This document shows positions 1-64,000 of a DNA stretch of 64,000 nt, one piece after another. Below the pieces are notes generated by a model. It searched no databases. It was not told the DNA's origin and saw nothing but the letters and a program-made list of their open reading frames with translations. The DNA is taken from the NCBI GenBank assembly GCA_016125285.1, contig WGMA01000045.1, positions 1-64,000 on the forward strand. Direction: 5' to 3'. This stretch comes from Phycisphaera sp. Lineage in GTDB: Bacteria > Planctomycetota > Phycisphaerae > Phycisphaerales > Zrk34. Position numbers and translations under genes: made by a program. Within the stretch, counting starts at the first letter, position 1; each line of letters starts with the position of its first letter.

Positions 1-70
1 ACTCCACCCGATCCACGAACCACGGCTCGCCCAGCCCCAGAATCTGCTGATACAAACGCTTGTCGTCCAT
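1..70 (-). CDS. ISL3-family transposase, N-terminal fragment cut by the window edge
   Basis: Only 23 codons are present. They read MDDKRLYQQILGLGEPWFVD and then RVE, which matches the recognisable N-terminus of ISL3 transposases (short acidic start, LYQ-IL-GL, PW-V-RVEL). A strong ribosome binding site, AGGAGG, lies about 6 bases before the ATG on the minus strand. In full-length relatives this is followed by zinc-binding and DDE catalytic domains, which lie outside the window, so it cannot be said whether the gene is intact. The inverted-repeat-like end at 141 supports the call. Confidence 0.7.
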   Translation of the reverse strand, partial: MDDKRLYQQILGLGEPWFVDRVE

Positions 71-141
71 CTGGAACCTCCTGAATGGTCACCCCATCAG
101 CAGGACAAATTAACATCACCCATCATGAAACCGGAAGAGCC
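1..141 (-). mobile_element. End of an ISL3-family insertion sequence
   Basis: Read on the minus strand from position 141, the sequence starts GGCTCTTCCGG, the kind of terminal inverted repeat start (GGCTCTT/GGGTCTT) seen at ISL3-family ends. About 70 bases inside lies the start of an ISL3-like transposase reading away from this end. Bases 142-149 just outside are ACATATGT, a perfect 8-bp palindrome; ISL3 elements make 8-bp target duplications in AT-rich sites. The element continues past the left edge, so the other end and the second copy of the duplication cannot be seen. Confidence 0.68.
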
Positions 142-245
142 ACATATGTTAGGATATTGATCGGTATTTATCGCACGCCAGCGCATCGGGGGGTCCGGGG
201 CGTTGCTTGCGGTACAACTGTCACTTACAGAGAGGGGAGATGGTT

Positions 246-833
246 ATGTCATTGATCAGTTTCAAGGACCTGGCGCAGGGTTTGGAGGTCGTCCGCCGGT
301 GCCGCGCCGACCAGGCCGAGGGCGACGTGCGGGCCGCGCTGGATCGCAAGATCCTCCACCTCATCGATCAGATGTCGACGATGATCGAGGCCGACGACCG
401 GATCACCCGACGGACCCGCGCCGAACAGGCCCTTGAGGACGCCGCCCCTTCGGCGCTCAAACGCCTCGAAGCCAAGACTCGCGGCGCGTGGAGCCGCATG
501 ATCCAACGCGTCCTCGCCGGCCAGGCCCCCGCAGACGTCTGGCGCAACGCCGACAATCACGCCGACGTCGATTACCCCACCCCCGCCAGGCCCGCGGTCA
601 CGGAGCAGACGACGCGGGATCAGGATGACGAGGAGGAATCGCCCACTGCTCATTGCGCCAACGCCGAGGCCTGCTCCGAAATGGAAAATGGAAACTGGAA
701 AATGACCAATGGGAAATCCACCGCCACCCCCCTCCCCCCCAACAACAAACGCGACGGCGCACCACCGTCACCGGGCGGCAACGGCCATCACCCGCCCAAG
801 CGCCCGAATCGTCCCGGTGAACGCCCGGTTTAG
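246..833 (+). CDS. Unrecognised protein with repeat-derived C-terminus
   Basis: I do not recognise this 195-residue protein. The start ATG at 246 was chosen because GAGGGGAG ends 6 bases before it; an ATG at 240 touches that site and a TTG at 207 has none. Residues 1-110 are helical-looking and charged (MSLISFKDLAQGLEVVRR, then many Arg/Asp/Ala). The last 60 residues are low-complexity Pro/Asn/Gly, and residues of the type EMENGNWKMTNGK are encoded by an A-rich tract of AATGG-like units (679-718) foreign to the local base composition. The 3' end overlaps the convergent rhamnulokinase gene by 4 bp. It lies next to an insertion sequence and may have been remodelled by mobile sequence. Confidence 0.5.
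   Translation: MSLISFKDLAQGLEVVRRCRADQAEGDVRAALDRKILHLIDQMSTMIEADDRITRRTRAEQALEDAAPSALKRLEAKTRGAWSRMIQRVLAGQAPADVWRNADNHADVDYPTPARPAVTEQTTRDQDDEEESPTAHCANAEACSEMENGNWKMTNGKSTATPLPPNNKRDGAPPSPGGNGHHPPKRPNRPGERPV
679..718. repeat. A-rich AATGG-type low-complexity tract
   Basis: About 40 bases made of units such as AAATGG, AAAATGG and AAACTGG, with low GC in an otherwise GC-rich window. It is read through in the 3' part of the gene at 246-833. A related low-GC tract of AATTG/CATTGG units lies at 33903-34019. Confidence 0.5.
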
Positions 834-2326
834 CCCTTGCCCAGCACGCTCGTGAACCGCTCGTACGCCTTGTCCCACAACGCCGCGTCGGCCGGCTCGA
901 ACGTCTCCGGATCGAACGAGTCGCGCACGACCTGGCGGATGTGCGCCAGATCTTTGACATCTCCAGCACCCATCGCCTGCACCAGCAGGTTGCCCGCGGC
1001 CGTCGCCTCGTACGGCCCGACGACCACCTTGCGATTCAGCGCGTCGGCCGTCATCTGGTTCAGCAGCCGGTTCTTGCCGCCGCCGCCGACGATGTGCAGC
1101 ACGTCGAACCGCTTGCCGAGCACCTCTTCGAGCTTCTCGAGCGTCAGCCGGTACGTCAGCGCCAGGCTCTCGAGGCAGCAGCGCACGACCTGGCCGACCT
1201 CGGTCGGCTCGGGCTGATTCGTCTTGCGTGCGAACTCGGCGATCTTCAGCGGCATGTCGCCCGGCGCGGCCAGCGGCGCGTAGTTCGTGTCGATCAGCGT
1301 GCGGAACGGCTCGGCGTCGGCCGCCATGTCGGTCAGCTTCGCATAGTCGTACGTGATGCCCTGCTTCTCGTAATGACGACGCGTCTCCTGCACGAGCCAC
1401 AGGCCCGAGATGTTTTTGAGGAAGCGGATCGTGCCGCCGATGCCGCCCTCGTTGGTGAACGGCACGGCCCGGGCCGCGTCGGTCAGGCAAGGCTCGTCGA
1501 GCTCCGCGCCCATCAGCGACCACGTGCCGCTCGACAGGTAACACCACGACTCGCCCGGCTCGACCGGCACCGACGCGATCGCTGCCGCCGTGTCGTGCGT
1601 CGCCGGAGCGATCACCTTCAGCCCGCGCGGCGCGCCGGTCTCCGACGCGACCTGGTCACGCAGCGTGCCCACCGTCGCGCCCGGCTGAATGATCTTGCCC
1701 AGCATGTGCGTCGGGATGCCGAGCCTGCCCAGCAGTTCGGTCGCCCAGTTGCCGGTCCGCGGATCGATCATCTGGCTCGTCGACGCGATCGTCGCCTCGA
1801 CCGTCATCGCGCCCGTGAAGAAGTAGTGCAGGATGTCCGGGATGAACAGCATCCGCTCGCAGTTCTCCAGCACGCACGGCTCGGACTGCAGCTGCGCATA
1901 CACCTGCGCGATCGTGTTGAGCGACATGAACTGAATGCCGGTCTGCTCATACACATACTGTTCGCCGACCGCGCCGAGCAGCTTCTCGTACGCCGGGCCG
2001 TTGCGCGCATCGCGATACGCGCGCGGCAGCGCGAGCAGCTCGCCGGACCGCCCGACGTATCCGCAGTCGACGCCCCACGTGTCGACGCCGAGGCTCACGA
2101 GCTCAACGCCCTCGTCGCGCGCCCATTCGGCGCTCTTGCGCACGCCTTCGAGGATCTGGCCCCACAGGCCGGTCAGGTCCCAGTGCAGGCCGCTGGGCAG
2201 GTGCCGCGGCAGGTGCATGAAGCGGTGCAGCTCGTGCAGCGTGAGTCGACCGTGGTCGAGCACGCCGACGATGGCGCGGCCGGACTCTGCGCCGAGGTCG
2301 ATCGCGAGGTACGCCTTCTTGGCCAT
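830..2326 (-). CDS. rhaB: Rhamnulokinase
   Basis: Phosphorylates L-rhamnulose at C1 with ATP in rhamnose breakdown; cytoplasmic. The 498 residues match the usual length of RhaB (about 490). The FGGY-kinase fold is visible from the N-terminal phosphate-binding motif AIDLGAESGR, followed by the rhamnulokinase-type stretch WDLTGLWGQI and GVDTWGVDCGYV. Further on are GTWSLMGAEL and VGGGGKNRLLNQMTADAL, the C-terminal ATP-site loop. The ATG at 2326 is preceded by GGAGA at good spacing. No other rhamnose genes (isomerase, aldolase, mutarotase) are adjacent, so it is a stand-alone copy here. It converges on the unrecognised gene before it and is divergent from the MATE gene. Confidence 0.92.
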   Translation of the reverse strand: MAKKAYLAIDLGAESGRAIVGVLDHGRLTLHELHRFMHLPRHLPSGLHWDLTGLWGQILEGVRKSAEWARDEGVELVSLGVDTWGVDCGYVGRSGELLALPRAYRDARNGPAYEKLLGAVGEQYVYEQTGIQFMSLNTIAQVYAQLQSEPCVLENCERMLFIPDILHYFFTGAMTVEATIASTSQMIDPRTGNWATELLGRLGIPTHMLGKIIQPGATVGTLRDQVASETGAPRGLKVIAPATHDTAAAIASVPVEPGESWCYLSSGTWSLMGAELDEPCLTDAARAVPFTNEGGIGGTIRFLKNISGLWLVQETRRHYEKQGITYDYAKLTDMAADAEPFRTLIDTNYAPLAAPGDMPLKIAEFARKTNQPEPTEVGQVVRCCLESLALTYRLTLEKLEEVLGKRFDVLHIVGGGGKNRLLNQMTADALNRKVVVGPYEATAAGNLLVQAMGAGDVKDLAHIRQVVRDSFDPETFEPADAALWDKAYERFTSVLGKG

Positions 2327-2390
2327 GCGGAAGTCTCCGTGCGTCTGGATGAGCGTCGGTGCGATGTTGCGAAGGGCGTGGGGTCCAATT

Positions 2391-2419
2391 TTGTACCGCG
2401 CACGCCGCGTGTCTACAAT
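2391..2419 (+). promoter_or_regulatory. Candidate sigma-70 promoter of the MATE gene
   Basis: TTGTAC at 2391-2396 and TACAAT at 2414-2419 are separated by 17 bases, in the gap between the divergent rhaB and MATE genes. Transcription would begin near 2426, upstream of all plausible MATE starts. The -35 box is weak. Confidence 0.4.
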
Positions 2420-2453
2420 CGCCGGTCACCTGCCGATCCGGAGTCAGCGCTAC

Positions 2454-3896
2454 GTGAGACGTCGCCGCGACAAACTGAAGATGGTCGACGCGCCGGAGCT
2501 GGCCAGCGGCGAGTCGGCCTCACAGGTCGTCCGACCCGTGCGCGGCGCCGGCGGGATGCGCACGGACCTGCCGCTGTGGAAGCTGGTCGCGGTGCTCGCG
2601 GTCTGGCCGCTGCTCGAGCAGGTCATGGCGTTTCTCGTCGGATTCGTGGACACCGCGCTCGCCGGGCACCTCAGCGCCGAGGCCACCGAAGCGATCGGCG
2701 CGTCCTCGTTCGTCATGTGGCTGATGGGCCTGCTGCAGGGCGCGATCGGCGTCGGCGCCACCGCGTTGATCAGCCGGGCGATCGGCGCGCGGCACCAGCG
2801 CGAGGCCAACGGCGCGGTCGGGCAGGCGATCCTCATGGCCGCGACGTGGGGCGTCGGCATCGCGATTTTCTTCCTCGTGACCGCGCCGCTGTTCGCGTCG
2901 TGGACCGGCCTCAAGGGCGAAGGCCTCGACCTCGCCATCGACTACCTGCGCATCGTCGCGATCTCCGCGCCGTTCATGGCGATGCTCTTCGTCGGCGGCG
3001 CGTGCCTCCGCGGCGCGGGCGACTTCCGCACGCCGTTCTATGTCATGCTCATCGTCAACATCGTCAACGTCGTCGTCAGCATCGCCTGCGTGCGCGCCCC
3101 GGCGCCGATCGGCGGGTACGGCTTCGCCGGCATCGCCATCGGCACCGCCGTCGCGTGGTTCGTTGGCGGCCTGCTCATGATTGCGATGCTGCTGTTCGGA
3201 CGCGGCGGCATCCAGCTCCACCTGCACCGCCTGCGCTTCCAGGAGCAGATGATGCGACGCATCGTCCGCGTCGGCATCCCGAACCTCATGGAGAACGGCC
3301 TGATGTGGTTCGGGCACTTCTCCGTGCTCGGCATCATCGGCCGACTGCCCAGCGAGGCCTACACGCTCGGCTCGCACATCATCGCGATCCGCATCGAGGC
3401 GTTCAGCTTCCTGCCGGGCTTCGCGCTGTCGCAGGCCGCGGCGACGATGGTCGGCCAGTACCTCGGCGCCAAAGACGAACACATGGCCCGCCGCGCCACC
3501 GCCGTGTGCTGGACCTACGGCGCGGCGCTGATGGGCGCGATGGGCCTGATCTTCATACTCACGCCCGGACCGCTCGTAGCGCTGATGACCGACAAGGAAG
3601 TGTTCCACGAGATCGTGCCGGACCTGCTGTTTTACGCGGGGTTCGCGCAGGTCGGCTTCGCGACACGCAGCGTGCTGTCCGGCGCGCTGCGCGGCGCGGG
3701 CGACACGCGGACCAGCATGATCCTCACGATCATCTCGCTCTACGTGGTGCGTCTGCCCGCCGCGTACATCGTTGGCCAACTGCTCGGCTACGGGCTGCGC
3801 GGCGTGTGGGTCGTGCTCAGCATCGACCTGATGATCCAGGGCCTGCTGTTCTACGGACGATTCCGCCACGGCGGGTGGACGAAGGTGAACGTGTAG
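2454..3896 (+). CDS. MATE-family multidrug/sodium exporter
   Basis: Integral inner-membrane exporter of the MATE family, which exports drugs or metabolites in exchange for Na+ or H+. The protein shows the two-bundle MATE pattern: hydrophobic segments starting at WKLVAVLAVWPLLEQVMAF, the motif DTALAGHLS after helix 1, the repeated RGAGDFRTPF and RGAGDTRTS loops closing each half, and a cytoplasmic loop between halves. About 480 residues is close to the family norm. The start is uncertain: GTG at 2454 has GGAG 10 bases upstream; ATG at 2481 and ATG at 2556 (just before the first helix) are alternatives without a clear ribosome site. Substrate cannot be told from sequence. Confidence 0.88.
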   Translation: MRRRRDKLKMVDAPELASGESASQVVRPVRGAGGMRTDLPLWKLVAVLAVWPLLEQVMAFLVGFVDTALAGHLSAEATEAIGASSFVMWLMGLLQGAIGVGATALISRAIGARHQREANGAVGQAILMAATWGVGIAIFFLVTAPLFASWTGLKGEGLDLAIDYLRIVAISAPFMAMLFVGGACLRGAGDFRTPFYVMLIVNIVNVVVSIACVRAPAPIGGYGFAGIAIGTAVAWFVGGLLMIAMLLFGRGGIQLHLHRLRFQEQMMRRIVRVGIPNLMENGLMWFGHFSVLGIIGRLPSEAYTLGSHIIAIRIEAFSFLPGFALSQAAATMVGQYLGAKDEHMARRATAVCWTYGAALMGAMGLIFILTPGPLVALMTDKEVFHEIVPDLLFYAGFAQVGFATRSVLSGALRGAGDTRTSMILTIISLYVVRLPAAYIVGQLLGYGLRGVWVVLSIDLMIQGLLFYGRFRHGGWTKVNV

Positions 3897-3928
3897 CGAT
3901 GCGTCGCGGGGCGTGCGAGCGGGGGCGA

Positions 3929-4675
3929 TCAGAGCATCGTTTCCCACTTGAACGTTTCGAGGTGCCGACGGAGCTTCGACATGGTGGGGAAACGCTTGAG
4001 GATCAGCTTGCGTTGCATGCCGGCACAGATGTGCCGCACTTCCGGGGGAGACGCCGCGTAATGCCGACGACCGCCGACACACTCGTACAGCACGCGCACG
4101 GTGTCGTAGATGTCCTGCTGCTGCTTGTAACGCGCGGGCTTGCCCCAGTTGTAGAAGTCGACGAGCGTGAGCTCGAAGCCGACGCCGACCGGCTGGATGA
4201 GGATGTTCTGCGTGTGCACGTCCGCGTGATACTCACCGAGCGCGTGGATCGCCTCGATGCCGCGCGCCAGGTGATACAGCACGAGCATGGCGCGCAGCGG
4301 GTCGAGTCGGCGTTGCGGGTGCCGCATGACCCAGCGTTCGATCTGATCGCCCTCGCACAGGTCGCTGATCAGGCAGCGCACCTTGTCGCCGCGCACGCGG
4401 ATGACTTCCGTGTGGTGATACTGCAGAACGATCGGGCAGTGGCGCAGCGTGTTGAGCTTGCGTGCGTGCCAGATGGTCGAGCGGTTGTCGGGGTCGCGAT
4501 GCGGGTAGTAGATCTTCGCGGCGCGGTAGATCTTCGTGTCGGTCTCGAGGATCTGGTAGACCTCGCCTTCGGTGCCCTTGCCGATCTGACGGATGACCTC
4601 GTAGCGCCCGCCGATCTTGCGACCGGGCCGAAGGTTGAACGTGTCGATGCGCGCTGGAGCTTTCTTCCTGGCCAA
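3929..4675 (-). CDS. Small soluble Ser/Thr protein kinase-like protein
   Basis: A 248-residue protein that is little more than a kinase domain. Visible motifs are the glycine loop IGKGTEGEVY, the ATP-binding Lys in AAKIYY, the catalytic loop HADVHTQNIL (HxD and Asn present), and DFYNWG where most kinases have DFG. There is no transmembrane segment or sensor domain, unlike PknB-type receptors. The start is TTG at 4675, preceded by GAGGAA at 5 bases. It lies 174 bp downstream of infC on the same strand and may be co-transcribed. The target is unknown. The DFY variant leaves the metal-binding Asp in place, so activity is likely but not certain. Confidence 0.75.
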   Translation of the reverse strand: MARKKAPARIDTFNLRPGRKIGGRYEVIRQIGKGTEGEVYQILETDTKIYRAAKIYYPHRDPDNRSTIWHARKLNTLRHCPIVLQYHHTEVIRVRGDKVRCLISDLCEGDQIERWVMRHPQRRLDPLRAMLVLYHLARGIEAIHALGEYHADVHTQNILIQPVGVGFELTLVDFYNWGKPARYKQQQDIYDTVRVLYECVGGRRHYAASPPEVRHICAGMQRKLILKRFPTMSKLRRHLETFKWETML

Positions 4676-4701
4676 GACGTTCCTCGAGTCCGTATGCGAA
4701 T

Positions 4702-4739
4702 CCGATCGGACCGGTTCGATCCGAAAGGGTCATATCATA
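4702..4739 (-). promoter_or_regulatory. Possible kinase promoter with an imperfect palindrome at the start site
   Basis: On the minus strand TATGAT (4739-4734) resembles a -10 box. A 24-base imperfect palindrome at 4702-4725 (TCCGATCGGACC against GGTTCGATCCGA, two mismatches per arm) covers the expected start of transcription and could be an operator. No good -35 box was seen. Confidence 0.22.
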
Positions 4740-4849
4740 CGGCATGCGTCGCGGACCCGTCAGGGTTGTCCGTTTCGCGGGCGGGAATCATGTCGGTTGG
4801 GAGGAGCGAGGCGACCGCCCGGGCGAGGCCCGGACGGTGCGGCGACTGC

Positions 4850-5503
4850 TCATTCCTGGGACGCGGGCTCGGCGGCCTCGGCCGGCTGCGGCGCCGGGGC
4901 GGGCGGCGGGCTGGCGGGCTCACGCGCCGGCGGGGCCTCCGGCGGCTTGGGCTTGGTCTTCATGCCCGGCGCCATCATCATCGTCATCCGCCGGCCCTGC
5001 GACCGCGGCGACACCTCGACGTGGGCGCAATCGGCGAAATCGTCGGCGATCTTCTCGAACAGCTTGAACCCGATGTCCCGGTGCGCCATCTGACGCCCGC
5101 GGAACAGGATCGTGAACTGGACTTTGTGCCCCTCGTCGAAAAAGTCCCGCGCCTTGGCGGACTTGATCTGGATGTCGTGCGGATCGGTGCCCGGGCGGAG
5201 GCGGACTTCCTTGAGTTCAGACTGCTTCGAGTGCGTCTTGGCCTTCTGCTCTTTCTTCTTCTGCTGATACATCCACTTGCCGTAGTCCATGATGCGACAC
5301 ACGGGCGGGCGCGAGGTGGGTGCGACCTCGACGAGGTCGAGGCCGGCTTCCTTGGCGCGCTGCAGCGCATCGAAGGTCTCAACGATGCCAACCTGCTCGT
5401 TGTTCTCGCCGATCAGGCGGATGGGGCTGATGCGGATCCGCTCGTTCGTGCGCAGGCGTTTGGTCGTTTCCTTACGCTGAGGTGTCTGGCGTCGTCTGGC
5501 GAT
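4850..5503 (-). CDS. infC: Translation initiation factor IF-3, with AUC start codon
   Basis: Binds the 30S subunit, prevents early joining of the 50S and checks the start codon. The N-domain reads TKRLRTNERIRISPIRLIGE and the linker/C-domain reads VCRIMDYGKWMYQQKKK, then LRPGTDPHDIQIK and VQFTILFRGRQMAH, all classical IF-3 signatures. The conserved frame opens upstream of any ATG, GTG or TTG; the only start with a ribosome site is ATC at 5503, with AAGGAG 8 bases before it. Rare start codons (AUU, AUC, AUA) are known for infC and underlie self-regulation by IF-3. The product is about 217 residues, longer than the usual 170-180 because of a Pro/Ala-rich C-terminal tail of roughly 35 residues. 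rpmI and rplT do not follow, which is unusual. Confidence 0.93.
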   Translation of the reverse strand: MARRRQTPQRKETTKRLRTNERIRISPIRLIGENNEQVGIVETFDALQRAKEAGLDLVEVAPTSRPPVCRIMDYGKWMYQQKKKEQKAKTHSKQSELKEVRLRPGTDPHDIQIKSAKARDFFDEGHKVQFTILFRGRQMAHRDIGFKLFEKIADDFADCAHVEVSPRSQGRRMTMMMAPGMKTKPKPPEAPPAREPASPPPAPAPQPAEAAEPASQE

Positions 5504-5749
5504 GGGTGGAACTCCTTACAGGGATGGATCATGACGGCGCACGCCGCGACGTGCGGGGCGCACCGCTGGGGAACATTCACACTCGTGGAAAGGGGCGCAG
5601 TCGATCATGACGAAATCGTGGTGATCGACCGCGTGAGACGAGTCCGGGCGTCGCTGAACTGCAAAGTCACAAGCAAGCTTTCGTACCTGTCTTCCGCGAG
5701 GGTTCGCTGTGCGTCATTCGGCCATCAACCCAACAGCCGACGCAACCCA

Positions 5750-5778
5750 AATGTAACCCGTAAACATCCCGTATGCAA
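5750..5778 (-). promoter_or_regulatory. Possible infC promoter
   Basis: On the minus strand TTGCAT (5778-5773) and TACATT (5755-5750) are 17 bases apart, upstream of infC. Both boxes are only partial matches to sigma-70 consensus. Confidence 0.28.
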
Positions 5779-5851
5779 GGCTTATTCGGGCCCAGCACCG
5801 CCCGAATCACCCCGACACGCTCGGCGCTCTGCCCCACGCGGCCGACCTCTC

Positions 5852-5857
5852 TATAAT
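5852..5857 (+). promoter_or_regulatory. TATAAT -10 box of the thioredoxin-NHL gene
   Basis: A perfect TATAAT in a GC-rich context, 24 bases before the ATG at 5882, with GGAG in between as ribosome site. No matching -35 box is evident. Confidence 0.45.
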
Positions 5858-5881
5858 GCCCGACCACGGAGAAACCGCCTT

Positions 5882-7477
5882 ATGCCCAGCCGAACGCCCC
5901 ACCGTCATGCCCTCGTCGCCTCGCTGATTCTGGCATCGACCCTCCTGACGCTGACCTGCACATCCCTTCCGGCCTCCGCGGCGGATGACGCCCCCGCCAA
6001 GCCCCGTAAGGTCCGTCTGCCGGGCAACCGCCCCGCCGCACCGGCGTTCCCCGACAAGTTCAATTGGCTCAACACCGACCAGCCGCTGGCCCTGGACGGC
6101 AACCTCAAGGGCCACGTCGTCATCCTCGACTTCTGGACCTACTGCTGCATCAACTGCATGCACATCCTGCCGGACCTGGAATACATCGAGCACAAGTACC
6201 ACGACCAGCCGGTGATCGTCGTCGGCGTCCACTCCGCGAAGTTTGAGACGGAGAAGGACGCGTCGAACATCAACCAGGCCATCCAGCGGTACCGCATCGC
6301 TCACCCCGTGCTCGTCGACGAGGAGCACACCGTGTGGAACAACTACGGCGTGCGGGCCTGGCCGACGTTCATGGTGATCGATCCCGAGGGCAAGGTCGTC
6401 GGGCACCTGTCGGGCGAGGGCAATCGCGAACTGCTCGACGCGGTGGTGTACACGCTGCTCGAGGAAGGCCGTGAGAAAGGCACGCTGGCCGAGACGCCGC
6501 TTCGGACGAAGCCGACGCTGATCGATCGTCCGCTGGACACGCTGTCGTTCCCCGGCAAGATCGCCACGGACGAAGCGGGCAACCGGCTGCTCATCGCCGA
6601 CTCCAACCACGACCGCATCCTCGTGACCGACGCGGAGGGCAAGGTGCAGCACGTGATCGGCTCCGGGCAGCGTGGGCTGAAGGACGGCTCGTTCGCCGAG
6701 GCGCGGTTCTTCAATCCGCAGGGCATGGCGATCGACGGCGACGTGATCTACGTCGCGGACACCGACAACCACGCGCTACGCAAGATCGACCTGAAGGCGG
6801 GCACCGTGACGACGGTCGCCGGCACCGGCAAGCAGGCGTTCGATCGCGAGGGCGGCAAGGCGGGCACGGCGCAGGGCCTGTCGTCGCCGTGGGACGTGGC
6901 GCTGCACAACGGCAAGCTCTACATCGCGATGGCCGGGACGCATCAGCTGTGGACGCACGACCTGAAGACGGGCGTAAGTCAGACGTTCTCGGGCAGCGGC
7001 GCGGAGAACATCGCCGACGGGCCGGGTTTTCAGGCGAACCTCGCGCAGCCGTCGGGCCTGACGATCCACGACGGCTGGCTGTACTTCGCGGACTCGGAGG
7101 TCAGCGCGGTGCGTCGTGCGTCGCTCGAGGACGGCCGGGTCGAGACGCTCATCGGCAAGGGGCTGTTCGAGTTCGGCCACAAGGACGGGCCGTGGGCGGA
7201 CGCCCTGCTGCAACACCCGCTGGGCGTGGCCGCGCTCGACGGCGCGATCTATGTCGCCGACACGTACAACTCGCGCCTCCGCCGGATTGATCTGAAAGAA
7301 AAGACGATCACCACGCTGTACGGCGGCAAGGACGAGCTCGACGAGCCGTCCGGCATCGCGGTGCTCGGCGGGCAGGTCTACGTCGCCGACACGAATCACC
7401 ACCGCGTCGTGCGTTTCGATCCGGCGAGCGGTAAAGCAACGGCGGTGGAGATTAAGGTGCCGACGTCGACGAAGTAA
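5882..7477 (+). CDS. Secreted thioredoxin-like protein with NHL beta-propeller (NHLRC2-like)
   Basis: A 531-residue exported protein. Residues 1-35 form a signal peptide ending near ASAADDA. Residues 40-190 are a TlpA/thioredoxin-like domain with active site WTYCCINCMHILPDLEYIE (CINC as the CxxC) and the cis-Pro region VRAWPTFMVIDPEG. From about 220 on are NHL repeats with the pattern GKIATDEAGNRLLIADSNHDRI, MAIDGDVIYVADTDNHALRKID and GVAALDGAIYVADTYNSRLRRID, forming a six-bladed propeller. This order is that of NHLRC2-type proteins. Function is not established in bacteria; a periplasmic redox role is inferred from the CxxC. It stands alone, convergent with the zinc peptidase 21 bp away. Confidence 0.85.
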   Translation: MPSRTPHRHALVASLILASTLLTLTCTSLPASAADDAPAKPRKVRLPGNRPAAPAFPDKFNWLNTDQPLALDGNLKGHVVILDFWTYCCINCMHILPDLEYIEHKYHDQPVIVVGVHSAKFETEKDASNINQAIQRYRIAHPVLVDEEHTVWNNYGVRAWPTFMVIDPEGKVVGHLSGEGNRELLDAVVYTLLEEGREKGTLAETPLRTKPTLIDRPLDTLSFPGKIATDEAGNRLLIADSNHDRILVTDAEGKVQHVIGSGQRGLKDGSFAEARFFNPQGMAIDGDVIYVADTDNHALRKIDLKAGTVTTVAGTGKQAFDREGGKAGTAQGLSSPWDVALHNGKLYIAMAGTHQLWTHDLKTGVSQTFSGSGAENIADGPGFQANLAQPSGLTIHDGWLYFADSEVSAVRRASLEDGRVETLIGKGLFEFGHKDGPWADALLQHPLGVAALDGAIYVADTYNSRLRRIDLKEKTITTLYGGKDELDEPSGIAVLGGQVYVADTNHHRVVRFDPASGKATAVEIKVPTSTK

Positions 7478-7498
7478 TCGCGGCGGTCGACCGGCGGC

Positions 7499-8203
7499 TT
7501 ATCGTCGGTTGGCCTGCATGATGAACCACATGAGTTGGAGGAGCGCACCGATGACCGCGGCGACGTAGGTCATCGCGGCGGCGTTGAGCACGCGACCGAC
7601 GACGATGTCTTCGTCGCCGGTCACCAGCCCCAGGCGTGTCAGCTCCGCCCGCGCGCGGCTCGACGCATCGAACTCGCACGGCAGGTTCACGAGTTGAAAC
7701 AGCACGATGCCGGCGAAGAGGATCACGCCGGTCCACATCAGCCCGGCGCTTTGCAGGATGAAGCCGATGAAGAGCACGATGAACGCCATGCGGCTGCCGA
7801 GACTCGCCATCGGCACGAGGCCGTTGCGCAGCACGAGCGGCGTGTAGCCTTTGGCGTCCTGCAGGGCGTGGCCCGACTCGTGGGCCGCGATGCCCAGCGC
7901 CGCCAGCGAGCGTCCTTCGTACACTTCCGGGCTCAGACGCAGGACCTTTTGACGCGGGTCGTAGTGGTCGGACAGGAACCCGCGCACGGGTTCGATGGCC
8001 ACGCCGTTGAGTCCGGCGTCGGCCATGATCTGCGCCGCGGCTTGAGCGCCCGTCACGCCGCTGCGTGCGGGGATCTGCGACGCCTCGGCGTACGCGCGTT
8101 TGATCTTCGCTTGGGCCCACATGGCCAGCAGTGTCGCGGGCAGGAATACCCAGAGCATATAGTTCATGCTCGGCATCCACATGATCGCCAGTGTCTCGGT
8201 CAT
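7499..8203 (-). CDS. Membrane zinc metallopeptidase (YugP family)
   Basis: A 234-residue membrane protein of the YugP/Zn_peptidase_2 family. The zinc site is AAHESGHALQ (HExxH), after the conserved stretch DHYDPRQKVLRLSPEVYEGRSLAALGIA. There is a transmembrane segment near the N-terminus (YMLWVFLPATLLAMWA) and three or four more after the active site, including AFIVLFIGFILQSAGLMW. LPCEFDASSRA near the end is also a family hallmark. ATG at 8203 has GGAGGAGAG 5 bases upstream. Family members are assumed to cut membrane or envelope proteins; the natural substrate is unknown. Confidence 0.88.
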   Translation of the reverse strand: MTETLAIMWMPSMNYMLWVFLPATLLAMWAQAKIKRAYAEASQIPARSGVTGAQAAAQIMADAGLNGVAIEPVRGFLSDHYDPRQKVLRLSPEVYEGRSLAALGIAAHESGHALQDAKGYTPLVLRNGLVPMASLGSRMAFIVLFIGFILQSAGLMWTGVILFAGIVLFQLVNLPCEFDASSRARAELTRLGLVTGDEDIVVGRVLNAAAMTYVAAVIGALLQLMWFIMQANRR

Positions 8204-8433
8204 CGAACTCTCCTCCGCCTAAAGCACGGCGATTCGCCGCGTGATCGTTCACCCAATGCTTACTACGCACGATCCTGCGATGCGGGTCGCGCGACGTAAG
8301 TGACACTAACAATCGCCGTGCCGTCCTGACGCGTGAGAACGCCGTGTATCTGGCGTTGGAGCATGCCAAGTCGGCAGGATCGCCGGATTGACCTGAAACG
8401 ACGGTCGTTGGTGACGGGTATGATGAGTCCTTC

Positions 8434-9228
8434 ATGACGACGCTCACCGCATCACAATCCAACGCTCTTTCGCACGCCGCGTGGCTGGAGCGTGTCTATC
8501 GCCGGTTTCATCGGCCGCAGCATGTGTCGCACGATCCGCTGACGGTGCTGTATCGGTACGATGACGCGGCGGATCGCGAGGTCGCGGCGCTGGTCGCGTC
8601 GGCGCTGGCGTACGGGCGTGTCGCGTCGATCCTGCACGGCGTCAACCGCGTGCTGGAGGTGATGGGCGACTCGCCGGCCGGCTATCTGCGTGACCGCGCG
8701 GCGCGCCAGTTGCGGAGCGACTTCGCGGGGTTCCGCTACCGGTTCACGTCCGATGTCGAGCTGTGCGCGCTGCTGCTGGGCGCGCGGGCGGTGATCGCGG
8801 AGCGCGGATCGCTGGAGGCGGAGGTCGCGGCGCACCTGCGCGACGGCGACGCGACGGTGCTGCCGGCGGTTGGCGGGTTGGTGGACGCGATCGTCGAGGC
8901 CGGAGGCGATCCGCTGTTTCACCTGCTGCCGCACCCGAAGCGCGGCTCGGCGTGCAAGCGGCTGATGCTGATGCTGCGTTGGCTGGTTCGTCGCGACCGC
9001 ATCGACCCGGGCGGGTGGAACGCCGTATCGCCGGCTTTGCTGGTCGTGCCGCTCGACACGCACCTGCACCGCGTGTCGCGCTCGCTGGGGTTGACCGAGC
9101 GGAAGCAGGCGAATCTTGCGGCGGCGATGGAGGTCACGGAGGCGTTGCGCACGGTCCGGCCGGACGACCCGCTGCGGTACGATTTTTCGCTGACGCGGCC
9201 GGGCATCCTCGGTGTACCGATCGAATGA
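8434..9228 (+). CDS. TIGR02757 (DUF2400) family protein
   Basis: A 264-residue soluble protein of the uncharacterised TIGR02757/DUF2400 family. Recognisable stretches are DPLTVLYRYDDAADREVAALVASALAYGRV near the N-terminus, the FRYRF motif, SACKRLMLMLRWLVRRD-ID-GGW in the middle, and LVVPLDTHLHRVSRSLGLTER near the C-terminus. The pattern of helices and the DTH motif have suggested a distant link to helix-hairpin-helix DNA glycosylases, but no activity is established. A TATGAT box sits 9 bases before the ATG. It is a single gene between the divergent peptidase gene and the transhydrogenase operon. Confidence 0.82.
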   Translation: MTTLTASQSNALSHAAWLERVYRRFHRPQHVSHDPLTVLYRYDDAADREVAALVASALAYGRVASILHGVNRVLEVMGDSPAGYLRDRAARQLRSDFAGFRYRFTSDVELCALLLGARAVIAERGSLEAEVAAHLRDGDATVLPAVGGLVDAIVEAGGDPLFHLLPHPKRGSACKRLMLMLRWLVRRDRIDPGGWNAVSPALLVVPLDTHLHRVSRSLGLTERKQANLAAAMEVTEALRTVRPDDPLRYDFSLTRPGILGVPIE

Positions 9229-9368
9229 CCGCCGGGAAACTCGCGGCCACGGGTGGGGCTGACGGTTTCGACCGCGGCGCACTTGGAACTTGCGGCGCGT
9301 TGCGTTAGGCTATCGGCGGTGTCGGGAGCGTTGGGTGACGCGACCGGCACGCTCAGGGTGTTTTTCAC

Positions 9369-10565
9369 ATGATCATTGGTGTTCCCAGCGAAACGCAGGC
9401 CGGCGAACGACGTGTGGCGATGGTGCCGGACGACGTGGCGAAGCTCGTGAAGCGTAATCACACGGTGAAGGTGCAGGCCGGGGCCGGCGTCGGCGCGGGG
9501 TTCACGGACAAGGCTTACGAGGAGGCGGGCGCGACGCTGGTGAGCGATCGCGCCGCGGCGTTCGACGCGGACATCGTGGTGCAGGTGCGCTGCTTCGGGA
9601 TGAACCCGGAGTCTGGCGGCGACGACCTGGGCTACCTCAACAACAAGAAGATCCTCGTGGGCCACTGCGACCCGCTCGTCGCTCACGAACAGACGAAGGC
9701 CACGGCGGCGACCGGCGTGACGCTGCTGGGCATGGAACTGGTGCCGCGGACGACGCGCGCCCAGTCGATGGACGCGCTGAGTTCGCAGGCGAATCTGGCG
9801 GGCTACAAGGCCGTGCTGATGGCCGCGAACACGCTCGGCAAGATCCTGCCGATGACGATGACGGCGGCGGGCACGATCAAGCCGACGCACGTGTTCATCC
9901 TCGGCGCGGGCGTGGCGGGCCTTCAGGCGATCGCCACGGCCAAGCGCCTCGGCGCGGCGGTGTACGCGACGGACATCCGCCCGGAGGTCAAGGAAGAGGT
10001 CGAGTCGCTGGGCGGCAAGTTCGTCATGCACAAGGACCTCATGGTCAAGTCCGAGGGCGGCTACGCGAAGGAACTGACCGAAGAGCAGAAGGCCGTGCAG
10101 CGCGAGTTGCTGTCCGACACGGTCGCTCAGTCCGACATCGTCATCACGATCGCCGCGGTGCCCGGCAAGCGGGTCACGCTGGTCTACGCCGACATGGTCG
10201 CGCGCATGCGGCCCGGTTCGGTGCTGGTCGATCTCGGGGCCGAGCGTGGCGGCAACTGCGAGCTGACCCAGCCGGGCGAGACGATCGTGACGGACAACGG
10301 CGTGACGATCATCGGCACGCTGAACATCGCCGGTCTTGTGCCGTACGACGCGTCGACGATGTACTCCGGCAACATCAGCCACCTGCTGAAGCTGCTGATC
10401 ACCAAGGAAGGCGAGTTGAATCTCGACCTCGACGACGAGGTGATCACGGGGATGCTGGTGTCGCGCAACGGGGAGATCGTGCACGAACGCGTGCGCAGTT
10501 TCATGGGGCTCGAGCCGCTGCCGAAGCCCGAAGCGGCGGCCGCGCCCGAAGGGAGCGACCAATGA
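9369..10565 (+). CDS. pntAA: NAD(P) transhydrogenase subunit alpha, part 1 (NAD(H)-binding dI)
   Basis: The soluble NAD(H)-binding component of proton-translocating transhydrogenase, which uses the proton gradient to drive hydride transfer from NADH to NADP+. The 398 residues match the alanine-dehydrogenase/PntAA fold: MIIGVPSETQAGERRVAMVP at the N-terminus, the conserved RTTRAQSMDALSSQANLAGY, and the Rossmann motif GAGVAGLQAIATAKRLGA followed by TDIRPEVKEE. Its end overlaps the next gene by ATGA, showing translational coupling. It is the first gene of a three-gene operon, the split-alpha arrangement common outside the enterobacteria. Confidence 0.95.
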   Translation: MIIGVPSETQAGERRVAMVPDDVAKLVKRNHTVKVQAGAGVGAGFTDKAYEEAGATLVSDRAAAFDADIVVQVRCFGMNPESGGDDLGYLNNKKILVGHCDPLVAHEQTKATAATGVTLLGMELVPRTTRAQSMDALSSQANLAGYKAVLMAANTLGKILPMTMTAAGTIKPTHVFILGAGVAGLQAIATAKRLGAAVYATDIRPEVKEEVESLGGKFVMHKDLMVKSEGGYAKELTEEQKAVQRELLSDTVAQSDIVITIAAVPGKRVTLVYADMVARMRPGSVLVDLGAERGGNCELTQPGETIVTDNGVTIIGTLNIAGLVPYDASTMYSGNISHLLKLLITKEGELNLDLDDEVITGMLVSRNGEIVHERVRSFMGLEPLPKPEAAAAPEGSDQ

Positions 10566-10897
10566 TCACCGCACACGCGTTGCCCGTGCTGCTCGTCGCC
10601 GCGGCGGAGACCGAATCGATGGGCATCATCGCCCTGCTGACGATCTTCGTGCTGGCGATGTATCTCGGCAAGGAGATCATCACGAAGGTGCCGCCGACGC
10701 TGCACACGCCGCTGATGAGCGGTTCGAACGCGATCTCCGGCATCACGATCGTCGGCGCGATCCTCGCGGCGCACGCCGACGCCCCGGCGTGGAGCTCGAC
10801 GCTGGCGTTCCTGGCGATCGTCACGGCGAACATCAACGTGTTCGGCGGTTACCTCGTGACGCATCGCATGCTCAGCATGTTCAAGAAGAAGGGTTGA
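10562..10897 (+). CDS. pntAB: NAD(P) transhydrogenase subunit alpha, part 2 (membrane)
   Basis: The small membrane piece of the split alpha subunit, 111 residues with three to four hydrophobic segments. Family features are the TIFVLAMYLGKEIITKVPPTLHTPLMSGSNAISGITIVGAI stretch (seen across residues about 22-64) and the end NVFGGYLVTHRMLSMFKKKG, which is nearly invariant in PntAB. With PntB it forms the proton channel. It overlaps pntAA by 4 bp and is 10 bp from pntB. Confidence 0.95.
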   Translation: MITAHALPVLLVAAAETESMGIIALLTIFVLAMYLGKEIITKVPPTLHTPLMSGSNAISGITIVGAILAAHADAPAWSSTLAFLAIVTANINVFGGYLVTHRMLSMFKKKG

Positions 10898-10907
10898 GTC
10901 GCCCGTG

Positions 10908-12392
10908 ATGTGGATCCTCGGACAGGTCGATTCGAAGAGCGTGGACGCCATGGTCGCTTCGGCCAATGACGCGGCGAATCAGATGGCCGCGTCACAAGAT
11001 TCGGCCGCCTGGGCCTCGGCCACGATCAACCTGTCGTACCTCGTGGCGTCGGTCCTGTTCCTGATGGGCATCAAGGGCCTGACGCACCCGCGCACCGCGG
11101 TCAAGGGCAACATCCTCAGCGCCATCGGCATGGCGATCGCGATGGCCGCGACGTTCGGGCTCGAGGACGTCAACTGGGCGGTGGTGATCGGCGGCCTGGT
11201 CGTCGGCGCCGTCATCGGCACGGTCGCCGCGGTTCGCGTCAAGATGACCGGCATGCCGGAGATGGTCGGCCTGTTCAACGGCTTCGGCGGCGCGGCGTCG
11301 GTGTTCGTTGCGTGGGTCGAGTTGCTGAAGATCAACCCGCACGCCGGTGACTTTCTGCAGTCGTCGATCGCGTCGGGCGCCGCGGGACTGATCGGCGGCG
11401 TGACGCTGATGGGCAGCCTGATGGCCTGCGGCAAGCTGATGGAGCTGAAGATCTTCTGGAGCCCGTGGCGCGTGCCCGGGCAGAACGGCGTGATGGTGAC
11501 CGCGATCCTCGTGTCGCTGGGCATCTGCGGCTGGATCGTCGCCGCGCCGGAGCAGGCCGCGCTGAGCTACACGCTGCTGGTGGTGCTGTCGCTGGTGCTG
11601 GGCATCCTGGTGGTCGGGCCGATCGGCGGCGCGGACATGCCGGTGGTGATCGCGTTCCTCAACTCGCTGTCGGGCCTGGCCGCGGCGGCGACGGGCTTCG
11701 TGATCTCCAACACGGTGCTGATCATCGCCGGTTCTCTGGTCGGCGCCTCGGGGCTGATCCTCACACACATCATGTGCGTTGCGATGAACCGCACTTGGGG
11801 CAACGTGTTCTTCAGCGGCATCGACGCGAGCAAGGCCACGTCGTCGGACGACATCTACACCGGCAAGGTCAAGTCGACGACCGCCGACGAGATCGCGATG
11901 ATGCTCGACACCGCGTCGCGTGTGGTGATCGTGCCGGGCTACGGCATGGCCGTCGCGCAGGCGCAGCACGCGGTGCGTGACCTGTACCTGCTGCTCGAGG
12001 AGCACGGCGTGAACGTCGAGTTCGCGATCCACCCGGTCGCGGGCCGCATGCCCGGGCACATGAACGTGCTGCTCGCCGAGGTCGACATCCCCTACGACAA
12101 GCTGCTCGAACCCGACCAGATCAATCCGCAGTTCGAGCAGATCGACGTGGCGATCGTGCTGGGCGCGAACGACGTCGTCAACCCCGACGCCCGCAGGGCC
12201 GACAGCCCCATCGCGGGCATGCCGATCATCGACGTCGACAAGGCGCGTGTGGTAATCGTCGTGAAGCGATCGCTCAGCCCGGGCTACGCGAAGATCCCCA
12301 ATCCGCTGTTCGCCGCGGACAACACGATGATGTTCTTCGCCGACGGCAAGAAGGCCGTGATGGACATCGTCGCCGCGATCAAGGAACAGTGA
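10908..12392 (+). CDS. pntB: NAD(P) transhydrogenase subunit beta
   Basis: The beta subunit: membrane domain dII plus NADP(H)-binding domain dIII, 494 residues. The membrane half holds about eight hydrophobic helices, including VEVKMTGMPEMVGLFNGFGG-type sequence at residues about 105-128. The C-terminal domain reads VVIVPGYGMAVAQAQHAVRDL and MPGHMNVLLAEVDIPYDKL, then VVIVVKRSLSPGYAKIPNPLF, all dIII hallmarks. The ATG at 10908 is used here; a GTG at 10905 is directly before it. The operon supplies NADPH, and it ends 174 bp before the arsenosugar operon, which could draw on that NADPH (inference). Confidence 0.95.
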   Translation: MWILGQVDSKSVDAMVASANDAANQMAASQDSAAWASATINLSYLVASVLFLMGIKGLTHPRTAVKGNILSAIGMAIAMAATFGLEDVNWAVVIGGLVVGAVIGTVAAVRVKMTGMPEMVGLFNGFGGAASVFVAWVELLKINPHAGDFLQSSIASGAAGLIGGVTLMGSLMACGKLMELKIFWSPWRVPGQNGVMVTAILVSLGICGWIVAAPEQAALSYTLLVVLSLVLGILVVGPIGGADMPVVIAFLNSLSGLAAAATGFVISNTVLIIAGSLVGASGLILTHIMCVAMNRTWGNVFFSGIDASKATSSDDIYTGKVKSTTADEIAMMLDTASRVVIVPGYGMAVAQAQHAVRDLYLLLEEHGVNVEFAIHPVAGRMPGHMNVLLAEVDIPYDKLLEPDQINPQFEQIDVAIVLGANDVVNPDARRADSPIAGMPIIDVDKARVVIVVKRSLSPGYAKIPNPLFAADNTMMFFADGKKAVMDIVAAIKEQ

Positions 12393-12566
12393 TCGGCCGG
12401 ATCAGCGGCGGCGCCTCCAAATCCACCCCCATCGCAACCCCGCTCGGCCCTGCCGCGTTAGAATGTTGTGGCGCGCCCACCCGTAACCTCGCGCGCCCGT
12501 TTGTATTCAAACATCAGGACGAGTGACGCACGCCGCGAAACCCGAGCCCCCACGGAGAAACCGGAG

Positions 12567-13784
12567 TTGCCCACCCAAGCCAACACATCAACGGACCAGC
12601 CCGGCGATTCCAGCCCGATCGAGCACGAGGTGCTCAGCCGCTACGCCGCCGGCGCCGAGGCCGTCGAGCCCGCGCTGTGCTGTCCGATCGAGGGCTACGA
12701 CGCCCGTTACCTCGAGATCCTGCCCCGCGAGATCGTCGACAAGGACTACGGCTGCGGCGACCCGTCACGCTGGGCGCGCGAGGGGGACACCGTCGTCGAC
12801 CTCGGCAGCGGCGCCGGCAAGATCTGCTACATCCTATCGCAGAAGGTCGGCCCGACGGGGCAGGTCATCGGGGTCGACTTCAACAACGCCATGCTCAAGC
12901 TCGCCCGAAAATATCAGGACGAGATGGCGGAGAAGATCGGGTACGCCAACACGCGATTCGTGAAGGGTCGCATCCAGGACCTCGCGCTCGACCTCGACGC
13001 GCTGAACGCCTGGCTCGCGAATCGCCCCGTGTCCAGCGTCGAAGACCTCGCCGCGCTCGACGCCGAGCGTGACCGCATCCGCTGCAAGGCGCCGCTCATC
13101 CGCAGCGACAGCGTCGACCTCGTGGTCAGCAACTGCGTGCTCAATCTCGTGCGTCCGCAGGACAAGGTCCAGCTGTTCGACGAGATATTCCGCGTGCTGC
13201 GGCGCGGCGGGCGGGCCGTGATCAGCGACATCGTCTGCGACGAGGCCCCCACCGAGCGCGTGCGCAACGACCCGAAGCTGTGGAGCGGCTGCATCGCCGG
13301 GGCGTTCGGCGAGGACGAGTTGCTGGAGATGTTCGAGCGTGCGGGCTTCCACGGCATCGAGATCCTCGCGCGCACCGAGCAGCCGTGGCAGGTGATCGAC
13401 GGCGTCGAGTTCCGCTCGCTGACGGTGCGCGCGTACAAGGGCAAGCAGGGCCCGTGCCTCGAACGCAATCAGGCGGCGATCTACAAGGGGCCTTGGAAGC
13501 AGGTCGTCGACGACGACGGACACGTGTACCTGCGCGGCAAGCGTATGGCGGTGTGCGACAAGACGCACCGCCTGCTGACCGATCCGCAGGGCCCCTACGC
13601 GAAGGACATGATCGGCGTCGAGCCTCACCACGACGTGACGCTCGACGAGGCGGTCGAGATGGACTGCCGCCGCAACGTGATCCGCCACCCGCGTGAGACG
13701 AAGGGCCTGGAGTACCACGAAACGAACTACGAGCCCGACAAGCCGTGCTGCGGCGACAACGGCGACGACAACGCCTGCTGCTGA
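12567..13784 (+). CDS. arsM: ArsM-type arsenite methyltransferase of the arsenosugar pathway
   Basis: SAM-dependent methyltransferase expected to methylate arsenite. Residues about 65-290 show the Rossmann methyltransferase core: VVDLGSGAGKICYILSQ (SAM loop), GVDFNNAMLKLAR, VDLVVSNCVLNLV and RGGRAVISDIVCDE. The SNCVLNL motif and paired cysteines (CC in ALCCPIEGYD and two CC pairs at the extreme C-terminus, CCGDNGDDNACC) are as in ArsM proteins paired with ArsS. The reading frame is open to 12468, but TTG at 12567 is preferred: GGAG lies 9 bases upstream and the protein then begins MPTQANTSTD. It is the first gene of a seven-gene operon, 7 bp before arsS. Arsenic specificity is inferred from family and context. 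Confidence 0.82.
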   Translation: MPTQANTSTDQPGDSSPIEHEVLSRYAAGAEAVEPALCCPIEGYDARYLEILPREIVDKDYGCGDPSRWAREGDTVVDLGSGAGKICYILSQKVGPTGQVIGVDFNNAMLKLARKYQDEMAEKIGYANTRFVKGRIQDLALDLDALNAWLANRPVSSVEDLAALDAERDRIRCKAPLIRSDSVDLVVSNCVLNLVRPQDKVQLFDEIFRVLRRGGRAVISDIVCDEAPTERVRNDPKLWSGCIAGAFGEDELLEMFERAGFHGIEILARTEQPWQVIDGVEFRSLTVRAYKGKQGPCLERNQAAIYKGPWKQVVDDDGHVYLRGKRMAVCDKTHRLLTDPQGPYAKDMIGVEPHHDVTLDEAVEMDCRRNVIRHPRETKGLEYHETNYEPDKPCCGDNGDDNACC

Positions 13785-13791
13785 ATCCACC

Positions 13792-14790
13792 ATGACCACC
13801 AGCGCCGCGCACATCACGATTCGAGGCGACAACGCGTTCGACCGCGCCGTGCGCGACGCCACCGACGACGCCCTTCACGCCGCGTCGCGGATCGCCACAC
13901 TCCAGATCAACGTCGGCCTCACCTGCAACCTCGCGTGTCATCACTGCCACGTCGAATCGTCACCGGCCAGAACGGAGCAGATGGACTGGCCGACGATGCA
14001 GGCCGTAATGGACGTCGCGCGACGCGTCGGCGCCGACACGATCGACATCACCGGCGGCGCGCCCGAGATGAATCCGCATTTCCGCCGCTTCGTCGAGGCC
14101 GCACGCGCCGACGGACGGCGGGTGATGGTGCGGACCAATCTCACGATCCTGCTGGAGCCGGACTACGCGGACCTGCCCGGGTTCTTCGCCGCGAGCCGGG
14201 TGCACCTCGTCGCGTCGCTGCCGTGCTATCTCGAAGCGAACGTCGACAAGCAGCGCGGCAAGCGGGTCTATACCGGCAGCATCGACGCGATCCGTCGGCT
14301 CAACGCGGTCGGCTACGGCGGCGACAACGCGCTGCCGCTCGATCTCGTCTACAACCCGGGCGGCCCGTCGCTGCCCCCGGATCAGGCGTCCCTTGAATCC
14401 GACTACCGACGCGAACTCGACGAGCGGTTCGGCATCCGCTTCACGCGACTGATCTGCATCACGAACATGGCGATCGGCCGTTTCCTGCACGACCTCGAAC
14501 GTGACGGCAAGGCGGACGCCTACCAGCGGCTGCTCCGCGATTCGTTCAATGCCGACGCCGTGACGCCACTGATGTGCCGCCATCAGCTGCACGTGTCGTA
14601 CGACGGCACGCTGCACGACTGCGACTTCAACTACGCGCTGGGCATGCCCTGCCACGCCGCGCTGCCCCAGAACGTGCGCGACTTTGACGCCGCAGCGTTC
14701 GCGAAACGTCGGATCGCTACCGGCGAGCACTGCTTCGGCTGCACCGCGGGCAACGGCTCGTCGTGCGGCGGCGCGCTTGTCGCGGGATAG
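13792..14790 (+). CDS. arsS: Arsenosugar biosynthesis radical SAM protein ArsS
   Basis: Radical SAM enzyme thought to transfer a 5'-deoxyadenosyl group to dimethylarsenite, the step leading to arsenosugars. The 332 residues carry the [4Fe-4S] motif CNLACHHCH at about residue 44, followed by DITGGAPEMNPHFRRFV. The central part has YNPGGPSLPP, and the C-terminal half has the DUF3641-type cysteines in CRHQLHVSYDGTLHDCDFN and the closing CFGCTAGNGSSCGGAL. Relatives of this family sometimes use selenocysteine in the C-terminal motif; here all are cysteine codons. It follows arsM by 7 bp. Confidence 0.88.
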   Translation: MTTSAAHITIRGDNAFDRAVRDATDDALHAASRIATLQINVGLTCNLACHHCHVESSPARTEQMDWPTMQAVMDVARRVGADTIDITGGAPEMNPHFRRFVEAARADGRRVMVRTNLTILLEPDYADLPGFFAASRVHLVASLPCYLEANVDKQRGKRVYTGSIDAIRRLNAVGYGGDNALPLDLVYNPGGPSLPPDQASLESDYRRELDERFGIRFTRLICITNMAIGRFLHDLERDGKADAYQRLLRDSFNADAVTPLMCRHQLHVSYDGTLHDCDFNYALGMPCHAALPQNVRDFDAAAFAKRRIATGEHCFGCTAGNGSSCGGALVAG

Positions 14791-14826
14791 GCGTTGCGGA
14801 CTCAACGCTCAACACGGGAGACGGAG

Positions 14827-15723
14827 ATGACACGCAGGCGACCGTCCGTTCCAACGCTCACGCGTTTGCTGTTCGTCTGCATGATGGCGTTGGTGTCCGT
14901 ATCGACAAACCGCGCGACGGCCAACGACGCGGCCCGCCCGGGCGAACCCGCCAACACCGCCGCGTCCCCGATCGACTACGCCGCCTACGCCGCCGCGCTG
15001 TCCACCCACGTCAGCGATGACGGCTTCGTCGACTACACCTCACTCAAAGCCCACCGCGCCGACCTCGACCAGTTCGTCAAACAACTCGCCGTCCTCGACG
15101 CCAAGGCGTTCAACGCCTGGCCCGAGGCCGACCGACTCGCCCTGCTCATCAACGCGTACAACGCGTTTACACTCCGGCTGATCATCGACCACTACCCCAT
15201 CAAGTCCGGCTTCTTCGCGTCGCTGCGTTTCCCCAGGAACAGCATCCGCCAGATCGGCGGCGCGTGGGACAAGGTCACGTTCAACCTGATGGGCCGGAAC
15301 GTCACGCTCGAACACATCGAGCACGAGATGCTGCGCAAGCAGTATCACGAACCGCGCCTCCACATGGCGATCAACTGCGCCAGCGTCGGCTGCCCGCCGC
15401 TGCGGAACGAGCCGTTCACCGGCGATAAGCTCGACGAGCAACTCGACGCTCAGTCCGGGCGGTTCATGGCGACCGCCGGCAAGTTTCGGATCGACCGCAA
15501 GGCGGGCGTGGTCTACCTCTCGCCGATCTTCAAATGGTTTGGCGACGACTTTGTCGCGGCGTACAAGCCCGCCTCGGGGTTCGGCAACGGTGGCGAGGCG
15601 CTGCGTGCGGTGCTGCACTTCGCGTCGCGGCATGTCGGCGCGAGCGACGCGACGTTCCTCAGCGAAGGCCGGTACGATACCGCGTGGCTCGACTACGACT
15701 GGACGCTCAACGAACGGAAGTGA
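14827..15723 (+). CDS. Exported DUF547 protein
   Basis: A 298-residue DUF547 protein with a signal peptide (MTRRRPSVPTLTRLLFVCMM to ATA). The start ATG at 14827 follows GGGAG at 6 bases; the longer frame from 14794 has no ribosome site. DUF547 hallmarks are FVDYTSLKAHRADLDQFV, LLINAYNAFTLRLIIDHYP, the MAINCASVGCPPLRNEPF motif with two cysteines, and WLDYDWTLN at the end. The ordinary role is unknown, but DUF547 genes recur beside arsM/arsS-type pairs. It is 36 bp after arsS and 3 bp before the VTT gene. Confidence 0.85.
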   Translation: MTRRRPSVPTLTRLLFVCMMALVSVSTNRATANDAARPGEPANTAASPIDYAAYAAALSTHVSDDGFVDYTSLKAHRADLDQFVKQLAVLDAKAFNAWPEADRLALLINAYNAFTLRLIIDHYPIKSGFFASLRFPRNSIRQIGGAWDKVTFNLMGRNVTLEHIEHEMLRKQYHEPRLHMAINCASVGCPPLRNEPFTGDKLDEQLDAQSGRFMATAGKFRIDRKAGVVYLSPIFKWFGDDFVAAYKPASGFGNGGEALRAVLHFASRHVGASDATFLSEGRYDTAWLDYDWTLNERK

Positions 15724-15726
15724 CGC

Positions 15727-16467
15727 GTGGCCGACGAAGCGCCGATCGACATGCCGCCCGCGGACGACGCCCCGCCGCGGCCGTCTCGCGCGTGGGTCAA
15801 GCCGGCGATCCTGCTGATCGTCGTCGTCGGCCTCTTTGTCGCGGCCAAGGTCTTCCATCTCGGTCAGTATCTCACGTCCGCCCGGGGCTGGATCGAATCG
15901 CTCGGTCCGTGGGGGCCCATCGCCTTTATCGCCATCTACGTGATCGCCTGCGTGGCGATGGTGCCCGGCACCGTGCTGACCGCCGCGGCCGGTGGGTTGT
16001 TCGGCGGGCTCTGGGGGACGGTCTACGTGTCGATCGGTTCGACGCTCGGCGCGACGCTCTGCTTCGTGATCAGCCGCTACTTCGCACGCGACTCGATCCA
16101 CCAGTGGCTGTCCGGCAACGAACGCTTCGCGCGGCTCGACCGCCTGACCGAATCGCACGGCGGGTGGATCGTCGCGATCACACGCCTCGTGCCCGTGTTC
16201 CCGTTCAACCTGCTCAACTACGGCTTCGGGCTGACGCGCGTCCGCCTGTGGCATTACGTGCTGCTGTCGTGGCTTTGCATGCTGCCGGGGACGGTGATGT
16301 ACGTCGTCGGCGCCGACGCGATCTTCAAGGGGATCCGCGAAGGCCGCGTGCCGTGGGAACTCGTCGGCGTCGTCGGCGGCGTGCTGGCCTTGCTGACGGG
16401 CCTGACGTGGTTCGCACGCGGTAAACTACGGTCCGTCGAGCAGGACACGCCGACCAACGTGAAATGA
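15727..16467 (+). CDS. TVP38/TMEM64 (VTT-domain) membrane protein
   Basis: A 246-residue polytopic membrane protein of the SNARE-associated/VTT (DedA-related) superfamily. The core motif is AMVPGTVLTAAAGGLFGGLWGT, followed by GATLCFVISRYFARD and the re-entrant region RLVPVFPFNLLNYGFGLTRV, then a long C-terminal helix. Some VTT proteins act as lipid scramblases or carrier-lipid transporters. In this operon the protein may flip a glycosylated or arsenic-containing lipid (inference). It starts at GTG 15727 with GGAAG 7 bases upstream and overlaps the next gene by ATGA. Confidence 0.88.
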   Translation: MADEAPIDMPPADDAPPRPSRAWVKPAILLIVVVGLFVAAKVFHLGQYLTSARGWIESLGPWGPIAFIAIYVIACVAMVPGTVLTAAAGGLFGGLWGTVYVSIGSTLGATLCFVISRYFARDSIHQWLSGNERFARLDRLTESHGGWIVAITRLVPVFPFNLLNYGFGLTRVRLWHYVLLSWLCMLPGTVMYVVGADAIFKGIREGRVPWELVGVVGGVLALLTGLTWFARGKLRSVEQDTPTNVK

Positions 16468-18071
16468 ACACACCCGAGCGTGAGACGAGCAGGATGCCTG
16501 AATCAGACGCCAACCCATCTCGCGAAGAACACGCCGACGACGAGGACCCGTCCGCGCTGATCCGCCCGAACGACGCGGCCAACAGGCGGCTCGTCGCGAA
16601 TGTTCACCCGCCGGACTGGACCAACCCGCGCCCCGCCGAGCGCTACAACCTGGTCGTGATCGGCGCGGGCACCGCGGGCCTCGTCACCGCGGCGGGCGCG
16701 GCGGGACTGGGCGCCAGGGTCGCATTGGTTGAGCGTCACCTGATGGGCGGCGACTGCCTCAACGTGGGGTGTGTGCCGTCGAAGGCGCTGATCCGCTGCG
16801 CGCGTGCTGCGTACGACGTCCGCGTGGCCAACACGTTCGGCGTCAACGTGCCCGGCGGTTTCAACGTCGACTTCCCCGCCGTGATGCAGCGCATGCGCGA
16901 CCTCCGGGCGGACATCTCGCCGCACGACTCGGCGCAGCGGTTTCGCGATCTGGGCGTCGACGTCTTCATCGGCGACGCGAAGTTCACGAGCCACGACACC
17001 GTCGACGTCGGCGGCGCGAAGCTGCGCTTCGCCAAGGCGTGCATCGCCACCGGCGCTCGCGCCGCCGCCCCGCCGATTCCCGGCCTGGACACGATCGAGT
17101 ACGTCACGAACGAGACGGTGTTCGAGCTGACGGAACTGCCGCGCACGATGATCGTCGTGGGCGCCGGGCCGATCGGCTGCGAGATGGCGCAGGCGTTTTC
17201 GAGGTTCGGGTCGAAGGTGTACCTCATCGAGGCGGAGCACAGCGTGCTGCCGCGCGAGGATCGCAGCGCCGCGGAGCTCGTCCGCGCGGCGCTCGAGCGT
17301 GACGGCGTCACGCTGCTGTGCTGCGGCAAGTCGACGACGTTCAGCCCCTCCGACGGAGGGCATCGGGTCACGCTGGAATCGCACGGCCAGCACCACGACA
17401 TCGCCGCCGACGTCGTGCTCGTCAGCGTAGGCAGAACGCCGAACATCGACGGCATCGGCCTCGACGTCGCGGGCGTGCGCACCGACAAGTCCGGCGTCGT
17501 CGTGGACGACACGCTGCGGACCAGCAACCCGCGTGTCTTCGCCGCCGGGGACGTGTGTTCGCGGTACAAGTTCACACACACCGCGGACTTCCTGGCCCGG
17601 ATCGTGATCCAGAACGCGCTGTTCGGGTTCGTGCCGCTGATGAAGGCGAAGGTCTCGGCGCTGACCGTCCCGTGGTGCACCTATACCGACCCGGAGATCG
17701 CGCACGTCGGGCGGACCGTCGCGGAGTTGCAGGACGCGGGCGTGCCCTTCGACACGTACACCGTGCCGATGTCGAGCGTCGACCGCGCCCTCCTCGAGGG
17801 GCACACCGACGGGCTGCTGAAGGTGCACACCGTCAAGGACAAGGACACGATCCTCGGCGCCACCCTCGTGGCGCGTCACGCCGGGGACATGATCAGCGAA
17901 CTCTGCCTGGCGATGACGCACGGCGTCGGCCTCGGCGGGCTCGCGAAGGTGATGCACCCGTACCCGACGACCGCCGACGCCATCCGAAAGGCCGGCGACG
18001 CGTACAACAGGACCCGCCTGACCGAAACGACGAAGACGATCTTCGAAAAGCTGATGGCGTGGCAACGGTGA
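16464..18071 (+). CDS. Mercuric-reductase-like FAD disulfide oxidoreductase
   Basis: A class I flavoprotein disulfide reductase of 535 residues. FAD binding is seen in VVIGAGTAGLVTAAGAAGLG; the redox-active disulfide is GGDCLNVGCVPSKAL; NAD(P)H binding is VVGAGPIGCEMAQAFSRFG; and the second FAD motif is VFAAGDVCSRYKFTHTADF. The C-terminal dimerisation domain ends HPYPTTADAIRKAGDAY with the His partner. There is no N-terminal HMA metal-binding domain and no vicinal C-terminal Cys pair as in true MerA, so mercury reduction is unlikely. A role in reducing an arsenic or thiol intermediate is an inference from context. It overlaps the VTT gene by 4 bp. Confidence 0.85.
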   Translation: MNTPERETSRMPESDANPSREEHADDEDPSALIRPNDAANRRLVANVHPPDWTNPRPAERYNLVVIGAGTAGLVTAAGAAGLGARVALVERHLMGGDCLNVGCVPSKALIRCARAAYDVRVANTFGVNVPGGFNVDFPAVMQRMRDLRADISPHDSAQRFRDLGVDVFIGDAKFTSHDTVDVGGAKLRFAKACIATGARAAAPPIPGLDTIEYVTNETVFELTELPRTMIVVGAGPIGCEMAQAFSRFGSKVYLIEAEHSVLPREDRSAAELVRAALERDGVTLLCCGKSTTFSPSDGGHRVTLESHGQHHDIAADVVLVSVGRTPNIDGIGLDVAGVRTDKSGVVVDDTLRTSNPRVFAAGDVCSRYKFTHTADFLARIVIQNALFGFVPLMKAKVSALTVPWCTYTDPEIAHVGRTVAELQDAGVPFDTYTVPMSSVDRALLEGHTDGLLKVHTVKDKDTILGATLVARHAGDMISELCLAMTHGVGLGGLAKVMHPYPTTADAIRKAGDAYNRTRLTETTKTIFEKLMAWQR

Positions 18072-18088
18072 GGCGGTAAGCTGACGCC

Positions 18089-19519
18089 ATGCGAGCACGA
18101 GCGTTTCACATCTGCGGGCTGACGCTTGTGCTGCTGTGTGCCGCGATCGCGTGGGTCGTGCCGTTCCAGGAACAGATCACCCGCGGCTCGTCGCTGTTCA
18201 CGTTCGTGCCGATCTACATCGTCGCGTCCGTCGTGTACCTACTCGCGGCCCGCGACATGGGTCAACCATCCGGCAAGGCGCGCTGGGTGCTGATCATCGG
18301 TGTCGGCGTCGCGATGCGTATCGCCATGATCACGGCGCCGCCCATCCTCGAAGACGACTATCACCGCTACCTCTGGGACGGCGCGGTGACCGCCCACGGC
18401 CACAACCCCTGGCTTGTCGCACCAAACGAGGTGGAGACCGCCGTTGTCTTTCGCCTGGAGCGCGGCGCCGCGCATCACACGAACATCCCCGACGACCTGA
18501 TCGCAGCGGCGCACGCCCACACCCGCACGATCGCCAACATCAACCACGGACACCTGCGTACGGTCTACCCGCCGGTGGCGCAGGCCGCGTTTGCCGCCGC
18601 GTATGCCCTTTCGCCATTCAGCGTCGGCGCGTGGCGCGCGGTGCTGCTCTTGTTTGACGCCGCGACACTCGTGTTGATCGTCGCGTTGCTGCGCCGGTTG
18701 AACCGACCGACGGCGTGGGCCGCCCTGTACTGGTGGTGTCCGCTGGTCGTGATCGAGGTGATCAACCGCTGCCACATGGACGTGATCGCGTTTCCGTTCG
18801 TGGTTGGCGCGGTGCTGCTGACGCTTCGTCGCCGGCACGTGTGGGCGATGGCCGTGCTCGGACTGGCGATCGGCGCGAAGCTCTGGCCGCTCGTTCTGGC
18901 CCCGCTGCTGCTGCGCCCGCTGCTGGGCGAGCCGCGGCGATTGATCGCGCCGGTCGCGGTCCTCGCGATTGTCGGCCTGCCGATGGTGCTCGCGACGCTG
19001 AGCGGCGGCATCGATAGCCAGACCGGCCTGATCGCGTACGGCAAGAGCTGGTCCAACAACAGCGCGCTGCACGAGGCCGGCCTCATGGTGTTCCGGCTCT
19101 TTGGCGGGACATCAGGCATGCCCGGCTACGCGTACGGTGTCACGCGCGGCCTGATGGCGCTGGGGACCCTCGGCCTGATCGGGTTTCTGGCGTGCTGGCC
19201 CCTGCGTGACGCGGGCGACCTGTGCGGGCGCTGCGTGTGGACGGTCGCGGGTGTGTTCCTGTTGAGCCCGACACAGTTTCCGTGGTACTGGCTGTGGGCG
19301 CTGCCGCTGCTGACGACGCGACCGCTGCGTTGGGCCCTGCTGTATGCCGCCCTCCTGCCGCTCTACCATCTCAACGAACGACTCGGCATGACGTGGGTCG
19401 TCTGGGCGGAGCACATTCCGGTCGCGATCGTGATGCTCATCGAGTTCCGTGGCCTCCTCCCGGAACTGGCCCGACGCGCGGAACTCGACGAATCGGCGTC
19501 CGAACAGGAGGTCGTGTGA
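18089..19519 (+). CDS. Polytopic glycosyltransferase (GT87/GT-C-like)
   Basis: A 476-residue membrane protein with about ten to twelve hydrophobic helices. After the second helix pair it has DDYHRYLWDGAVTAHGHNPW, the acidic loop typical of GT-C enzymes that use polyprenyl-phosphate sugars (GT87/mannosyltransferase-like). Later landmarks are INHGHLRTVYPPVAQ, VIEVINRCHMDVIAFPFVVG and FLLSPTQFPWYWLWALPLL. The acceptor is unknown; its place between the flavoprotein and the triple glycosyltransferase suggests that it adds a sugar at the membrane in the arsenosugar or arsenolipid route. Start ATG 18089 is 17 bp after the previous gene; the end overlaps the next by 4 bp. Confidence 0.75.
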   Translation: MRARAFHICGLTLVLLCAAIAWVVPFQEQITRGSSLFTFVPIYIVASVVYLLAARDMGQPSGKARWVLIIGVGVAMRIAMITAPPILEDDYHRYLWDGAVTAHGHNPWLVAPNEVETAVVFRLERGAAHHTNIPDDLIAAAHAHTRTIANINHGHLRTVYPPVAQAAFAAAYALSPFSVGAWRAVLLLFDAATLVLIVALLRRLNRPTAWAALYWWCPLVVIEVINRCHMDVIAFPFVVGAVLLTLRRRHVWAMAVLGLAIGAKLWPLVLAPLLLRPLLGEPRRLIAPVAVLAIVGLPMVLATLSGGIDSQTGLIAYGKSWSNNSALHEAGLMVFRLFGGTSGMPGYAYGVTRGLMALGTLGLIGFLACWPLRDAGDLCGRCVWTVAGVFLLSPTQFPWYWLWALPLLTTRPLRWALLYAALLPLYHLNERLGMTWVVWAEHIPVAIVMLIEFRGLLPELARRAELDESASEQEVV

Positions 19520-21669
19520 CGGAATCCCCGATCGACGTCGGCAGCTGGAAGATCGCCGTGGTGATCCCCGCGCTCAACGAGGAGGCGTCGATCGGCAAGG
19601 TGATCGAGGCGATCCCGGAATGGGTCGACCGCGTGGTCGTCGGTGACAACGGCTCGACCGATCGCACGGTGGCCATCGCGATGGGCCGCGACGCGACGGT
19701 CGTGATCGAGCCGCGGCGCGGGTACGGTTCGGCGTGCCTCAAGGCGCTGGCCGAGTTGAAGCGGGACGAGCCGGACATCGTCGTGTTCCTCGACGCGGAC
19801 TTCGCGGACGATGCGTCGCGGATGGTTGAACTGGTGCGTCCCATCATCGAAGGCACGGCCGACATGGTGCTCGGGTCGCGGACACGCGGCGACGCCGAGC
19901 CGGGTGCGCTCACGCTGCTGCAGCGATACGGCAACCGATTGCCGTGCGTGCTGATGCGTTGGCTTTGGGGCGCGCGGTTCAGCGACCTCGGTCCGTTCCG
20001 CGCGGTGCGATGGTCGGCGCTGAAGCGGCTGGAGATGGACGACGCCGACTGGGGCTGGACCGTGCAGATGCAGGTCCGCGCGGTCAGGAAGGGCCTGCGG
20101 TGCGTCGAGGTGGCCGTGCCCTACCGTCGGCGTATCGGCCGGTCGAAGATCAGCGGAACGTTCACGGGCGTCATCAAGGCCGGGACGAAGATCCTCTACA
20201 CGATCTTCGCCGAAGCCACGCGCGGCCTGCGTGTGGCGACGCCCGCTCGCGAGCGCCTCATTGTCATGACACGCTGGCCCGAACCCGGGCGGACGAAAAC
20301 ACGCATGATCCCCGCGCTCGGCGAGGACGGCGCGGCCGCGCTGCAACTGAACATGACGCGACACGTGCTGCGTTGGATCGACGCGTTGCGATGGCGTCGA
20401 CCGTTCGGCGTCGAGATCCGTTACGCCGGGGGTGACGACGAGCTGATGCAGCGCGACTTCGGGCGGCAACGCGCGTACGTCCCGCAGGGCGACGGCGACC
20501 TCGGCGCCCGGATGAGCCGCGGGTTCGGCGAAGCGTTCGATGACGGTGTATCAGCCGTCGCGATGATCGGCTGCGACTGCCCGAGCGTAACCGGCGACGT
20601 GATCCGCGACGCCTTCTCGGAGCTGCATCGCGGCGCGGACGTGGTCCTGGGCCCGGCGAACGACGGCGGGTACTACCTCATCGGCCTGTCACGCATGGTC
20701 GGCGACCTGTTTGTCGGCGTCGACTGGGGCACCGACCGTGTCATGACGCAGACGCTGGCCAAGTGCCACACGCTGAACCTGCGTGTCACGACACTCGAAG
20801 AACGCCACGACGTCGATGTGCCCGACGACCTGCCCGAGTGGGAAAGAGCGCTGGCCGAGCATCCCGCGCCGACCGGCGGCAAGGGGCTAACCGTCATCGT
20901 GCCCACGCTGAATGAGGAGGCAGAGATCGGGCACACGCTGAATCGGCTCACCACGGTCGAAGATGTCGACGTCATCGTGGCGGACGGCGGAAGCACCGAC
21001 GAGACGCTGGCCATCGCGGCCGCTGCGGAGGCGCGCGGCGTGCGGGTGGTCAAGTCAGAACCGGGCCGGGCCGGACAGATGAACGCGGGCGCCGCGGCGG
21101 CTGGCAAGGACGCATCCGTGCTGCTGTTCTGCCACGCCGACACGCTGCTGCCGGAGGGCTACGAGCGATTGGTGCGCGAGGCGCTCGCGGATCCCCGCAC
21201 GGTGGCCGGGGCCTTTACGCTGAGCATCGACGACGAGCGGTGGTCGCTGCGATTCATCGAGTGGCTCGTGCGGTGGCGGACCACACGTCGACAGCTGCCC
21301 TACGGCGACCAGGCGATCTTCGTGCGACGCGCGGCGTTCGAGTTCATCGGCGGCTATCGCGACGTGCCGGTGATGGAGGATTACGACCTGATCAAGCGTC
21401 TGCGGCGTGTCGGACGCATCGCGACGGTAAACGAGCCGGTGGTCACGTCGGGGCGGACGTGGCGGCGCGCCGGCGTGTGGCGCACCACGCTCGTGCATCA
21501 GGTGATCATTGTCGGCTGGAAGCTCGGCGTCAGCCCGAGGTGGCTGGCGCAACGGCGGAAGCAATGGCTGAGCGGCCGCAAGCACGCCACAGACGGCGAC
21601 CTCGATCAAACCGACAGCGTCGCGCCGGGCGATACCGACGCGACGAGCGAATCGACGAAGGGTGAGTGA
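19516..21669 (+). CDS. Three-domain glycosyltransferase fusion: GT2 + TIGR04282 + TIGR04283
   Basis: A 717-residue protein starting at GTG 19516 (ACAGGAGG 5 bases upstream, overlapping the previous stop). Residues 1-245 are a dolichol-phosphate-mannose-synthase-like GT2 domain: VVIPALNEEASIGK, VGDNGSTDRT, VFLDADFADD, LGSRTRGDAEPGAL. Residues about 246-455 match TIGR04282 (DUF2064, GT-A-like): VMTRWPEPGRTKTRM, MIGCDCPS, VVLGPANDGGYYLIGL. Residues about 457-690 match TIGR04283: VIVPTLNEEAEI, VADGGSTDETL, PGRAGQMNAGAAAA, LLFCHADTLLPEG. The last two families are annotated as arsenosugar glycosyltransferases and are usually separate genes. It ends with a hydrophilic tail and directly abuts the convergent ftsH with no base between. 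Confidence 0.88.
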   Translation: MTESPIDVGSWKIAVVIPALNEEASIGKVIEAIPEWVDRVVVGDNGSTDRTVAIAMGRDATVVIEPRRGYGSACLKALAELKRDEPDIVVFLDADFADDASRMVELVRPIIEGTADMVLGSRTRGDAEPGALTLLQRYGNRLPCVLMRWLWGARFSDLGPFRAVRWSALKRLEMDDADWGWTVQMQVRAVRKGLRCVEVAVPYRRRIGRSKISGTFTGVIKAGTKILYTIFAEATRGLRVATPARERLIVMTRWPEPGRTKTRMIPALGEDGAAALQLNMTRHVLRWIDALRWRRPFGVEIRYAGGDDELMQRDFGRQRAYVPQGDGDLGARMSRGFGEAFDDGVSAVAMIGCDCPSVTGDVIRDAFSELHRGADVVLGPANDGGYYLIGLSRMVGDLFVGVDWGTDRVMTQTLAKCHTLNLRVTTLEERHDVDVPDDLPEWERALAEHPAPTGGKGLTVIVPTLNEEAEIGHTLNRLTTVEDVDVIVADGGSTDETLAIAAAAEARGVRVVKSEPGRAGQMNAGAAAAGKDASVLLFCHADTLLPEGYERLVREALADPRTVAGAFTLSIDDERWSLRFIEWLVRWRTTRRQLPYGDQAIFVRRAAFEFIGGYRDVPVMEDYDLIKRLRRVGRIATVNEPVVTSGRTWRRAGVWRTTLVHQVIIVGWKLGVSPRWLAQRRKQWLSGRKHATDGDLDQTDSVAPGDTDATSESTKGE

Positions 21670-23712
<2,043 letters not shown>

Positions 23713-23825
23713 GGTATTCTCCACTCCCCTCGTATCGGGGACATCGCATTGTACGCACCCCGGCGGGCCGGAGTTTGATCTGCCCCACCGACCCGTAACA
23801 TGCGATGCGGGCCGCCGGAATCGGG

Positions 23826-24365
23826 TTACCAGTCGCTTCGCATGGCCGAGACGATGTCCCGGGCCAGCTCGCCGATCGCCTCGTGCTGGGCGACCTCGAA
23901 GGGCTCGCCGGTAACCCGGCTGGGCATGTATTCGCCCGTGCCCTGGAACCGGCTGCGTTTGCGGATCACCTTGCCGGTCCGCAGATCCTTCCACTCGAAG
24001 CTGACGGTCACCACCACCTGCACCTCCTGCGCCAGGCCGGTGTTGTACTGTCGGCTGAGCAGGCGTTTATCGACGTTGAGGATCGTGCCTGTGAGCACGG
24101 TGTCGGCGCTGCCCGACTTGGTGACCTTGTAAGGTGTGCGGAGCTCGATCTCCTTCGTCAGCGCCTCGGTCAGCTTGAACTCGGCCTCGCGGTAGAACGT
24201 GCGATTGGCGAAGATCGGCACCGCAACGGTGTGGATGTTCGTGTCGTACAACCCCTCGGTCTGGAACCCGCCCGGGTTCGACTCGCTCGCGCAGCCGGCG
24301 TGTGTGCACGCGACAGCGATGAGCATCAACAGGGTTCGAACGGCGGTATGGCGGGCTTGAATCAT
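23826..24365 (-). CDS. lptE: LptE-like LPS-assembly lipoprotein
   Basis: A 179-residue lipoprotein: signal sequence followed by the lipobox HAGC near residue 25. The body follows the LptE pattern found in planctomycetes and related phyla: IHTVAVPIFANRTFYREAEF, LTEALTKEIELRTPYKV, ADTVLTGTILNV, then a strand-rich part ending in a helix with AIGELARDIVSAMRSDW. LptE helps LptD insert lipopolysaccharide in the outer membrane. It follows the BamD-like gene by 15 bp, so the two outer-membrane lipoproteins are probably co-expressed. Confidence 0.8.
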   Translation of the reverse strand: MIQARHTAVRTLLMLIAVACTHAGCASESNPGGFQTEGLYDTNIHTVAVPIFANRTFYREAEFKLTEALTKEIELRTPYKVTKSGSADTVLTGTILNVDKRLLSRQYNTGLAQEVQVVVTVSFEWKDLRTGKVIRKRSRFQGTGEYMPSRVTGEPFEVAQHEAIGELARDIVSAMRSDW

Positions 24366-24380
24366 CGGGCGATCACTGCG

Positions 24381-25505
24381 TCAGGGTACGGAGGGTTTGC
24401 CGGGCTCATCGGGCGCGGGACGGATCGGCTTCTCTTCGCCGCGCGGTCGGTTGGCTTCGCTGTCGATCGACGGACCGGCGGTTTCGTCCGCGGCGGGCTT
24501 CGCGTCGGGGTTCACGACGGGCGCCTCGCCCTTGTCGAACATCCGGGGGTCGAGCTCACGCAAGCGGTCGACGGCGCGACGCGCCGCGGCGCTGCCGGGG
24601 TGGTCCTTGATCACGCGCTTGTACATGTAGATCGCGCTGACCTTCTTGCCCGTCCGCTCGTACCACTTGGCCACGAGCAGCGAGCGCGTCGCCAGCGACT
24701 CGTCGACGCGGACGAGCAACGCATCGGAGCCGATGCGCTCCGCCGCCGCCGGGTACGCCTCCTGGTAGTCCTCGAGGCGACGCTGGGCTTCGATCAGACC
24801 CGTCGCGTCGAACCGCGGCCCCTTGAATGTCGCGAGGTTCGCCATGATCTGGCGCTGCATCGCGTATTCCTGCCACTGGCTCTCGGGGTAGTTTTCGACG
24901 AACAGCTCGTACGCCTCGGCGGCGCGCGCCATGCGCGCGTCGCGGTAGTAGAAGTCGCCGAGTTCCTTGCCGGCACGCTCGGCCACCTTGCTGCCGGGGG
25001 CGCGCTCCTGGATGCGGATGAGCAGTTCCTCCGCCTCGCCGCCCGCGGGCATGATCCGCATGCCCCACAGCCGACGCTTCACGCCGCGGCTGAACGCCTC
25101 GGCGATCTTCAGTTCGCGTTCCTGCGCCACGGCGAACTCGTCCGTGCCGGGATACGCGCGGAGCACGTACTCGTAATCGAACAGGGCCTTGAAGTAGTCA
25201 CCCCGCGCGGCCTTCGCGTCGGCGCGCAACAGGTACGCCTGGGCCAAGCCGGGGTTGTTCGGGTTCGCGTCGATCCAGTCATCCGCGGCGTTGATCGCGT
25301 CCTTGTAACGTTCCTGCGCGATCGCCGTGCGGATGCCCTGAAGCTGCCCCTCGACCGTGCTCGGATCGTAGGTCTTGACCTTGCGGAAGGTTCCGTCGGG
25401 CGCGAGCTCAAACGTCTCCTGCGCAAGCGTCACGGAGGCGCCGACGAGGATCGTCGTCACCACGGTCGCTACCGCACAGGTTGTCCTTATCCGATGTCCG
25501 TACAT
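24381..25505 (-). CDS. BamD-like TPR outer-membrane assembly protein
   Basis: A 374-residue exported protein with a signal peptide (to ASVTLAQ) and several tetratricopeptide-type helix pairs: YKDAINAADDWIDANPNNPGLAQAYLLRADA, GDYFKALFDYEYVLRAYPGTDEF, RAAEAYELFVENYPES and KKVSAIYMYKRVIKDHPGSAAA. This is the spacing of the YfiO/BamD family. No lipobox Cys follows the signal peptide, so it may be soluble periplasmic. Residues 310-374 are a Pro/Asp/Glu-rich low-complexity tail. It is first in a pair with lptE, 15 bp apart, fitting a role in outer-membrane biogenesis. Confidence 0.75.
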   Translation of the reverse strand: MYGHRIRTTCAVATVVTTILVGASVTLAQETFELAPDGTFRKVKTYDPSTVEGQLQGIRTAIAQERYKDAINAADDWIDANPNNPGLAQAYLLRADAKAARGDYFKALFDYEYVLRAYPGTDEFAVAQERELKIAEAFSRGVKRRLWGMRIMPAGGEAEELLIRIQERAPGSKVAERAGKELGDFYYRDARMARAAEAYELFVENYPESQWQEYAMQRQIMANLATFKGPRFDATGLIEAQRRLEDYQEAYPAAAERIGSDALLVRVDESLATRSLLVAKWYERTGKKVSAIYMYKRVIKDHPGSAAARRAVDRLRELDPRMFDKGEAPVVNPDAKPAADETAGPSIDSEANRPRGEEKPIRPAPDEPGKPSVP

Positions 25506-25650
25506 CCGTTAAATCCCTGTATCGCTGATGGGTCCGTCCTAGCGCGGCGTCAATGATAAGGCCCCGCCACCCGGGGGGCAATGCGAGCGGACGCGTTCCC
25601 GCCCGCCTGTCGTCATACGTTGTGGCCCCCGTAAACCCCAGCCCGACGTG

Positions 25651-26937
25651 CTACGGTTCGGCGGGCGGCCGCGCAGGGCCCAGCTCGTCCCGCACCGCCT
25701 TGCGTTCGAAGGCGTCGCGGATCAGGTCCGCCAGCACGTCGGGGTCCTCCGGCAACGCCCGGAACCGGACGTTTCCGGCAAAGATTCCCGGCAGCGAGCG
25801 CACGCCCATCTCCGCGGCGCGGTCGACGTCGCGTTTGATCAGGCCCCGCTCGTCGACCTCCTTCAACGCGCGATCCAGCGACGCCTCGCCCACGAGCGTG
25901 ACCGCAAACGCGCGGGCCTTCTCGATCGTCATCTCCGGCTGATTCACGAACAGGAACGCGTGCAGCTCTTCGAAGCGGTTCGGGTCCGCCAGCCACACCG
26001 CGTGCGCGAGTCGCGCCAACTGGCAGGCGTTGCTGTGCATCGGCTCGGTCGATTCGTAGAGCGGATTGCACTCGCTGCTGATCGGGAAGGTGAGCACCGT
26101 GATGGCGTAGTCGGGCCCGAGCTTGAGTTGAGCGTAGTGGAGCATGCCGTAGAGCCGCCGGCAACGCGGGCACGAGTAGTCCAGCGCCTCGACGATCATG
26201 TGCGGCGCGTTCGCGAGGCCGGCCACGGGGTGCTCGCCGCGTTTGAACTCAAACCGACCGATCGACACGGGCTCGGTGTAGCGTGGGCTCTGCATCATCT
26301 GCCCGCCGACGAGCACGCCGACACCGAGCAGGCCGATGCCCGCCGCGGTGAGCCGACGCCGACCGTCGAGCCCGAGTTGCGCCCCACCGCACAGCCAGAT
26401 CAGCAGCGCCAGCGTGACGCCGATCACGTGCTCGGCCATGCACCAGGTGCACACGCGTCCGATCACGGCGATCTGCACATAGGCGAACCACACCGCCGCC
26501 GACGCCACCGTCGCGGCCCCGGTGTAAAGCACAAACCACACGCGCCGCATGTCGGTCCGCGAGCGATTGATCGAGATCGCCCACGCGCCGGCATTGATCA
26601 CGGCGTAGACGAGCAACGCTGGAAACACCACGGGCAGCCCGAACCACGTCGACCACCGCGGGCTGTTGAGCACCGTGTTGCAATCGACGAGCCCCGACGG
26701 CGCACACCCCGGCGCCTTCGCCATCGTCTCGGTCATCCAGGCGTCGACATGCACCCACGAAAGAAACAACGCGATGCCCAGGCCGCACAACGCCACGACG
26801 CGCAGCCCCCAGACGAAGGCAACGGGCGGCATCGCCTCGGCGTCGGTCTTCGCGTCGCTCGCCGTCGCGGACGACCCGTCCGCGTCATCCGTGCGCGCGG
26901 CGTCGTCATCGGTCGGCGTTGCTTCGTGATCGCTCAT
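25651..26937 (-). CDS. VKOR-DsbA fusion, disulfide-bond formation protein
   Basis: A 428-residue membrane protein joining a vitamin K epoxide reductase-type quinone oxidoreductase to a thioredoxin/DsbA-like domain, so that disulfides made on substrates are re-oxidised by quinone within one chain. The VKOR part (residues 40-200) has the loop cysteines GCAPSGLVDCNTVLNSPRWS and the quinone-side CTWC in a helix. After about residue 235 comes the DsbA-like domain with YSCPRCRRLY (CPRC) and a later SLPGIFAG cis-Pro region. The first 35 residues are acidic and low complexity. The gene is 19 bp after proA on the same strand. Confidence 0.9.
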   Translation of the reverse strand: MSDHEATPTDDDAARTDDADGSSATASDAKTDAEAMPPVAFVWGLRVVALCGLGIALFLSWVHVDAWMTETMAKAPGCAPSGLVDCNTVLNSPRWSTWFGLPVVFPALLVYAVINAGAWAISINRSRTDMRRVWFVLYTGAATVASAAVWFAYVQIAVIGRVCTWCMAEHVIGVTLALLIWLCGGAQLGLDGRRRLTAAGIGLLGVGVLVGGQMMQSPRYTEPVSIGRFEFKRGEHPVAGLANAPHMIVEALDYSCPRCRRLYGMLHYAQLKLGPDYAITVLTFPISSECNPLYESTEPMHSNACQLARLAHAVWLADPNRFEELHAFLFVNQPEMTIEKARAFAVTLVGEASLDRALKEVDERGLIKRDVDRAAEMGVRSLPGIFAGNVRFRALPEDPDVLADLIRDAFERKAVRDELGPARPPAEP

Positions 26938-26956
26938 GGGAGTGGATTGGCGTGTG

Positions 26957-28264
26957 TCATCCCCGGACCTGCCCGTAGCCGCGCACGACCCACTTGTACG
27001 TGGTCATGTCCGCGGCGCCCATCGGACCGCGGGCGTGCAGCTTGTCGGTGCTGATGCCGATTTCGGCGCCGAGGCCGTACTCGCCGCCGTCGCTGAATCG
27101 CGTTGAGCAGTTGACCATGACGTTGGCCGAGTCGACCCGCGTCACGAATTCGTCCGCGGTATGGACGTCCGCGGTGAGGATCGCGTCGGTGTGGCGCGAC
27201 CCGTAGCGGTTGATGTGCTCGACGGCCTCGTCGAGCGTGCGGACCACCTTGATCGCGACGATCTTGTCGAGGTACTCCGTCGACCAGTCCGCGTCGGTCG
27301 CCTCCTTGAGCAGTTCCTCGGGCACGACGCCGTCGAGCGTGCGTCGCGCGATCGGCTCGGCGCGGATCTCCACGCCTTCGGCGGCCAGGCGTCGGCCCAC
27401 CTCACGCAGGATGCCCGCGGCCGACTCGTGGAACAGCATCGTCTCCGTGGCGTTGCACACGCCCGTCCGCTGCACCTTCGCGTTGACGCACACGTCCGCG
27501 GCCATGCCGTCGGGCAGGTCTACCGCACAGCCGTCGACGTACACGTGGCAGTTGCCGGTGTAGTGCTTGATCACGGGGATGTGCGACTGCTCGACGACAG
27601 CGCGGATCAGCGACTCGCCGCCGCGCGGGATCACGACGTCGATCAGCGTGTCGAGCTTCAGCAATCGCCCCACCGCCTCGCGATCGGTCGTCGACACGAG
27701 CTGCACCGTGTTGGCGTCGAGCCCCTGGTCGGTCAGCGCGTCGCGGATCGCTGTGGCGATCGCCGTGTTGGAGTGCAACGCCTCCTTGCCGCCGCGCAGG
27801 ATCAGCGCGTTGCCACTCTTGATGCACAGGGCCGCGGCGTCGGACGTCACGTTCGGCCGCGATTCGTAGATGAACAGCACCACGCCCAGCGGCACGCGCA
27901 CCTTCTCGATCTTCAGGCCGTTGGGGCGCACGTAGCCTTCGATCACCTGCCCGACCGGATCGGTCTGCATCGCGATCTGGCGAACGGACGCGGCCATCTT
28001 GCCGATGCGTGCGGCATCCAGCCGGAGCCGGTCGATCATCGCGTCGGTCAGGCCGAACTCGTCGGCCCGCGCGATGTCCTTGGCGTTCTGCTCGACAATC
28101 TTGTCCGCACGCTCTTCGAGCAGGTCGGCGATGGCGTGCAGCGCGGCGTTGCGCTTGTCGCCCCGGACGGTCGTCAGCTTGCCCGACGCGCTGCGGGCCT
28201 GCTCGGCCAGTTCCGTGCAGTAGCGATCCAAGTTGACGTCGGGTTGTGTCGTCGTGGTCGTCAT
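26957..28264 (-). CDS. proA: Gamma-glutamyl phosphate reductase
   Basis: Reduces gamma-glutamyl phosphate with NADPH in proline synthesis; cytoplasmic aldehyde-dehydrogenase-fold enzyme. The 435 residues are standard. Signatures seen are VRVPLGVVLFIYESRPNVTSDAAALCIKSGN in the cofactor domain, VIPRGGESLIRAV, the catalytic Cys in KVQRTGVCNATETMLFH, and the C-terminal VNCSTRFSDGGEYGLGAEIGIST. proB (glutamate 5-kinase) is not in the window. The gene sits between cdaR (103 bp upstream) and the VKOR gene. Confidence 0.95.
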   Translation of the reverse strand: MTTTTTQPDVNLDRYCTELAEQARSASGKLTTVRGDKRNAALHAIADLLEERADKIVEQNAKDIARADEFGLTDAMIDRLRLDAARIGKMAASVRQIAMQTDPVGQVIEGYVRPNGLKIEKVRVPLGVVLFIYESRPNVTSDAAALCIKSGNALILRGGKEALHSNTAIATAIRDALTDQGLDANTVQLVSTTDREAVGRLLKLDTLIDVVIPRGGESLIRAVVEQSHIPVIKHYTGNCHVYVDGCAVDLPDGMAADVCVNAKVQRTGVCNATETMLFHESAAGILREVGRRLAAEGVEIRAEPIARRTLDGVVPEELLKEATDADWSTEYLDKIVAIKVVRTLDEAVEHINRYGSRHTDAILTADVHTADEFVTRVDSANVMVNCSTRFSDGGEYGLGAEIGISTDKLHARGPMGAADMTTYKWVVRGYGQVRG

Positions 28265-28367
28265 GATCGATTTTCTGTGGCGGTCGGTGTGGCGATTCGG
28301 GTCGGTCTGTCGAGCAGTGTAGGCGGCAACATGGGGGCGAGAACGGTTCGAAGCCGCGACCGCGACG

Positions 28368-29399
28368 TCAGCCGCCGCGCTTCACGACGGTGTAGCGGAC
28401 GGTCGTTGTGGTGCTCTCGATGCGGAGCGTGCCGGTGGGCGGTTGGGGCCAGACGTCGAACTCGACCGGCGCGGGCGCCGGCTCGGACGCGACGGCCTTG
28501 GCGAGGTCGTCGGCGCTGAGCCGCAGCTTGGCGATGACACGGATCTTGCCGTCGCGCACCTGCTGCACGATGTGCTCGGGGCCGGTGATCTTCACGTCAC
28601 GCAGCACGACGTCGTCTTCGTGGAGCTTCACGTCGTAGGTCGTCAGCGCCGGGGGCGGCGCCATAATCCACACGGGCACGCTCGCGAGTTTCTCGCTGTC
28701 CTCCAGCTTGTCGATGACAAACTTCAGCTCGACGTCCGGAGGCTCGACACGCACGCGCGAGTCCGTCTGAAGACCGGCGGGCAGCTTGATCCGCGCACGC
28801 ACGGTCTGTTCGACGTCGGCCGGGAGTGACTTGAGATCGACCAGCGGCTCAACGGCCAGCGTCGCCTTTTCCGGATCGTCGCCCAGCAGCGAACGCTTGC
28901 TCGACGGCAGCGTCAGCGCGACGGTCGCCGGGCTGATCGACACGCTGTCGGCCACGAGCTGCACCTCGTCGGGCTTGTACGCCAGCGGCACGTCCATGCG
29001 GACGAGCTTTTCGATCACCACGCGCACGGTGGGCGGGTCGATGCGCGTCAGGTTCACCGAGTAGCTGTTGATCGGGTCCGACGTGGGCAGCACCTTCTCG
29101 AGGACCACGTCGTCGCCCGCGGTCGGCTCGCCGCGTTCGAGCACGATGTGGATCCCACGCGCCTGCAGGCCGCTGAGCTTCGCGACCTCGCGCTGGGCGC
29201 CGCGGAACTGGACGTTGATCTTCGAGACCGACTGCTCGACCACCGCCAGGTGCGGGTTGGCGACTTCGATCGTCAGCGGCACCTGCATCATGCCGTCCAC
29301 GGGATACGTCCGGAGGTTGTTCGCCTCGGCGTAGAGCCAGATCAGCATCGTGATCAGTGTCACGACGAAAATGTCACGGATACGGTGAGAAAGCTTCAT
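28368..29399 (-). CDS. cdaR: YbbR-domain protein, CdaR-like regulator of the diadenylate cyclase
   Basis: A 343-residue protein with a short N-terminal cytoplasmic stretch, one transmembrane helix (IFVVTLITMLIWLYAEA) and extracytoplasmic YbbR-type beta domains, for example LTIEVANPHLAVVEQSVSKINVQFRGAQREV and a second unit around VPLAYKPDEVQLVADSVSISPATVALTLP. CdaR proteins sit next to CdaA and modulate c-di-AMP synthesis. It is encoded 56 bp downstream of cdaA, the canonical order. Confidence 0.82.
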   Translation of the reverse strand: MKLSHRIRDIFVVTLITMLIWLYAEANNLRTYPVDGMMQVPLTIEVANPHLAVVEQSVSKINVQFRGAQREVAKLSGLQARGIHIVLERGEPTAGDDVVLEKVLPTSDPINSYSVNLTRIDPPTVRVVIEKLVRMDVPLAYKPDEVQLVADSVSISPATVALTLPSSKRSLLGDDPEKATLAVEPLVDLKSLPADVEQTVRARIKLPAGLQTDSRVRVEPPDVELKFVIDKLEDSEKLASVPVWIMAPPPALTTYDVKLHEDDVVLRDVKITGPEHIVQQVRDGKIRVIAKLRLSADDLAKAVASEPAPAPVEFDVWPQPPTGTLRIESTTTTVRYTVVKRGG

Positions 29400-29455
29400 G
29401 GCTTGGTGCTTTGACTGCGTTGGCGGGTGTGCGGGGTCGGCGAAAAGCTCCGGGG

Positions 29456-30385
29456 CTACGCCGCCTTCTCCGCGCCGCTGTGTGATCGACTGTCCTGATC
29501 GTCCTCCGTGTCGTCGTCCGGCGATGCGCCGCCGCGTTTGCCGCCGGACCGGTCGGCGCCTTCACCGTCGGCCTTGCCGCCCTCGGCCTGCGGCGGGGTC
29601 GTCTGACCGAGCCCGCGACGCAGCATCGCGCGCAGGCCGTCGACCGACAGCTTACGCAACAGCTGGCCGCGTTCGGCGAGGCTGATCGCCCCCGTCTCTT
29701 CGCTGACGACGATCACGAGGCAGTCCGACTCCTGCGACAGCCCGATCGCGGCGCGGTGACGCGAGCCGAGTTCCTGGCCGATCGAGTCCGACTCCGCCAG
29801 CGGGAACTGCACGCCCGCCGCGACGATCTTGTCGGCGTTGACCACCACGCCCATGTCGTGCAGCGCGGTGCCGGGCCAGAAGATCGTCTTCAGCAGCGGC
29901 GTGGACACGTTGGCGTTGAGCAGCGTGCCCGCTTCGTAGATGCCGCCGAGACCGACCTCGCGTTCGATCGCGATGATCGCGCCGATCTTGTTCTTCGACA
30001 TGTCCTTCACGGCGCCGATGATCTGCTCGATCACCGGCTCCATGTCCATGTGGTGCCCGCGGAACAGCTTCGCCTCGCCGATCCGCATCAGCGCCCGCCG
30101 CAGCTCCGGCTGGAACACGATCACCAGCGCGATCGACGCGCCGATCAGGAACCACTCCAGCAGGAATCGGAGTTGCGGAAACTCGCCCGGGCCCAGCAGC
30201 GTGATGATACCGCCCGCGACGATCACGACGACCGCGAAGCCCTTGAGCACGCGGGCGCCACGCGTGCCGCGCAGGAAGCGCCAGATCAGGTAGACCACGA
30301 TCCAGATCAGCGCCATCTCGATAAACACCTCGACGGGGTTGTACCCGCTGAGTCGATCTGCAAGCTGTCTGAGTCGCTCCATCAT
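29456..30385 (-). CDS. cdaA: Membrane diadenylate cyclase CdaA (DisA_N domain)
   Basis: Makes cyclic di-AMP from two ATP. After MMERLRQLADRLSGYNP come two or three transmembrane helices (VFIEMALIWIVVYLIW, GFAVVVIVAGGIITLLG, LEWFLIGASIALVIVF), then the DisA_N domain with QPELRRALMRIG, IGAIIAIEREVGL and the RHR motif GSRHRAAIGLSQESDCLVIVVSEETG. The motif usually written DGA is LHDMGVVV here, with Asp kept but Gly-Ala replaced by Met-Gly. The C-terminal 55 residues are a charged tail. The frame is open to 30529, but the TATAAT at 30458-30463 on this strand lies inside that extension, so the ATG pair at 30385/30382 is preferred. Confidence 0.87.
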   Translation of the reverse strand: MMERLRQLADRLSGYNPVEVFIEMALIWIVVYLIWRFLRGTRGARVLKGFAVVVIVAGGIITLLGPGEFPQLRFLLEWFLIGASIALVIVFQPELRRALMRIGEAKLFRGHHMDMEPVIEQIIGAVKDMSKNKIGAIIAIEREVGLGGIYEAGTLLNANVSTPLLKTIFWPGTALHDMGVVVNADKIVAAGVQFPLAESDSIGQELGSRHRAAIGLSQESDCLVIVVSEETGAISLAERGQLLRKLSVDGLRAMLRRGLGQTTPPQAEGGKADGEGADRSGGKRGGASPDDDTEDDQDSRSHSGAEKAA

Positions 30386-30457
30386 GCCGAGCGGTTCCGA
30401 GAAAAACGTCCGTAAGTTGTGCTGGTCCGGCGGCCGCGCGAAGACCTCGACAACATT

Positions 30458-30463
30458 ATTATA
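30458..30463 (-). promoter_or_regulatory. TATAAT -10 box of cdaA
   Basis: On the minus strand this reads TATAAT in TGTATAATAATG, giving a start of transcription near 30450 and a leader of about 65 bases before the ATG at 30385. It lies in the divergent region shared with top6B. No convincing -35 box. Confidence 0.42.
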
Positions 30464-30599
30464 CACGCTCGGTTGCGGCGGTGCGCTCGGCCTAGATTTC
30501 GCGACAGCGCGGGGTGTTCTCTTGCTCACGCGCCGCGTTGAGATTATGTTGAAATTCTGTCAAAGGAACACATTCTCATCGGCCAGGGAAGGCCCCAGC

Positions 30600-32606
30600 A
30601 TGACCACAGAAACATTGAGCAAGCGCAGCCCCTCCAATCGTGCCAAGGGCGGCGGTAGCCGCGCCGACGCCGAATCGATGGCCAAGAAACAGCGGGAGAT
30701 CTCCGTCTCGGAGTTCTTCGCGAAGAACCGACACCTGCTCGGCTTCGACAACCCGCGCAAGGCGTTGATGACGACCATCAAGGAGGCCGTCGACAACGCC
30801 CTCGACGCCTGCGAAGAGGCGGGCATCCTGCCCAACATCTTCGTCGGCATCGAGCCGCTGAATAAGGACACCCGCTTCCGCGTGACCGTCCGCGACAACG
30901 GCCCTGGCATCGTGCGGGCCCAGGTCGAGAACGTGTTCGGTCGCCTGCTTTATGGCTCGAAGTTCCACCGCCTCAAAATGTCCCGCGGCCAGCAGGGCAT
31001 CGGCATCGCCGCGGCGGGCATGTACGGGCTGATGACCACCGGCAAGCCCATGGTCATCCACACCAAGCCGAAGAAGAACGGCAAGTCACACCGTATCGTC
31101 CTCGCGATCGACACGCAGAAGAACAAGGCCGACGTGTCGGATCACGAAGAGACCGACTACGACCTGATCCCCGAGACGGGCACCGAGGTCAGCATCGAGC
31201 TTGAAGGCAAGTTCCAGCGCGGCAAGCAGTCGGTCGACGAATACCTCAAGCAGACAGCGATCGCGAACCCGCACGCCCGGATCATCTACCAGCCGCCGGA
31301 CGCCTGCGTATCGAAGACCGACTCGAACGGCAACGGCGACAGCGGAAGCTCCATGCCGTCGCTGATCGACGACTACGCGCACGCGGTGCAGCTCGCCGAG
31401 TCGGCCTCCGAGACGACGATCACGCCGGGCGGCACGGTGGTGTTCCCGCGTGCGATCGGCGAGCTGCCCCCCGAGCCGAAGGAGATCAAGCCGCACCCGC
31501 TGGGCATCGAGCTGGGCACGCTGATCAAGATGCTCAAGCAGACCGACTCGACGCAGCTCGGCGGGTTCCTGCAGAACGAGTTCAGCCGCGTGTCGCTGCG
31601 TGTGGCGAACCAGATCTGCGCCGCGGCGAACAAGATCCTCGGGAAGGAAGAGACGATCACGAACCGCACGTGGGTCTCGAAGCTCGGGCACCACGAGGCG
31701 GACGCGATCTACCGGGCGATCCAGGAGACGAAGTTCATGGCGCCGCCGACGGACTGCGTCGAGCCGATCGGCGTCAAGAACCTGCTGGCGGGCCTGCTGA
31801 AGGGCGAGAAGGCGGAGTTCTACACCGCCACGACGCGGCCCCCCGCCGTGTACCGCGGCAACCCGTTCCAGATCGAGGTCGCGATCGCCTACGGCGGCGA
31901 GCTCGGCGCCGAGGAGCCTGCACGCGTGATCCGCTTCGCCAACCGTGTGCCGCTGCTCTACCAACAGTCGGCGTGCGCGGCGTTCAAGAGCGTTGGCGAC
32001 ACGACGTGGCGCAACTACGGCATGACCCAGCCCCGCGGCGGGCAGCCCGTCGGCCCGATGGTCGTGATGATCCACATGGCCAGCGTCTGGGTGCCGTTCA
32101 CCAGCGAGTCGAAGGAAGCGATCGCCGACTACGACGAGATCCGCAAGGAGATGAAGCTCGCCCTCTCGGAGTGCGGGCGGAAGCTCAAGACATACCTCTC
32201 GCGACGGGCCCGCATGAAACGCGAGGGCCAGCGGCGCGACGTGTTCCAGCGGTACATCAAGGAAGTCGCCAAGTCGCTGAACGTCATCGACCCGAAGCTG
32301 AAGGTCAAGACGCTTTGCGAGCAGCTCGAAGAGGTCGCCCGGCAGCGCACCGTCGAGGCGGACATGGAGTTCGACGAGGACGGCAACCCGATCGCGAAGC
32401 CCGGCCCGGGCGAGGCGTTCGCCGACGACGACTCGACCGTCGTCGTGGAGTCCGCCAAGCCCGCCGCGATGTTTATCGACGACGATGACGACATCGACGA
32501 CGACGCGCCGAAGGCCAAGTCCAAGGGCAAGAAGCCCGCACCGAAGCGTAAGAGCAAATCCGACGAAGACGATTACGACCTCGACCAGGGCAACCTGTTC
32601 GACTGA
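30600..32606 (+). CDS. top6B: DNA topoisomerase VI subunit B
   Basis: ATPase subunit of type IIB topoisomerase VI, which relaxes and decatenates DNA. The GHKL ATPase shows the N-box KEAVDNALDACEEAG, the G1 motif DNGPGI and the G2 motif GQQGIGIAAAGMYG. The transducer part has IGVKNLLAGLLKGEKAEFYTATTRPP and NPFQIEVAIAYGG, typical of Top6B. Of 668 residues, the last 90 are an acidic run (DDDDDIDDD) followed by a basic run and DQGNLFD. Start ATG at 30600 has AGGGAAGG upstream. Topoisomerase VI is mainly archaeal and plant; bacterial copies are scattered. Subunit A follows 28 bp downstream. Confidence 0.93.
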   Translation: MTTETLSKRSPSNRAKGGGSRADAESMAKKQREISVSEFFAKNRHLLGFDNPRKALMTTIKEAVDNALDACEEAGILPNIFVGIEPLNKDTRFRVTVRDNGPGIVRAQVENVFGRLLYGSKFHRLKMSRGQQGIGIAAAGMYGLMTTGKPMVIHTKPKKNGKSHRIVLAIDTQKNKADVSDHEETDYDLIPETGTEVSIELEGKFQRGKQSVDEYLKQTAIANPHARIIYQPPDACVSKTDSNGNGDSGSSMPSLIDDYAHAVQLAESASETTITPGGTVVFPRAIGELPPEPKEIKPHPLGIELGTLIKMLKQTDSTQLGGFLQNEFSRVSLRVANQICAAANKILGKEETITNRTWVSKLGHHEADAIYRAIQETKFMAPPTDCVEPIGVKNLLAGLLKGEKAEFYTATTRPPAVYRGNPFQIEVAIAYGGELGAEEPARVIRFANRVPLLYQQSACAAFKSVGDTTWRNYGMTQPRGGQPVGPMVVMIHMASVWVPFTSESKEAIADYDEIRKEMKLALSECGRKLKTYLSRRARMKREGQRRDVFQRYIKEVAKSLNVIDPKLKVKTLCEQLEEVARQRTVEADMEFDEDGNPIAKPGPGEAFADDDSTVVVESAKPAAMFIDDDDDIDDDAPKAKSKGKKPAPKRKSKSDEDDYDLDQGNLFD

Positions 32607-32634
32607 TGCACGCTGAATACGAGAGCACCCCCGC

Positions 32635-33870
32635 ATGGCCAAGAAGAAGACCACGTCGAAGAAGACCGCTGCGAAGAAGCCCGTAGCAAAGAAGGCTCCG
32701 GTCCAGCGCAGCGCGAAGAAGGCAAGCCCCGCAAAATCGTCCGGCGGCGCACCGAAGAAGAAGATCATCCGCAAGTCGACACGCCGCAAGGTCGACACGG
32801 GCGCGGTGCTCGTCGGCATGGCCAACGACATCGCCACGCAGGTCGGCGCGCTGACCGACCCCGGCGTCGACATCCCCACGCGTGCTCTGTCCAACGTCGA
32901 CTTCGACGAAAAGGCGGGCATGATCCGCATGGGCAGCAACACGCAGCGGCGCAATTTCTTCAATCTCGGCCAGGCGAAGAAGTTCATGCAGACCACGCTC
33001 GTGGCCGCGGGCTGCAGCGAGTTGATCCGCCAGAAGAAAACGACCTCCATCCGTGACCTGTTCTATCACTGCAAGCACACGATCGAGGGCTCGAAGGAGA
33101 ACACCTTCGACGAGCAGAGCGAGTCGGACCCGATCATCGAGGACCTCGAGGTCGCGCTCGCGTCCCTGCGCGAAGAACTCGGCCTGTTCGCCGAACCCAA
33201 GGGCGCGATGGTCGGCCCGATGGTCATCGAGGACAACAAGGACACGATCGACCTGTCGAAGATGGGCAGCGGCGGCTGGGCGATCCCGTCGATCGTCGAA
33301 GACCACATCATCAAGTTCAAACGCGGCTCGGCGAAGTACATCCTCCTGATCGAGAAAGGCGCCGTGTGGCGTCGGTTCAGCGAGGACCGCTACTGGGAGA
33401 AGCACAAGTGCATGATCATCCACGGCGGTGGCCAGCCCCCGCGCGGTGTCCGCCGACTCATCTGGCGGATGCACAACGAGCTGAAGCTGCCGGTCTACGT
33501 CCTGGTCGATAACGACCCGTGGGGGTACTACATCTACAGCGTCATCAAGCAGGGCTCGATCAACCTGGCGTTCGAGTCCGAGCGGATGGCGATACCCGCC
33601 GCCCGGTTCATCGGCATGTCCGCCTACGACGCCGAGCGGTTCGACATCCCCAAGACCGTCAGCATCAAGCTCAACGACAACGACACCCGCCGCGCCAAGG
33701 AGATCATGGCCTACCCGTGGTTCCAGCGGCGGGAGTGGCAGAAAGAGATCAAGCACATGCTCAAGCTCGGCGTCAAGCTCGAGCTCGAAGCCCTGTCCAA
33801 CAAGGATTTCAGCTTCATCACCGAGCACTATCTGCCCCGGAAGCTCAAGGACAAGCAGTGGCTGGATTGA
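32635..33870 (+). CDS. top6A: DNA topoisomerase VI subunit A (Spo11 homologue)
   Basis: DNA-cleaving subunit, 411 residues. The catalytic Tyr is expected in SIRDLFYHCKHT (winged-helix CAP domain). The Toprim metal site is made by Glu in YILLIEKGAVWRRF and DNDPWGYYIYS. GGGQPPRGVRRLIWRMHNEL and the C-terminal WQKEIKHMLKLGVKLELEAL-KDFSFI-YLPRKL are family hallmarks. The first 50 residues are a Lys/Ala-rich tail (KKTTSKKTAAKKPVAKKAP), like bacterial histone-H1-type tails, probably binding DNA non-specifically. It forms an A2B2 complex with top6B, whose gene is directly upstream. Confidence 0.93.
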   Translation: MAKKKTTSKKTAAKKPVAKKAPVQRSAKKASPAKSSGGAPKKKIIRKSTRRKVDTGAVLVGMANDIATQVGALTDPGVDIPTRALSNVDFDEKAGMIRMGSNTQRRNFFNLGQAKKFMQTTLVAAGCSELIRQKKTTSIRDLFYHCKHTIEGSKENTFDEQSESDPIIEDLEVALASLREELGLFAEPKGAMVGPMVIEDNKDTIDLSKMGSGGWAIPSIVEDHIIKFKRGSAKYILLIEKGAVWRRFSEDRYWEKHKCMIIHGGGQPPRGVRRLIWRMHNELKLPVYVLVDNDPWGYYIYSVIKQGSINLAFESERMAIPAARFIGMSAYDAERFDIPKTVSIKLNDNDTRRAKEIMAYPWFQRREWQKEIKHMLKLGVKLELEALSNKDFSFITEHYLPRKLKDKQWLD

Positions 33871-33902
33871 CGCGGGCGGTCGACGCGTCATACATCGGGG
33901 AG

Positions 33903-34019
33903 AAATTGAACATTGGCCATTGCTGATTGATCATATTGCCCGGGTCGGCCCGACAAACTCGCCGATGCAAAGCCCGCTCCAATTTGCGGTGACCAATGTT
34001 CAATTTGCAATTTGCAATT
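33903..34019. repeat. Low-GC AATTG-type repeat with 14-bp inverted arms
   Basis: The arms AAATTGAACATTGG (33903-33916) and CCAATGTTCAATTT (33993-34006) are perfect inverted copies about 76 bases apart. The right arm runs into a tandem of the heptamer CAATTTG (34001-34014), and another CAATTTGC lies at 33980. The sequence is far more AT-rich than its neighbours and lies between top6A and the recombinase gene. Confidence 0.6.
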
Positions 34020-34130
34020 CCCTTTACAGCGTTCCCCAAACAGATTTAAAGCCCGTCGCGTCCGGTGGCCGATAACAGAACCGTGGCATCGGTCGGTTAT
34101 CGCCCTTTCACCGCAGGGGACGCGAGACGC

Positions 34131-35159
34131 ATGAATATTCCGTTGATTCAACAGTTCCTCGAGTACATCCAGCTCGAGCGTCACTTCAGCCCCTACACCG
34201 CCCGCTGCTACGGCGCGGACCTTCGGCAGTACGCCGAGTTCCTCGCCGGTGAGGTCGGCGGTCAGCCCGCGTCGACACCCGGCGGCAACGGCACGGCCGA
34301 CCCGGCACGCGTCGGCGAGTCGCCCGAGCAGCGCGACGCACGTCGGGCCGAGGTTGCGGCGAAGGTCAGCCGGGCGATCATCGAGGCCGACACGCTGATG
34401 ATCCGTCGCCTGCTGGCCCATCTCGACGGCCACGAATACTCCGCCGCGACGATGGCCCGCAAGATCGCTACGCTGCGCAGCTTCTACAAGTGGATGTGCC
34501 GCCGCGGCCACATCGCCGAGAACCCCATGCTGATGATCCGCTCGCCCAAGCAGGCGAAGCGTCTGCCCAAAGCGATGACCGTCGAGCAGGTCGAGCAGCT
34601 GCTCGCCGCCCCGGGCGACACCACCACGCTCGGCGCCCGCGACCGGGCGATCCTCGAGACGCTCTACTCCACCGGCGTCCGCGTCAGCGAGCTCGTCGAC
34701 CTCAACCGCCAGAACCTCGACGAAATCGGCGAGGCGCTGATCATCCGCGGCAAGGGCAAGAAGGAACGCGTCGTGCCGCTGGGCTCGCACGCCCTGGCCG
34801 CAATCCATCACTACACCAACCTGCTCGACGCCGACCGCCGTTTCACCTTCGTGCGTCAGGCGTACGAAAGCGGCGAGGCCGTGCCTCTGTTCATCAATAA
34901 GTCCGGCAAGCGTCTCAGCAGCCGGTCGGTCCGCCGCAAGCTCGACAAGTACCTCAAGCAGGTCGGCCTCGACCCGTCGATCTCGCCGCACACGCTGCGT
35001 CACAGCTTCGCGACCCACCTGCTCGACAACGGCGCGGACCTGCGCAGCGTGCAGGAGTTGCTCGGTCACGAGTCGCTGTCGACAACGCAGATCTACACGC
35101 ACCTCTCGACGCAGCGCATGCGTCGCGCGTACGATGAAGCCCACCCGCGCGCCAGCTGA
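34131..35159 (+). CDS. Tyrosine recombinase of the XerC/XerD type
   Basis: Site-specific recombinase, 342 residues. The N-terminal SAM-like domain begins LIQQFLEYIQLERHFSPYTARCYGADL. The catalytic domain has Arg in STGVRVSELVDL, Lys in RGKGKKERVVPLG, HTLRHSFATHL (His and second Arg), LGHESLSTTQIY with the second His and nucleophilic Tyr. Compared with XerC/D there is a roughly 45-residue Gly/Ala-rich insert after residue 40, between the first two helices. ATG 34131 is chosen; an upstream GTG at 34065 adds an unconserved stretch. A single-copy chromosome-dimer role is likely, but an integrase role is possible given the repeat beside it. Confidence 0.88.
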   Translation: MNIPLIQQFLEYIQLERHFSPYTARCYGADLRQYAEFLAGEVGGQPASTPGGNGTADPARVGESPEQRDARRAEVAAKVSRAIIEADTLMIRRLLAHLDGHEYSAATMARKIATLRSFYKWMCRRGHIAENPMLMIRSPKQAKRLPKAMTVEQVEQLLAAPGDTTTLGARDRAILETLYSTGVRVSELVDLNRQNLDEIGEALIIRGKGKKERVVPLGSHALAAIHHYTNLLDADRRFTFVRQAYESGEAVPLFINKSGKRLSSRSVRRKLDKYLKQVGLDPSISPHTLRHSFATHLLDNGADLRSVQELLGHESLSTTQIYTHLSTQRMRRAYDEAHPRAS

Positions 35160-35256
35160 GCCCGTCGCGGCAAGCCGAACCGAATCGCGGCGCAGTCCCG
35201 GGCGCCGGCTGCCCACGCCCTGCTATCTGTCGCGAATTGAGTTTTTGCGTCACCGT

Positions 35257-35274
35257 CTTTTGCTTTTGCTTTTG
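35257..35274. repeat. Tandem hexamer (CTTTTG)x3
   Basis: Three exact copies of CTTTTG in the T-rich stretch between the recombinase and SDR genes. It sits about 35 bases upstream of the SDR -10 box. Confidence 0.5.
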
Positions 35275-35311
35275 GACTTCGACGCACCTCAACTTCCGGA
35301 CGGATCCGGTC

Positions 35312-35317
35312 TATAAT
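35312..35317 (+). promoter_or_regulatory. TATAAT box 7 bases before the SDR start codon
   Basis: A perfect TATAAT (context CTATAATCCGCC) ends 7 bases before the ATG at 35325, so transcription would begin at or next to the A of ATG. There is no ribosome site. The same CTATAATCCGCC occurs at 36196-36207. Confidence 0.5.
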
Positions 35318-35324
35318 CCGCCCC

Positions 35325-36083
<759 letters not shown>

Positions 36084-36174
36084 CGTCTATATACCCCAGA
36101 GAGGACATGCTTCGATCGCCAAACGCGACACGTCGCACCCTGCGCCGCTCAACGGAGAGATTCTTCGGCCCGAC

Positions 36175-36202
36175 TTGGCTGGAGCAAATGTTGCCCTATA
36201 AT
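36175..36202 (+). promoter_or_regulatory. Promoter of the DUF2231-cytochrome gene
   Basis: TTGGCT (36175-36180), a 16-base spacer, then TATAAT (36197-36202) in CTATAATCCGCC. This leaves a leader of about 38 bases containing GAGG before the ATG at 36247. Confidence 0.5.
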
Positions 36203-36246
36203 CCGCCGACTTACGCCATCCCGATCCATACAGAGGATACCTCAGC

Positions 36247-37254
36247 ATGAAGCGCACAAGCGTGATCGTTGCGATACTTCCAGCCCTGCTGCTCGTCACC
36301 GCCCTGCCCGCGCTGGCGCAGGACGCCGCGGCCGACAATCCCGGGTTTATCTCCAAGCTGTGGGACCTGCTCGGCGTGTTCCATCCGGCGACCGTGCACA
36401 TGCCCGTCGCCCTGCTGCTGGTCTCCGCCGCGTTCATCGTGCTCGGCTGCAAGTTCAAACAGATCAGCCCGGACGTCGCCTACTACACGCTGCTGCTCGG
36501 CGCGCTCAGCGCGATCGGCGCTACGCTGATGGGCTTCGCGTTTGCGCCGCAGATGTACTCCGCGGGCTGGTTCGACATGTCCAGCCCGGACAAGGAGACA
36601 CTGTTCTACCACCGTTGGGGCGGCGTGTTCGTTACGACCGTGTCGGTCATCTGCGCAATGCTGGCGATCCGCTCGCGGTTCCGCTACGGGCCCGGTGACG
36701 ATCAGGAAGACAACCCCACCGGCCGCCGTCCGGGCGACGCGGTGTGGCAGGTCGGCGTGCTGATCTCCGCGGCCGCGGTGGGCCTTGTCGGCCACTGGGG
36801 CGGACACCTGACCTACGGCGACATCTACACCCCGCGCATCAACGCGGTGCTCGGCATCGAAGCGAAGAAGAAGGACCCCGACCCGGTCACCCCGCTGCCC
36901 GCCGCCGACGGCAAGATCGACTTTGCCGCGCACGTCGCGCCGATCTTCGTCGCCCACTGTCTCGAGTGCCACGGCCCGAAGAAGGACAAGGGCGGCCTGC
37001 GCCTTCACACGCACGCGATGCTCCTCAAGGGCGGCGACCTGGCCAAGGACGACAAGTCTTTCCTGCCCGTCACGCCCGGCGACCCCGACGCGTCCTACAT
37101 GATGGAAGTGCTGACCACCGACGAGGAAGACGACCTCATGCCGCCGAAGAAGGCCGGCGGGCCCCTCAAGGCCGAAGAGATCGACATCATCAAGCGCTGG
37201 ATCAGCGAGGGCGCGACCTGGCCGGACGGCCTCGAACTGCATCCCAAAGAGTAA
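36247..37254 (+). CDS. DUF2231 membrane protein with planctomycete-type cytochrome c domain
   Basis: A 335-residue membrane protein. A signal/anchor (to LPALAQ) is followed by a DUF2231 four-helix membrane domain starting FHPATVHMPVALLLVSAAF with conserved histidines, and ending VGLVGHWGGHLTYG. Residues 220-335 are a PSCyt1-type cytochrome c domain: HVAPIFVAHCLECHGPKKDKGGL (CxxCH haem site), a GG-rich loop, and DDLMPPKKAGGPL with the distal Met. Such fusions are abundant in planctomycetes and are thought to act in periplasmic electron transfer; the partner is unknown. Confidence 0.87.
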   Translation: MKRTSVIVAILPALLLVTALPALAQDAAADNPGFISKLWDLLGVFHPATVHMPVALLLVSAAFIVLGCKFKQISPDVAYYTLLLGALSAIGATLMGFAFAPQMYSAGWFDMSSPDKETLFYHRWGGVFVTTVSVICAMLAIRSRFRYGPGDDQEDNPTGRRPGDAVWQVGVLISAAAVGLVGHWGGHLTYGDIYTPRINAVLGIEAKKKDPDPVTPLPAADGKIDFAAHVAPIFVAHCLECHGPKKDKGGLRLHTHAMLLKGGDLAKDDKSFLPVTPGDPDASYMMEVLTTDEEDDLMPPKKAGGPLKAEEIDIIKRWISEGATWPDGLELHPKE

Positions 37255-37437
37255 TCCAGGCGCAAGGGGTCAACGCGAATCGGCGTAGGACGGTCACAAC
37301 CGGCTTGCCGGCACGCTGTTGTATTTTTCGTCAGGCGTCGTAACCCCGCGCCGTGGGCCGACATCTTACCTACTGACACAACGGGGCGGAGGGCGGATCG
37401 AAGGGAGTCGGAGGTCGATTCCTGCGGAGGCCCGCAA

Positions 37438-38088
37438 ATGGTAAGCTTGGCCATCATGGAAGAAGACGCGTCCAGCCACGAGGAAGGCACGACGGGTTTC
37501 GCCGAGGAGGCGGAGCTTGTCGATGCGCTGCGCCGTGGCGAGGACAGCGCGTACGAGCACGTCGTGCGTGAGAACGCCGGGCGGATGCTCGCCGTCGCGA
37601 CCCGCATCCTTCGGGACGGTGACGACGCGGCCGACGCCGTGCAGGACGCGTTCCTCCAGGCGTTCAAGTCGATCGATCGCTTCGAGGGCAACAGCAAGCT
37701 CAGCACGTGGCTGCACCGCATCGTCGTCAACGCCGCGTTGATGAAGCTCCGGACGGCCCGACGCCGCAACGAGAAATCCATCGAAGACCTGTTGCCTCGC
37801 TACTACGACGACGGCCACCGCATTAACAACGGCCCGTCGTGGGACGAGACCGCGATGGACGTCCTCCAGCGTGACGAGACACGCATGCTGATCCGCACGA
37901 AGATCGACGAACTGCCCGATGACTATCGCACGGTGTTGCTGCTGCGGGACATCGAACAACTCGACACGGCCCAGGCCGCGGAGGTGCTCGGCATCACCAG
38001 CGGCGCCGTCAAGACCCGCCTGCACCGCGCCCGCCAGGCGCTGCGCACGCTGCTGGATCCTGTGATCGCGCAGGGGGTGGACCTATGA
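37438..38088 (+). CDS. ECF RNA polymerase sigma factor
   Basis: A 216-residue extracytoplasmic-function sigma factor. Region 2: VVRENAGRMLAVATRILRDGDDAADAVQDAFLQAF and FEGNSKLSTWLHRIVVNAA. Region 4: IDELPDDYRTVLLLRDIEQLDTAQAAEVLGITSGAVKTRLHRARQAL. GGAGG stands 8 bases before the ATG at 37438. The stop overlaps the start of a zinc-type anti-sigma gene by 4 bp, the usual coupled pair. A region of 183 bp without genes precedes it. Confidence 0.93.
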   Translation: MVSLAIMEEDASSHEEGTTGFAEEAELVDALRRGEDSAYEHVVRENAGRMLAVATRILRDGDDAADAVQDAFLQAFKSIDRFEGNSKLSTWLHRIVVNAALMKLRTARRRNEKSIEDLLPRYYDDGHRINNGPSWDETAMDVLQRDETRMLIRTKIDELPDDYRTVLLLRDIEQLDTAQAAEVLGITSGAVKTRLHRARQALRTLLDPVIAQGVDL

Positions 38089-38360
38089 ACTGCTGCCGTG
38101 ACCTGATCGAGTTCCTCGCCGACTACATCGAGGGCGAACTGCCCGCCGAAGAAGCCGCGGACTTCACCAAGCACCTCGATGCGTGCCCGCCCTGCAAGCA
38201 GTACGTCGACAGCTACCGCCAGACGATCGTCGCCTGCCGCAAGGCCTGCTGCGACGAGGCCGAGAAGCCCCCCAAGGCCCCCGAGGCCCTGATCGCCGCG
38301 ATCCTCATGGCCCGCAAGAAGTCCTGCGACCGGAAGGACAAGAGCGACTGCTGCGAGTAA
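38085..38360 (+). CDS. Zinc-finger anti-sigma factor
   Basis: A 91-residue soluble protein with the ZAS-type motif KHLDACPPCKQY (His and CxxC), an N-terminal helix with CCRDLIEFLADYIEGELP, and further cysteines at the C-terminus. There is no membrane segment, so it probably binds the sigma factor in the cytoplasm and releases it on oxidation or metal change, like RsrA/ChrR-type proteins. ATG overlaps the sigma gene's stop (ATGA). Confidence 0.85.
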   Translation: MNCCRDLIEFLADYIEGELPAEEAADFTKHLDACPPCKQYVDSYRQTIVACRKACCDEAEKPPKAPEALIAAILMARKKSCDRKDKSDCCE

Positions 38361-38451
38361 TCGCGACGCCCCACCATTGACCCCGACACGCCGATGCGTA
38401 ACAGTGTGTGTCGTTCGATCTACTGAACCTTTGGCTTAGGGAACCAGGATC

Positions 38452-39927
38452 ATGCATCGATTTGTTGCGCTATGCGCCGTCGTCGTCGCGTTGTCGGTCG
38501 CCGCTGTCGGCCGCGCCGCCGAACCGTTCGTCAAGAACGTCGTGTTCATCCTTTCGGACGATCACCGCTACGATTTCATGCACTTTCACCCACGGTGTCC
38601 GAAGTGGCTGGAGACGCCCGCGATGGATCGCATGGCCGCGGAGGGCGCGCACGTCGCCAACGCCTTCGTGTCCACCTCGCTCTGCTCGCCGAGCCGCGCG
38701 TCGATCCTCACCGGCCTGTACATGCACCACCACAAGGTCGTCGACAATCAGCACCCCGTGCGCCCCGGCGTAACCTTCTTCCCGCAGTACCTGCAGAAGG
38801 CGGGCGTGCAGACCGCGTTCATCGGCAAGTGGCACATGGGCCACGACAACGACGACCCGCGCCCCGGCTTCGACTACTGGGCGTCGTTCAAGGGTCAGGG
38901 CACGTACTTCGACCCCGAGTTGAACGTCAACGGCAAGCACGTCCAACTCAAGGGCTACAACACCGACGTGCTGACGAAGGTCGCGATGGACTGGCTGGCC
39001 GACGGGCGCGACAAGTCGAAGCCGTTCTTCATGTACCTCTCGTACAAGGCGGTGCACTACCCGTTCGTCCCGGCGCCGCGACACGCGGGGATGTACGCCG
39101 ACAAGCCGATCGATTGGCCCGAGACACGCGGACGCACCGAGCAGAACTACCGCACGCAGCCCAACTGGGTCCGCGAGCGACGCTACTCCATCCACGGCAT
39201 CGACCACATGGAGACCGGCCCGTTCGACAAGGACCCCGTGCCCGACCTCGATGCGCTCTATCATCAGTACGCCGAGACGGTGCACGGCCTCGACGAAAAC
39301 CTCGGCAAGCTGATGGCGTACCTCGATTCGTCCGGCCTGGCGAAGGACACGCTGGTGATCTACATGGGCGACAACGGCTTCCACCTCGGCGAGCACGGAT
39401 TCTACGACAAGCGCGACGCGTTCGAGACCTCGATGCGCGTGCCGATGCTCGCGTGGGCGCCGGGGCACATCAAGCCGGGCACGGTGGTGACGCCGATGGT
39501 GCAGAACATCGATATCGCACCGACGGTGATGGATGCGATGGGCGTCGCGGCCCCGGAGTCTGCGAAGTTCGACGGACGGAGCTTCCTGCCGCTGCTGCGG
39601 GGCGAGACCGTCGCGGACTGGCGTGACCACATCCTGTACGAGTACCACTGGGAGTGGAACTTCCCCGCGACGCCGACACTGTTCGCCATCCGCACCGACC
39701 GCTACAAGTACGTCTACTACCACGGCACGTGGGACATCGACTCGCTGCACGATCTGCAGACCGACCCCGACGAGCGGCACAACCTGATCCAGGTGCCCGC
39801 CTATCAAAAGTTGGCCACGAAGCTGCGCGACCAGATGTTCAAGGAACTCGAAGCCAGCGGCGCCCTCGACGTGCCCGTCCGCCCGCCGCACGGCGATCGC
39901 CTCGGTCAGCGCAAGCTGCCGGAGTGA
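38452..39927 (+). CDS. Secreted sulfatase
   Basis: A 491-residue sulfatase exported by a signal peptide (to GRAAEP). The metal site begins VVFILSDDHRYDFM, the formylglycine site is CSPSR with Cys78, followed by ASILTGLY, and GKWHMGHDND and YMGDNGFHLGEHGFYDKR are further catalytic landmarks. The closing part has TDRYKYVYYHGT and the LHDLQTDPDERHNL motif. The family cleaves sulfate esters from polysaccharides; activation needs a formylglycine-generating enzyme not seen here. It is 91 bp after the anti-sigma gene, and a control link to the sigma factor is possible. Confidence 0.92.
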   Translation: MHRFVALCAVVVALSVAAVGRAAEPFVKNVVFILSDDHRYDFMHFHPRCPKWLETPAMDRMAAEGAHVANAFVSTSLCSPSRASILTGLYMHHHKVVDNQHPVRPGVTFFPQYLQKAGVQTAFIGKWHMGHDNDDPRPGFDYWASFKGQGTYFDPELNVNGKHVQLKGYNTDVLTKVAMDWLADGRDKSKPFFMYLSYKAVHYPFVPAPRHAGMYADKPIDWPETRGRTEQNYRTQPNWVRERRYSIHGIDHMETGPFDKDPVPDLDALYHQYAETVHGLDENLGKLMAYLDSSGLAKDTLVIYMGDNGFHLGEHGFYDKRDAFETSMRVPMLAWAPGHIKPGTVVTPMVQNIDIAPTVMDAMGVAAPESAKFDGRSFLPLLRGETVADWRDHILYEYHWEWNFPATPTLFAIRTDRYKYVYYHGTWDIDSLHDLQTDPDERHNLIQVPAYQKLATKLRDQMFKELEASGALDVPVRPPHGDRLGQRKLPE

Positions 39928-39960
39928 GACAGGTGTCGGGTTTGGAAGGTTGCCGCGGAG

Positions 39961-40107
39961 CTATTTCCGCCATCGCTGCTGATCGAGGAAGTCGCTGCGG
40001 ATGGTCTCCTCGCCGCTCGCCGCGTTCGCCGCGACATGGCGTTGATACAGCCGCCAGGCTGCGCCCGCACCGAGCACGACTAAGATGATCCAGCCACCGA
40101 GTGACAT
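39961..40107 (-). CDS. Small single-pass membrane protein
   Basis: A 48-residue frame starting MSLGGWIILVVLGAGAAWRLYQ, a single hydrophobic helix followed by a polar tail ending in DFLDQQRWRK. A longer frame reaches 40200, but its extra part looks like noise. No strong ribosome site was seen and no family is recognised, so this rests on the clear membrane-helix composition alone. It is convergent with the sulfatase. Confidence 0.4.
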   Translation of the reverse strand: MSLGGWIILVVLGAGAAWRLYQRHVAANAASGEETIRSDFLDQQRWRK

Positions 40108-40408
40108 GAGCGGAGATACCCCGCGTGGATGATCGCTCCATTGTACGCGTCGGCAGCGCGCATCCGTAGCAAAATCCGCGGCGATGGCCCTCCAAATCAC
40201 CCGGCCCCGCCGAACAATGGCGGCCCCATGACGCGTTCTGCGTAAGCCGCCCCACGATCGCGCGTCCGCGCCGGCGACGCCAGATCAAGCACTTACGACG
40301 ATCGGTCAGACGCAAATCCGGCGTTGACCGGTTCGAGGTCCGCAAGCGAAACATTTTTCGAGCGACCATGTACAGTGTCGTCGGGTTTTCGACGTGTAAT
40401 GATAAGCC
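40108..40408. other. 301-bp intergenic stretch upstream of the second ECF sigma gene
   Basis: No gene or RNA is supported. TGTAAT at 40395-40400 ends 8 bases before the sigma ATG and could be a -10 box giving a very short or no leader. Otherwise nothing was identified. Confidence 0.4.
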
Positions 40409-40930
40409 ATGTCTGTGAACAGCGAACAGATTGTGCAGGTGTTGATGCGGCAGCGGACGAAGCTGCTGGCGTACATACGCGTGATCGTGCGCGACAATCA
40501 CATGGCGGAGGATGTGCTGCAGGAGGTGTCGATGCTGGCCGTCCGCAAGGCCGATCAAATCGACGGCGCCGAGGGCATTGAGCGGTGGGTGTTCAAGGCG
40601 GCGCGGCTGGAGGCGATGAACTTCCTGCGACGTCGTCACAGCGACCCGCTGACACTCGACGCCGCAGTGCTCGACGCGATCGACGCGCGGCTCACCGCCG
40701 CGGCCGCCCTGCCGGACTCCGACGTGTCCGACGCCCTGACGCAATGCGTCGAGCAGCTGTCGCCCTACGCGCGACGGCTCGTTCAGATGCGGTACGGCGA
40801 GGGACTGACCGGGCAGCGTCTGGCCGAGTCGCTGGACCGCAAACTCAACACCGTCTACGTCGCCCTGACCCGCATCCACCACGTGCTGCAGGATTGCGTG
40901 CGCACCCGCATGGAGCAGGCGCATGGCTGA
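40409..40930 (+). CDS. ECF sigma factor (planctomycete type)
   Basis: A 173-residue sigma-70-like factor of the short group common in planctomycetes. Region 2: LLAYIRVIVRDNHMAEDVLQEVSMLAVRKA and WVFKAARLEAMNFLRRR. Region 4: CVEQLSPYARRLVQMRYGEGLTGQRLAESLDRKLNTVYVALTRIH. The stop overlaps the next gene by 8 bp, and that gene encodes a FecR-like membrane regulator, so the two form a signal-transduction pair. No Shine-Dalgarno sequence precedes the ATG. Confidence 0.9.
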   Translation: MSVNSEQIVQVLMRQRTKLLAYIRVIVRDNHMAEDVLQEVSMLAVRKADQIDGAEGIERWVFKAARLEAMNFLRRRHSDPLTLDAAVLDAIDARLTAAAALPDSDVSDALTQCVEQLSPYARRLVQMRYGEGLTGQRLAESLDRKLNTVYVALTRIHHVLQDCVRTRMEQAHG

Positions 40931-42353
40931 GCCGATCAACAACCCGATCGACGGCAACGGCGCCGACACGCGAGACATGGACGATCGCGACTTTCAGCTG
41001 CTGGCGATGCGGTACATCGACCAGCTGATCACGCGGGACGAGCTCGACCGGCTGAACGCCGAACTCGACGCCAACCCCGCCCGCCTCGACTGGTTCGTCA
41101 CTACCGTGCTGCACGGGCAGGCGATGACGGAGATCTGCCGGACGAACGCCCAGCGCGACATGCTGCTGCGTTTGCCGGATCAGGTCAGCAGCGTTGACCT
41201 TCGACGTGCCCGCGGCGGCCGCACCTTCCGGGGAGTTTCCCGGTTTGTTGCGGCCGCCGTTCTTTTAATCTCATGCGCGCTCGGCGCGATGTACCTCGTC
41301 AATCGCCCCAACGCCGCCTCGCGTGAAACAGCGGTGTATCAACCGACCGGCACACCGGTGGCGACGCTCACCGAGCTGACGCAGCCGGTATGGGACGACG
41401 CCGGCGGCACCGGTCTGATGGGCGCCGGCGTGCGGATCGACGGCACGCCGATGGCGTTGGAACTCGGCTACACCGAGTTGCTGCTCGACCAGGGCGCGGC
41501 GGTGTCAGTCGCGGCCCCGGCGCGGTTCCGGGTCACCGGGCCCAATTCGTGCGAGCTGACACGCGGCACGCTCCTGGCGCGTGTGCCGACGGGTGCGCAC
41601 GGCTTCCGCGTCACCACGCCGGAGATGGACGTGGTCGACCTCGGCACCGTGTTCCTCGTACATGTCAGCTCATCTGGGCAAACTGAGGTGCACGTGCTGA
41701 AGGGACGTGTCGAGGCCTCCTCGATGACCAACGACGGGATCGCGATCACCCGGCAGATCGTCACCGCTCAGCAGGCGGTCAGCAGCGCCGGATCGACGGA
41801 TCGCCTGTCGTCGATCGCTTACGACCCGGGCCGGTTCGTCTGGCCGAGCGACGACGACGCGCCATCGGTAAGGGGACGCATCCAGTTGCTGGCCGCCCCG
41901 CCGGACTCGCTGGTCAAGGGCAGGCTCACAAGCGACAACATGGTCTTGTTCCGCGAGCGACGCGGCGCGGCGTTGACGAAGCAGGACGCGGCTACCCTGG
42001 CCAAGTCGCCCTACAACCCCGCCGGCGCCAAGCCGCATGCCGGCGCGCACGTCGATGTCTACATGGCGCACCTCGACCCCAACACCGGTGCTGACGAAAA
42101 GCGAGCGGCGCACGTCGAGATGACGATCACGTTCCCCCGCCGGATCGTCGGCGTCATCGGAACGAACGCCGGGCTGACCGCCACCGACGCGACGCTCGGC
42201 GCGCCGGCGACCTTGTACGACCCACGCCTGCTGAACAACATGGGCCTCGACGCCGATGACAACCTCACGATCAGCCCGAACGGACGCACGGCAACCTACG
42301 TTGGCGGCGCGTACCGCATGGACGAGATCCGCTTCCTGATCGAAGCGGACTAA
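40923..42353 (+). CDS. FecR-like membrane anti-sigma regulator
   Basis: A 476-residue protein: an N-terminal anti-sigma-like helical part (RDFQLLAMRYIDQLITRDELDRLNAEL), one transmembrane helix near residue 110 (FVAAAVLLISCALGAMYLV), then a FecR domain seen in LLDQGAAVSVAAPARFRVTG, GTLLARVPTGAHGFRVTTPEMDVVDLGT and VHVLKGRVEA. The last 170 residues are a separate region with no family that I recognise. It is expected to hold the ECF factor at the membrane until an outside signal is sensed. It overlaps the sigma gene by 8 bp. Confidence 0.85.
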   Translation: MAEPINNPIDGNGADTRDMDDRDFQLLAMRYIDQLITRDELDRLNAELDANPARLDWFVTTVLHGQAMTEICRTNAQRDMLLRLPDQVSSVDLRRARGGRTFRGVSRFVAAAVLLISCALGAMYLVNRPNAASRETAVYQPTGTPVATLTELTQPVWDDAGGTGLMGAGVRIDGTPMALELGYTELLLDQGAAVSVAAPARFRVTGPNSCELTRGTLLARVPTGAHGFRVTTPEMDVVDLGTVFLVHVSSSGQTEVHVLKGRVEASSMTNDGIAITRQIVTAQQAVSSAGSTDRLSSIAYDPGRFVWPSDDDAPSVRGRIQLLAAPPDSLVKGRLTSDNMVLFRERRGAALTKQDAATLAKSPYNPAGAKPHAGAHVDVYMAHLDPNTGADEKRAAHVEMTITFPRRIVGVIGTNAGLTATDATLGAPATLYDPRLLNNMGLDADDNLTISPNGRTATYVGGAYRMDEIRFLIEAD

Positions 42354-42372
42354 CAACCCGGAGTCCCCTTAG

Positions 42373-43248
42373 ATGACGATGCACACGCAAACGCACCACG
42401 CTATCACTGCGCCCACACGCCGCCACGACAACCGCGGCTTCACGATTGTCGAACTGCTCGTCGTGCTGTCGATCATCGTGCTGCTGCTGTCGATCCTCTT
42501 GCCGTCGATGCGGCAGGCGCGCGAGACCGCCCGCCGCGCGGTCTGCGCCGCAAACCTGCATCAGACCGGCATGGCGCACATCGCGTGGGCGACCGATCAC
42601 TCGACGCGTCTGGTCGAGGGGCAGCCCGCGTTCGCGCCGGGCAACGCGTCGGGCCAGGGCCAGTACGCGGTGTGGTGGCGCGGATGGAACTCGCCTCGCA
42701 AGAACGAGTACGGCGGGCCGTACACGAAGCACGGCGCGCTCGCGGCCACGGGTTACCACGCGTCGCCGCAGGCGTTCTACTGCCCCAGTTGGCGAAACCC
42801 TTGGACGCAGTTCGAAACGTCGGGCGCGTCGTTCATCCCGGGCTATTCCGGCGGCGGGTTCTGGCGTGATCCGTCGAAGGCCGATCCGGCGCAGACATGG
42901 ATGCAGACCTCATACCACTACAACAGCCAGTTCGGCTCGCCGGACTACGACGTCGAGGCGGATTGGCGCGGCGCCCGTCTCAACGTCGACCCCGGCACCG
43001 CTGCACTCATGGCCGACGCGTTCTCCGATCCGAAGGGCGCGTCGTGGATCGCCGACGGCGGGCGCGGCGTCGATCAGCATCACGTCACCGGATACAACGT
43101 GCTCTACCTCGACACGCACGTGGCGTTCGTCGACGATCCCACGCACTACGTCCGCGACCTGAACGGCGGCAACACCTACCATGCCGGGGCCGCAAACTAC
43201 CGCACGTATCAGTCCCGGGCGTGGCGGTTTTTCGAGGGACGCGACTGA
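42373..43248 (+). CDS. Prepilin-like protein with H-X9-DG-type domain
   Basis: A 291-residue protein with the prepilin N-terminus [25 protein letters not shown] after a 21-residue polar leader, followed by [20 protein letters not shown], the pattern of the planctomycete pseudopilin (DUF1559-related) family. Near the end, [17 protein letters not shown] stands where the H-X9-DG motif usually lies. These proteins are found in large numbers in planctomycetes and may form pilus-like fibres binding polysaccharides. It is 19 bp after the FecR gene, so probably in that operon. Confidence 0.87.
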
Positions 43249-43301
43249 CCCAACGTGTTCACGATTGGCGTTTCCTCGCCGTTGACGTTTTGATAGATGA
43301 C

Positions 43302-44849
43302 ATGAGATTACTCTTTGCTACGGCCGTGCTGTTGATCGTGCTCGGTTGTCTCGTGCGGACGGCGTCCGCGGCGGCCACCAACCGACCCAATATCGTGATC
43401 CTCTACGCCGACGATCTGGGTTACGGTGACGTATCGTGCAACAACCCGGACCGCGGCAAGCTGCACACGATCCACATCGACACGCTCGCGTCGCAAGGCA
43501 TGCGGTTCACCGATGCGCATTCGAGCAGCGGAGTGTGCTCACCGTCACGTTACACACTGTTGACCGGGCGTTACCACTGGCGCACGCGCTTGCAGAAGGG
43601 CATCGTGGGGCTGTGGGAACGGCCGCTGATCGACGCGGATCGGCTGACAGTCGCCGGCATGCTCAAGCAGGCCGGCTACCGCACGGCGATGATCGGCAAG
43701 TGGCACCTCGGCTGGGACTGGCCGATCGACAAGAATCAGCACGCCCTGCTCAACGGGGCAAATGGCGCGACTCCGAGTGACAAGCAGCGCGCGGCGTGGG
43801 CGGAGATCTTCAGCAAGCCGATCGGAGGCGGGCCGACGGCTCGTGGTTTTGACACGTACTTCGGCACGGACGTCCCCAACTGGCCGCCCTACTGTTTCAT
43901 CGAGAATGACCACACCGTGGGCATCCCCAACGCGTTCCTTCCGGCGGACCAGTTCAGAAATCACTTGGCCAGCCGGCAAGGTCCGGCGCTAGAGGGCTGG
44001 GACCTCGAGGAGATCCTGCCAACGCTGGGCGACCGGGCGTGCGCGATGATCAAGGACGCGGCGGCGAAGGACGAGCCTTACTTCCTGTACATGCCGCTGA
44101 CCTCCCCGCACACGCCGCTGGCGGTCGCTGATCCGTGGAAAGGCAAGAGCGGACTGGGAGCGTATGGCGACATGGTGCTGGAGACCGACGCGGTGATCGG
44201 GCGCGTGCTGGACGCCATCGAGCAGAGCGGCGAAGCCGACCACACGCTCGTCGTGATGACCAGCGACAACGGGTGCGCCCCTTACATCGGCGTCGCTGAA
44301 TTGGAGAAGCAGGGACACTACCCCAGTGGACCGCTGCGCGGCTACAAGTCGGATGGCTGGGAAGGCGGCCATCGCGTGGCGTTCATCGTGCGCTGGCCCG
44401 GCGTGGTCAGAGCCGGCAGCGTCTGCGACCAACTCGTCAGCCAGGCGGACCTGATGCGTACGTTCGCAGAGATCGTGGGTGTCGAGTTGCCGGACACTGC
44501 TGGCGAGGACAGCGTCAGCCTGCTGCCCCTGCTTCGCGGCGCGGATAAGCCGGTGCGCGAGACCGAGATCAGTCAGTCGATGGGCGGCCTGCTGACCATT
44601 CGTCGCGGCAATTGGAAGCTGATGGTCGGCCAGGGATCGGGCGGATGGACCAAGGGCAGCGACGATCAGCCGGGGCAGTTGTACAACCTCGCGGCGGACG
44701 TGGCGGAGCAATCCAACCTGTTCAACGCCGAGCCGAAGATCGCGGCCGAGATGACGGCGTTGCTGGAGAAGCAGGTCACCGAAGGGCGGAGCACGCCCGG
44801 GACGCCGCAGAAGAACGACGTCGAGGTGAAGTGGAACCGCATGAAATGA
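43302..44849 (+). CDS. Secreted arylsulfatase
   Basis: A 515-residue arylsulfatase-A-like protein with a signal peptide (to RTASAA). Metal site IVILYADDLGYGDVSC; formylglycine site GVCSPSRYTLLTGRY with Cys79; GKWHLGWDW; TSPHTPLAV; MTSDNGCAP; RGYKSDGWEGGHRVAFIVRWPG; end QLYNLAADVAEQSNL. The start ATG at 43302 gives a clean signal peptide; the frame upstream is a shadow of the prepilin gene. It lies 53 bp after the prepilin-like gene and before another sulfatase, suggesting a polysaccharide sulfate-removal locus. Confidence 0.92.
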   Translation: MRLLFATAVLLIVLGCLVRTASAAATNRPNIVILYADDLGYGDVSCNNPDRGKLHTIHIDTLASQGMRFTDAHSSSGVCSPSRYTLLTGRYHWRTRLQKGIVGLWERPLIDADRLTVAGMLKQAGYRTAMIGKWHLGWDWPIDKNQHALLNGANGATPSDKQRAAWAEIFSKPIGGGPTARGFDTYFGTDVPNWPPYCFIENDHTVGIPNAFLPADQFRNHLASRQGPALEGWDLEEILPTLGDRACAMIKDAAAKDEPYFLYMPLTSPHTPLAVADPWKGKSGLGAYGDMVLETDAVIGRVLDAIEQSGEADHTLVVMTSDNGCAPYIGVAELEKQGHYPSGPLRGYKSDGWEGGHRVAFIVRWPGVVRAGSVCDQLVSQADLMRTFAEIVGVELPDTAGEDSVSLLPLLRGADKPVRETEISQSMGGLLTIRRGNWKLMVGQGSGGWTKGSDDQPGQLYNLAADVAEQSNLFNAEPKIAAEMTALLEKQVTEGRSTPGTPQKNDVEVKWNRMK

Positions 44850-44935
44850 CGGGGTGCGGATAATCACGTACGAGGTTGCTATGCTGTGTCCGGCACGCGT
44901 TTCCCGTGAACCGGAGCACGCAAAGGGACCCGTTG

Positions 44936-46456
44936 ATGCGAAACCTCTTTATGTGGATCGTCGCGCTGGCCGCGATGTCGTTCCTGCTGGCCTCATCGAT
45001 CACCCACGCCGCGGAGCGTCCCAACGTCGTGCTGATCATGGTCGACGACATGGGCTGGTCGGACCTCGGCTGCTACGGCGGTGAGATCCACACACCGAAC
45101 ATCGATCGGCTGGCATCCGAGGGACTGCGGTTCACGCAGTTCTACAACACCGCCAAATGCGAGACGACGCGAGCGGCGCTGATGAGCGGCCTCTATCACC
45201 CGGAGGTCGGCGTCGCGAAGCTCGCGAACTGCATGACGGTTGCGGAGGTGATGAAGCGCGCGGGGTACTTCACGATGATGGCCGGCAAGTGGCACCTGGA
45301 CAAGCAGCCGACCGACCGCGGGTTCGACCGCTACTTCGGTCACCTCAGCGGCTCGACGCCGTACTTTCTGGGCAACGACACGTTTCGTCTCAACGGCGAG
45401 AAGTTCGACGTTCCGAAGGAAGGCTTCTACACGACGACCGCCGACACGGACTACGCGCTGAAGTTCCTTGATGAGGCGTCGACGAAGAAGCAACCGTTCT
45501 TTCTCTACATCGCGTACAACGCGCCGCACTACCCGCTGCAGGCGCCCGAAGCGGAGGTCAGGAAGTACGTCGGCAAATACATGGACGGGTGGGACGCGCT
45601 GCGTGCGGCGCGATACAAGCGCCAACTCGACATGGGGCTGATCCCCGCGAAGTGGGCGCTGTCGCCACCGCACCCCGAGGCGAAGAAGTGGGATACGCTG
45701 AGCGACGACGAGAAGAAGCACGAGGATCTGAAGATGGCGACGTTCGCCGCAATGGTCGACGTCGTGGACCAGAACGTCGGCCGGTTGGTCAAGAAACTGG
45801 AAGCGATGGGCGTGGCGGACGACACGTTGCTGCTGTTCCTGTCGGACAACGGCGCGTGCCCGTTCGACCGTACGAAGCACGGCGACCTGATGCCGTGGGA
45901 CCCGCAGTCGTACTGGTGCTACCACCCGGCGTGGGCGAACGCGTGTAACACGCCGTTCCGCTGGTTCAAGCAGAACCAGCACGAGGGCGGCATCTCGACG
46001 CCGCTGATCGCGCACTGGCCGAAGGGGTTAACGGCGAAGCCCGGCTCGCTGACCGATCAGCCCGGTCACCTCGTCGACATCATGGCGACGCTGATCGACG
46101 TGGCGGGGACCGACTACCCGGCGGAGTTCAACGGCGAGACGCTCAAGCCGCTGCGGGGCATTTCGCTGTTGCCGATCCTCAAAGGCCAGCATCGCGACGG
46201 GCACGACATGATCTTCTTCCAGTTCTCCAACAACCGGGCGGTGCGTGCGGGCCAGTGGAAGCTCGTCTCGGCGCGCGGCGGGCCGTGGGAGCTGTACGAC
46301 ATGGACGCGGACCGCACAGAGTTGCACGACCTGTCTTCGCAGCAACCCGAGCGTGTCGCGGCGCTGAGCGCGGCGTGGGAGGCGTGGGCCGAGGAGACCG
46401 GCGCGTCCAAGGGCGGCAAGAGCAAGAAGAACAAGAACGCCGCGTCGTCCAAGTAG
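44936..46456 (+). CDS. Secreted sulfatase with CETTR active-site motif
   Basis: A 506-residue sulfatase with a signal peptide (to ITHAAE). Metal site VVLIMVDDMGWSDLGCYGGEI; GKWHLDKQPTDRGFDRYFG; LFLSDNGACP; NEGG-like QHEGGISTPLIAHWP; WELYDMDADRTELHDL. The residue expected to become formylglycine is Cys75 in CETTRAALMSG, which lacks the Pro/Ala of the usual CxPxR/CxAxR signature. A basic tail, GGKSKKNKN, ends the protein. AAAGGGA lies 7 bases before ATG 44936; a longer frame from 44876 would spoil the signal peptide. Confidence 0.88.
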   Translation: MRNLFMWIVALAAMSFLLASSITHAAERPNVVLIMVDDMGWSDLGCYGGEIHTPNIDRLASEGLRFTQFYNTAKCETTRAALMSGLYHPEVGVAKLANCMTVAEVMKRAGYFTMMAGKWHLDKQPTDRGFDRYFGHLSGSTPYFLGNDTFRLNGEKFDVPKEGFYTTTADTDYALKFLDEASTKKQPFFLYIAYNAPHYPLQAPEAEVRKYVGKYMDGWDALRAARYKRQLDMGLIPAKWALSPPHPEAKKWDTLSDDEKKHEDLKMATFAAMVDVVDQNVGRLVKKLEAMGVADDTLLLFLSDNGACPFDRTKHGDLMPWDPQSYWCYHPAWANACNTPFRWFKQNQHEGGISTPLIAHWPKGLTAKPGSLTDQPGHLVDIMATLIDVAGTDYPAEFNGETLKPLRGISLLPILKGQHRDGHDMIFFQFSNNRAVRAGQWKLVSARGGPWELYDMDADRTELHDLSSQQPERVAALSAAWEAWAEETGASKGGKSKKNKNAASSK

Positions 46457-46475
46457 CCACGATACCGGAGCACGG

Positions 46476-48104
46476 ATGCCCGCCAGCCCGCCAACCCTGG
46501 TCAACCGCGACCGCTCCACCGTGTTGTCGCCGTGGGTCGCGCTGGCGTGGATCCCCCTGACAATGCTGGCCTACGTGACGCGCTCACCCGCGTTTGTGAC
46601 AGCGCCCGACATCAACGGCGCGACCTTTTTGCTGATGGGCCAGTCGCTGCTCGACGGCGGCGTGCCCTATCGCGACGCGTGGGATCACAAGGGGCCGCTG
46701 CTTTACCTGCTGGACGCGATCGGTCTGGCCTTGGGCGGACGCTGGGGCGTGTGGGCGATCGACGGGCTGCTGCTGGGGTGCGCCGTCGGCCTGCTATTCG
46801 ACGCGGCGCGGCGATCCGGAGGGCGATGGGTCGGCTTGTTTGCCGTGCTGCTGTCTCTGGCAAGTCTCGACACGATCGCCGACTTCGGCAACAAGACCGA
46901 GAGCTACGCGCTCGTGTTTCACGCGGCGGCGATCTGGGCGTTCTGCTGCATGCCGAGCCGCTCGCGCTGGTCGGCGGTGATCATCGGCGTGAGCATCGCC
47001 GGGTGCTTCTGGCTCCGACCAAACAACGCGGGGCCGCCCGGTGTCGCGGCGATGCTGCTGATGGCGATGGAGTGGCGCCGCGGCGGCGTCCGAGCGGCGG
47101 TGCGCTGCTTGCTGCTCGGCTTTGTCGCGTTCGCCGGGTTCACCGTTGTCGTGCTGGGTCTCACGACCGGCACGCGCGGCCTGGTCGACATGTACGACGC
47201 CTACGTCGTGTTCAATCTCGACTACAGCGAGCACGCTAGTTGGGCGGATCGCTTCGACGCACTGGCCCAGGGTTTCCACCGCGTCGGCCTCAGCGCGTGG
47301 CTCGCGGTCGGTGCGTGGCTGTGCATTGCCGTGGTTGTTCTGCGCGGCGGCGCACGTCCCGGTCGCGGGTTCGGCGCGATCACACGCCGGCTTTGCCTCA
47401 TCTCGCTGTGTGCGCTGCCCATCGCTCTCGCGTCGAGTTCGATCTCGGGCTACGCCTGGCGGCACTACTTCCTGACATGGCTTCCGGCCGTCGCAATCAC
47501 CGGGGCCTGCGGCGCCGTCGTCGTGCTCGACCGCATCTCCAGGATCGACTCGCCCCGCCGCGCCGCCGCGTCCCGGGCCGCGATCGCGGGGATGGCGGCC
47601 GTGCTGCTGATCACTTGGAATATCAGCGCCCACGACGCCTACGTGCGCATCGCAAACGAATCGGCCCGCTGGGAACGAACCGCCGCGGAACTCGCCCCAC
47701 AGGTGCGGGGCCGCAAGCGTCTGCTCGTCTGGGGCAACGATCCACGTGTAAACGTCTACTTCGATGTCCCGCCGTGCGGTCGTTTCGCGTACATCTACCC
47801 GCTGCTTCAGGCATCATTCGTCCGCGACGACATGGTGAACCAGTTGGGCCAGGCGATCGACCAGACGCGTCCGCTCATCATCGACACCGGTTCGTCAACG
47901 TCGACCACCCCGCCGCTCGATTCAGTCGCGCGGCGGGAGTGGCGTCCGCGTCGCGACAACTGGGCGGTGACCCCGCGTCTGGCGGCCCTGATGACTCACA
48001 TCGATCGCACCTACCGCCCGATCGCGCAGATCGAATCGGAGGGCTGGGTGATCTACGCGCCCATTGATGACACGCCGTCGACCAACGGCTCGATGTCGTG
48101 GTGA
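46476..48104 (+). CDS. Polytopic membrane glycosyltransferase-like protein (GT39/PMT-like)
   Basis: A 542-residue membrane protein with about ten to eleven hydrophobic helices and a soluble C-terminal part. The loop after helix 1, GGVPYRDAWDHKGPLLYLLDA, is typical of bacterial GT-C enzymes related to protein O-mannosyltransferases. FGNKTESYALVFHAAAIWA follows. The C-terminal section (RGRKRLLVWGNDPRVNVYFDVPPCGRF) resembles the extracytoplasmic part of these proteins. It is 19 bp after a sulfatase gene; its last 52 bp overlap the convergent znuC. Donor and acceptor are unknown. Confidence 0.75.
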   Translation: MPASPPTLVNRDRSTVLSPWVALAWIPLTMLAYVTRSPAFVTAPDINGATFLLMGQSLLDGGVPYRDAWDHKGPLLYLLDAIGLALGGRWGVWAIDGLLLGCAVGLLFDAARRSGGRWVGLFAVLLSLASLDTIADFGNKTESYALVFHAAAIWAFCCMPSRSRWSAVIIGVSIAGCFWLRPNNAGPPGVAAMLLMAMEWRRGGVRAAVRCLLLGFVAFAGFTVVVLGLTTGTRGLVDMYDAYVVFNLDYSEHASWADRFDALAQGFHRVGLSAWLAVGAWLCIAVVVLRGGARPGRGFGAITRRLCLISLCALPIALASSSISGYAWRHYFLTWLPAVAITGACGAVVVLDRISRIDSPRRAAASRAAIAGMAAVLLITWNISAHDAYVRIANESARWERTAAELAPQVRGRKRLLVWGNDPRVNVYFDVPPCGRFAYIYPLLQASFVRDDMVNQLGQAIDQTRPLIIDTGSSTSTTPPLDSVARREWRPRRDNWAVTPRLAALMTHIDRTYRPIAQIESEGWVIYAPIDDTPSTNGSMSW

Positions 48105-48928
48105 AAGATGTCGCGGAGGATGTCGTTGGTCAGCCCGGCCGGGGCGTCGTGGTAGTGCACCGTCCGCGCGAGGCACGCAACCTTCTCACACCCCGCCGCG
48201 ACGGCACGCAGATCGTGCGACACGATCACGACCGTCAGGTCGTACTCGTCGTGTAGACGATTGACCAGGTCCGCGAATTTACGCTGCCCGGCGACGTCGA
48301 TACCCACGGTCGGCTCGTCGAGAACGAGGATCCGCGGCCCGGGCGCCAGCGCACGCGCGATGAACGCACGCTGCTGCTGCCCGCCGCTCAACGAGCCGAT
48401 CGGCCGATCCGCAAAGCCCATCACGCCGACCTGCTCCATCAACGACTCGACGCGGTCGAGGTCTTCCCGCGCGTAACGCCTGAACAGGCCGGTCTTGCCG
48501 CACAGCCCCATCGTGATCGCCTGACGAACACTCACCGGGAACCGTGGCTCGAAGGCGTGCTTCTGCGGGACGTAGCCCACCACATCGCCCCGCCGACACA
48601 CCTGCCGCGGCGTCATGCCCATCACGTGTACGTCGCCCGTGAAGCCGTCGAGCAGCCCGAGCATGATCTTCAGCAGCGTGGTCTTGCCGCCACCGTTCGG
48701 CCCGATCACGCCGAGCTTCGTGCCCTGCTCGACGTGCAGCGTCACCTCCCGCAGCGCCTCGACGTCGCCATACGCGAAGCTCACGCGGTCGATGCAGATT
48801 GCGTCTACCCCATCGCGGTGGCGCGCCAACGCGTGATCATGATCGTGCTCGTGACTGTGGTCATGATCGTGGCTGTGATCATGGTCATGACCGTGATCGT
48901 GGTCGTGATGTCCAGGGTGGTCGTGCAT
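48053..48928 (-). CDS. znuC: Metal ABC transporter ATPase with histidine-rich N-terminus
   Basis: ATPase of a zinc/manganese uptake ABC transporter. Walker A GPNGGGKTTLLK, Q-loop VPQKHAFEPRFPVSV, signature LSGGQQQRAFIARAL, Walker B ILVLDEPTVGID and H-loop VIVSHDLRAV are intact. The unusual part is residues 1-37: 17 His alternating with Asp/Ser/Glu (MHDHPGHHDHDHGHDHDH and so on), a likely cytoplasmic metal-binding or buffering segment. It follows the binding-protein gene by 4 bp. No permease (znuB) gene is adjacent: the 3' end overlaps the convergent glycosyltransferase by 52 bp. Confidence 0.9.
   Translation of the reverse strand: MHDHPGHHDHDHGHDHDHSHDHDHSHEHDHDHALARHRDGVDAICIDRVSFAYGDVEALREVTLHVEQGTKLGVIGPNGGGKTTLLKIMLGLLDGFTGDVHVMGMTPRQVCRRGDVVGYVPQKHAFEPRFPVSVRQAITMGLCGKTGLFRRYAREDLDRVESLMEQVGVMGFADRPIGSLSGGQQQRAFIARALAPGPRILVLDEPTVGIDVAGQRKFADLVNRLHDEYDLTVVIVSHDLRAVAAGCEKVACLARTVHYHDAPAGLTNDILRDIFHHDIEPLVDGVSSMGA
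48830..48925 (-). repeat. His/Asp codon repeat at the start of znuC
   Basis: Short imperfect CAC/CAT-GAC/GAT repeats encode the His-rich head of the ATPase. Confidence 0.6.
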
Positions 48929-48932
48929 GGGG

Positions 48933-49916
48933 CTACTTCTCGGTCGGGGCCAGGGGCGTGTCGCCCGTGATCCCCGCCAACAGGATACGCAGGTTGTACC
49001 GCATCAGCTTCTGATAGGTGTTACGGTCGGCCATGTCAGGGTGACCGAGCGGGTCGAGCGTCAGCACGGCGACGCCGGTCTCTTCCTCGATCGCCTGCGC
49101 GGCGCTCGGGGAGAACTGCGGCTCGGTGAATAACGCCTTGAGGTGATGCTCGCGGATTACGTCACGGGCCTCGGTGATCCGTCTGTGCGGCGGCGCACCG
49201 ATCGAATCGATCGGCGTCAGCGTCGCGGCGACGACGAGCCCGTAACGTGCAGCGAGACGGTCAAACGCGTTGTGGTACGTCACGATCATCGCGCCCTTGT
49301 GGCCGTCGAGCGCCGCGTGGTACTCCGCGTCGATGGCGTCGAGGTCCGCCAGCAGTTGTTTGGTGCCGGGGTACCGCGGCTCGCCCGGCGGCGCCTGTTC
49401 GCTCGACGCGTCCTCGTCGACATGAATCAGATCCGCGATCCGCAGGACCTTCGCGCCGGAAGTGTTTACGCGATCCAGCGCGTTGAACAGCGGCGCGTCG
49501 AAGTTCATCCCGACCGCGATCAAGACCTGGCAACGCGTCAGGGCCTGCATGTCGCGCTGCGTCGGTTCGTAGTCGTGCGGGCTGGCTCCGGCCGGCACCA
49601 TCGCCTTGACCACCGCGCGGTCACCGACCATCTGCTGCACCAGATTCGCCACCGGCCAGATCGTCGTAACGATCATCGGCCTGTCATCCCCCGCGGCGCT
49701 GTCGAGCACCATGTGCCGATCCAACTCAAGCACAAACCGCCGCATCAGAACGGGGTCGAGCCAGACGTGTGGATTCGGCCCGGTGTGATCGTGTTCGTGA
49801 TCGTGGTCGTCATGGTGATCGGCGTGCGCATCGGCGTCGGCCCCACCGCGGCCACAGCCGTAGAGGCACACCAAAGTCACCATGAGCAGGACGAATGTCG
49901 CGGTCGAGCGCCGCAT
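48933..49916 (-). CDS. znuA: Metal ABC transporter substrate-binding lipoprotein with rearranged HVWLDP segment
   Basis: Periplasmic zinc/manganese-binding protein, 327 residues, with lipobox LYGC near residue 21. Family motifs are all present but in an unusual order. The His-rich loop and GPNPHVWLDPVLMRRFVLELD, normally in the middle, come first (residues about 30-75). Then follow the usual N-terminal motif MIVTTIWPVANLVQQMVGDR, PAGASPHDYEPTQRDM, and, with the middle segment missing, LLADLDAIDAEYHAAL, MIVTYHNAFDRLAARYGL and VLTLDPLG. All four metal ligands (His in SPHDYEP, HVWLDP and TYHNAF; Asp in TLDPLG) are still encoded. GGGAG lies 8 bases before ATG 49916. Confidence 0.88.
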   Translation of the reverse strand: MRRSTATFVLLMVTLVCLYGCGRGGADADAHADHHDDHDHEHDHTGPNPHVWLDPVLMRRFVLELDRHMVLDSAAGDDRPMIVTTIWPVANLVQQMVGDRAVVKAMVPAGASPHDYEPTQRDMQALTRCQVLIAVGMNFDAPLFNALDRVNTSGAKVLRIADLIHVDEDASSEQAPPGEPRYPGTKQLLADLDAIDAEYHAALDGHKGAMIVTYHNAFDRLAARYGLVVAATLTPIDSIGAPPHRRITEARDVIREHHLKALFTEPQFSPSAAQAIEEETGVAVLTLDPLGHPDMADRNTYQKLMRYNLRILLAGITGDTPLAPTEK

Positions 49917-49947
49917 GCCGGATCACTCCCTAACGGGGTCGCGCTAT

Positions 49948-49963
49948 TGATATCTCAATATCA
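49948..49963. promoter_or_regulatory. Candidate Zur/Fur-family operator upstream of znuA
   Basis: TGATAT-CTCA-ATATCA, a perfect 6-bp inverted repeat in an AT-rich island, 32-47 bases upstream of znuA. It overlaps a minus-strand TATGAT that could be the -10 box, so a bound repressor would block transcription, as expected for zinc control. Confidence 0.45.
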
Positions 49964-50004
49964 TAGCATACGCGACGCGGCCCCGCAGGTTCGCGATCCG
50001 GATC

Positions 50005-53000
50005 CTATTGGATGCCGAACCAGCCTTTGACGGTGTTTACGGTGGTGCTATTGGCCAGATTCTTCAGCGCCTGCCGCGGCCCTCGGCGGAAGCTGGTGAC
50101 CACCGTGCTCCGCACGTCGTCGAGGGCGTTGAACCCAACCGCCAACGCGTCCGTGGCCGCCATGCCGGCACGGGTGTTGGTGTAGTAGTCGCCGGCCCGG
50201 GTCGTGTACTGGCTGACCGTGCCCAGATCGCCACGCCGTGAACGTTCGACGAAGTTGTCCAACGCCTCAAAGCGACGATTGCCCTGCGTCAGGTACTTGA
50301 ACACGTCCTCATCGAACGCGCCAACCGCACGGGAGAAGTTGCCGAACGTTGCGTCGAACAGCTTCGGAGCACACAGGCCGAATCCGAATTCGAATAGCAG
50401 GTCGATGCCCGACGAAATCGCCTGGAACAGCGCCGTCTGCGGCAAGGCCGTAAACACACCGATGCCGGCCGCGCCGATCACGTTGCCCGCGGTGCCGGGC
50501 CTGGCGTTCGGGTCGGTCAACTCGCTGCCGACGTTGATCACGACGCCCAGGGCCGTGGCGAGCTTGCCCAGCGCCTTGAGCCGACCCGCGGTCCGACCGA
50601 GGCTCTTGGCCGCATCAAGCTCGCCGCGCGCCGCCTTCAGACCGTTCGCCGCGGTCTGGGCCGCCTGCGCGTCTGCCCGCAGCGCCTGAATCGCCTCGGT
50701 GGCCGTCGCCGTGTCACGGAACACGCCGCGTGTGACATCGGTCAGGAACTCCGACTGCGCCAGACGTCGGATCGCCTCCTTGTTACCGAAGATCCGCTCG
50801 GCGCCCTTCACCGCGTTCTCGAGCGTCTTAAGCTTCGACGGATCAACGGTCGCGAGTTTTTCCAGCAGTCCAAGGAGCACGCCAAGGTTGTCGTTGACAC
50901 GGCCCACCTGGGTCTTGCCATCGGACCGGACCGTCGCCCGACTGTTCAGGCCCGACGGGTCGACCGCATTGATCACGTTGTTGCCGACATATCGATAGAT
51001 GTTCGCGTCGCCCGCGCCGAAGCCCAGCGGGTCCTCGCTCAGGAAGACGCCCAGCTGCGGATCGTAGTAGCGGGCGCGGTAGTACATCAGCCCGGTCGAG
51101 GAGTCCAGTTCGCGACCGGTGTAGCCGAACCGCGTGGTGACCAGCGGGTTTGTCTGATCGATCACGTTGCCGAACGCGTCGTAGATGATGTGGTTCTGCT
51201 CGGCGCCGGTGTTGTCGACGATGTCGCGGACCGTGTTCTGATGATCGGTCAGCGTCCAAAGCACGTCGCCGCCGCCGCGATCGTCGGCCAGGATCTGATC
51301 GTCGCTCTGCCCGTAAAGGTAGTGCGACAACGAGGCCCCGCCCGCCGTCATTGCCGCGAACAGGTGGGCGCCGTTGTACATCAGCCGCACCTCGTCCGCA
51401 GCCCCGGCGCCATCGCCGTCGTCGTCGACCGAAATCGCGATGCGGCGGTCGAGCGCGTCGTAGGTGTACTCCGTGATCCGAGTTGCGGGCCCCATCGCCG
51501 TGGCGCGTTCGGTCACGCTCGTCAGGCGGTTACGGTAATCCCACTGGTACTCGGTGACCGCGCCCGTGGCGATCGTCGTCCGCACCGTGCGGTTGCCGTT
51601 GGCGTCATAGGTGTAGGTGTACGTGCCATCGGAGATCGGTCGGTTGGCCAGGCCGAAGCTGTAGTTCGTCCCGTGCAGCTGCGACTCGGTGCGGTTGCCC
51701 GCGTTATCGTACGCGTAGGTCTCGTCGGGGTTGTCCACGTCGTCGTGCGTCGCCGACGTCAGTTCGTCGGCCGCGTCGTACGTGAATACGTGCGCGCCGT
51801 CGACGTCGACGATCTGCGTGATCCGGTTGTCCGCGTCGTACGTGTAGTCGTACGAATTGAGTGTCGACGCCATCGGATCGTTGTGCGTCAGGGTGTCCAG
51901 GCGGTTGGACAGGTCGTAGGTCAGCACCGATGACGCGACGACCGACGAGCCGGCAAGATCGCTGTAGCGATCGATCTGCGTGGCCATGCCCTCGTCGTTG
52001 TAGGTGAAGTCCACGCGTTTGTCGGACGTGTCGACACCCGACTGCGTCACACGCGTCAGCAGGTCGAGCTCGTCGTACTGCATCGTCACGACGCTGCCCG
52101 CCATCCCGCCGATCGTCTCGTCGATCTGCGTCACGTTCCCGTTGGCGTCGTAGGTGTATTCCAGCAGCGTGCTCGTCGCGCCGGGCGTGCCCGCCGTCGA
52201 CTCCGAGGCGCGACGGCCCGCCAGGTCGTACGTGAACGTGAGCGTCGAATCGGGGTCGCTGACCATGAGCAGCTCACCCGCGAGGTCGTACTGGTAGGTG
52301 GTCGTCCGCACCAGCTGATCCCCGCCGTCACGCCACTGCTCTTCGGTGACACGATCGCGCCCGTCAACGACAAACACGCGCGATTGGCCCAGGCCGTCGG
52401 TCACACGCGTCAGGTTGCCCATCGCGTCGTACGCGTACACCGTGGCGTTGCCGGTCTGATCGGTCTCGCTAACGCGACGGTTCTCCGCGTCGTACGCGTA
52501 CGACGTGGCGTTGCCGTCTGGGTCCGTGACCAGCACGAGGTTGTCCTCCTCGTCGTACGAATATGACGTCACCTTGCCGCGTTCATCGGTGACGCTCGTG
52601 CCCCGGTTCAGGGCGTCGTAACCGAACATGCGGATGTTGCCCAGCTCATCGGTCTCCTTCGTCAGGTTCCCCACCGCGTCGTACTCGTACGTCGTGGTGT
52701 TGCTCGCGGCGTCCTCAAACGTCACCCGTCGATTCAGCTCGTCATAGGTATACGTGACGGTGTGGTTGAGGCGATCGGTGATGGTCAACAGGTTGCCGGC
52801 GTCGTCGTAGGTGTACGTCGCGTCGTTGCCGGCGCGGTCGGTATGCGTGATCAGGCGATTCAGGTCGTCGTACGCGTACATGGACATCTGGCCCAGGCCA
52901 TCCGTGTCCATGACGATATTGCCCACCGCGTCGTACTCCGTCGACGTCGAATTGCCGAGCGGATCGACCGTCTCGACGGTGCGATCCAGCGCGTCATACG

Positions 53001-56000
53001 CGAACGTCGTCGTCCGGCCGATCGCATCGGTCAATGACGTCATGTTCCCGGCCGCGTCGTAGCCCTGGGTGACCACGCCGCCCTCGGGGTCCTCCGAGGT
53101 CACCCGACGGTTCAACGCGTCATAGGTGTACGTGCTCGTCCGCCCGAGCGTGTCCGTCGCCGTGGCAATGTTTCCGGTCGCGTCATACGTCACGGTGAAC
53201 GTGTCGCCGAGCCCGTCCGTGTTCGACGTCCGTCGGTTCAACTCGTCATACGTGAACGTCGTCGTGTTGCCTCGCTTGTCGACATACGCCACGACGTTGT
53301 CGTTCCCGTCGTACGCGTACGTGGTCGCTTCGCCCATGGCGTCGGTCGTCGTCACGAGTCGATTCAGCACGTCGTACTCGAACAGCGTGTCGCGGCCGAG
53401 CTGATCCGTGATCTGCGTCACGTTGCCGAACGGGTCGTAGGCGAACGTGCGGACGCCCATCAGCGCGTCGGTCTCCGAGACGATGCGGTTGAGCGCGTCG
53501 TACGCGTAGTCGGTCCGGTGGCCGAGCTCATCGGTGAACGCGGTGCGGTTGCCGACCGCGTCGTACTCCGTCGTGCTGCTGTGCATCAGCGCGTCGGTGG
53601 TCGATGTGACGCGGTCGAGCGCGTCGTAGGCGAACTGCGTGTCGCGGCCGAGCGGGTCGTTGACGTTGACGACGTTGCCGTTGTCGTCGTAGGTGTAAGT
53701 CGTCACGCCCCCGGCCGCGTCCGTGACGGTCTTGACGCGGTCGAGGTTGTCGTAGGTGTACGCGGTGGCGCGCCCTAGCACGTCCACCTCGCTCACCACG
53801 TTGCCGACCTTGTCGTACGCGATGGCCTGTCGATTGCCAAGCGGGTCCGTGACACGGACCAGCCGGTTGAGCACGTCGTAGGTAAACTTCGTGGCGTACC
53901 CGCGCTCGTTGGTCATGGCGATCTGGTTGCCCGCCGCGTCATACTCGCGGACGATCTCGTTGCCGAGCGGGTCCACCTGACGCGTGATCTGGTTCCGCTC
54001 GTTGTATTCAAACAGGAACTCGTTGCCGAGCGGATCGGTCGTCTTGGCGAGGTTGTTGTCGGCGTCGTATTCGGCAGTGACGACGTTGCCGGCCGCGTCG
54101 GTCGTAGCGACGACCCGGTTGCGGCCGTCGTACTCAAACAGCGTAGTGTTGCCGTTCGCATCGGTGCGCGACGTCAGATTACCCGCCGCGTCGTACGCAA
54201 GCAGCGTCCGTGGCGCAAGCAGCGGACCGGCGTCGTCCGGGTCCGGCTCCTCGATCATCGCCAGTCGGTCCAGCGCATCGTAAGTGTAGCTTGTCGTGCC
54301 GCCGTTCGGGTCCGTCTCCGTGAGCAGGTTGCCGTTGTTGTCGTAGGTCAGCGACTTCTCCGGCGACGCCAGCGGCCCGCCGGCATCCGGGTCCGGATAG
54401 GTGATGTGCGTCACGCGGTTCATCGTGTCGTAGACGAACTCCGTGCGGTTTCCGTTGCCGTCGATCGTCGCGGTGATGTTCCCAGCCGTGTCGTACTCAT
54501 ATCCGATCACGACCTCGTCGGCCGTCCCCTTAGCCCGCGTGATCTGCATCACGTTGCCGGACGCGTCGTAGTCGAAATCGGTGACGCGGCCGAGGGGATC
54601 GGTGACGATGTCCACCAATCCGTTCGCCAGGTACGTGAACGTCGTAACAATGTCGTCGCTGCCGCCGGGTGAGCCGACGACCTGTGTCTCGGTCAGCACG
54701 TTGCCGTTGGCGTCGAGCGTCCGCATCGTCTGCCCGCCGTGGGCGTTGATCTGGAAGGTCGGGAAGTTGAACTGATCGTCGAATTCCGCTCGCTGCCCGA
54801 CCGACGTGACGACCGGTAGCTCGTCCGACGTCAGGTCGCGCTGGTTGACAGTAAACGCGTATGGCTGATCGCCGGGGTCACGATTGCCCTCGATCAGAAG
54901 CGCGTACGTGCCGGTCTCGGGAATCGTGACCGAGCCGTCGGTGTTGAGATTAAGGTCGAATAGCTCGGCGCCCGCGGGGCCGAACAGACGCCAGCGATCG
55001 TTGTTGCTCGTGACCTGCGTGTCGAAGAAGTACCGTTCGCCCTCGACGGCTTCGAAGGTGTAAGGATCGGTCTCGGCCGCCGGCGACATCTCGCCGCTGA
55101 CCTCCTGGCCGATCGTGATCGGCGTGCCGCCAAACAGGTCGTTCACGGCAAAGCGGTACGGGCCTGCATAGTCGCCCTGACCATCAATCAGCAGCGTATA
55201 GTCACCGGCTCCGGCCACGATCGGATCAAAGCTGAAGTCACCGTTGTTGAAGCTTCGAGCGTTCACGAGAACCCCGCTGGGCCCCGTGAGCGTCCACTTC
55301 ATGAATTCACCTCCGATCGGCAACACCGCGTCCAGATAAAGCAGCGTGCGATCCGTCAGCGTAAATGTATACGTGTCATTCTGTCCTGCCGTTACGGTTC
55401 CGTCCGTCGGCGTATTCAGCGTCAGCGCGTACGCCTGATCCGTCACCGGCAGGACCACGAACGAATAGCTACTCGTTGAAGCCTGGTCGTTGGTGCTGCC
55501 TTCGACAATCAGCGTGTAAACACCGTCGCTCGGAAGCGTGACCGTGTCCACGTCGCTGCTGAAGCTGGAGCTGAACACCTGCCCGCCGTTCGGTCCCCAG
55601 AGGCTCCAGAAGTCCGGCGAGTTGGTGTCGCGGAAGACCTGATTGAAGAAGAACCGATCACCCTTGCTGCCGTCGAATTTGTACAGATCGCTCTCGCTAC
55701 CGGGGCTGAGCTGGCCGTCGATCTGCATGCCGATCTGCGCGGTGATGTCCGTCGCGCCCTCGGTTGTAACGAATTTAACCTGGAACGCCCCGGTCGCGTC
55801 GTTCGTCATCGACACCGTCAGCGTGTAGTCGCCCGCCGGGAGGTTCGTTCGCAGGCTACCCGTGCTGATATTCGAATAAAGTGACCCGTCCGGTCCGTCG
55901 AGGCTGTAGCGCAGGTTGCCGTTGTTCGTAATGAAGTCCGTGACGGTGATCGGGCTCGTCTCCGTGAGCGTGAACGTGAACTCGTCGCGGTCGCCCGGCG

Positions 56001-59000
56001 TGTCGATCGTGCCGCTGACCACTGTATCGATCGAGATCGGCGTGGATGACGGCGCGATGTCGTATACCGTAAAATCTGCCAACTTCTGGCCGGACTGTCC
56101 GTTGGCGCCTTCGATCAGCAGGAAATACGTGCCGGTCTGCGGCGCGGTGAACGAGCCGCCGTCCCCCGAGCCGTTAGAGCCTGCGCTGCTGATTGTGGCC
56201 TCGAACTGTTCAACATCGGCCGGGCTGATCAAACGCCAGTGCGCGTTCGAGCTGCCCGTGTAGGCGATCGCGTCAAAGTACAGGCGGTCACCTGCCGTGA
56301 GATTGAGGCTGTAGGCAACGGTCGAATCGCCGGGATTGATCGACGCCTGCTGCTGCACGTTGTGAAGCGCGTCGAGGCTGGTCGCCACCGCGCCCAGGTC
56401 GAGCAGCGTGAAGCTGTACGAACCGGTCGCGCTGCCGCTGGTGCCGTCGATCTTCACCTCGTAAGTTCCCGCACGCAGGAGGAGCGGCGTGAAGTTGTAG
56501 TCGTCATTGCTGAACTGGATGTTGCTGACGATGCTGCCGCTGGTGCCCGCGCCGCCCGGCCGGAGCGACCAGCGGATCGTCGAGATGTCCGTCTGCGTGT
56601 CGAAGTAGAGAACGGTGTCGGTGGCGAGCGTGAAGTTGTAGTAATCGACCTCGCCGCCGACGCTGATGTTGCTGGCCACCAGGTCGCCGAGATTGACCGT
56701 CGACCCCGGGGCCGTGTACGGCGTGTTGCTGACAAAGTCGACCTCGAAGGTGAAGTCCACCGTGCTGGCCTGACCGAGCGACCCTTCGAGCAGCAGCGTG
56801 TAAGTGCCGTCGAACGGCATTGTCACACCGTTGACGTCCGTGTCCATCCGCTGATCGAACACCTCGTTGCCAAACGGATCAATGACACGCCAGCGTTCGC
56901 TGGTTGAGCCGTTGAACGTCTGGCTATCGAAGTTCAGCAGGTCGCCGGCCGTCGCGTCGAACTGATACAGCAGCGTTTCGTTGCCCGGGTTCAACTGCGT
57001 CATCGTCGGCGTGTTGAGCGTCAGCGCCGTTGCCGACCCGCCGTCCGTCAGGTCGTGCAGGAGGAAGCTGTAAGCGCCGGTGTTCGCCGCCGAGCCATCG
57101 AACGTGAGCGTGTAATCGCCCGGGACCAGGTCGAGCAGCGCCTGGCTGTTCTCCGACGTGCTGAGGGTGCGGGCGTTGACGACGGTGCCCTGCGGGCCGA
57201 CGAGCGTCCAGTTGAAACCCGAATTGTTCGTCAGGCTGTCGAGATAGACGATCGCCCGGTCTGCGAGCGTGAACGTATAACTGTCCTTCTCGCCCGTGAC
57301 GCTAATCGCCGCGTCAACCTGAGCGCCGAGCGTCAGGGCCGTCGAGACGTAGCTGACCGAATTCACCGCGAACGTGAAGTCGGTCATCGAGCCCTCGGAG
57401 CCGATGTTGCCCGCCAGCGCCAGGCGATACTCGCCGGTCTTGGGCATCGCGAGCGTATCGACGTCGGTAAAGTTTCCGTTGAACGGCGTCGTGCCGTCCG
57501 GCGCGGTGAGGAACCACGTCAGCGACCCACCCGATGTGGACTGTTGATCAAAGTAGAACAGGTCCCCGGCGGTCGCGTTGAACTTATACACCAGCGACGA
57601 AGACCCCGGGTCGAGGTGTCCCATCGTCGGCGTGTCGAGCGTGAGCGGGATCAGGTTTGCCGAATCCACGGGCACGAGGTCGAAGCGGTACGCGCCGGTA
57701 TCGTCGCCGGTCATGCTCACGCGGAACTCGTAATCACCGGCGACCAGGTCTGACGTCCCCGGCGAGTTCGTGTCCTCGAAGATCACGCCATTCGGCCCGG
57801 TCAGCGCGTACCGGAGCAGCGAGTTGTTGGTGATGCGGTCAAAGAAGATCGGCGTGTCCTGCGAGAGCGTGAACGTAAAGACGTCGACGTCGCCCGCGAC
57901 GGAGATGTCGCCCATGAGGTGCGCCGTGCCGCCGCTCGGATCCACGGCCTGCGGCGACTCGTCGATGAGGTTGACCACGAAATCAAGATCGTTGGCAACC
58001 GTCTGGTTCAGATCGCCCTCGAAGACCAGCGAATAGGAGCCGGTCTTTCCTGCCGTGAAGAGCCCGCCGTCATCGCTAGCGCTGTTGAACGTTGTGGCGA
58101 ACAGCTGGCCGCCCTGTGGATCGTAGGCCCGCCAACGCGGCGTGCTGCCGCCGCCCGTCTTTGCCAGCGCGTCGAAGAAGAGAATGTCGCCCGCAGTGGC
58201 GTCAAACGTGAAAACAGTTGAATCCTTGCCCGTCAGGCCCGCGGTGTCCGGCGTGCCGAGCGTCAATGGCGTACCGTCGGCGAGGTCCAGCAACGCGAAC
58301 TGGTACGCCCCCGTGCCGTCGCCGTCGACGCCGTGCACCGTCAGCGTGTAGTCGCCCGCGCCGAGCGAGATCGGACCGTAATTATAATCCTGTTGGTTGA
58401 ATGCGCGTGTCGCGATCACCTCCAGCCCACGCCGCAGCGTCCAGCCGATCACGCTCGTATTCACCTGATTGTCGAAGAGCACCCTGGCGTCGTCGCCGAG
58501 CGTAAATGTGAATTCGTCGAACTGGCCGCCCTCATCGATCGATCCCATCACCGTCGTGCCGAGCGTCAGGGATGCTGTGTTGACCGTCTGCTTGTCGACC
58601 TCGAAGGCGTAGTTTTGGGACGTGCCACCCGCCGCCGCTACGCCCTCGACATAGACGTAGTACGTGCCCGTCACCGGCATCACGATCGTGCGGTTCTCTA
58701 GGGTGGTGTTCAGGCTGAGGCTGTTCGGGAAATTGGTCGAACCGAACGGGTTGTTGTAGCCGAGGTAGTTCCGCTCCGTGAGATCGGGCCGAACGAGTTC
58801 CCAAGAGATATTGGTCGAGCCACCCTGCGAATCGAAGTAGTATCGCTCGCCGGCGATGGCATCAAACTTGAACAACTGACGCTCGGTGCCCGGGTTCAGC
58901 AGGCCCGCCACCGGCGTGTTCAGCGCCAGCGGCGTCGCGTCGTTGAAGTTCATCAGCTGAAAGATGTACGGCTCGGTGAAGTCGCCGCTGATGCCCGTTC

Positions 59001-62000
59001 CACTGATGGTCAGCGTATAATCTCCCGCCGGCAGCCGCCAGAATTCCTCCTCCACATTCGCCACGCCCCCGTTCACGTCGAAGTCGATGCCCTGCAGGTC
59101 GGTGTAATCAATCACGTTGCTGCTGGTCACACCCATGTCACGCACCACACCCAGCGGACCCTCGAGCGTCCATTCCACGCGATTCGTGTACGTCTGGGTG
59201 TCGAAGCTGAGCATCGACGTGTCGGCCAACGTGAAGGTATACACGTCACGCTCGCCGGGCGTCGCGATGTCGCCGCTGATCAGCTGCGGCGTCGACAGGT
59301 CGATGGCTTGCGTCTCGGTGATCAGCGGCTGGGCGCGGAACGTGAGCGTGGGCGTACCGGTGTCGCCGCTGTAGCCTTCAACGAGCAGGTAGTACGCGCC
59401 CGTGGCCGGCAGCGTCACCGAAACGTGGTCGGTATTGATGCCCGAACTGAAGACGCTATCGCCGAACGGCCCGACCAGCCGCCAGTCTGAACTGCTCGAC
59501 CCGGTGAAGGACACGTTCTCAAAAGCAATCTCTTCACCCGCCGTCCCGTCGAAACGGAAGATCTTCGACTCATTCGCCGGCGACAATGTCGTCATCATAT
59601 CCGTGCCAAGCTGCGCGGTGATGTCAGTCGAGTCGACGTCGAGATCAAGCACGCGGAACGAATACGAAGGCGTGCCGCTCGTGGCGCTGATCCGTATGGC
59701 GTAGTCCCCCGCCGGCAGATCGTAGATGCTGGAGCTGATGTCGTCGGTCGTGAAGGCGTTGTTCGACGTAATGACGCCCTGCGGACCTTCGAGCTGCCAG
59801 TTCAGGCTGAACGTATGCGAGAGCGAATCGAAGTGGACCAGCGTGTGATCGGCGAGCGTGAAGGTGTACACGTCCTCCTCGCCGACCATGCCGATGTCGC
59901 CGTTCGTGGTCGCGCCGAGCGTCAGCGGCGTGCCGGTCACCGGGGCGGGCGGCGTGTTGCCCTGGAACTGGGCCTCGAAGGTGAAGAAGTCGGGACGCGT
60001 GGCGCCCTGAAGGCCCTCGAAGGCGACGATGTAATCACCTGTCGCGTCCATCGACACGCCGTTGAGGCCGCCGGGAAGATTCGTAATCGCAAGCTGCTTG
60101 CCGAACGGATCGATGACGCGGACGAGGGTCGCCGGCGGACTGAGCGCGGTGCGGCCGGTGATGGCGATGTCGTACGTATCGCCGGCGTTGGCGTGCAGGC
60201 GGAACGCCGTCGAGGAATTGCCCAGCTCGAGCGCGCCCATGACCATCGTATCGGCTGTGATCGTCGGCGCCTCCGTGTAGTTGATCATGCGGAACGAATA
60301 CGCACCCGTCTGGTTGTTCGCGCCGACGACCGTCATCGTGTAATCACCGGGAGGCAGGATCTTCTCGGTGGCGTTGGCTTCGTTGTCCGAGAACAACTGC
60401 GTGCTGTAGACCTGTCCACCGGGGCCGTCGAGCGTCCAGCGGTAATTCGAGTTGTTCGTCAGGCTGTCGAACTGCACCATCGCGTAGTCGCTCAGCGTAA
60501 ACGTAAACTCGTCGACGTCGCCTACGTGATCGATGTTGCCGGAGGTCGTTGCGCCGAGCGTCAGTGGCTTGGACTGCCGGTCGAGCTTGTGCACGTTGAA
60601 CGTCATATTCGCCGGGCTGCTGTTGAAGATGCTGCCCTCGATGACCATCGTGTAATGGCCCGTCGATGTCGCCACGAACGGGCCAGCGCTGCTCAACAGG
60701 CTCGTGTTGATGACAACCTTGCCGCGCGGATTGATCAATCGCCAGTCTCCGCTTCCGCTCGCGGTTACCGCCTCAATGAACAGCTCCTGCCCGGCCGTGA
60801 CGTCGAAGCCGTACAACTGAGATTCAACGCCGGGATCAAGATCGACCTCCACCGGGACGCCGAACCCGACCGGGATCGCCGCTTCGAGGTTGTAGAACTG
60901 GAAGGCGTAATCGCCGACCTTGTCGCCGTTGCCGTAGACCGTCAGCGTGTAATCCCCCGGAGGCAGCGGCAGAATGACATCAGCGTCGTTCACGGCGGTG
61001 AAGTCCGACGTGTTGAACTGGCGGCCGCTGACAAACGTGCTGATGTCGTCGCGCAGCGACCACCGGAACTCGCTGTCGTTGACCATGCTGTCGAAGTAGA
61101 ACAGCTGGTTCTCTTCACTGACCGTGAACGTGTACACCTGCTGATCACCGGCGAACGCGATCGTTCCGGTGATCGGCGCCGGCTCCGAGTCGGTGGTGAC
61201 GCTCGACAGCGGATTGCCGCTCTCGTCGAACGTGAACCGCGTGAAGTTGCCGCGTGCGTCGATGATTGACGTGACGATGTTCTGGCTGCGGTTGATCGTG
61301 GGCAGGCTCCCCTCGGCGTCGGCGCCGCCGGCGAACTGGCCGACGCGGTCGAGGAGCGTCCGTCGGATGTTGCCGTTGCCGTCGACGAACGACGCCATCG
61401 GGCCCGGGTCAACAAAGGCCGCGGAGATGTTGCTGTCGAACGGATCGAACGTCGCCCCCGCCGGGTAGACGCCCTGCGTCTGGATCGGGTCGTACTCGAG
61501 GTGCGAACCGTCCTTGAGCGTCGCGCTGGTCACGCGGCCGTGGAACCCGTAAGTCACCATTTCGTGGTTGCCGAGCTTGTCGACCTCGCCGGTCATGTGG
61601 TGCCCGGAGTCATACTCGAACGTGCGGGCCGTGGTGTCCGGGTCGACGATGCGCAGCAGGTTCCCCGCCGAGTCGTACTGCAACGCGGTGACACGGCCCG
61701 CGGGGTCGGTGATGGAAGTGACGCGTCCGCCGGTATAGTCGAACGTCGTGACGAGACCGACGGGGTCGGTGATCGTCATGATGTTGCCGCTGCCGTCATA
61801 GGCGTAGTCAGTCGAGTTGCCGTTGCGATCGGCGCGCGACACGATGCGGCCCTCGACGTCGTACGTCTCGACGGTCTGATCCACGAACGTGAGCGTGAAC
61901 GAGCCATCCATCATCTTCTCGAGCTTCGAGAAGTCGCCGTCGAGCGGGAGGTACGGCTCGCCGTCAACGCCCGGGTAGAGGTACACCGACTCGCTGCCGT

Positions 62001-64000
62001 CGCCGTCGACGATGATCACCGTGCCGTCGGACTCTTCGACGATCTGCGTCAGTCCCGCGACGCCCCACCCGGAGCCGAACACGCTATCGATCGTGTTGAC
62101 GTGGATGATCTCGCCGCTGCTGGGACTCGTCTGCCCGTTCGCCGAGAGCACCACGCCGATCACGTTGCCCATGCCGTCGGTGAACAGCTGGCGGGAGATC
62201 GTCATGATGCCCGCCTGCTGGGAATAGGTGTATCGCCCGGTCGGCATGGTGCGCATGTCGATCTGCAGGCCGGCGTCGATCGAACCGCCCTCGGTGGGCA
62301 CCTCCCAGAAGTTGGCGTTGGCCGGCACGCCGGGGATAAACGCGTTGCTGCCGGGCACCTCGAACGAGGTGTTGTCGTGCTGAACCGTCAGCGACGCCAC
62401 GAGGTACTGATTGTTGCCGCCGGCCGCGACGTTGTTGAAGCCGAAGTGCACGATCGGACGCGGGTCGGCGCGGAGCGAGTCGTAGTTCAGCGTCACGCCC
62501 CGCTCTTCGCCGAGAGATTCGTAGGTGACCAGGTCGTGCACCTCGACCAGTTCGCCGGAGTGCAGTTCGACCTCGGAGGTCGCCTTCGCCTTCTCCGTGC
62601 AGCCCTTGCAGCCGTTGGCCTGGTTGCGTGTCACGCTGTTCGGGTCGATGCCCAGCGCCTGCAGCAGGCGAGCGAAGAAGTGCCAGCTGCTGTTGCGGAC
62701 GCCGCCGCTGATCGTCTCGATCATCGTGCCGTCGTCGCTGACCTGCCCCATACCGACGAGGTCGAAGTTGCCGGTCACCGGATTGATCGACCACAGCTCG
62801 GTCTGCTCGCCCGGCGCGAGACCCGCGGTGTTCGGCATGGTCAGCGGCGCCGGAATCGTGAACTGCATCTCCGCCGGCTGGATCGTCACGACCGTGTCGG
62901 GAAACAGGTTGGCCGGCAGCGCCGCGGGCGTGAAGTTGACCGGCACCTCCGTGATGCTCAGCACGTCGTTGAACAGCCCGCCCTGCGTCGACATCAGCGT
63001 GCCCGCCTGCACCATCACCGACGCGAACTGCCCCGGCGCGATCTCCTGGGTGACCAGCGTGTCCTGGTTCGGATCGATCATCGTCCCGTTGGCCACATCG
63101 AGGATCGGCAGGTAGATCGGTCGCGCGATCACGTTGTTGATGTTGTCGATCGGCTGCTTGCCCAACAGGAGCGCCAGCTTCTCGGCGACGAACGGGTAAA
63201 CCTCCGGCCCGCCGAACGTATCGCCGTGAACCTTGATCGTGTCACTCGAAACCGACCCGGCAAAGCCCAGCTCGAACGATCCGTCCGCTCCGGTCGTGGT
63301 TGTCGTTGCGCCGACCGACACTTCCACGCCCACGATGGGCTCGGAGTTGACGTTCAACAGCTTGCCGCTGATGCGCGTCGACGTGTCGACGTCCGCCGTG
63401 ACATCAATCGTGACCTGCTGCGTGGACGAGAGCATGCCGTCGCTGACCATCAGGTTCAGCATGTACGTGCCTTCCTCGCCTACCTGCGGCGTGATCCGCA
63501 GCACGCCCCCCGATGTGATTGACAGTGTCGGCAGGTTCGAAAGGTCCGCGCCCATTGCGAACGAGAACGTCAGGTCGTCGCCGTCCGCGTCGGTCGCCGA
63601 AAGTTGGACTTCGCGTGTGTCACCCGGATGCACCGTCTGCATCGCGATCGGCGAGAAGACCGGCGCGCTGTTCGGCCCGCCCGACAGGACCACCGGCTCG
63701 AGCGCGAGCGGATCGATCGACGGGTTGTCGACCACCACGCGGATCTTGTCCGACGTGGTCATCATGCCCAGGCCGCCGGACGGGATCACGCCGGTGAAGT
63801 TGACGAACGGATCGCCGCCCAGGTCGGTCCCCGACGCATTCATGACCGACACGCCGGCCGGCAGGTTCGGGAACGACACGACCAGCGTACGGCCGACCGC
63901 GCTGCCGTTGTTCTGCAGCGACAGATCAAACACGTAACGCCCGATCGTCGTGTCGAAGCGCGGGTTACTGATCAGCGGCTTGATGTCCGTGGCAACACTG
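50005..64000 (-). CDS. Giant RHS/YD-repeat surface protein, 5' end outside the window
   Basis: At least 4,664 residues; the frame is open to the window edge, so the true start lies beyond it. Order from the visible N-terminus: Ig/cadherin-like part (PVFSPIAMQTVHPGDTREV, ATDADGDDLTF); a carboxypeptidase-regulatory-like domain (ISGKLLNVNSEPIVGVEV); a cysteine-bearing CKGCTEKAKATSEVEL with RHS lead-in; a few YD repeats; ten tandem PPC-like double repeats; some 45-50 YD repeats; the RHS core (GYTGRELDSSTGLMYYRARYYDP, PLGFGAGDANIYRYVGNN, DPSGL); and a C-terminal tail of about 318 residues with a hydrophobic Gly/Ala stretch. RHS proteins form shells around a cut-off C-terminal effector. Probably secreted; no immunity-like gene follows. 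Confidence 0.9.
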   Translation of the reverse strand, partial: SVATDIKPLISNPRFDTTIGRYVFDLSLQNNGSAVGRTLVVSFPNLPAGVSVMNASGTDLGGDPFVNFTGVIPSGGLGMMTTSDKIRVVVDNPSIDPLALEPVVLSGGPNSAPVFSPIAMQTVHPGDTREVQLSATDADGDDLTFSFAMGADLSNLPTLSITSGGVLRITPQVGEEGTYMLNLMVSDGMLSSTQQVTIDVTADVDTSTRISGKLLNVNSEPIVGVEVSVGATTTTTGADGSFELGFAGSVSSDTIKVHGDTFGGPEVYPFVAEKLALLLGKQPIDNINNVIARPIYLPILDVANGTMIDPNQDTLVTQEIAPGQFASVMVQAGTLMSTQGGLFNDVLSITEVPVNFTPAALPANLFPDTVVTIQPAEMQFTIPAPLTMPNTAGLAPGEQTELWSINPVTGNFDLVGMGQVSDDGTMIETISGGVRNSSWHFFARLLQALGIDPNSVTRNQANGCKGCTEKAKATSEVELHSGELVEVHDLVTYESLGEERGVTLNYDSLRADPRPIVHFGFNNVAAGGNNQYLVASLTVQHDNTSFEVPGSNAFIPGVPANANFWEVPTEGGSIDAGLQIDMRTMPTGRYTYSQQAGIMTISRQLFTDGMGNVIGVVLSANGQTSPSSGEIIHVNTIDSVFGSGWGVAGLTQIVEESDGTVIIVDGDGSESVYLYPGVDGEPYLPLDGDFSKLEKMMDGSFTLTFVDQTVETYDVEGRIVSRADRNGNSTDYAYDGSGNIMTITDPVGLVTTFDYTGGRVTSITDPAGRVTALQYDSAGNLLRIVDPDTTARTFEYDSGHHMTGEVDKLGNHEMVTYGFHGRVTSATLKDGSHLEYDPIQTQGVYPAGATFDPFDSNISAAFVDPGPMASFVDGNGNIRRTLLDRVGQFAGGADAEGSLPTINRSQNIVTSIIDARGNFTRFTFDESGNPLSSVTTDSEPAPITGTIAFAGDQQVYTFTVSEENQLFYFDSMVNDSEFRWSLRDDISTFVSGRQFNTSDFTAVNDADVILPLPPGDYTLTVYGNGDKVGDYAFQFYNLEAAIPVGFGVPVEVDLDPGVESQLYGFDVTAGQELFIEAVTASGSGDWRLINPRGKVVINTSLLSSAGPFVATSTGHYTMVIEGSIFNSSPANMTFNVHKLDRQSKPLTLGATTSGNIDHVGDVDEFTFTLSDYAMVQFDSLTNNSNYRWTLDGPGGQVYSTQLFSDNEANATEKILPPGDYTMTVVGANNQTGAYSFRMINYTEAPTITADTMVMGALELGNSSTAFRLHANAGDTYDIAITGRTALSPPATLVRVIDPFGKQLAITNLPGGLNGVSMDATGDYIVAFEGLQGATRPDFFTFEAQFQGNTPPAPVTGTPLTLGATTNGDIGMVGEEDVYTFTLADHTLVHFDSLSHTFSLNWQLEGPQGVITSNNAFTTDDISSSIYDLPAGDYAIRISATSGTPSYSFRVLDLDVDSTDITAQLGTDMMTTLSPANESKIFRFDGTAGEEIAFENVSFTGSSSSDWRLVGPFGDSVFSSGINTDHVSVTLPATGAYYLLVEGYSGDTGTPTLTFRAQPLITETQAIDLSTPQLISGDIATPGERDVYTFTLADTSMLSFDTQTYTNRVEWTLEGPLGVVRDMGVTSSNVIDYTDLQGIDFDVNGGVANVEEEFWRLPAGDYTLTISGTGISGDFTEPYIFQLMNFNDATPLALNTPVAGLLNPGTERQLFKFDAIAGERYYFDSQGGSTNISWELVRPDLTERNYLGYNNPFGSTNFPNSLSLNTTLENRTIVMPVTGTYYVYVEGVAAAGGTSQNYAFEVDKQTVNTASLTLGTTVMGSIDEGGQFDEFTFTLGDDARVLFDNQVNTSVIGWTLRRGLEVIATRAFNQQDYNYGPISLGAGDYTLTVHGVDGDGTGAYQFALLDLADGTPLTLGTPDTAGLTGKDSTVFTFDATAGDILFFDALAKTGGGSTPRWRAYDPQGGQLFATTFNSASDDGGLFTAGKTGSYSLVFEGDLNQTVANDLDFVVNLIDESPQAVDPSGGTAHLMGDISVAGDVDVFTFTLSQDTPIFFDRITNNSLLRYALTGPNGVIFEDTNSPGTSDLVAGDYEFRVSMTGDDTGAYRFDLVPVDSANLIPLTLDTPTMGHLDPGSSSLVYKFNATAGDLFYFDQQSTSGGSLTWFLTAPDGTTPFNGNFTDVDTLAMPKTGEYRLALAGNIGSEGSMTDFTFAVNSVSYVSTALTLGAQVDAAISVTGEKDSYTFTLADRAIVYLDSLTNNSGFNWTLVGPQGTVVNARTLSTSENSQALLDLVPGDYTLTFDGSAANTGAYSFLLHDLTDGGSATALTLNTPTMTQLNPGNETLLYQFDATAGDLLNFDSQTFNGSTSERWRVIDPFGNEVFDQRMDTDVNGVTMPFDGTYTLLLEGSLGQASTVDFTFEVDFVSNTPYTAPGSTVNLGDLVASNISVGGEVDYYNFTLATDTVLYFDTQTDISTIRWSLRPGGAGTSGSIVSNIQFSNDDYNFTPLLLRAGTYEVKIDGTSGSATGSYSFTLLDLGAVATSLDALHNVQQQASINPGDSTVAYSLNLTAGDRLYFDAIAYTGSSNAHWRLISPADVEQFEATISSAGSNGSGDGGSFTAPQTGTYFLLIEGANGQSGQKLADFTVYDIAPSSTPISIDTVVSGTIDTPGDRDEFTFTLTETSPITVTDFITNNGNLRYSLDGPDGSLYSNISTGSLRTNLPAGDYTLTVSMTNDATGAFQVKFVTTEGATDITAQIGMQIDGQLSPGSESDLYKFDGSKGDRFFFNQVFRDTNSPDFWSLWGPNGGQVFSSSFSSDVDTVTLPSDGVYTLIVEGSTNDQASTSSYSFVVLPVTDQAYALTLNTPTDGTVTAGQNDTYTFTLTDRTLLYLDAVLPIGGEFMKWTLTGPSGVLVNARSFNNGDFSFDPIVAGAGDYTLLIDGQGDYAGPYRFAVNDLFGGTPITIGQEVSGEMSPAAETDPYTFEAVEGERYFFDTQVTSNNDRWRLFGPAGAELFDLNLNTDGSVTIPETGTYALLIEGNRDPGDQPYAFTVNQRDLTSDELPVVTSVGQRAEFDDQFNFPTFQINAHGGQTMRTLDANGNVLTETQVVGSPGGSDDIVTTFTYLANGLVDIVTDPLGRVTDFDYDASGNVMQITRAKGTADEVVIGYEYDTAGNITATIDGNGNRTEFVYDTMNRVTHITYPDPDAGGPLASPEKSLTYDNNGNLLTETDPNGGTTSYTYDALDRLAMIEEPDPDDAGPLLAPRTLLAYDAAGNLTSRTDANGNTTLFEYDGRNRVVATTDAAGNVVTAEYDADNNLAKTTDPLGNEFLFEYNERNQITRQVDPLGNEIVREYDAAGNQIAMTNERGYATKFTYDVLNRLVRVTDPLGNRQAIAYDKVGNVVSEVDVLGRATAYTYDNLDRVKTVTDAAGGVTTYTYDDNGNVVNVNDPLGRDTQFAYDALDRVTSTTDALMHSSTTEYDAVGNRTAFTDELGHRTDYAYDALNRIVSETDALMGVRTFAYDPFGNVTQITDQLGRDTLFEYDVLNRLVTTTDAMGEATTYAYDGNDNVVAYVDKRGNTTTFTYDELNRRTSNTDGLGDTFTVTYDATGNIATATDTLGRTSTYTYDALNRRVTSEDPEGGVVTQGYDAAGNMTSLTDAIGRTTTFAYDALDRTVETVDPLGNSTSTEYDAVGNIVMDTDGLGQMSMYAYDDLNRLITHTDRAGNDATYTYDDAGNLLTITDRLNHTVTYTYDELNRRVTFEDAASNTTTYEYDAVGNLTKETDELGNIRMFGYDALNRGTSVTDERGKVTSYSYDEEDNLVLVTDPDGNATSYAYDAENRRVSETDQTGNATVYAYDAMGNLTRVTDGLGQSRVFVVDGRDRVTEEQWRDGGDQLVRTTTYQYDLAGELLMVSDPDSTLTFTYDLAGRRASESTAGTPGATSTLLEYTYDANGNVTQIDETIGGMAGSVVTMQYDELDLLTRVTQSGVDTSDKRVDFTYNDEGMATQIDRYSDLAGSSVVASSVLTYDLSNRLDTLTHNDPMASTLNSYDYTYDADNRITQIVDVDGAHVFTYDAADELTSATHDDVDNPDETYAYDNAGNRTESQLHGTNYSFGLANRPISDGTYTYTYDANGNRTVRTTIATGAVTEYQWDYRNRLTSVTERATAMGPATRITEYTYDALDRRIAISVDDDGDGAGAADEVRLMYNGAHLFAAMTAGGASLSHYLYGQSDDQILADDRGGGDVLWTLTDHQNTVRDIVDNTGAEQNHIIYDAFGNVIDQTNPLVTTRFGYTGRELDSSTGLMYYRARYYDPQLGVFLSEDPLGFGAGDANIYRYVGNNVINAVDPSGLNSRATVRSDGKTQVGRVNDNLGVLLGLLEKLATVDPSKLKTLENAVKGAERIFGNKEAIRRLAQSEFLTDVTRGVFRDTATATEAIQALRADAQAAQTAANGLKAARGELDAAKSLGRTAGRLKALGKLATALGVVINVGSELTDPNARPGTAGNVIGAAGIGVFTALPQTALFQAISSGIDLLFEFGFGLCAPKLFDATFGNFSRAVGAFDEDVFKYLTQGNRRFEALDNFVERSRRGDLGTVSQYTTRAGDYYTNTRAGMAATDALAVGFNALDDVRSTVVTSFRRGPRQALKNLANSTTVNTVKGWFGIQ
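50955..51330 (-). other. RHS core domain within the giant protein
   Basis: Encodes LYGQSDDQILADDRG, LTDHQNTVRDIVD, YDAFGNV, the RYYDPQLGVFLSEDPLGF motif and NAVDPSGL. This is the conserved end of the RHS shell after which the variable C-terminal region starts. Confidence 0.85.
51420..54735 (-). repeat. Main YD-repeat block (about 45-50 units)
   Basis: Units of about 21 residues, each around YDxxGN or YDxLNR. Through the middle, the two kinds alternate regularly, giving a 42-residue (126-bp) higher period. At DNA level, GCGTCGTA-containing words recur every unit. Confidence 0.85.
54835..61178 (-). repeat. Array of ten PPC-like A-B double repeats inside the RHS protein
   Basis: About 2,115 residues made of ten tandem double units of about 212 residues. 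The A half has a core like DVYTFTLADxTLVxFDS, a W-L-GP-G segment and GDYTLTV. The B half has LxPGxExxLYKFDATAGDxxxFD, RWRxxDPxG and TGxYxLLIEG. The pattern resembles bacterial pre-peptidase C-terminal (PPC) beta domains. Copies are diverged, not recent duplicates. Confidence 0.8.
61480..61870 (-). repeat. Short YD-repeat block before the PPC-like array
   Basis: Encodes about six YD-type units (DYAYDGSGNIMTITDP, LQYDSAGNLLRIVDP, FEYDSGHHMTGEVD). The RHS shell starts here and resumes after the array at 54735. Confidence 0.75.

Follow-up and report, generated by a model that had tools for sequence, protein, structure and literature searches.

The seven-gene operon described here, in a 64,000-nucleotide stretch of Phycisphaera sp. 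DNA (the window), may encode an extended arsenosugar pathway that includes lipid-carrier steps, a reading to which we give a probability of roughly 0.48. The operon spans 12567-21669, with all seven genes on the + strand where the original prediction had placed them. Intergenic distances, in gene order, are 7, 36, 3, -4, 17, and -4 bp; the ceiling of 36 bp claimed for the gaps is therefore correct, but we count two 4-bp overlaps rather than three. At 21669/21670, gene 7 meets an opposite-strand ftsH tail to tail. Other genomes of the class, and genomes in other phyla, carry these genes in order, and thus the operon is more than a chance arrangement. Conservation in relatives had been set as a check on the proposal, and the neighborhood does recur across families and phyla; each of its nine domain families turns up in five or more other loci, and parts of the neighborhood are found across many phyla.

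The first two genes are consistent with the proposed arsM-arsS core. ArsM (12567..13784, +), a predicted As(III) S-adenosylmethionine methyltransferase whose C terminus carries a long extension, starts with TTG, with GGAG 8 nt upstream. Its relatives in the PDB are arsenic methyltransferases (4kw7, E 7e-32), and the cysteine motifs LCC, YGCG, SNCV, and WSGC are kept in a set of 30 homologous sequences. YGCG, SNCV, and a third motif align with 4kw7, with LCC upstream of the aligned region. We take the arsenic-binding cysteines of CmArsM to be residues 44, 72, 174, and 224, and ArsM has the cysteines expected of an arsenite methyltransferase in all four motifs. Its scores fall short of the curated cut-offs for the finer subfamilies of ArsM, and assignment to the arsenosugar ArsM family NF038099 was rejected (115 bits; cut-off, 400).

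ArsS (13792..14790, +), a radical SAM enzyme predicted to transfer 5′-deoxyadenosyl to dimethylarsenic, belongs to TIGR04167 (419 bits; curated cut-off, 300). Both CX3CX2C and a C-terminal HCFxCTAGxGSSC are invariant; the iron-sulfur motif reads CNLACHHC and the C-terminal Cys-rich motif HCFGCTAGNGSSC, the latter domain (DUF3641) matching PF12345 at 166 bits. Read-through to a selenoprotein was rejected: the frame closes after GGALVAG, the expected Cys positions are Cys, and there is no UGA. In Synechocystis, ArsM and a TIGR04167 ArsS yield a 5′-deoxyadenosyl dimethylarsenic nucleoside (Xue 2019; Cheng 2021, as cited in PMC8552651 and PMC12159101). That pair is the likeness to our operon; here, however, ArsM and ArsS head seven genes that include putative enzymes of activation and lipid-linked glycosylation. 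The operon also recalls the arsinothricin cluster arsQML (PMC8552651) in that its long ArsM is related to NF040538 (330 bits) and neighbors a radical SAM enzyme, but ArsM does not reach the 500-bit NF040538 cut-off, the neighboring enzyme is ArsS and not ArsL, and there is no arsQ.

Gene 7 (19516..21669, +) starts with GTG, has GGAGG upstream, and encodes, by profile scores, a fusion of a GT2 domain like dolichol-phosphate mannose synthase (DPMS) with TIGR04282 and TIGR04283 domains. Relatives carry these three as separate genes or in other fusions. The original prediction of a triple glycosyltransferase stands for the two GT2 domains but not for the middle one. Domain A (19552..20217, +), like a polyprenyl-phosphate-sugar synthase, has as its best profile match the dolichol-phosphate mannose synthase 5mlz (E 3e-16, residues 6-210, near full length); DNGS, DxD, GSR, DLGPFRA, and YRxRxGxSK are conserved, and the invariant D92xD94 adds to GT-A-wide homology the motif by which we defined a DPMS-like domain. 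Domain C (20887..21552, +) is an MftF-like GT2 of TIGR04283 (269 bits against 182) with invariant HAD, GDQ, and ED.

Domain B (20257..20832, +; TIGR04282, 199 bits against 134) looks like a nucleotidyltransferase rather than a glycosyltransferase, by modeled fold and motif. Its model (pLDDT 97) has as fold neighbors 3cgx and then 3-phosphoglycerate guanylyltransferase, FbiD, CofC, KdsB, GlmU, and IspD. PxxGxxKTR, GxD, and DGGY are invariant, giving the K-R and DGG motifs that, with this fold, mark a nucleotidyltransferase. TIGR04282 thus shares fold and KTR/DGG motifs with CofC and FbiD (profile match 6bwg, E 6e-4), whereas its proposed substrate is arsenoribose-1-phosphate; assignment to CofC proper was rejected (TIGR03552, 21.7 bits; cut-off, 105). 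We suggest that the name "TIGR04282 glycosyltransferase" is wrong. NCBI names both TIGR04282 and TIGR04283 "arsenosugar biosynthesis," a point that the original prediction missed. The arsenosugar core of the operon is already known, because ArsS and two domains of gene 7 exceed the cut-offs of families so named.

The GT-C glycosyltransferase (18089..19519, +) is GT87-like (PF09594, 27.8 bits; cut-off, 25), with profile matches to PIG-M (2e-7) and the mannosyltransferase 9dm5 (9e-5). Its AlphaFold model (pLDDT 87.5) is closest in fold to PIG-M/Dol-P-Man, PimE, ALG6, and ALG3, and D90, in DxxRYLWDG, is invariant. The protein therefore combines a GT-C fold with an acidic residue in the first long loop, as in polyprenyl-phosphate-dependent enzymes, and is predicted to use a polyprenyl-phosphate sugar, as do the lipid-phosphate-sugar-dependent PIG-M and PimE. 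Paired with a GT2 synthase, it resembles in fold and motif the polyprenyl- and dolichol-phosphate-sugar pathways (DPMS with PimE, PIG-M, ALG3, or ALG6); unlike in those, the pair is here linked to arsenosugar-associated domains and in relatives sometimes fused with them. A lipid or carrier-linked product had been suggested. We retain the lipid-carrier theme because the GT-C/DPMS-like pair is linked, is fused in some relatives with arsenosugar-named domains, and matches dolichol-phosphate-sugar enzymes, but the VTT protein, discussed below, adds little to it.

We imagine the pathway as follows. ArsM would produce dimethylarsenite and ArsS would join it to 5′-deoxyadenosine, both steps being well supported by family membership. 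All steps after ArsS we infer. A housekeeping methylthioadenosine (MTA) phosphorylase would cleave the MTA-like arsenic nucleoside to 5-dimethylarsino-ribose-1-phosphate, TIGR04282 would couple this to a nucleotide to give NDP-arsenoribose, and TIGR04283 would move arsenoribose onto a soluble or lipid acceptor. The DPMS-like domain could move it onto polyprenyl phosphate, and GT-C, at the outer membrane face, might spend that polyprenyl-phosphate sugar to glycosylate a lipid or glycan. Clustering revealed no nucleosidase or phosphorylase in the operon and none recurrent in the neighborhoods, so the adenine-removal step must come from outside it. An MTA phosphorylase that could release the sugar-1-phosphate is encoded on another contig of the same genome (TIGR01694, 283.7 against 274.85); against the scheme, its gene is not linked to the operon, and an arsenic nucleoside is only a putative substrate of the enzyme.

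Natural products in which an arsenoriboside is attached to a phospholipid or to phytol are known (PMC11009773, PMC7345539). One can envision that phosphorylase, nucleotidyltransferase, and GT2 together make polyprenyl-phosphate-arsenoribose, from which GT-C, working outside the cell, puts arsenoribose on membrane lipids or on surface glycans. We think this specific version rather unlikely; if true, it would provide non-photosynthetic bacteria with a genetic route to arsenolipids.

An alternative, about which we are doubtful, is that the known soluble arsenosugar is the operon's sole product, made through ArsM, ArsS, TIGR04282, and TIGR04283. The GT-C, DPMS-like, VTT, flavoprotein, and DUF547 proteins would then have separate functions in a metalloid island, in ordinary glycolipid synthesis and general redox or envelope maintenance. 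Across 94 ArsS loci, the families split into three modules: TIGR04282 with TIGR04283 (r 0.74), VTT with flavoprotein (r 0.86), and GT-C with the DPMS-like GT2 (r 0.90), the last held by only about one-fifth of these loci, a count against the extended pathway. On the ArsS tree, independent pairs gave median p values of 0.008, 0.03, and 0.06, respectively; for the latter two, few independent pairs are strongly supported, and therefore these correlations are only moderately independent of ancestry. Minimal loci in Alcanivorax hold only ArsS, TIGR04283, and TIGR04282, consistent with a soluble product, and mercury-transport-like and phosphate-permease genes also sit in such islands. GT-C+DPMS pairs in fetched stretches without ArsS led us to reject exclusivity to ArsS loci; like VTT+flavoprotein pairs away from arsS, they may have ordinary functions in glycolipid synthesis or redox. 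Against separate functions, GT-C, DPMS, TIGR04282, and TIGR04283 form one open reading frame in several genomes; in the window, the fusion of three domains in gene 7 and the 4-bp overlaps also point to a shared function.

The distribution of the flavoprotein (16464..18071, +) bears on the same question. It is a pyridine-nucleotide-disulfide protein of the PRK06370 type (NF004991, 776 bits; cut-off, 620) with a conserved CLNxGC. Predicted as mercuric-reductase-like, it is indeed MerA-like but is not MerA (TIGR02053, 371 bits; cut-off, 454), and its C terminus, FEKLMAWQR, lacks the cysteine pair. Within the class, the family occurs in 31/48 genomes with ArsS and 1/150 without, so that 31 of the 32 flavoprotein-bearing genomes carry ArsS, which argues against the soluble product alone. 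In the wider phylum, the counts are 37/81 and 20/165 (Fisher p-values at both levels ignore relatedness among genomes). Exclusivity to arsenosugar loci thus holds in the class but is rejected for the phylum by these counts and the unlinked pairs. The VTT (DedA/TVP38) membrane protein (15727..16467, +; PF09335, 104.5 bits), with a GTG start and conserved Rx3R and NYxxGlT, is weak evidence for arsenolipid flipping because the VTT-flavoprotein pair is not arsenic specific. The DUF547 protein (14827..15723, +; PF04784, 83.7 bits), with a conserved HxxxxCxxxxCP, is probably exported, given a signal-like hydrophobic stretch at residues 7-25. These three might form a redox/membrane module; we guess that it keeps arsenic, or the thiol partner of arsenic, reduced. 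We give the three no steps because the VTT+flavoprotein and GT-C+GT2 pairs also occur away from arsS, which speaks against a single dedicated pathway.

It is unlikely, we think, that arsenoribose is never placed on polyprenyl phosphate and that GT-C and the DPMS-like domain instead decorate an arsenosugar lipid with ordinary sugars (mannose or glucose) or make the acceptor glycolipid. The relatives DPMS, PIG-M, PimE, ALG6, and ALG3 do use mannose or glucose, but fusion to a nucleotidyltransferase domain would favor a dedicated sugar. Least probable is a detoxification operon of methylation, conjugation, and export via VTT or another membrane protein, with the sugar incidental: ArsM methylation is recognized detoxification (PMC12159101), an ArsC-like protein is encoded elsewhere in the genome, and MFS transporters adjoin ArsM/ArsS in some relatives. 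The operon, however, has no arsR, acr3, or arsB, and three sugar-nucleotide-type domains are more than detoxification needs. To our knowledge, VTT proteins are not among arsenic exporters.

The extended pathway that we favor matters because arsenosugars and arsenolipids occur widely in marine food webs and the accessible literature gives genes only for the first two steps; our search, with most subscription journals outside it, found none for steps after ArsS. A conserved modular operon that pairs a putative activating nucleotidyltransferase with lipid-linked glycosyl transfer makes the remaining pathway directly testable, and organoarsenical production is predicted in planctomycetes as well as in several other, mostly uncultured, phyla. 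Of the NCBIfam arsenosugar set (TIGR04167, TIGR04169, TIGR04282, and TIGR04283), three of four families are present above cut-off; the operon differs in having no TIGR04169 peroxidase-like gene and in its GT-C, DPMS-like, VTT, flavoprotein, and DUF547 partners. In another ArsS group, a TIGR04169 peroxidase-like gene adjoins ArsS.

The seven genes at window positions 12567-21669, all on one strand, form a real operon, as the original prediction had it, and a conserved one: the whole set or parts of it recur in the host's class and in other phyla. The intergenic distances are 7, 36, 3, -4, 17 and -4 bp, so that there are two 4-bp overlaps, not the three first described. From their translations, the genes upstream are read as likely pyridine-nucleotide transhydrogenase subunits, and ftsH lies on the opposite strand, one base from the operon's end. 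The host assembly is 6.1 Mb, with a completeness of 97%.

The core of the operon is already known; the extension beyond it is new, as far as the literature within reach shows. ArsS reaches 419 bits on the TIGR04167 model, whose cut-off is 300. ArsM shows kinship to solved arsenic methyltransferase structures and retains the cysteine motifs; its scores fall under both the arsenosugar-ArsM and the arsinothricin-ArsM cut-offs. The flavoprotein belongs with the PRK06370-type FAD oxidoreductases (776, cut-off 620); as a MerA it was rejected, scoring under the MerA cut-off and missing the C-terminal cysteine pair of that enzyme. DUF547, with a hydrophobic segment at its N terminus, and VTT pass their Pfam thresholds, and GT87, in the GT-C protein, is only just over. 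At L049, a locus from another genome, one 547-aa open frame (7309-8949, minus strand) matches both DUF547 and VTT, which suggests that these two act together.

Gene 7 joins a GT2 domain near AglJ and dolichol-phosphate mannose synthase (DPMS; residues 12-233) to TIGR04282 (residues 247-438; 199, cut-off 134) and TIGR04283 (residues 457-678; 269, cut-off 182). NCBI already lists both of these TIGR families under the name "arsenosugar biosynthesis glycosyltransferase". We read TIGR04282 as a predicted nucleotidyltransferase because of its modeled fold (pLDDT 97), which is closest to 3cgx, an uncharacterized relative, and then to 3-phosphoglycerate guanylyltransferase, FbiD, CofC, KdsB, GlmU and IspD; its profile match to FbiD (E 6e-4); and motifs PxxGxxKTR, GxD and DGGY, invariant in 25 sequences. 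The DPMS-like domain has DPMS as its best profile match (3e-16). The GT-C profile matches PIG-M (2e-7), and the GT-C model (pLDDT 87.5) lies nearest PIG-M with Dol-P-Man, PimE, ALG6 and ALG3, with weak Foldseek E-values (at least 1e-3).

ArsS is present in 48 of 198 genomes of the class, and several of the 40 neighborhoods read there hold the whole set. All nine domain families, including ArsM, occur together in L046, L060, L061 and L077, and likewise in L101, from another class. Scanning named genomes turned up all or some of the set in Planctomycetota, Hydrogenedentota, Acidobacteria, Omnitrophota, Latescibacterota, Poribacteria, Syntrophaceae and Betaproteobacteria. The arrangement TIGR04283-ArsS-VTT-TIGR04282 was present in Thermoplasmata and other euryarchaea. 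Within the class, the flavoprotein family is found in 31/48 genomes with ArsS versus 1/150 without, and TIGR04283 in 24/48 versus 2/150, co-occurrences whose P values ignore relatedness; of 35 flavoprotein copies there, 27 are no more than 15 kb from ArsS.

When 94 ArsS loci, each 16 kb or longer, are compared, the partners fall into pairs: GT87 and DPMS-like (correlation 0.90), VTT and flavoprotein (0.86), and TIGR04282 and TIGR04283 (0.74), with DUF547 at about 0.6 with each of the first two. In L049, GT87, DPMS-like, TIGR04282 and TIGR04283 share a single 1,141-aa frame; three more genomes of its family carry DPMS-like and TIGR04283 in frames of 1,142 to 1,147 aa, and in L074, the one read at length, GT87 was seen too. 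Such fusion is good evidence that, in these relatives, the lipid-type pair (GT87 and DPMS-like) works with the TIGR04282-TIGR04283 pair. The accessory modules are recruited to ArsS loci and not exclusive to them, since VTT still adjoins the flavoprotein gene at most of 19 loci where that gene lies well away from ArsS, some GT87-DPMS pairs lie in fetched stretches lacking ArsS, and across the phylum the flavoprotein occurs in 20/165 genomes without ArsS, versus 37/81 with it.

The ArsS product resembles 5'-methylthioadenosine (MTA), and the host genome encodes an MTA phosphorylase (283.7, cut-off 274.85), which would give the sugar-1-phosphate required by a nucleotidyltransferase. One can envision a continuous route from ArsM to ArsS, the phosphorylase, TIGR04282, GT2 and GT-C. 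Only the ArsM and ArsS steps have characterized homologues (PMC8552651, PMC12159101); the phosphorylase, TIGR04282, GT2 and GT-C steps are ones we infer. Arsenoribosides are known on phospholipids and on the isoprenoid phytol (PMC11009773, PMC7345539), and lipid-bound products are therefore chemically reasonable. We propose a lipid-carrier reading of the operon as plausible.

A gene for a PiT-type anion (phosphate) permease is found close to ArsS in seven loci from the class and its relatives (L048, L055, L058, L060, L062, L072 and L077), and at most of these it sits directly upstream and ends at about the arsS start; the window's seven-gene operon has no such permease. This placement fits the reported link of arsenolipids to phosphate supply (PMC7345539) and could possibly be a deliberate arsenate or phosphate link. 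A different ArsS group (L038, L039, L040, L041 and L063) is accompanied by an AhpD-like TIGR04169 peroxidase, which mostly replaces the cassette. In L048, L055, L056, L058 and L072, a multi-YHS-domain (seleno)protein-like gene (NF041384) lies upstream of arsS/arsM, and related islands hold MerT/MerP-like genes.

Elsewhere in the window, two plus-strand sulfatases (PF00884; 38452-39927 and 44876-46456), with a FecR-domain gene between them (40923-42353), make up a planctomycete sulfated-polysaccharide-type locus. One 4,642-aa open frame (50005-63933, minus strand) contains some 16 RHS repeats plus a Y_Y_Y domain and encodes a very large Rhs/YD-repeat protein, either secreted or at the cell surface.

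Follow-up and report, generated by a model that had tools for sequence, protein, structure and literature searches.

The arsenosugar operon and its terminal gene

On its forward strand, the window (the entire 64,000-nucleotide stretch analyzed here) carries a gene run that begins with an ArsM-like arsenite methyltransferase (12468–13784), for which arsenite methyltransferase families top the match list at scores below their cut-offs (NF040538, 330.3 bits, cut-off 500; AsSugarArsM NF038099, 115.3 bits, NCBIfam cut-off 400). It is followed by the radical SAM enzyme ArsS (13792–14790; TIGR04167, 418.9 bits, above the cut-off of 300), whose likely start, read from the sequence, is the ATG at 13792 in an open frame that extends further upstream. 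Next come genes for a DUF547 protein (14794–15723; PF04784, 83.7 bits), a VTT-domain membrane protein (15727–16467; PF09335, 104.5 bits), a MerA-like FAD-containing oxidoreductase (16464–18071; NF004991, 776.2 bits, above the cut-off of 620; MerA family TIGR02053, 371.2 bits, below the cut-off of 454), a GT87-type membrane glycosyltransferase (18089–19519; PF09594, 27.8 bits, narrowly above the Pfam cut-off of 25) and, finally, a GTG-initiated gene (19516–21669) that is the subject of this analysis. Consecutive genes from ArsS through the terminal gene overlap or lie 3 to 17 bases apart; the start of the latter, preceded by AGGAGG, overlaps the GT87 stop by four bases (GTGA). A promoter and terminator scan returned no promoter-like sites and terminators near chance level. 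A phosphorylase gene, found elsewhere in this genome, adjoins ArsS in nine planctomycete loci and in one flavobacterial cluster that has all modules as separate genes.

The terminal gene translates without a stop into 717 residues, within which database searches recovered three domains, bearing out the proposal of the first-pass annotation: a GT2 domain of the polyprenyl-phosphate glycosyl synthase type (residues 1–236; 19516–20223; NCBIfam, Pfam, structure match and alignment to dolichyl-phosphate mannose synthase [DPMS]), a TIGR04282/DUF2064 domain with a CofC/FbiD-like nucleotidyltransferase fold (residues 248–439; 20257–20832; NCBIfam, structure match and profile search) and a TIGR04283 GT2 domain (residues 458–679; 20887–21552; NCBIfam and structure match). 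Pfam returned Glycos_transf_2 twice together with DUF2064, and the motifs quoted in that annotation are present (GPANDGGYYLIG at residue 379). The likelihood that an assembly frameshift artificially joined separate genes is vanishingly small: we found nothing in its favor, third-position GC, followed in 180-base steps between 19462 and the gene end, always peaks in the gene's own phase, across both junctions, and at least 12 genomes of three phyla share the same domain order. The arsenosugar operon thus ends in a genuine three-enzyme fusion gene. The interdomain arrangement of the protein is poorly constrained in the model (pTM 0.40), and a plasmid search gave no record covering 80% of the protein in one place.

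Affinities of the three domains

By fold, domain 1 is nearest DPMS, level with GpgS. In VIA-align comparisons of residues 7–239, the top match was the Pyrococcus furiosus DPMS (PDB 5mlz; Z 25.2, rmsd 2.1, 218 aligned residues), tied with GpgS (24.6), whereas in searches with the sequence alone GpgS (1e-15) came ahead of DPMS (3.7e-14). Several active-site residues of DPMS are kept, namely D93/D95 (DPMS D89, D91), R122 (R117; invariant), R206 (R202) and K211 (K208), but Ser135 is replaced by Asn140, Arg131 is off by one (R137) and Gln93 is not kept (residue roles, including those of the acceptor-phosphate residues Arg117, Arg131 and Ser135, as given in PMC5526996). The best NCBIfam match (residues 13–234) is to the AglJ family TIGR04182, where the score of 154.6 bits falls short of the cut-off (325), and, unlike DPMS and AglJ, domain 1 is not continued by a membrane segment, because TIGR04282 starts at residue 248.

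A shortfall from family cut-offs is seen in this AglJ match but not in the other two domains: TIGR04282 scores 199.3 bits (residues 248–439; NCBIfam cut-off 134) and TIGR04283 scores 269.1 bits (residues 458–679; cut-off 182). The structure 3cgx matches domain 2 both in the profile search (3.8e-55) and by structure (Z 27.7). The profile further recovered FbiD (6bwg, 5e-4) and the CofC-like 2i5e (0.004) and 7p97 (0.005), weak matches at E-values similar to those of unrelated designed ankyrin proteins in the same list, as well as 3-phospho-D-glycerate guanylyltransferase. The KTRL motif of domain 2 aligns with that of FbiD, and the K and R of KTR are conserved in 75 of 75 aligned rows. Thus, the profile matches to the CofC/FbiD 2-phospho-L-lactate guanylyltransferases, weak but consistent, and the shared motif suggest that domain 2 is probably nearer these nucleotidyltransferases than the glycosyltransferases, although the protein stays far below the cut-off of the CofC family TIGR03552 (21.7 versus 105 bits). 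Contrary to the original assignment of three glycosyltransferase domains, the middle one is probably not a glycosyltransferase. A single-sequence structure of the middle domain alone was poor (pLDDT 39.5) and was set aside.

Recurrence of the fusion and the partners of its GT2 domain

A survey of domain architectures showed that the order GT2–TIGR04282–TIGR04283 recurs as one stop-free frame in at least 10 of the 392 genomes surveyed within the phylum and, among the best 80 of 592 matches kept from a scan of other phyla, in two genomes, a Syntrophaceae and a Lentisphaerae MAG. TIGR04282 and TIGR04283, previously taken to be normally separate genes, turned out to be fused in 22 of the 37 loci that have the two no more than 10 kb from ArsS, and most ArsS loci with this fusion are without GT2 and GT87. 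Conversely, the close relative G077 encodes GT87–GT2–TIGR04282 in one frame of 919 codons, with no TIGR04283 over the cut-off found in its genome, and a Kitasatospora frame fuses GT2 to TIGR04282 without TIGR04283. Miltoncostaea oceani has a GT87–GT2 fusion (WP_217924567.1) adjoined by a gene for a TIGR04282-like protein that carries a fused NUDIX domain. Relatives accordingly fuse different contiguous runs of a single order, GT87–GT2–TIGR04282–TIGR04283. These data bear on the first-pass reading that three glycosyltransferases act in succession on a single arsenosugar intermediate channeled by the fusion. The single frame within an ArsM/ArsS operon and the NCBI label "arsenosugar biosynthesis glycosyltransferase" on both TIGR families speak for it. 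Set against these are the affinity of domain 2 to nucleotidyltransferases, the absence of domain 1 from most ArsS loci with the TIGR04282–TIGR04283 fusion, and G077; as worded, action on one intermediate in sequence is left unsupported, and we regard it as unlikely.

In a quick tree of TIGR04282–TIGR04283, the three-domain proteins (12 of 53 rows) were rejected as a single clade (AU test, p=0.000353). A single clade of the fused GT2 domains (13 of 91 rows) was not rejected (p=0.212), and their lineage may be single. Since the TIGR04282–TIGR04283 partners do not form one clade, the fusion arose or disappeared more than once, and the trees are equally compatible with recurrent GT2 loss and with recurrent swapping of partners. 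In an ArsS operon of G245, the tail of a stand-alone GT2 resembles, by eye only, a worn start of TIGR04282, suggesting that an earlier fusion was truncated.

The firmer partner of the domain 1 GT2 is GT87, which the first-pass annotation did not mention, rather than the arsenosugar genes. We surveyed 119 ArsS hits (L178 probably being one gene counted twice; 20 wanted ArsS regions were left out and seven loci without ArsS were excluded from the table) with home-made profiles under thresholds of our own setting (200 for GT2); weak families were under-called because the profiles were built from relatives of the window. Both GT2 and GT87 were present at nine hits and neither at 104, with one alone at three and three (Fisher p=4.6e-9, uncorrected for kinship). 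Among the mismatches, GT87 lies more than 10 kb from ArsS in L039, the GT2 of L130 falls past the region edge and is seen in L043, GT2 domains of 139–142 bits, under the threshold, stand beside GT87 in L114 and L162, and GT87 was not found in L153 and L165. Apart from these six, the locus of L180 shows no GT87 either. In a scan of named genomes from other phyla, 31 of the 55 listed loci with a stand-alone GT2 relative have a GT87-like gene, always on the same strand and within 3 kb in 28 cases, against 0 of 21 loci without a domain-1-type GT2. ArsS shares the locus of just two of these 55, so the proposed tie of the GT2 to the arsenosugar pathway is not an exclusive one; beyond the surveyed ArsS hits, the GT2–GT87 pair is mostly without ArsS. 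The GT87 protein of the window itself matches GPI mannosyltransferase 1 (4.6e-6) and the mannosyltransferase 9dm5 (5.3e-5), and its D90 and Y94 have the same spacing as D58 and Y62 of PimE; the PimE paper (PMC12041525), in which 9DM5 also appears, gives polyprenyl-phosphate mannose as the donor.

Two further readings follow from these associations. In the first, two independent modules would be joined for co-expression only, with TIGR04282–TIGR04283 finishing a cytosolic arsenosugar and GT2 plus GT87 decorating a lipid or envelope glycan with an ordinary sugar (e.g., mannose). The prevalence of ArsS-free GT2–GT87 pairs fits this, as do G198 and G245, each with two ArsS operons, one holding TIGR04282–TIGR04283 without GT2/GT87 and the other GT2 and GT87. 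However, several phyla have ArsS-free loci where the GT2 lies near TIGR04282, and the GT2–TIGR04282 fusions without TIGR04283 in G077 and Kitasatospora link the GT2 to TIGR04282 directly; we consider this reading doubtful. In the second, the protein would be a general envelope-glycan enzyme placed beside ArsS incidentally, as might be suggested by G107, which has the three-domain fusion with neither ArsS over the cut-off (best 37 bits) nor GT87 nearby, and by a Pseudoalteromonas plasmid on which all four modules occur but no arsenic gene is listed with them. This is quite improbable given the tight spacing from ArsS to the fusion in the window and the fact that nine of the 12 listed three-domain genes share their contig with an ArsS gene no more than about 13 kb away.

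A predicted pathway and its known counterparts

We favor, with a probability of roughly 0.55, a division of labor in which TIGR04282 activates a sugar, the GT2 loads it onto polyprenyl phosphate for GT87, and TIGR04283 serves as a second soluble transferase. We base this on how each domain is classified by family and fold, on the conserved order GT87–GT2–TIGR04282–TIGR04283, and on the co-occurrence of GT2 and GT87. ArsM and then ArsS would supply a methylated and then an adenosylated arsenical, from which the phosphorylase would remove the base. TIGR04282, as a predicted nucleotidyltransferase of the CofC/FbiD kind, would make a nucleotide-activated sugar or sugar-like unit; domain 1, by analogy with DPMS, would transfer the activated sugar to polyprenyl phosphate; GT87, encoded immediately upstream, would pass it from the lipid to an acceptor across the membrane; and TIGR04283, a soluble GT2, would glycosylate a free acceptor. 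The lipid-loaded sugar could be either arsinoyl-ribose itself or an ordinary sugar decorating the product. In the former case, TIGR04282 would make a nucleotide sugar from the arsinoyl-ribose phosphate left after base removal, domain 1 would load it onto polyprenyl phosphate, and GT87 would attach it to an outer-side lipid or glycan. We advance this lipid-linked arsenosugar route tentatively and hold it to be doubtful; if it is true in some bacteria, arsenic would be exported as part of the envelope.

In the open-access papers that our searches found, the steps of arsenosugar and arsenolipid synthesis after ArsS were not assigned to genes, and their passages neither describe the fusion nor give roles for TIGR04282 or TIGR04283, mentions of the former being incidental. 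The colinear set suggests testable roles for these unassigned steps, turning the "arsenosugar glycosyltransferase" labels into distinct predicted activities: a nucleotidyltransferase and a soluble transferase, plus a lipid-linked donor route. The GT2–GT87 pair, being widespread beyond arsenic metabolism, further bears on many genomes where both genes are without an assigned role.

Among known systems, the chondroitin polymerase K4CP, a Foldseek match, likewise has two GT-A domains per protein, but is a polysaccharide polymerase, and its whole-length rmsd of 17 or more to the fusion limits the match to single domains. Domains 2 and 3 belong with the NCBIfam arsenosugar families, whose cut-offs they exceed within an ArsS operon; here the two form a single chain that also includes an N-terminal GT2, and for TIGR04282 we doubt the glycosyltransferase label. 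The mycobacterial polyprenyl-phosphate mannose synthase Ppm1 and PimE, which uses its product, likewise combine a DPMS-kind GT2 with a membrane transferase, as do the genomic partners described here; in the present case, however, the pair belongs to an arsenic operon and its GT2 is continuous with TIGR04282–TIGR04283 in one protein.

The three-domain gene and its operon

The gene at 19516-21669 (+) is a single frame of 717 codons, in which a domain search placed a GT2 domain at residues 13-234, a TIGR04282/DUF2064 domain at residues 248-439 (199.3 bits; cut-off 134), and a TIGR04283 domain at residues 458-679 (269.1 bits; cut-off 182). The unbroken frame proposed in the first-pass annotation is borne out, with third-position GC staying in the gene's own phase over both junctions and the same order open in at least nine further genomes of the phylum; its two TIGR assignments likewise hold, both being over cut-off. 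Present once in the genome, the fusion is the final gene of a one-strand run that begins with an ArsM-like methyltransferase (under the cut-off of all NCBIfam arsenite methyltransferase models listed) and continues with ArsS (418.9 bits; cut-off 300), DUF547 and VTT-domain proteins, a MerA-like FAD oxidoreductase and a GT87-type membrane protein. From ArsS onward the genes are separated by 3 to 17 bases or overlap by 4, and the GTG start codon of the fusion lies within the GT87 stop, with AGGAGG ahead of it. DUF547 and VTT, two genes in the window, form one protein at 9 of 119 ArsS hits (loci L038, L040, L041, L061 and others). A PHO4 phosphate transporter gene, perhaps for arsenate import, lies between ArsM and ArsS at L038 (682-1941) and L040 (18382-19725). 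The window also holds an open 2178-codon frame (941-7477, +), a large part of which overlaps other likely genes; long open frames are frequent by chance in high-GC DNA.

Joining and order of the modules

We mapped nine families with home-made profiles, first to 152 loci and then to 80 loci of named genomes (the best 80 of 592). The three-domain frame was recovered in at least 12 genomes: at least 10 of 392 Planctomycetota (window counted), where the nine other proteins share 41-52% identity with the window protein over the alignment, and, among the best 80 of 592 in the named-genome scan, one Syntrophaceae MAG and one Lentisphaerae MAG, both over both TIGR cut-offs. The first-pass annotation had held TIGR04282 and TIGR04283 to be normally separate genes, which our survey contradicts. 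Both lie within 10 kb of ArsS at 37 of the phylum's 119 ArsS hits, as one protein in 22 of these loci and as separate genes in 15, so that their joining is ordinary; six of the 22 fusions have the three-domain form. The unusual feature of the window protein is the GT2 in front, not the TIGR04282-TIGR04283 joining, which is widespread.

Other combinations include, at L260 4720-7883 on a Miltoncostaea oceani plasmid, a GT87-GT2 fusion (annotated as WP_217924567.1) followed by the gene for a TIGR04282-like protein with a NUDIX domain, in a neighborhood with radical SAM genes and selA/selD. In G077, a genome of the window's own family, a 919-codon frame joins GT87, GT2 and TIGR04282 beside ArsM and ArsS (L046 9283-12039, -), and TIGR04283 over cut-off was not found anywhere in that genome. 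A Kitasatospora plasmid frame joins GT2 to TIGR04282, its existing annotation covering the second half only. The four modules are separate neighbors on a Pseudoalteromonas plasmid (the TIGR04282-like and TIGR04283-like genes under their cut-offs), as they are in a flavobacterial cluster of ArsS, nucleoside phosphorylase, TIGR04282, TIGR04283, GT2 and a GT87-like gene that has no Pfam match at 1e-5. Fused runs all follow the order GT87-GT2-TIGR04282-TIGR04283, from which unfused genes, including the flavobacterial ones, sometimes deviate. At L070, a 608-codon frame (6050-7873, +) joins a radical SAM domain to an ArsM-like methyltransferase domain and is flanked by GT87-GT2 and a TIGR04282-TIGR04283 fusion. 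The tail of a stand-alone GT2 at L061 (~3725-3944, -) looks by eye like a worn TIGR04282 start, perhaps the remnant of an earlier, truncated fusion.

In a quick tree of TIGR04282-TIGR04283 the three-domain rows are scattered (at least 10 changes, 5 forced by well-supported branches), and their placement as one clade was rejected (AU p=0.000353). Fused GT2 domains group together in their own tree, likewise a quick one (3 changes vs 6.0 by shuffling), and one clade was not rejected (p=0.212). Since the GT2 rows cluster while their partners do not, one GT2 lineage may have been joined to several partner lineages, via repeated loss or exchange.

The GT2-GT87 pair and the arsenic context

Within 10 kb of the 119 ArsS hits, GT2 and GT87 are both present at 9, both absent at 104, and found singly at 3 each (Fisher p=4.6e-9, uncorrected for kinship), with at least 4 of the 6 mismatches traceable to an edge or threshold. 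GT87 is immediately upstream on the same strand at 8 of the 12 three-domain genes listed, close by on the opposite strand at two (L038, L039), and absent from the locus at two (L045, L180). Among the best 80 of 592 loci of the named-genome scan, a GT87-like gene accompanies 31 of 55 stand-alone GT2s, always on the same strand and in 28 cases within 3 kb, with ArsS at only 2 of the 55 and GT87 at none of the 21 loci devoid of this GT2; the pair accordingly occurs more widely than its arsenic use. Against the proposed arsenosugar reading of the fusion itself counts G107, where the three-domain gene (L045 8893-10920, -) sits amid housekeeping genes, flanked by leucyl-tRNA synthetase and a transaldolase/glucose-phosphate-isomerase gene, and no ArsS is over cut-off (best 37 bits; genome rated 86% complete). 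G223 likewise has no ArsS over cut-off (44.8 bits; cut contig, genome rated 83% complete).

Predicted roles and known relatives

We found no paper on this fusion in the open-access literature, where TIGR04282 is mentioned incidentally; a bioremediation study lists two "arsenosugar biosynthesis glycosyltransferase" genes (PMC13077682). An AlphaFold2 model built from ten sequences is confident for each domain taken singly (mean pLDDT 85.1) but not for how the domains are arranged (pTM 0.40). In this model the closest structure to residues 243-451 is 3cgx (Z 27.7, rmsd 1.6, 204 aligned), and residues 455-647 match GT2 enzymes including 6p61 and WrtF (Z 22-23). After 3cgx, the TIGR04282 profile recovers FbiD (5e-4; KTRL aligned on KTRL), a CofC-like protein (0.004) and 3-phospho-D-glycerate guanylyltransferase (0.005), in a list that also holds designed ankyrin proteins at similar E-values; some relatives pass the Pfam CofC cut-off. 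On these matches the middle domain is probably a nucleotidyltransferase, and the earlier count of three glycosyltransferases is probably off by one.

PMC12159101, citing the ArsS study, states that a radical SAM enzyme adenosylates the arsenical. ArsM would yield a dimethylated arsenical and ArsS its adenosylated form, from which a phosphorylase (PF01048) would release the base with phosphate. This departure with phosphate is suggested by PF01048 adjoining ArsS in nine planctomycete loci and the flavobacterial cluster. At L077-L082, L086, L087 and L090, ArsM, ArsS and the phosphorylase share one strand and the TIGR04282 and TIGR04283 genes are divergent. PF01048 occurs somewhere in 12/12 genomes checked and 13/14 controls, and its presence in the window's genome therefore carries little weight. 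Next in the predicted pathway, TIGR04282 would attach a nucleotide to a phosphate and so activate it. The product would serve TIGR04283 in the cytosol, and GT2 would load polyprenyl phosphate with either that product or an ordinary sugar, to supply GT87. We favor a putative direct link from TIGR04282 to GT2, because TIGR04282 shares the locus of 12/55 stand-alone GT2s (10 lacking ArsS; best 80 of 592 named-genome loci) and G077 has GT87-GT2-TIGR04282 with no TIGR04283.

Model residues 7-239 match dolichyl-phosphate mannose synthase (DPMS; 5mlz, Z 25.2, rmsd 2.1, 218 aligned), with GpgS tied (24.6); by sequence GpgS is slightly ahead over the full domain and DPMS is the sole match to its second half (E 0.005). 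In hand-worked numbering, D93, D95, R122, R206 and K211 fall at DPMS D89, D91, R117, R202 and K208, whereas Ser135 is replaced by Asn140, Arg131 is shifted by one and Gln93 is not conserved (residue roles from PMC5526996). The GT87 profile matches GPI mannosyltransferase 1 (4.6e-6) and 9dm5 (5.3e-5), an entry named once in the PimE paper (PMC12041525), and by eye the invariant D90 and near-invariant Y94 of the window GT87 are spaced as D58/Y62 of PimE.
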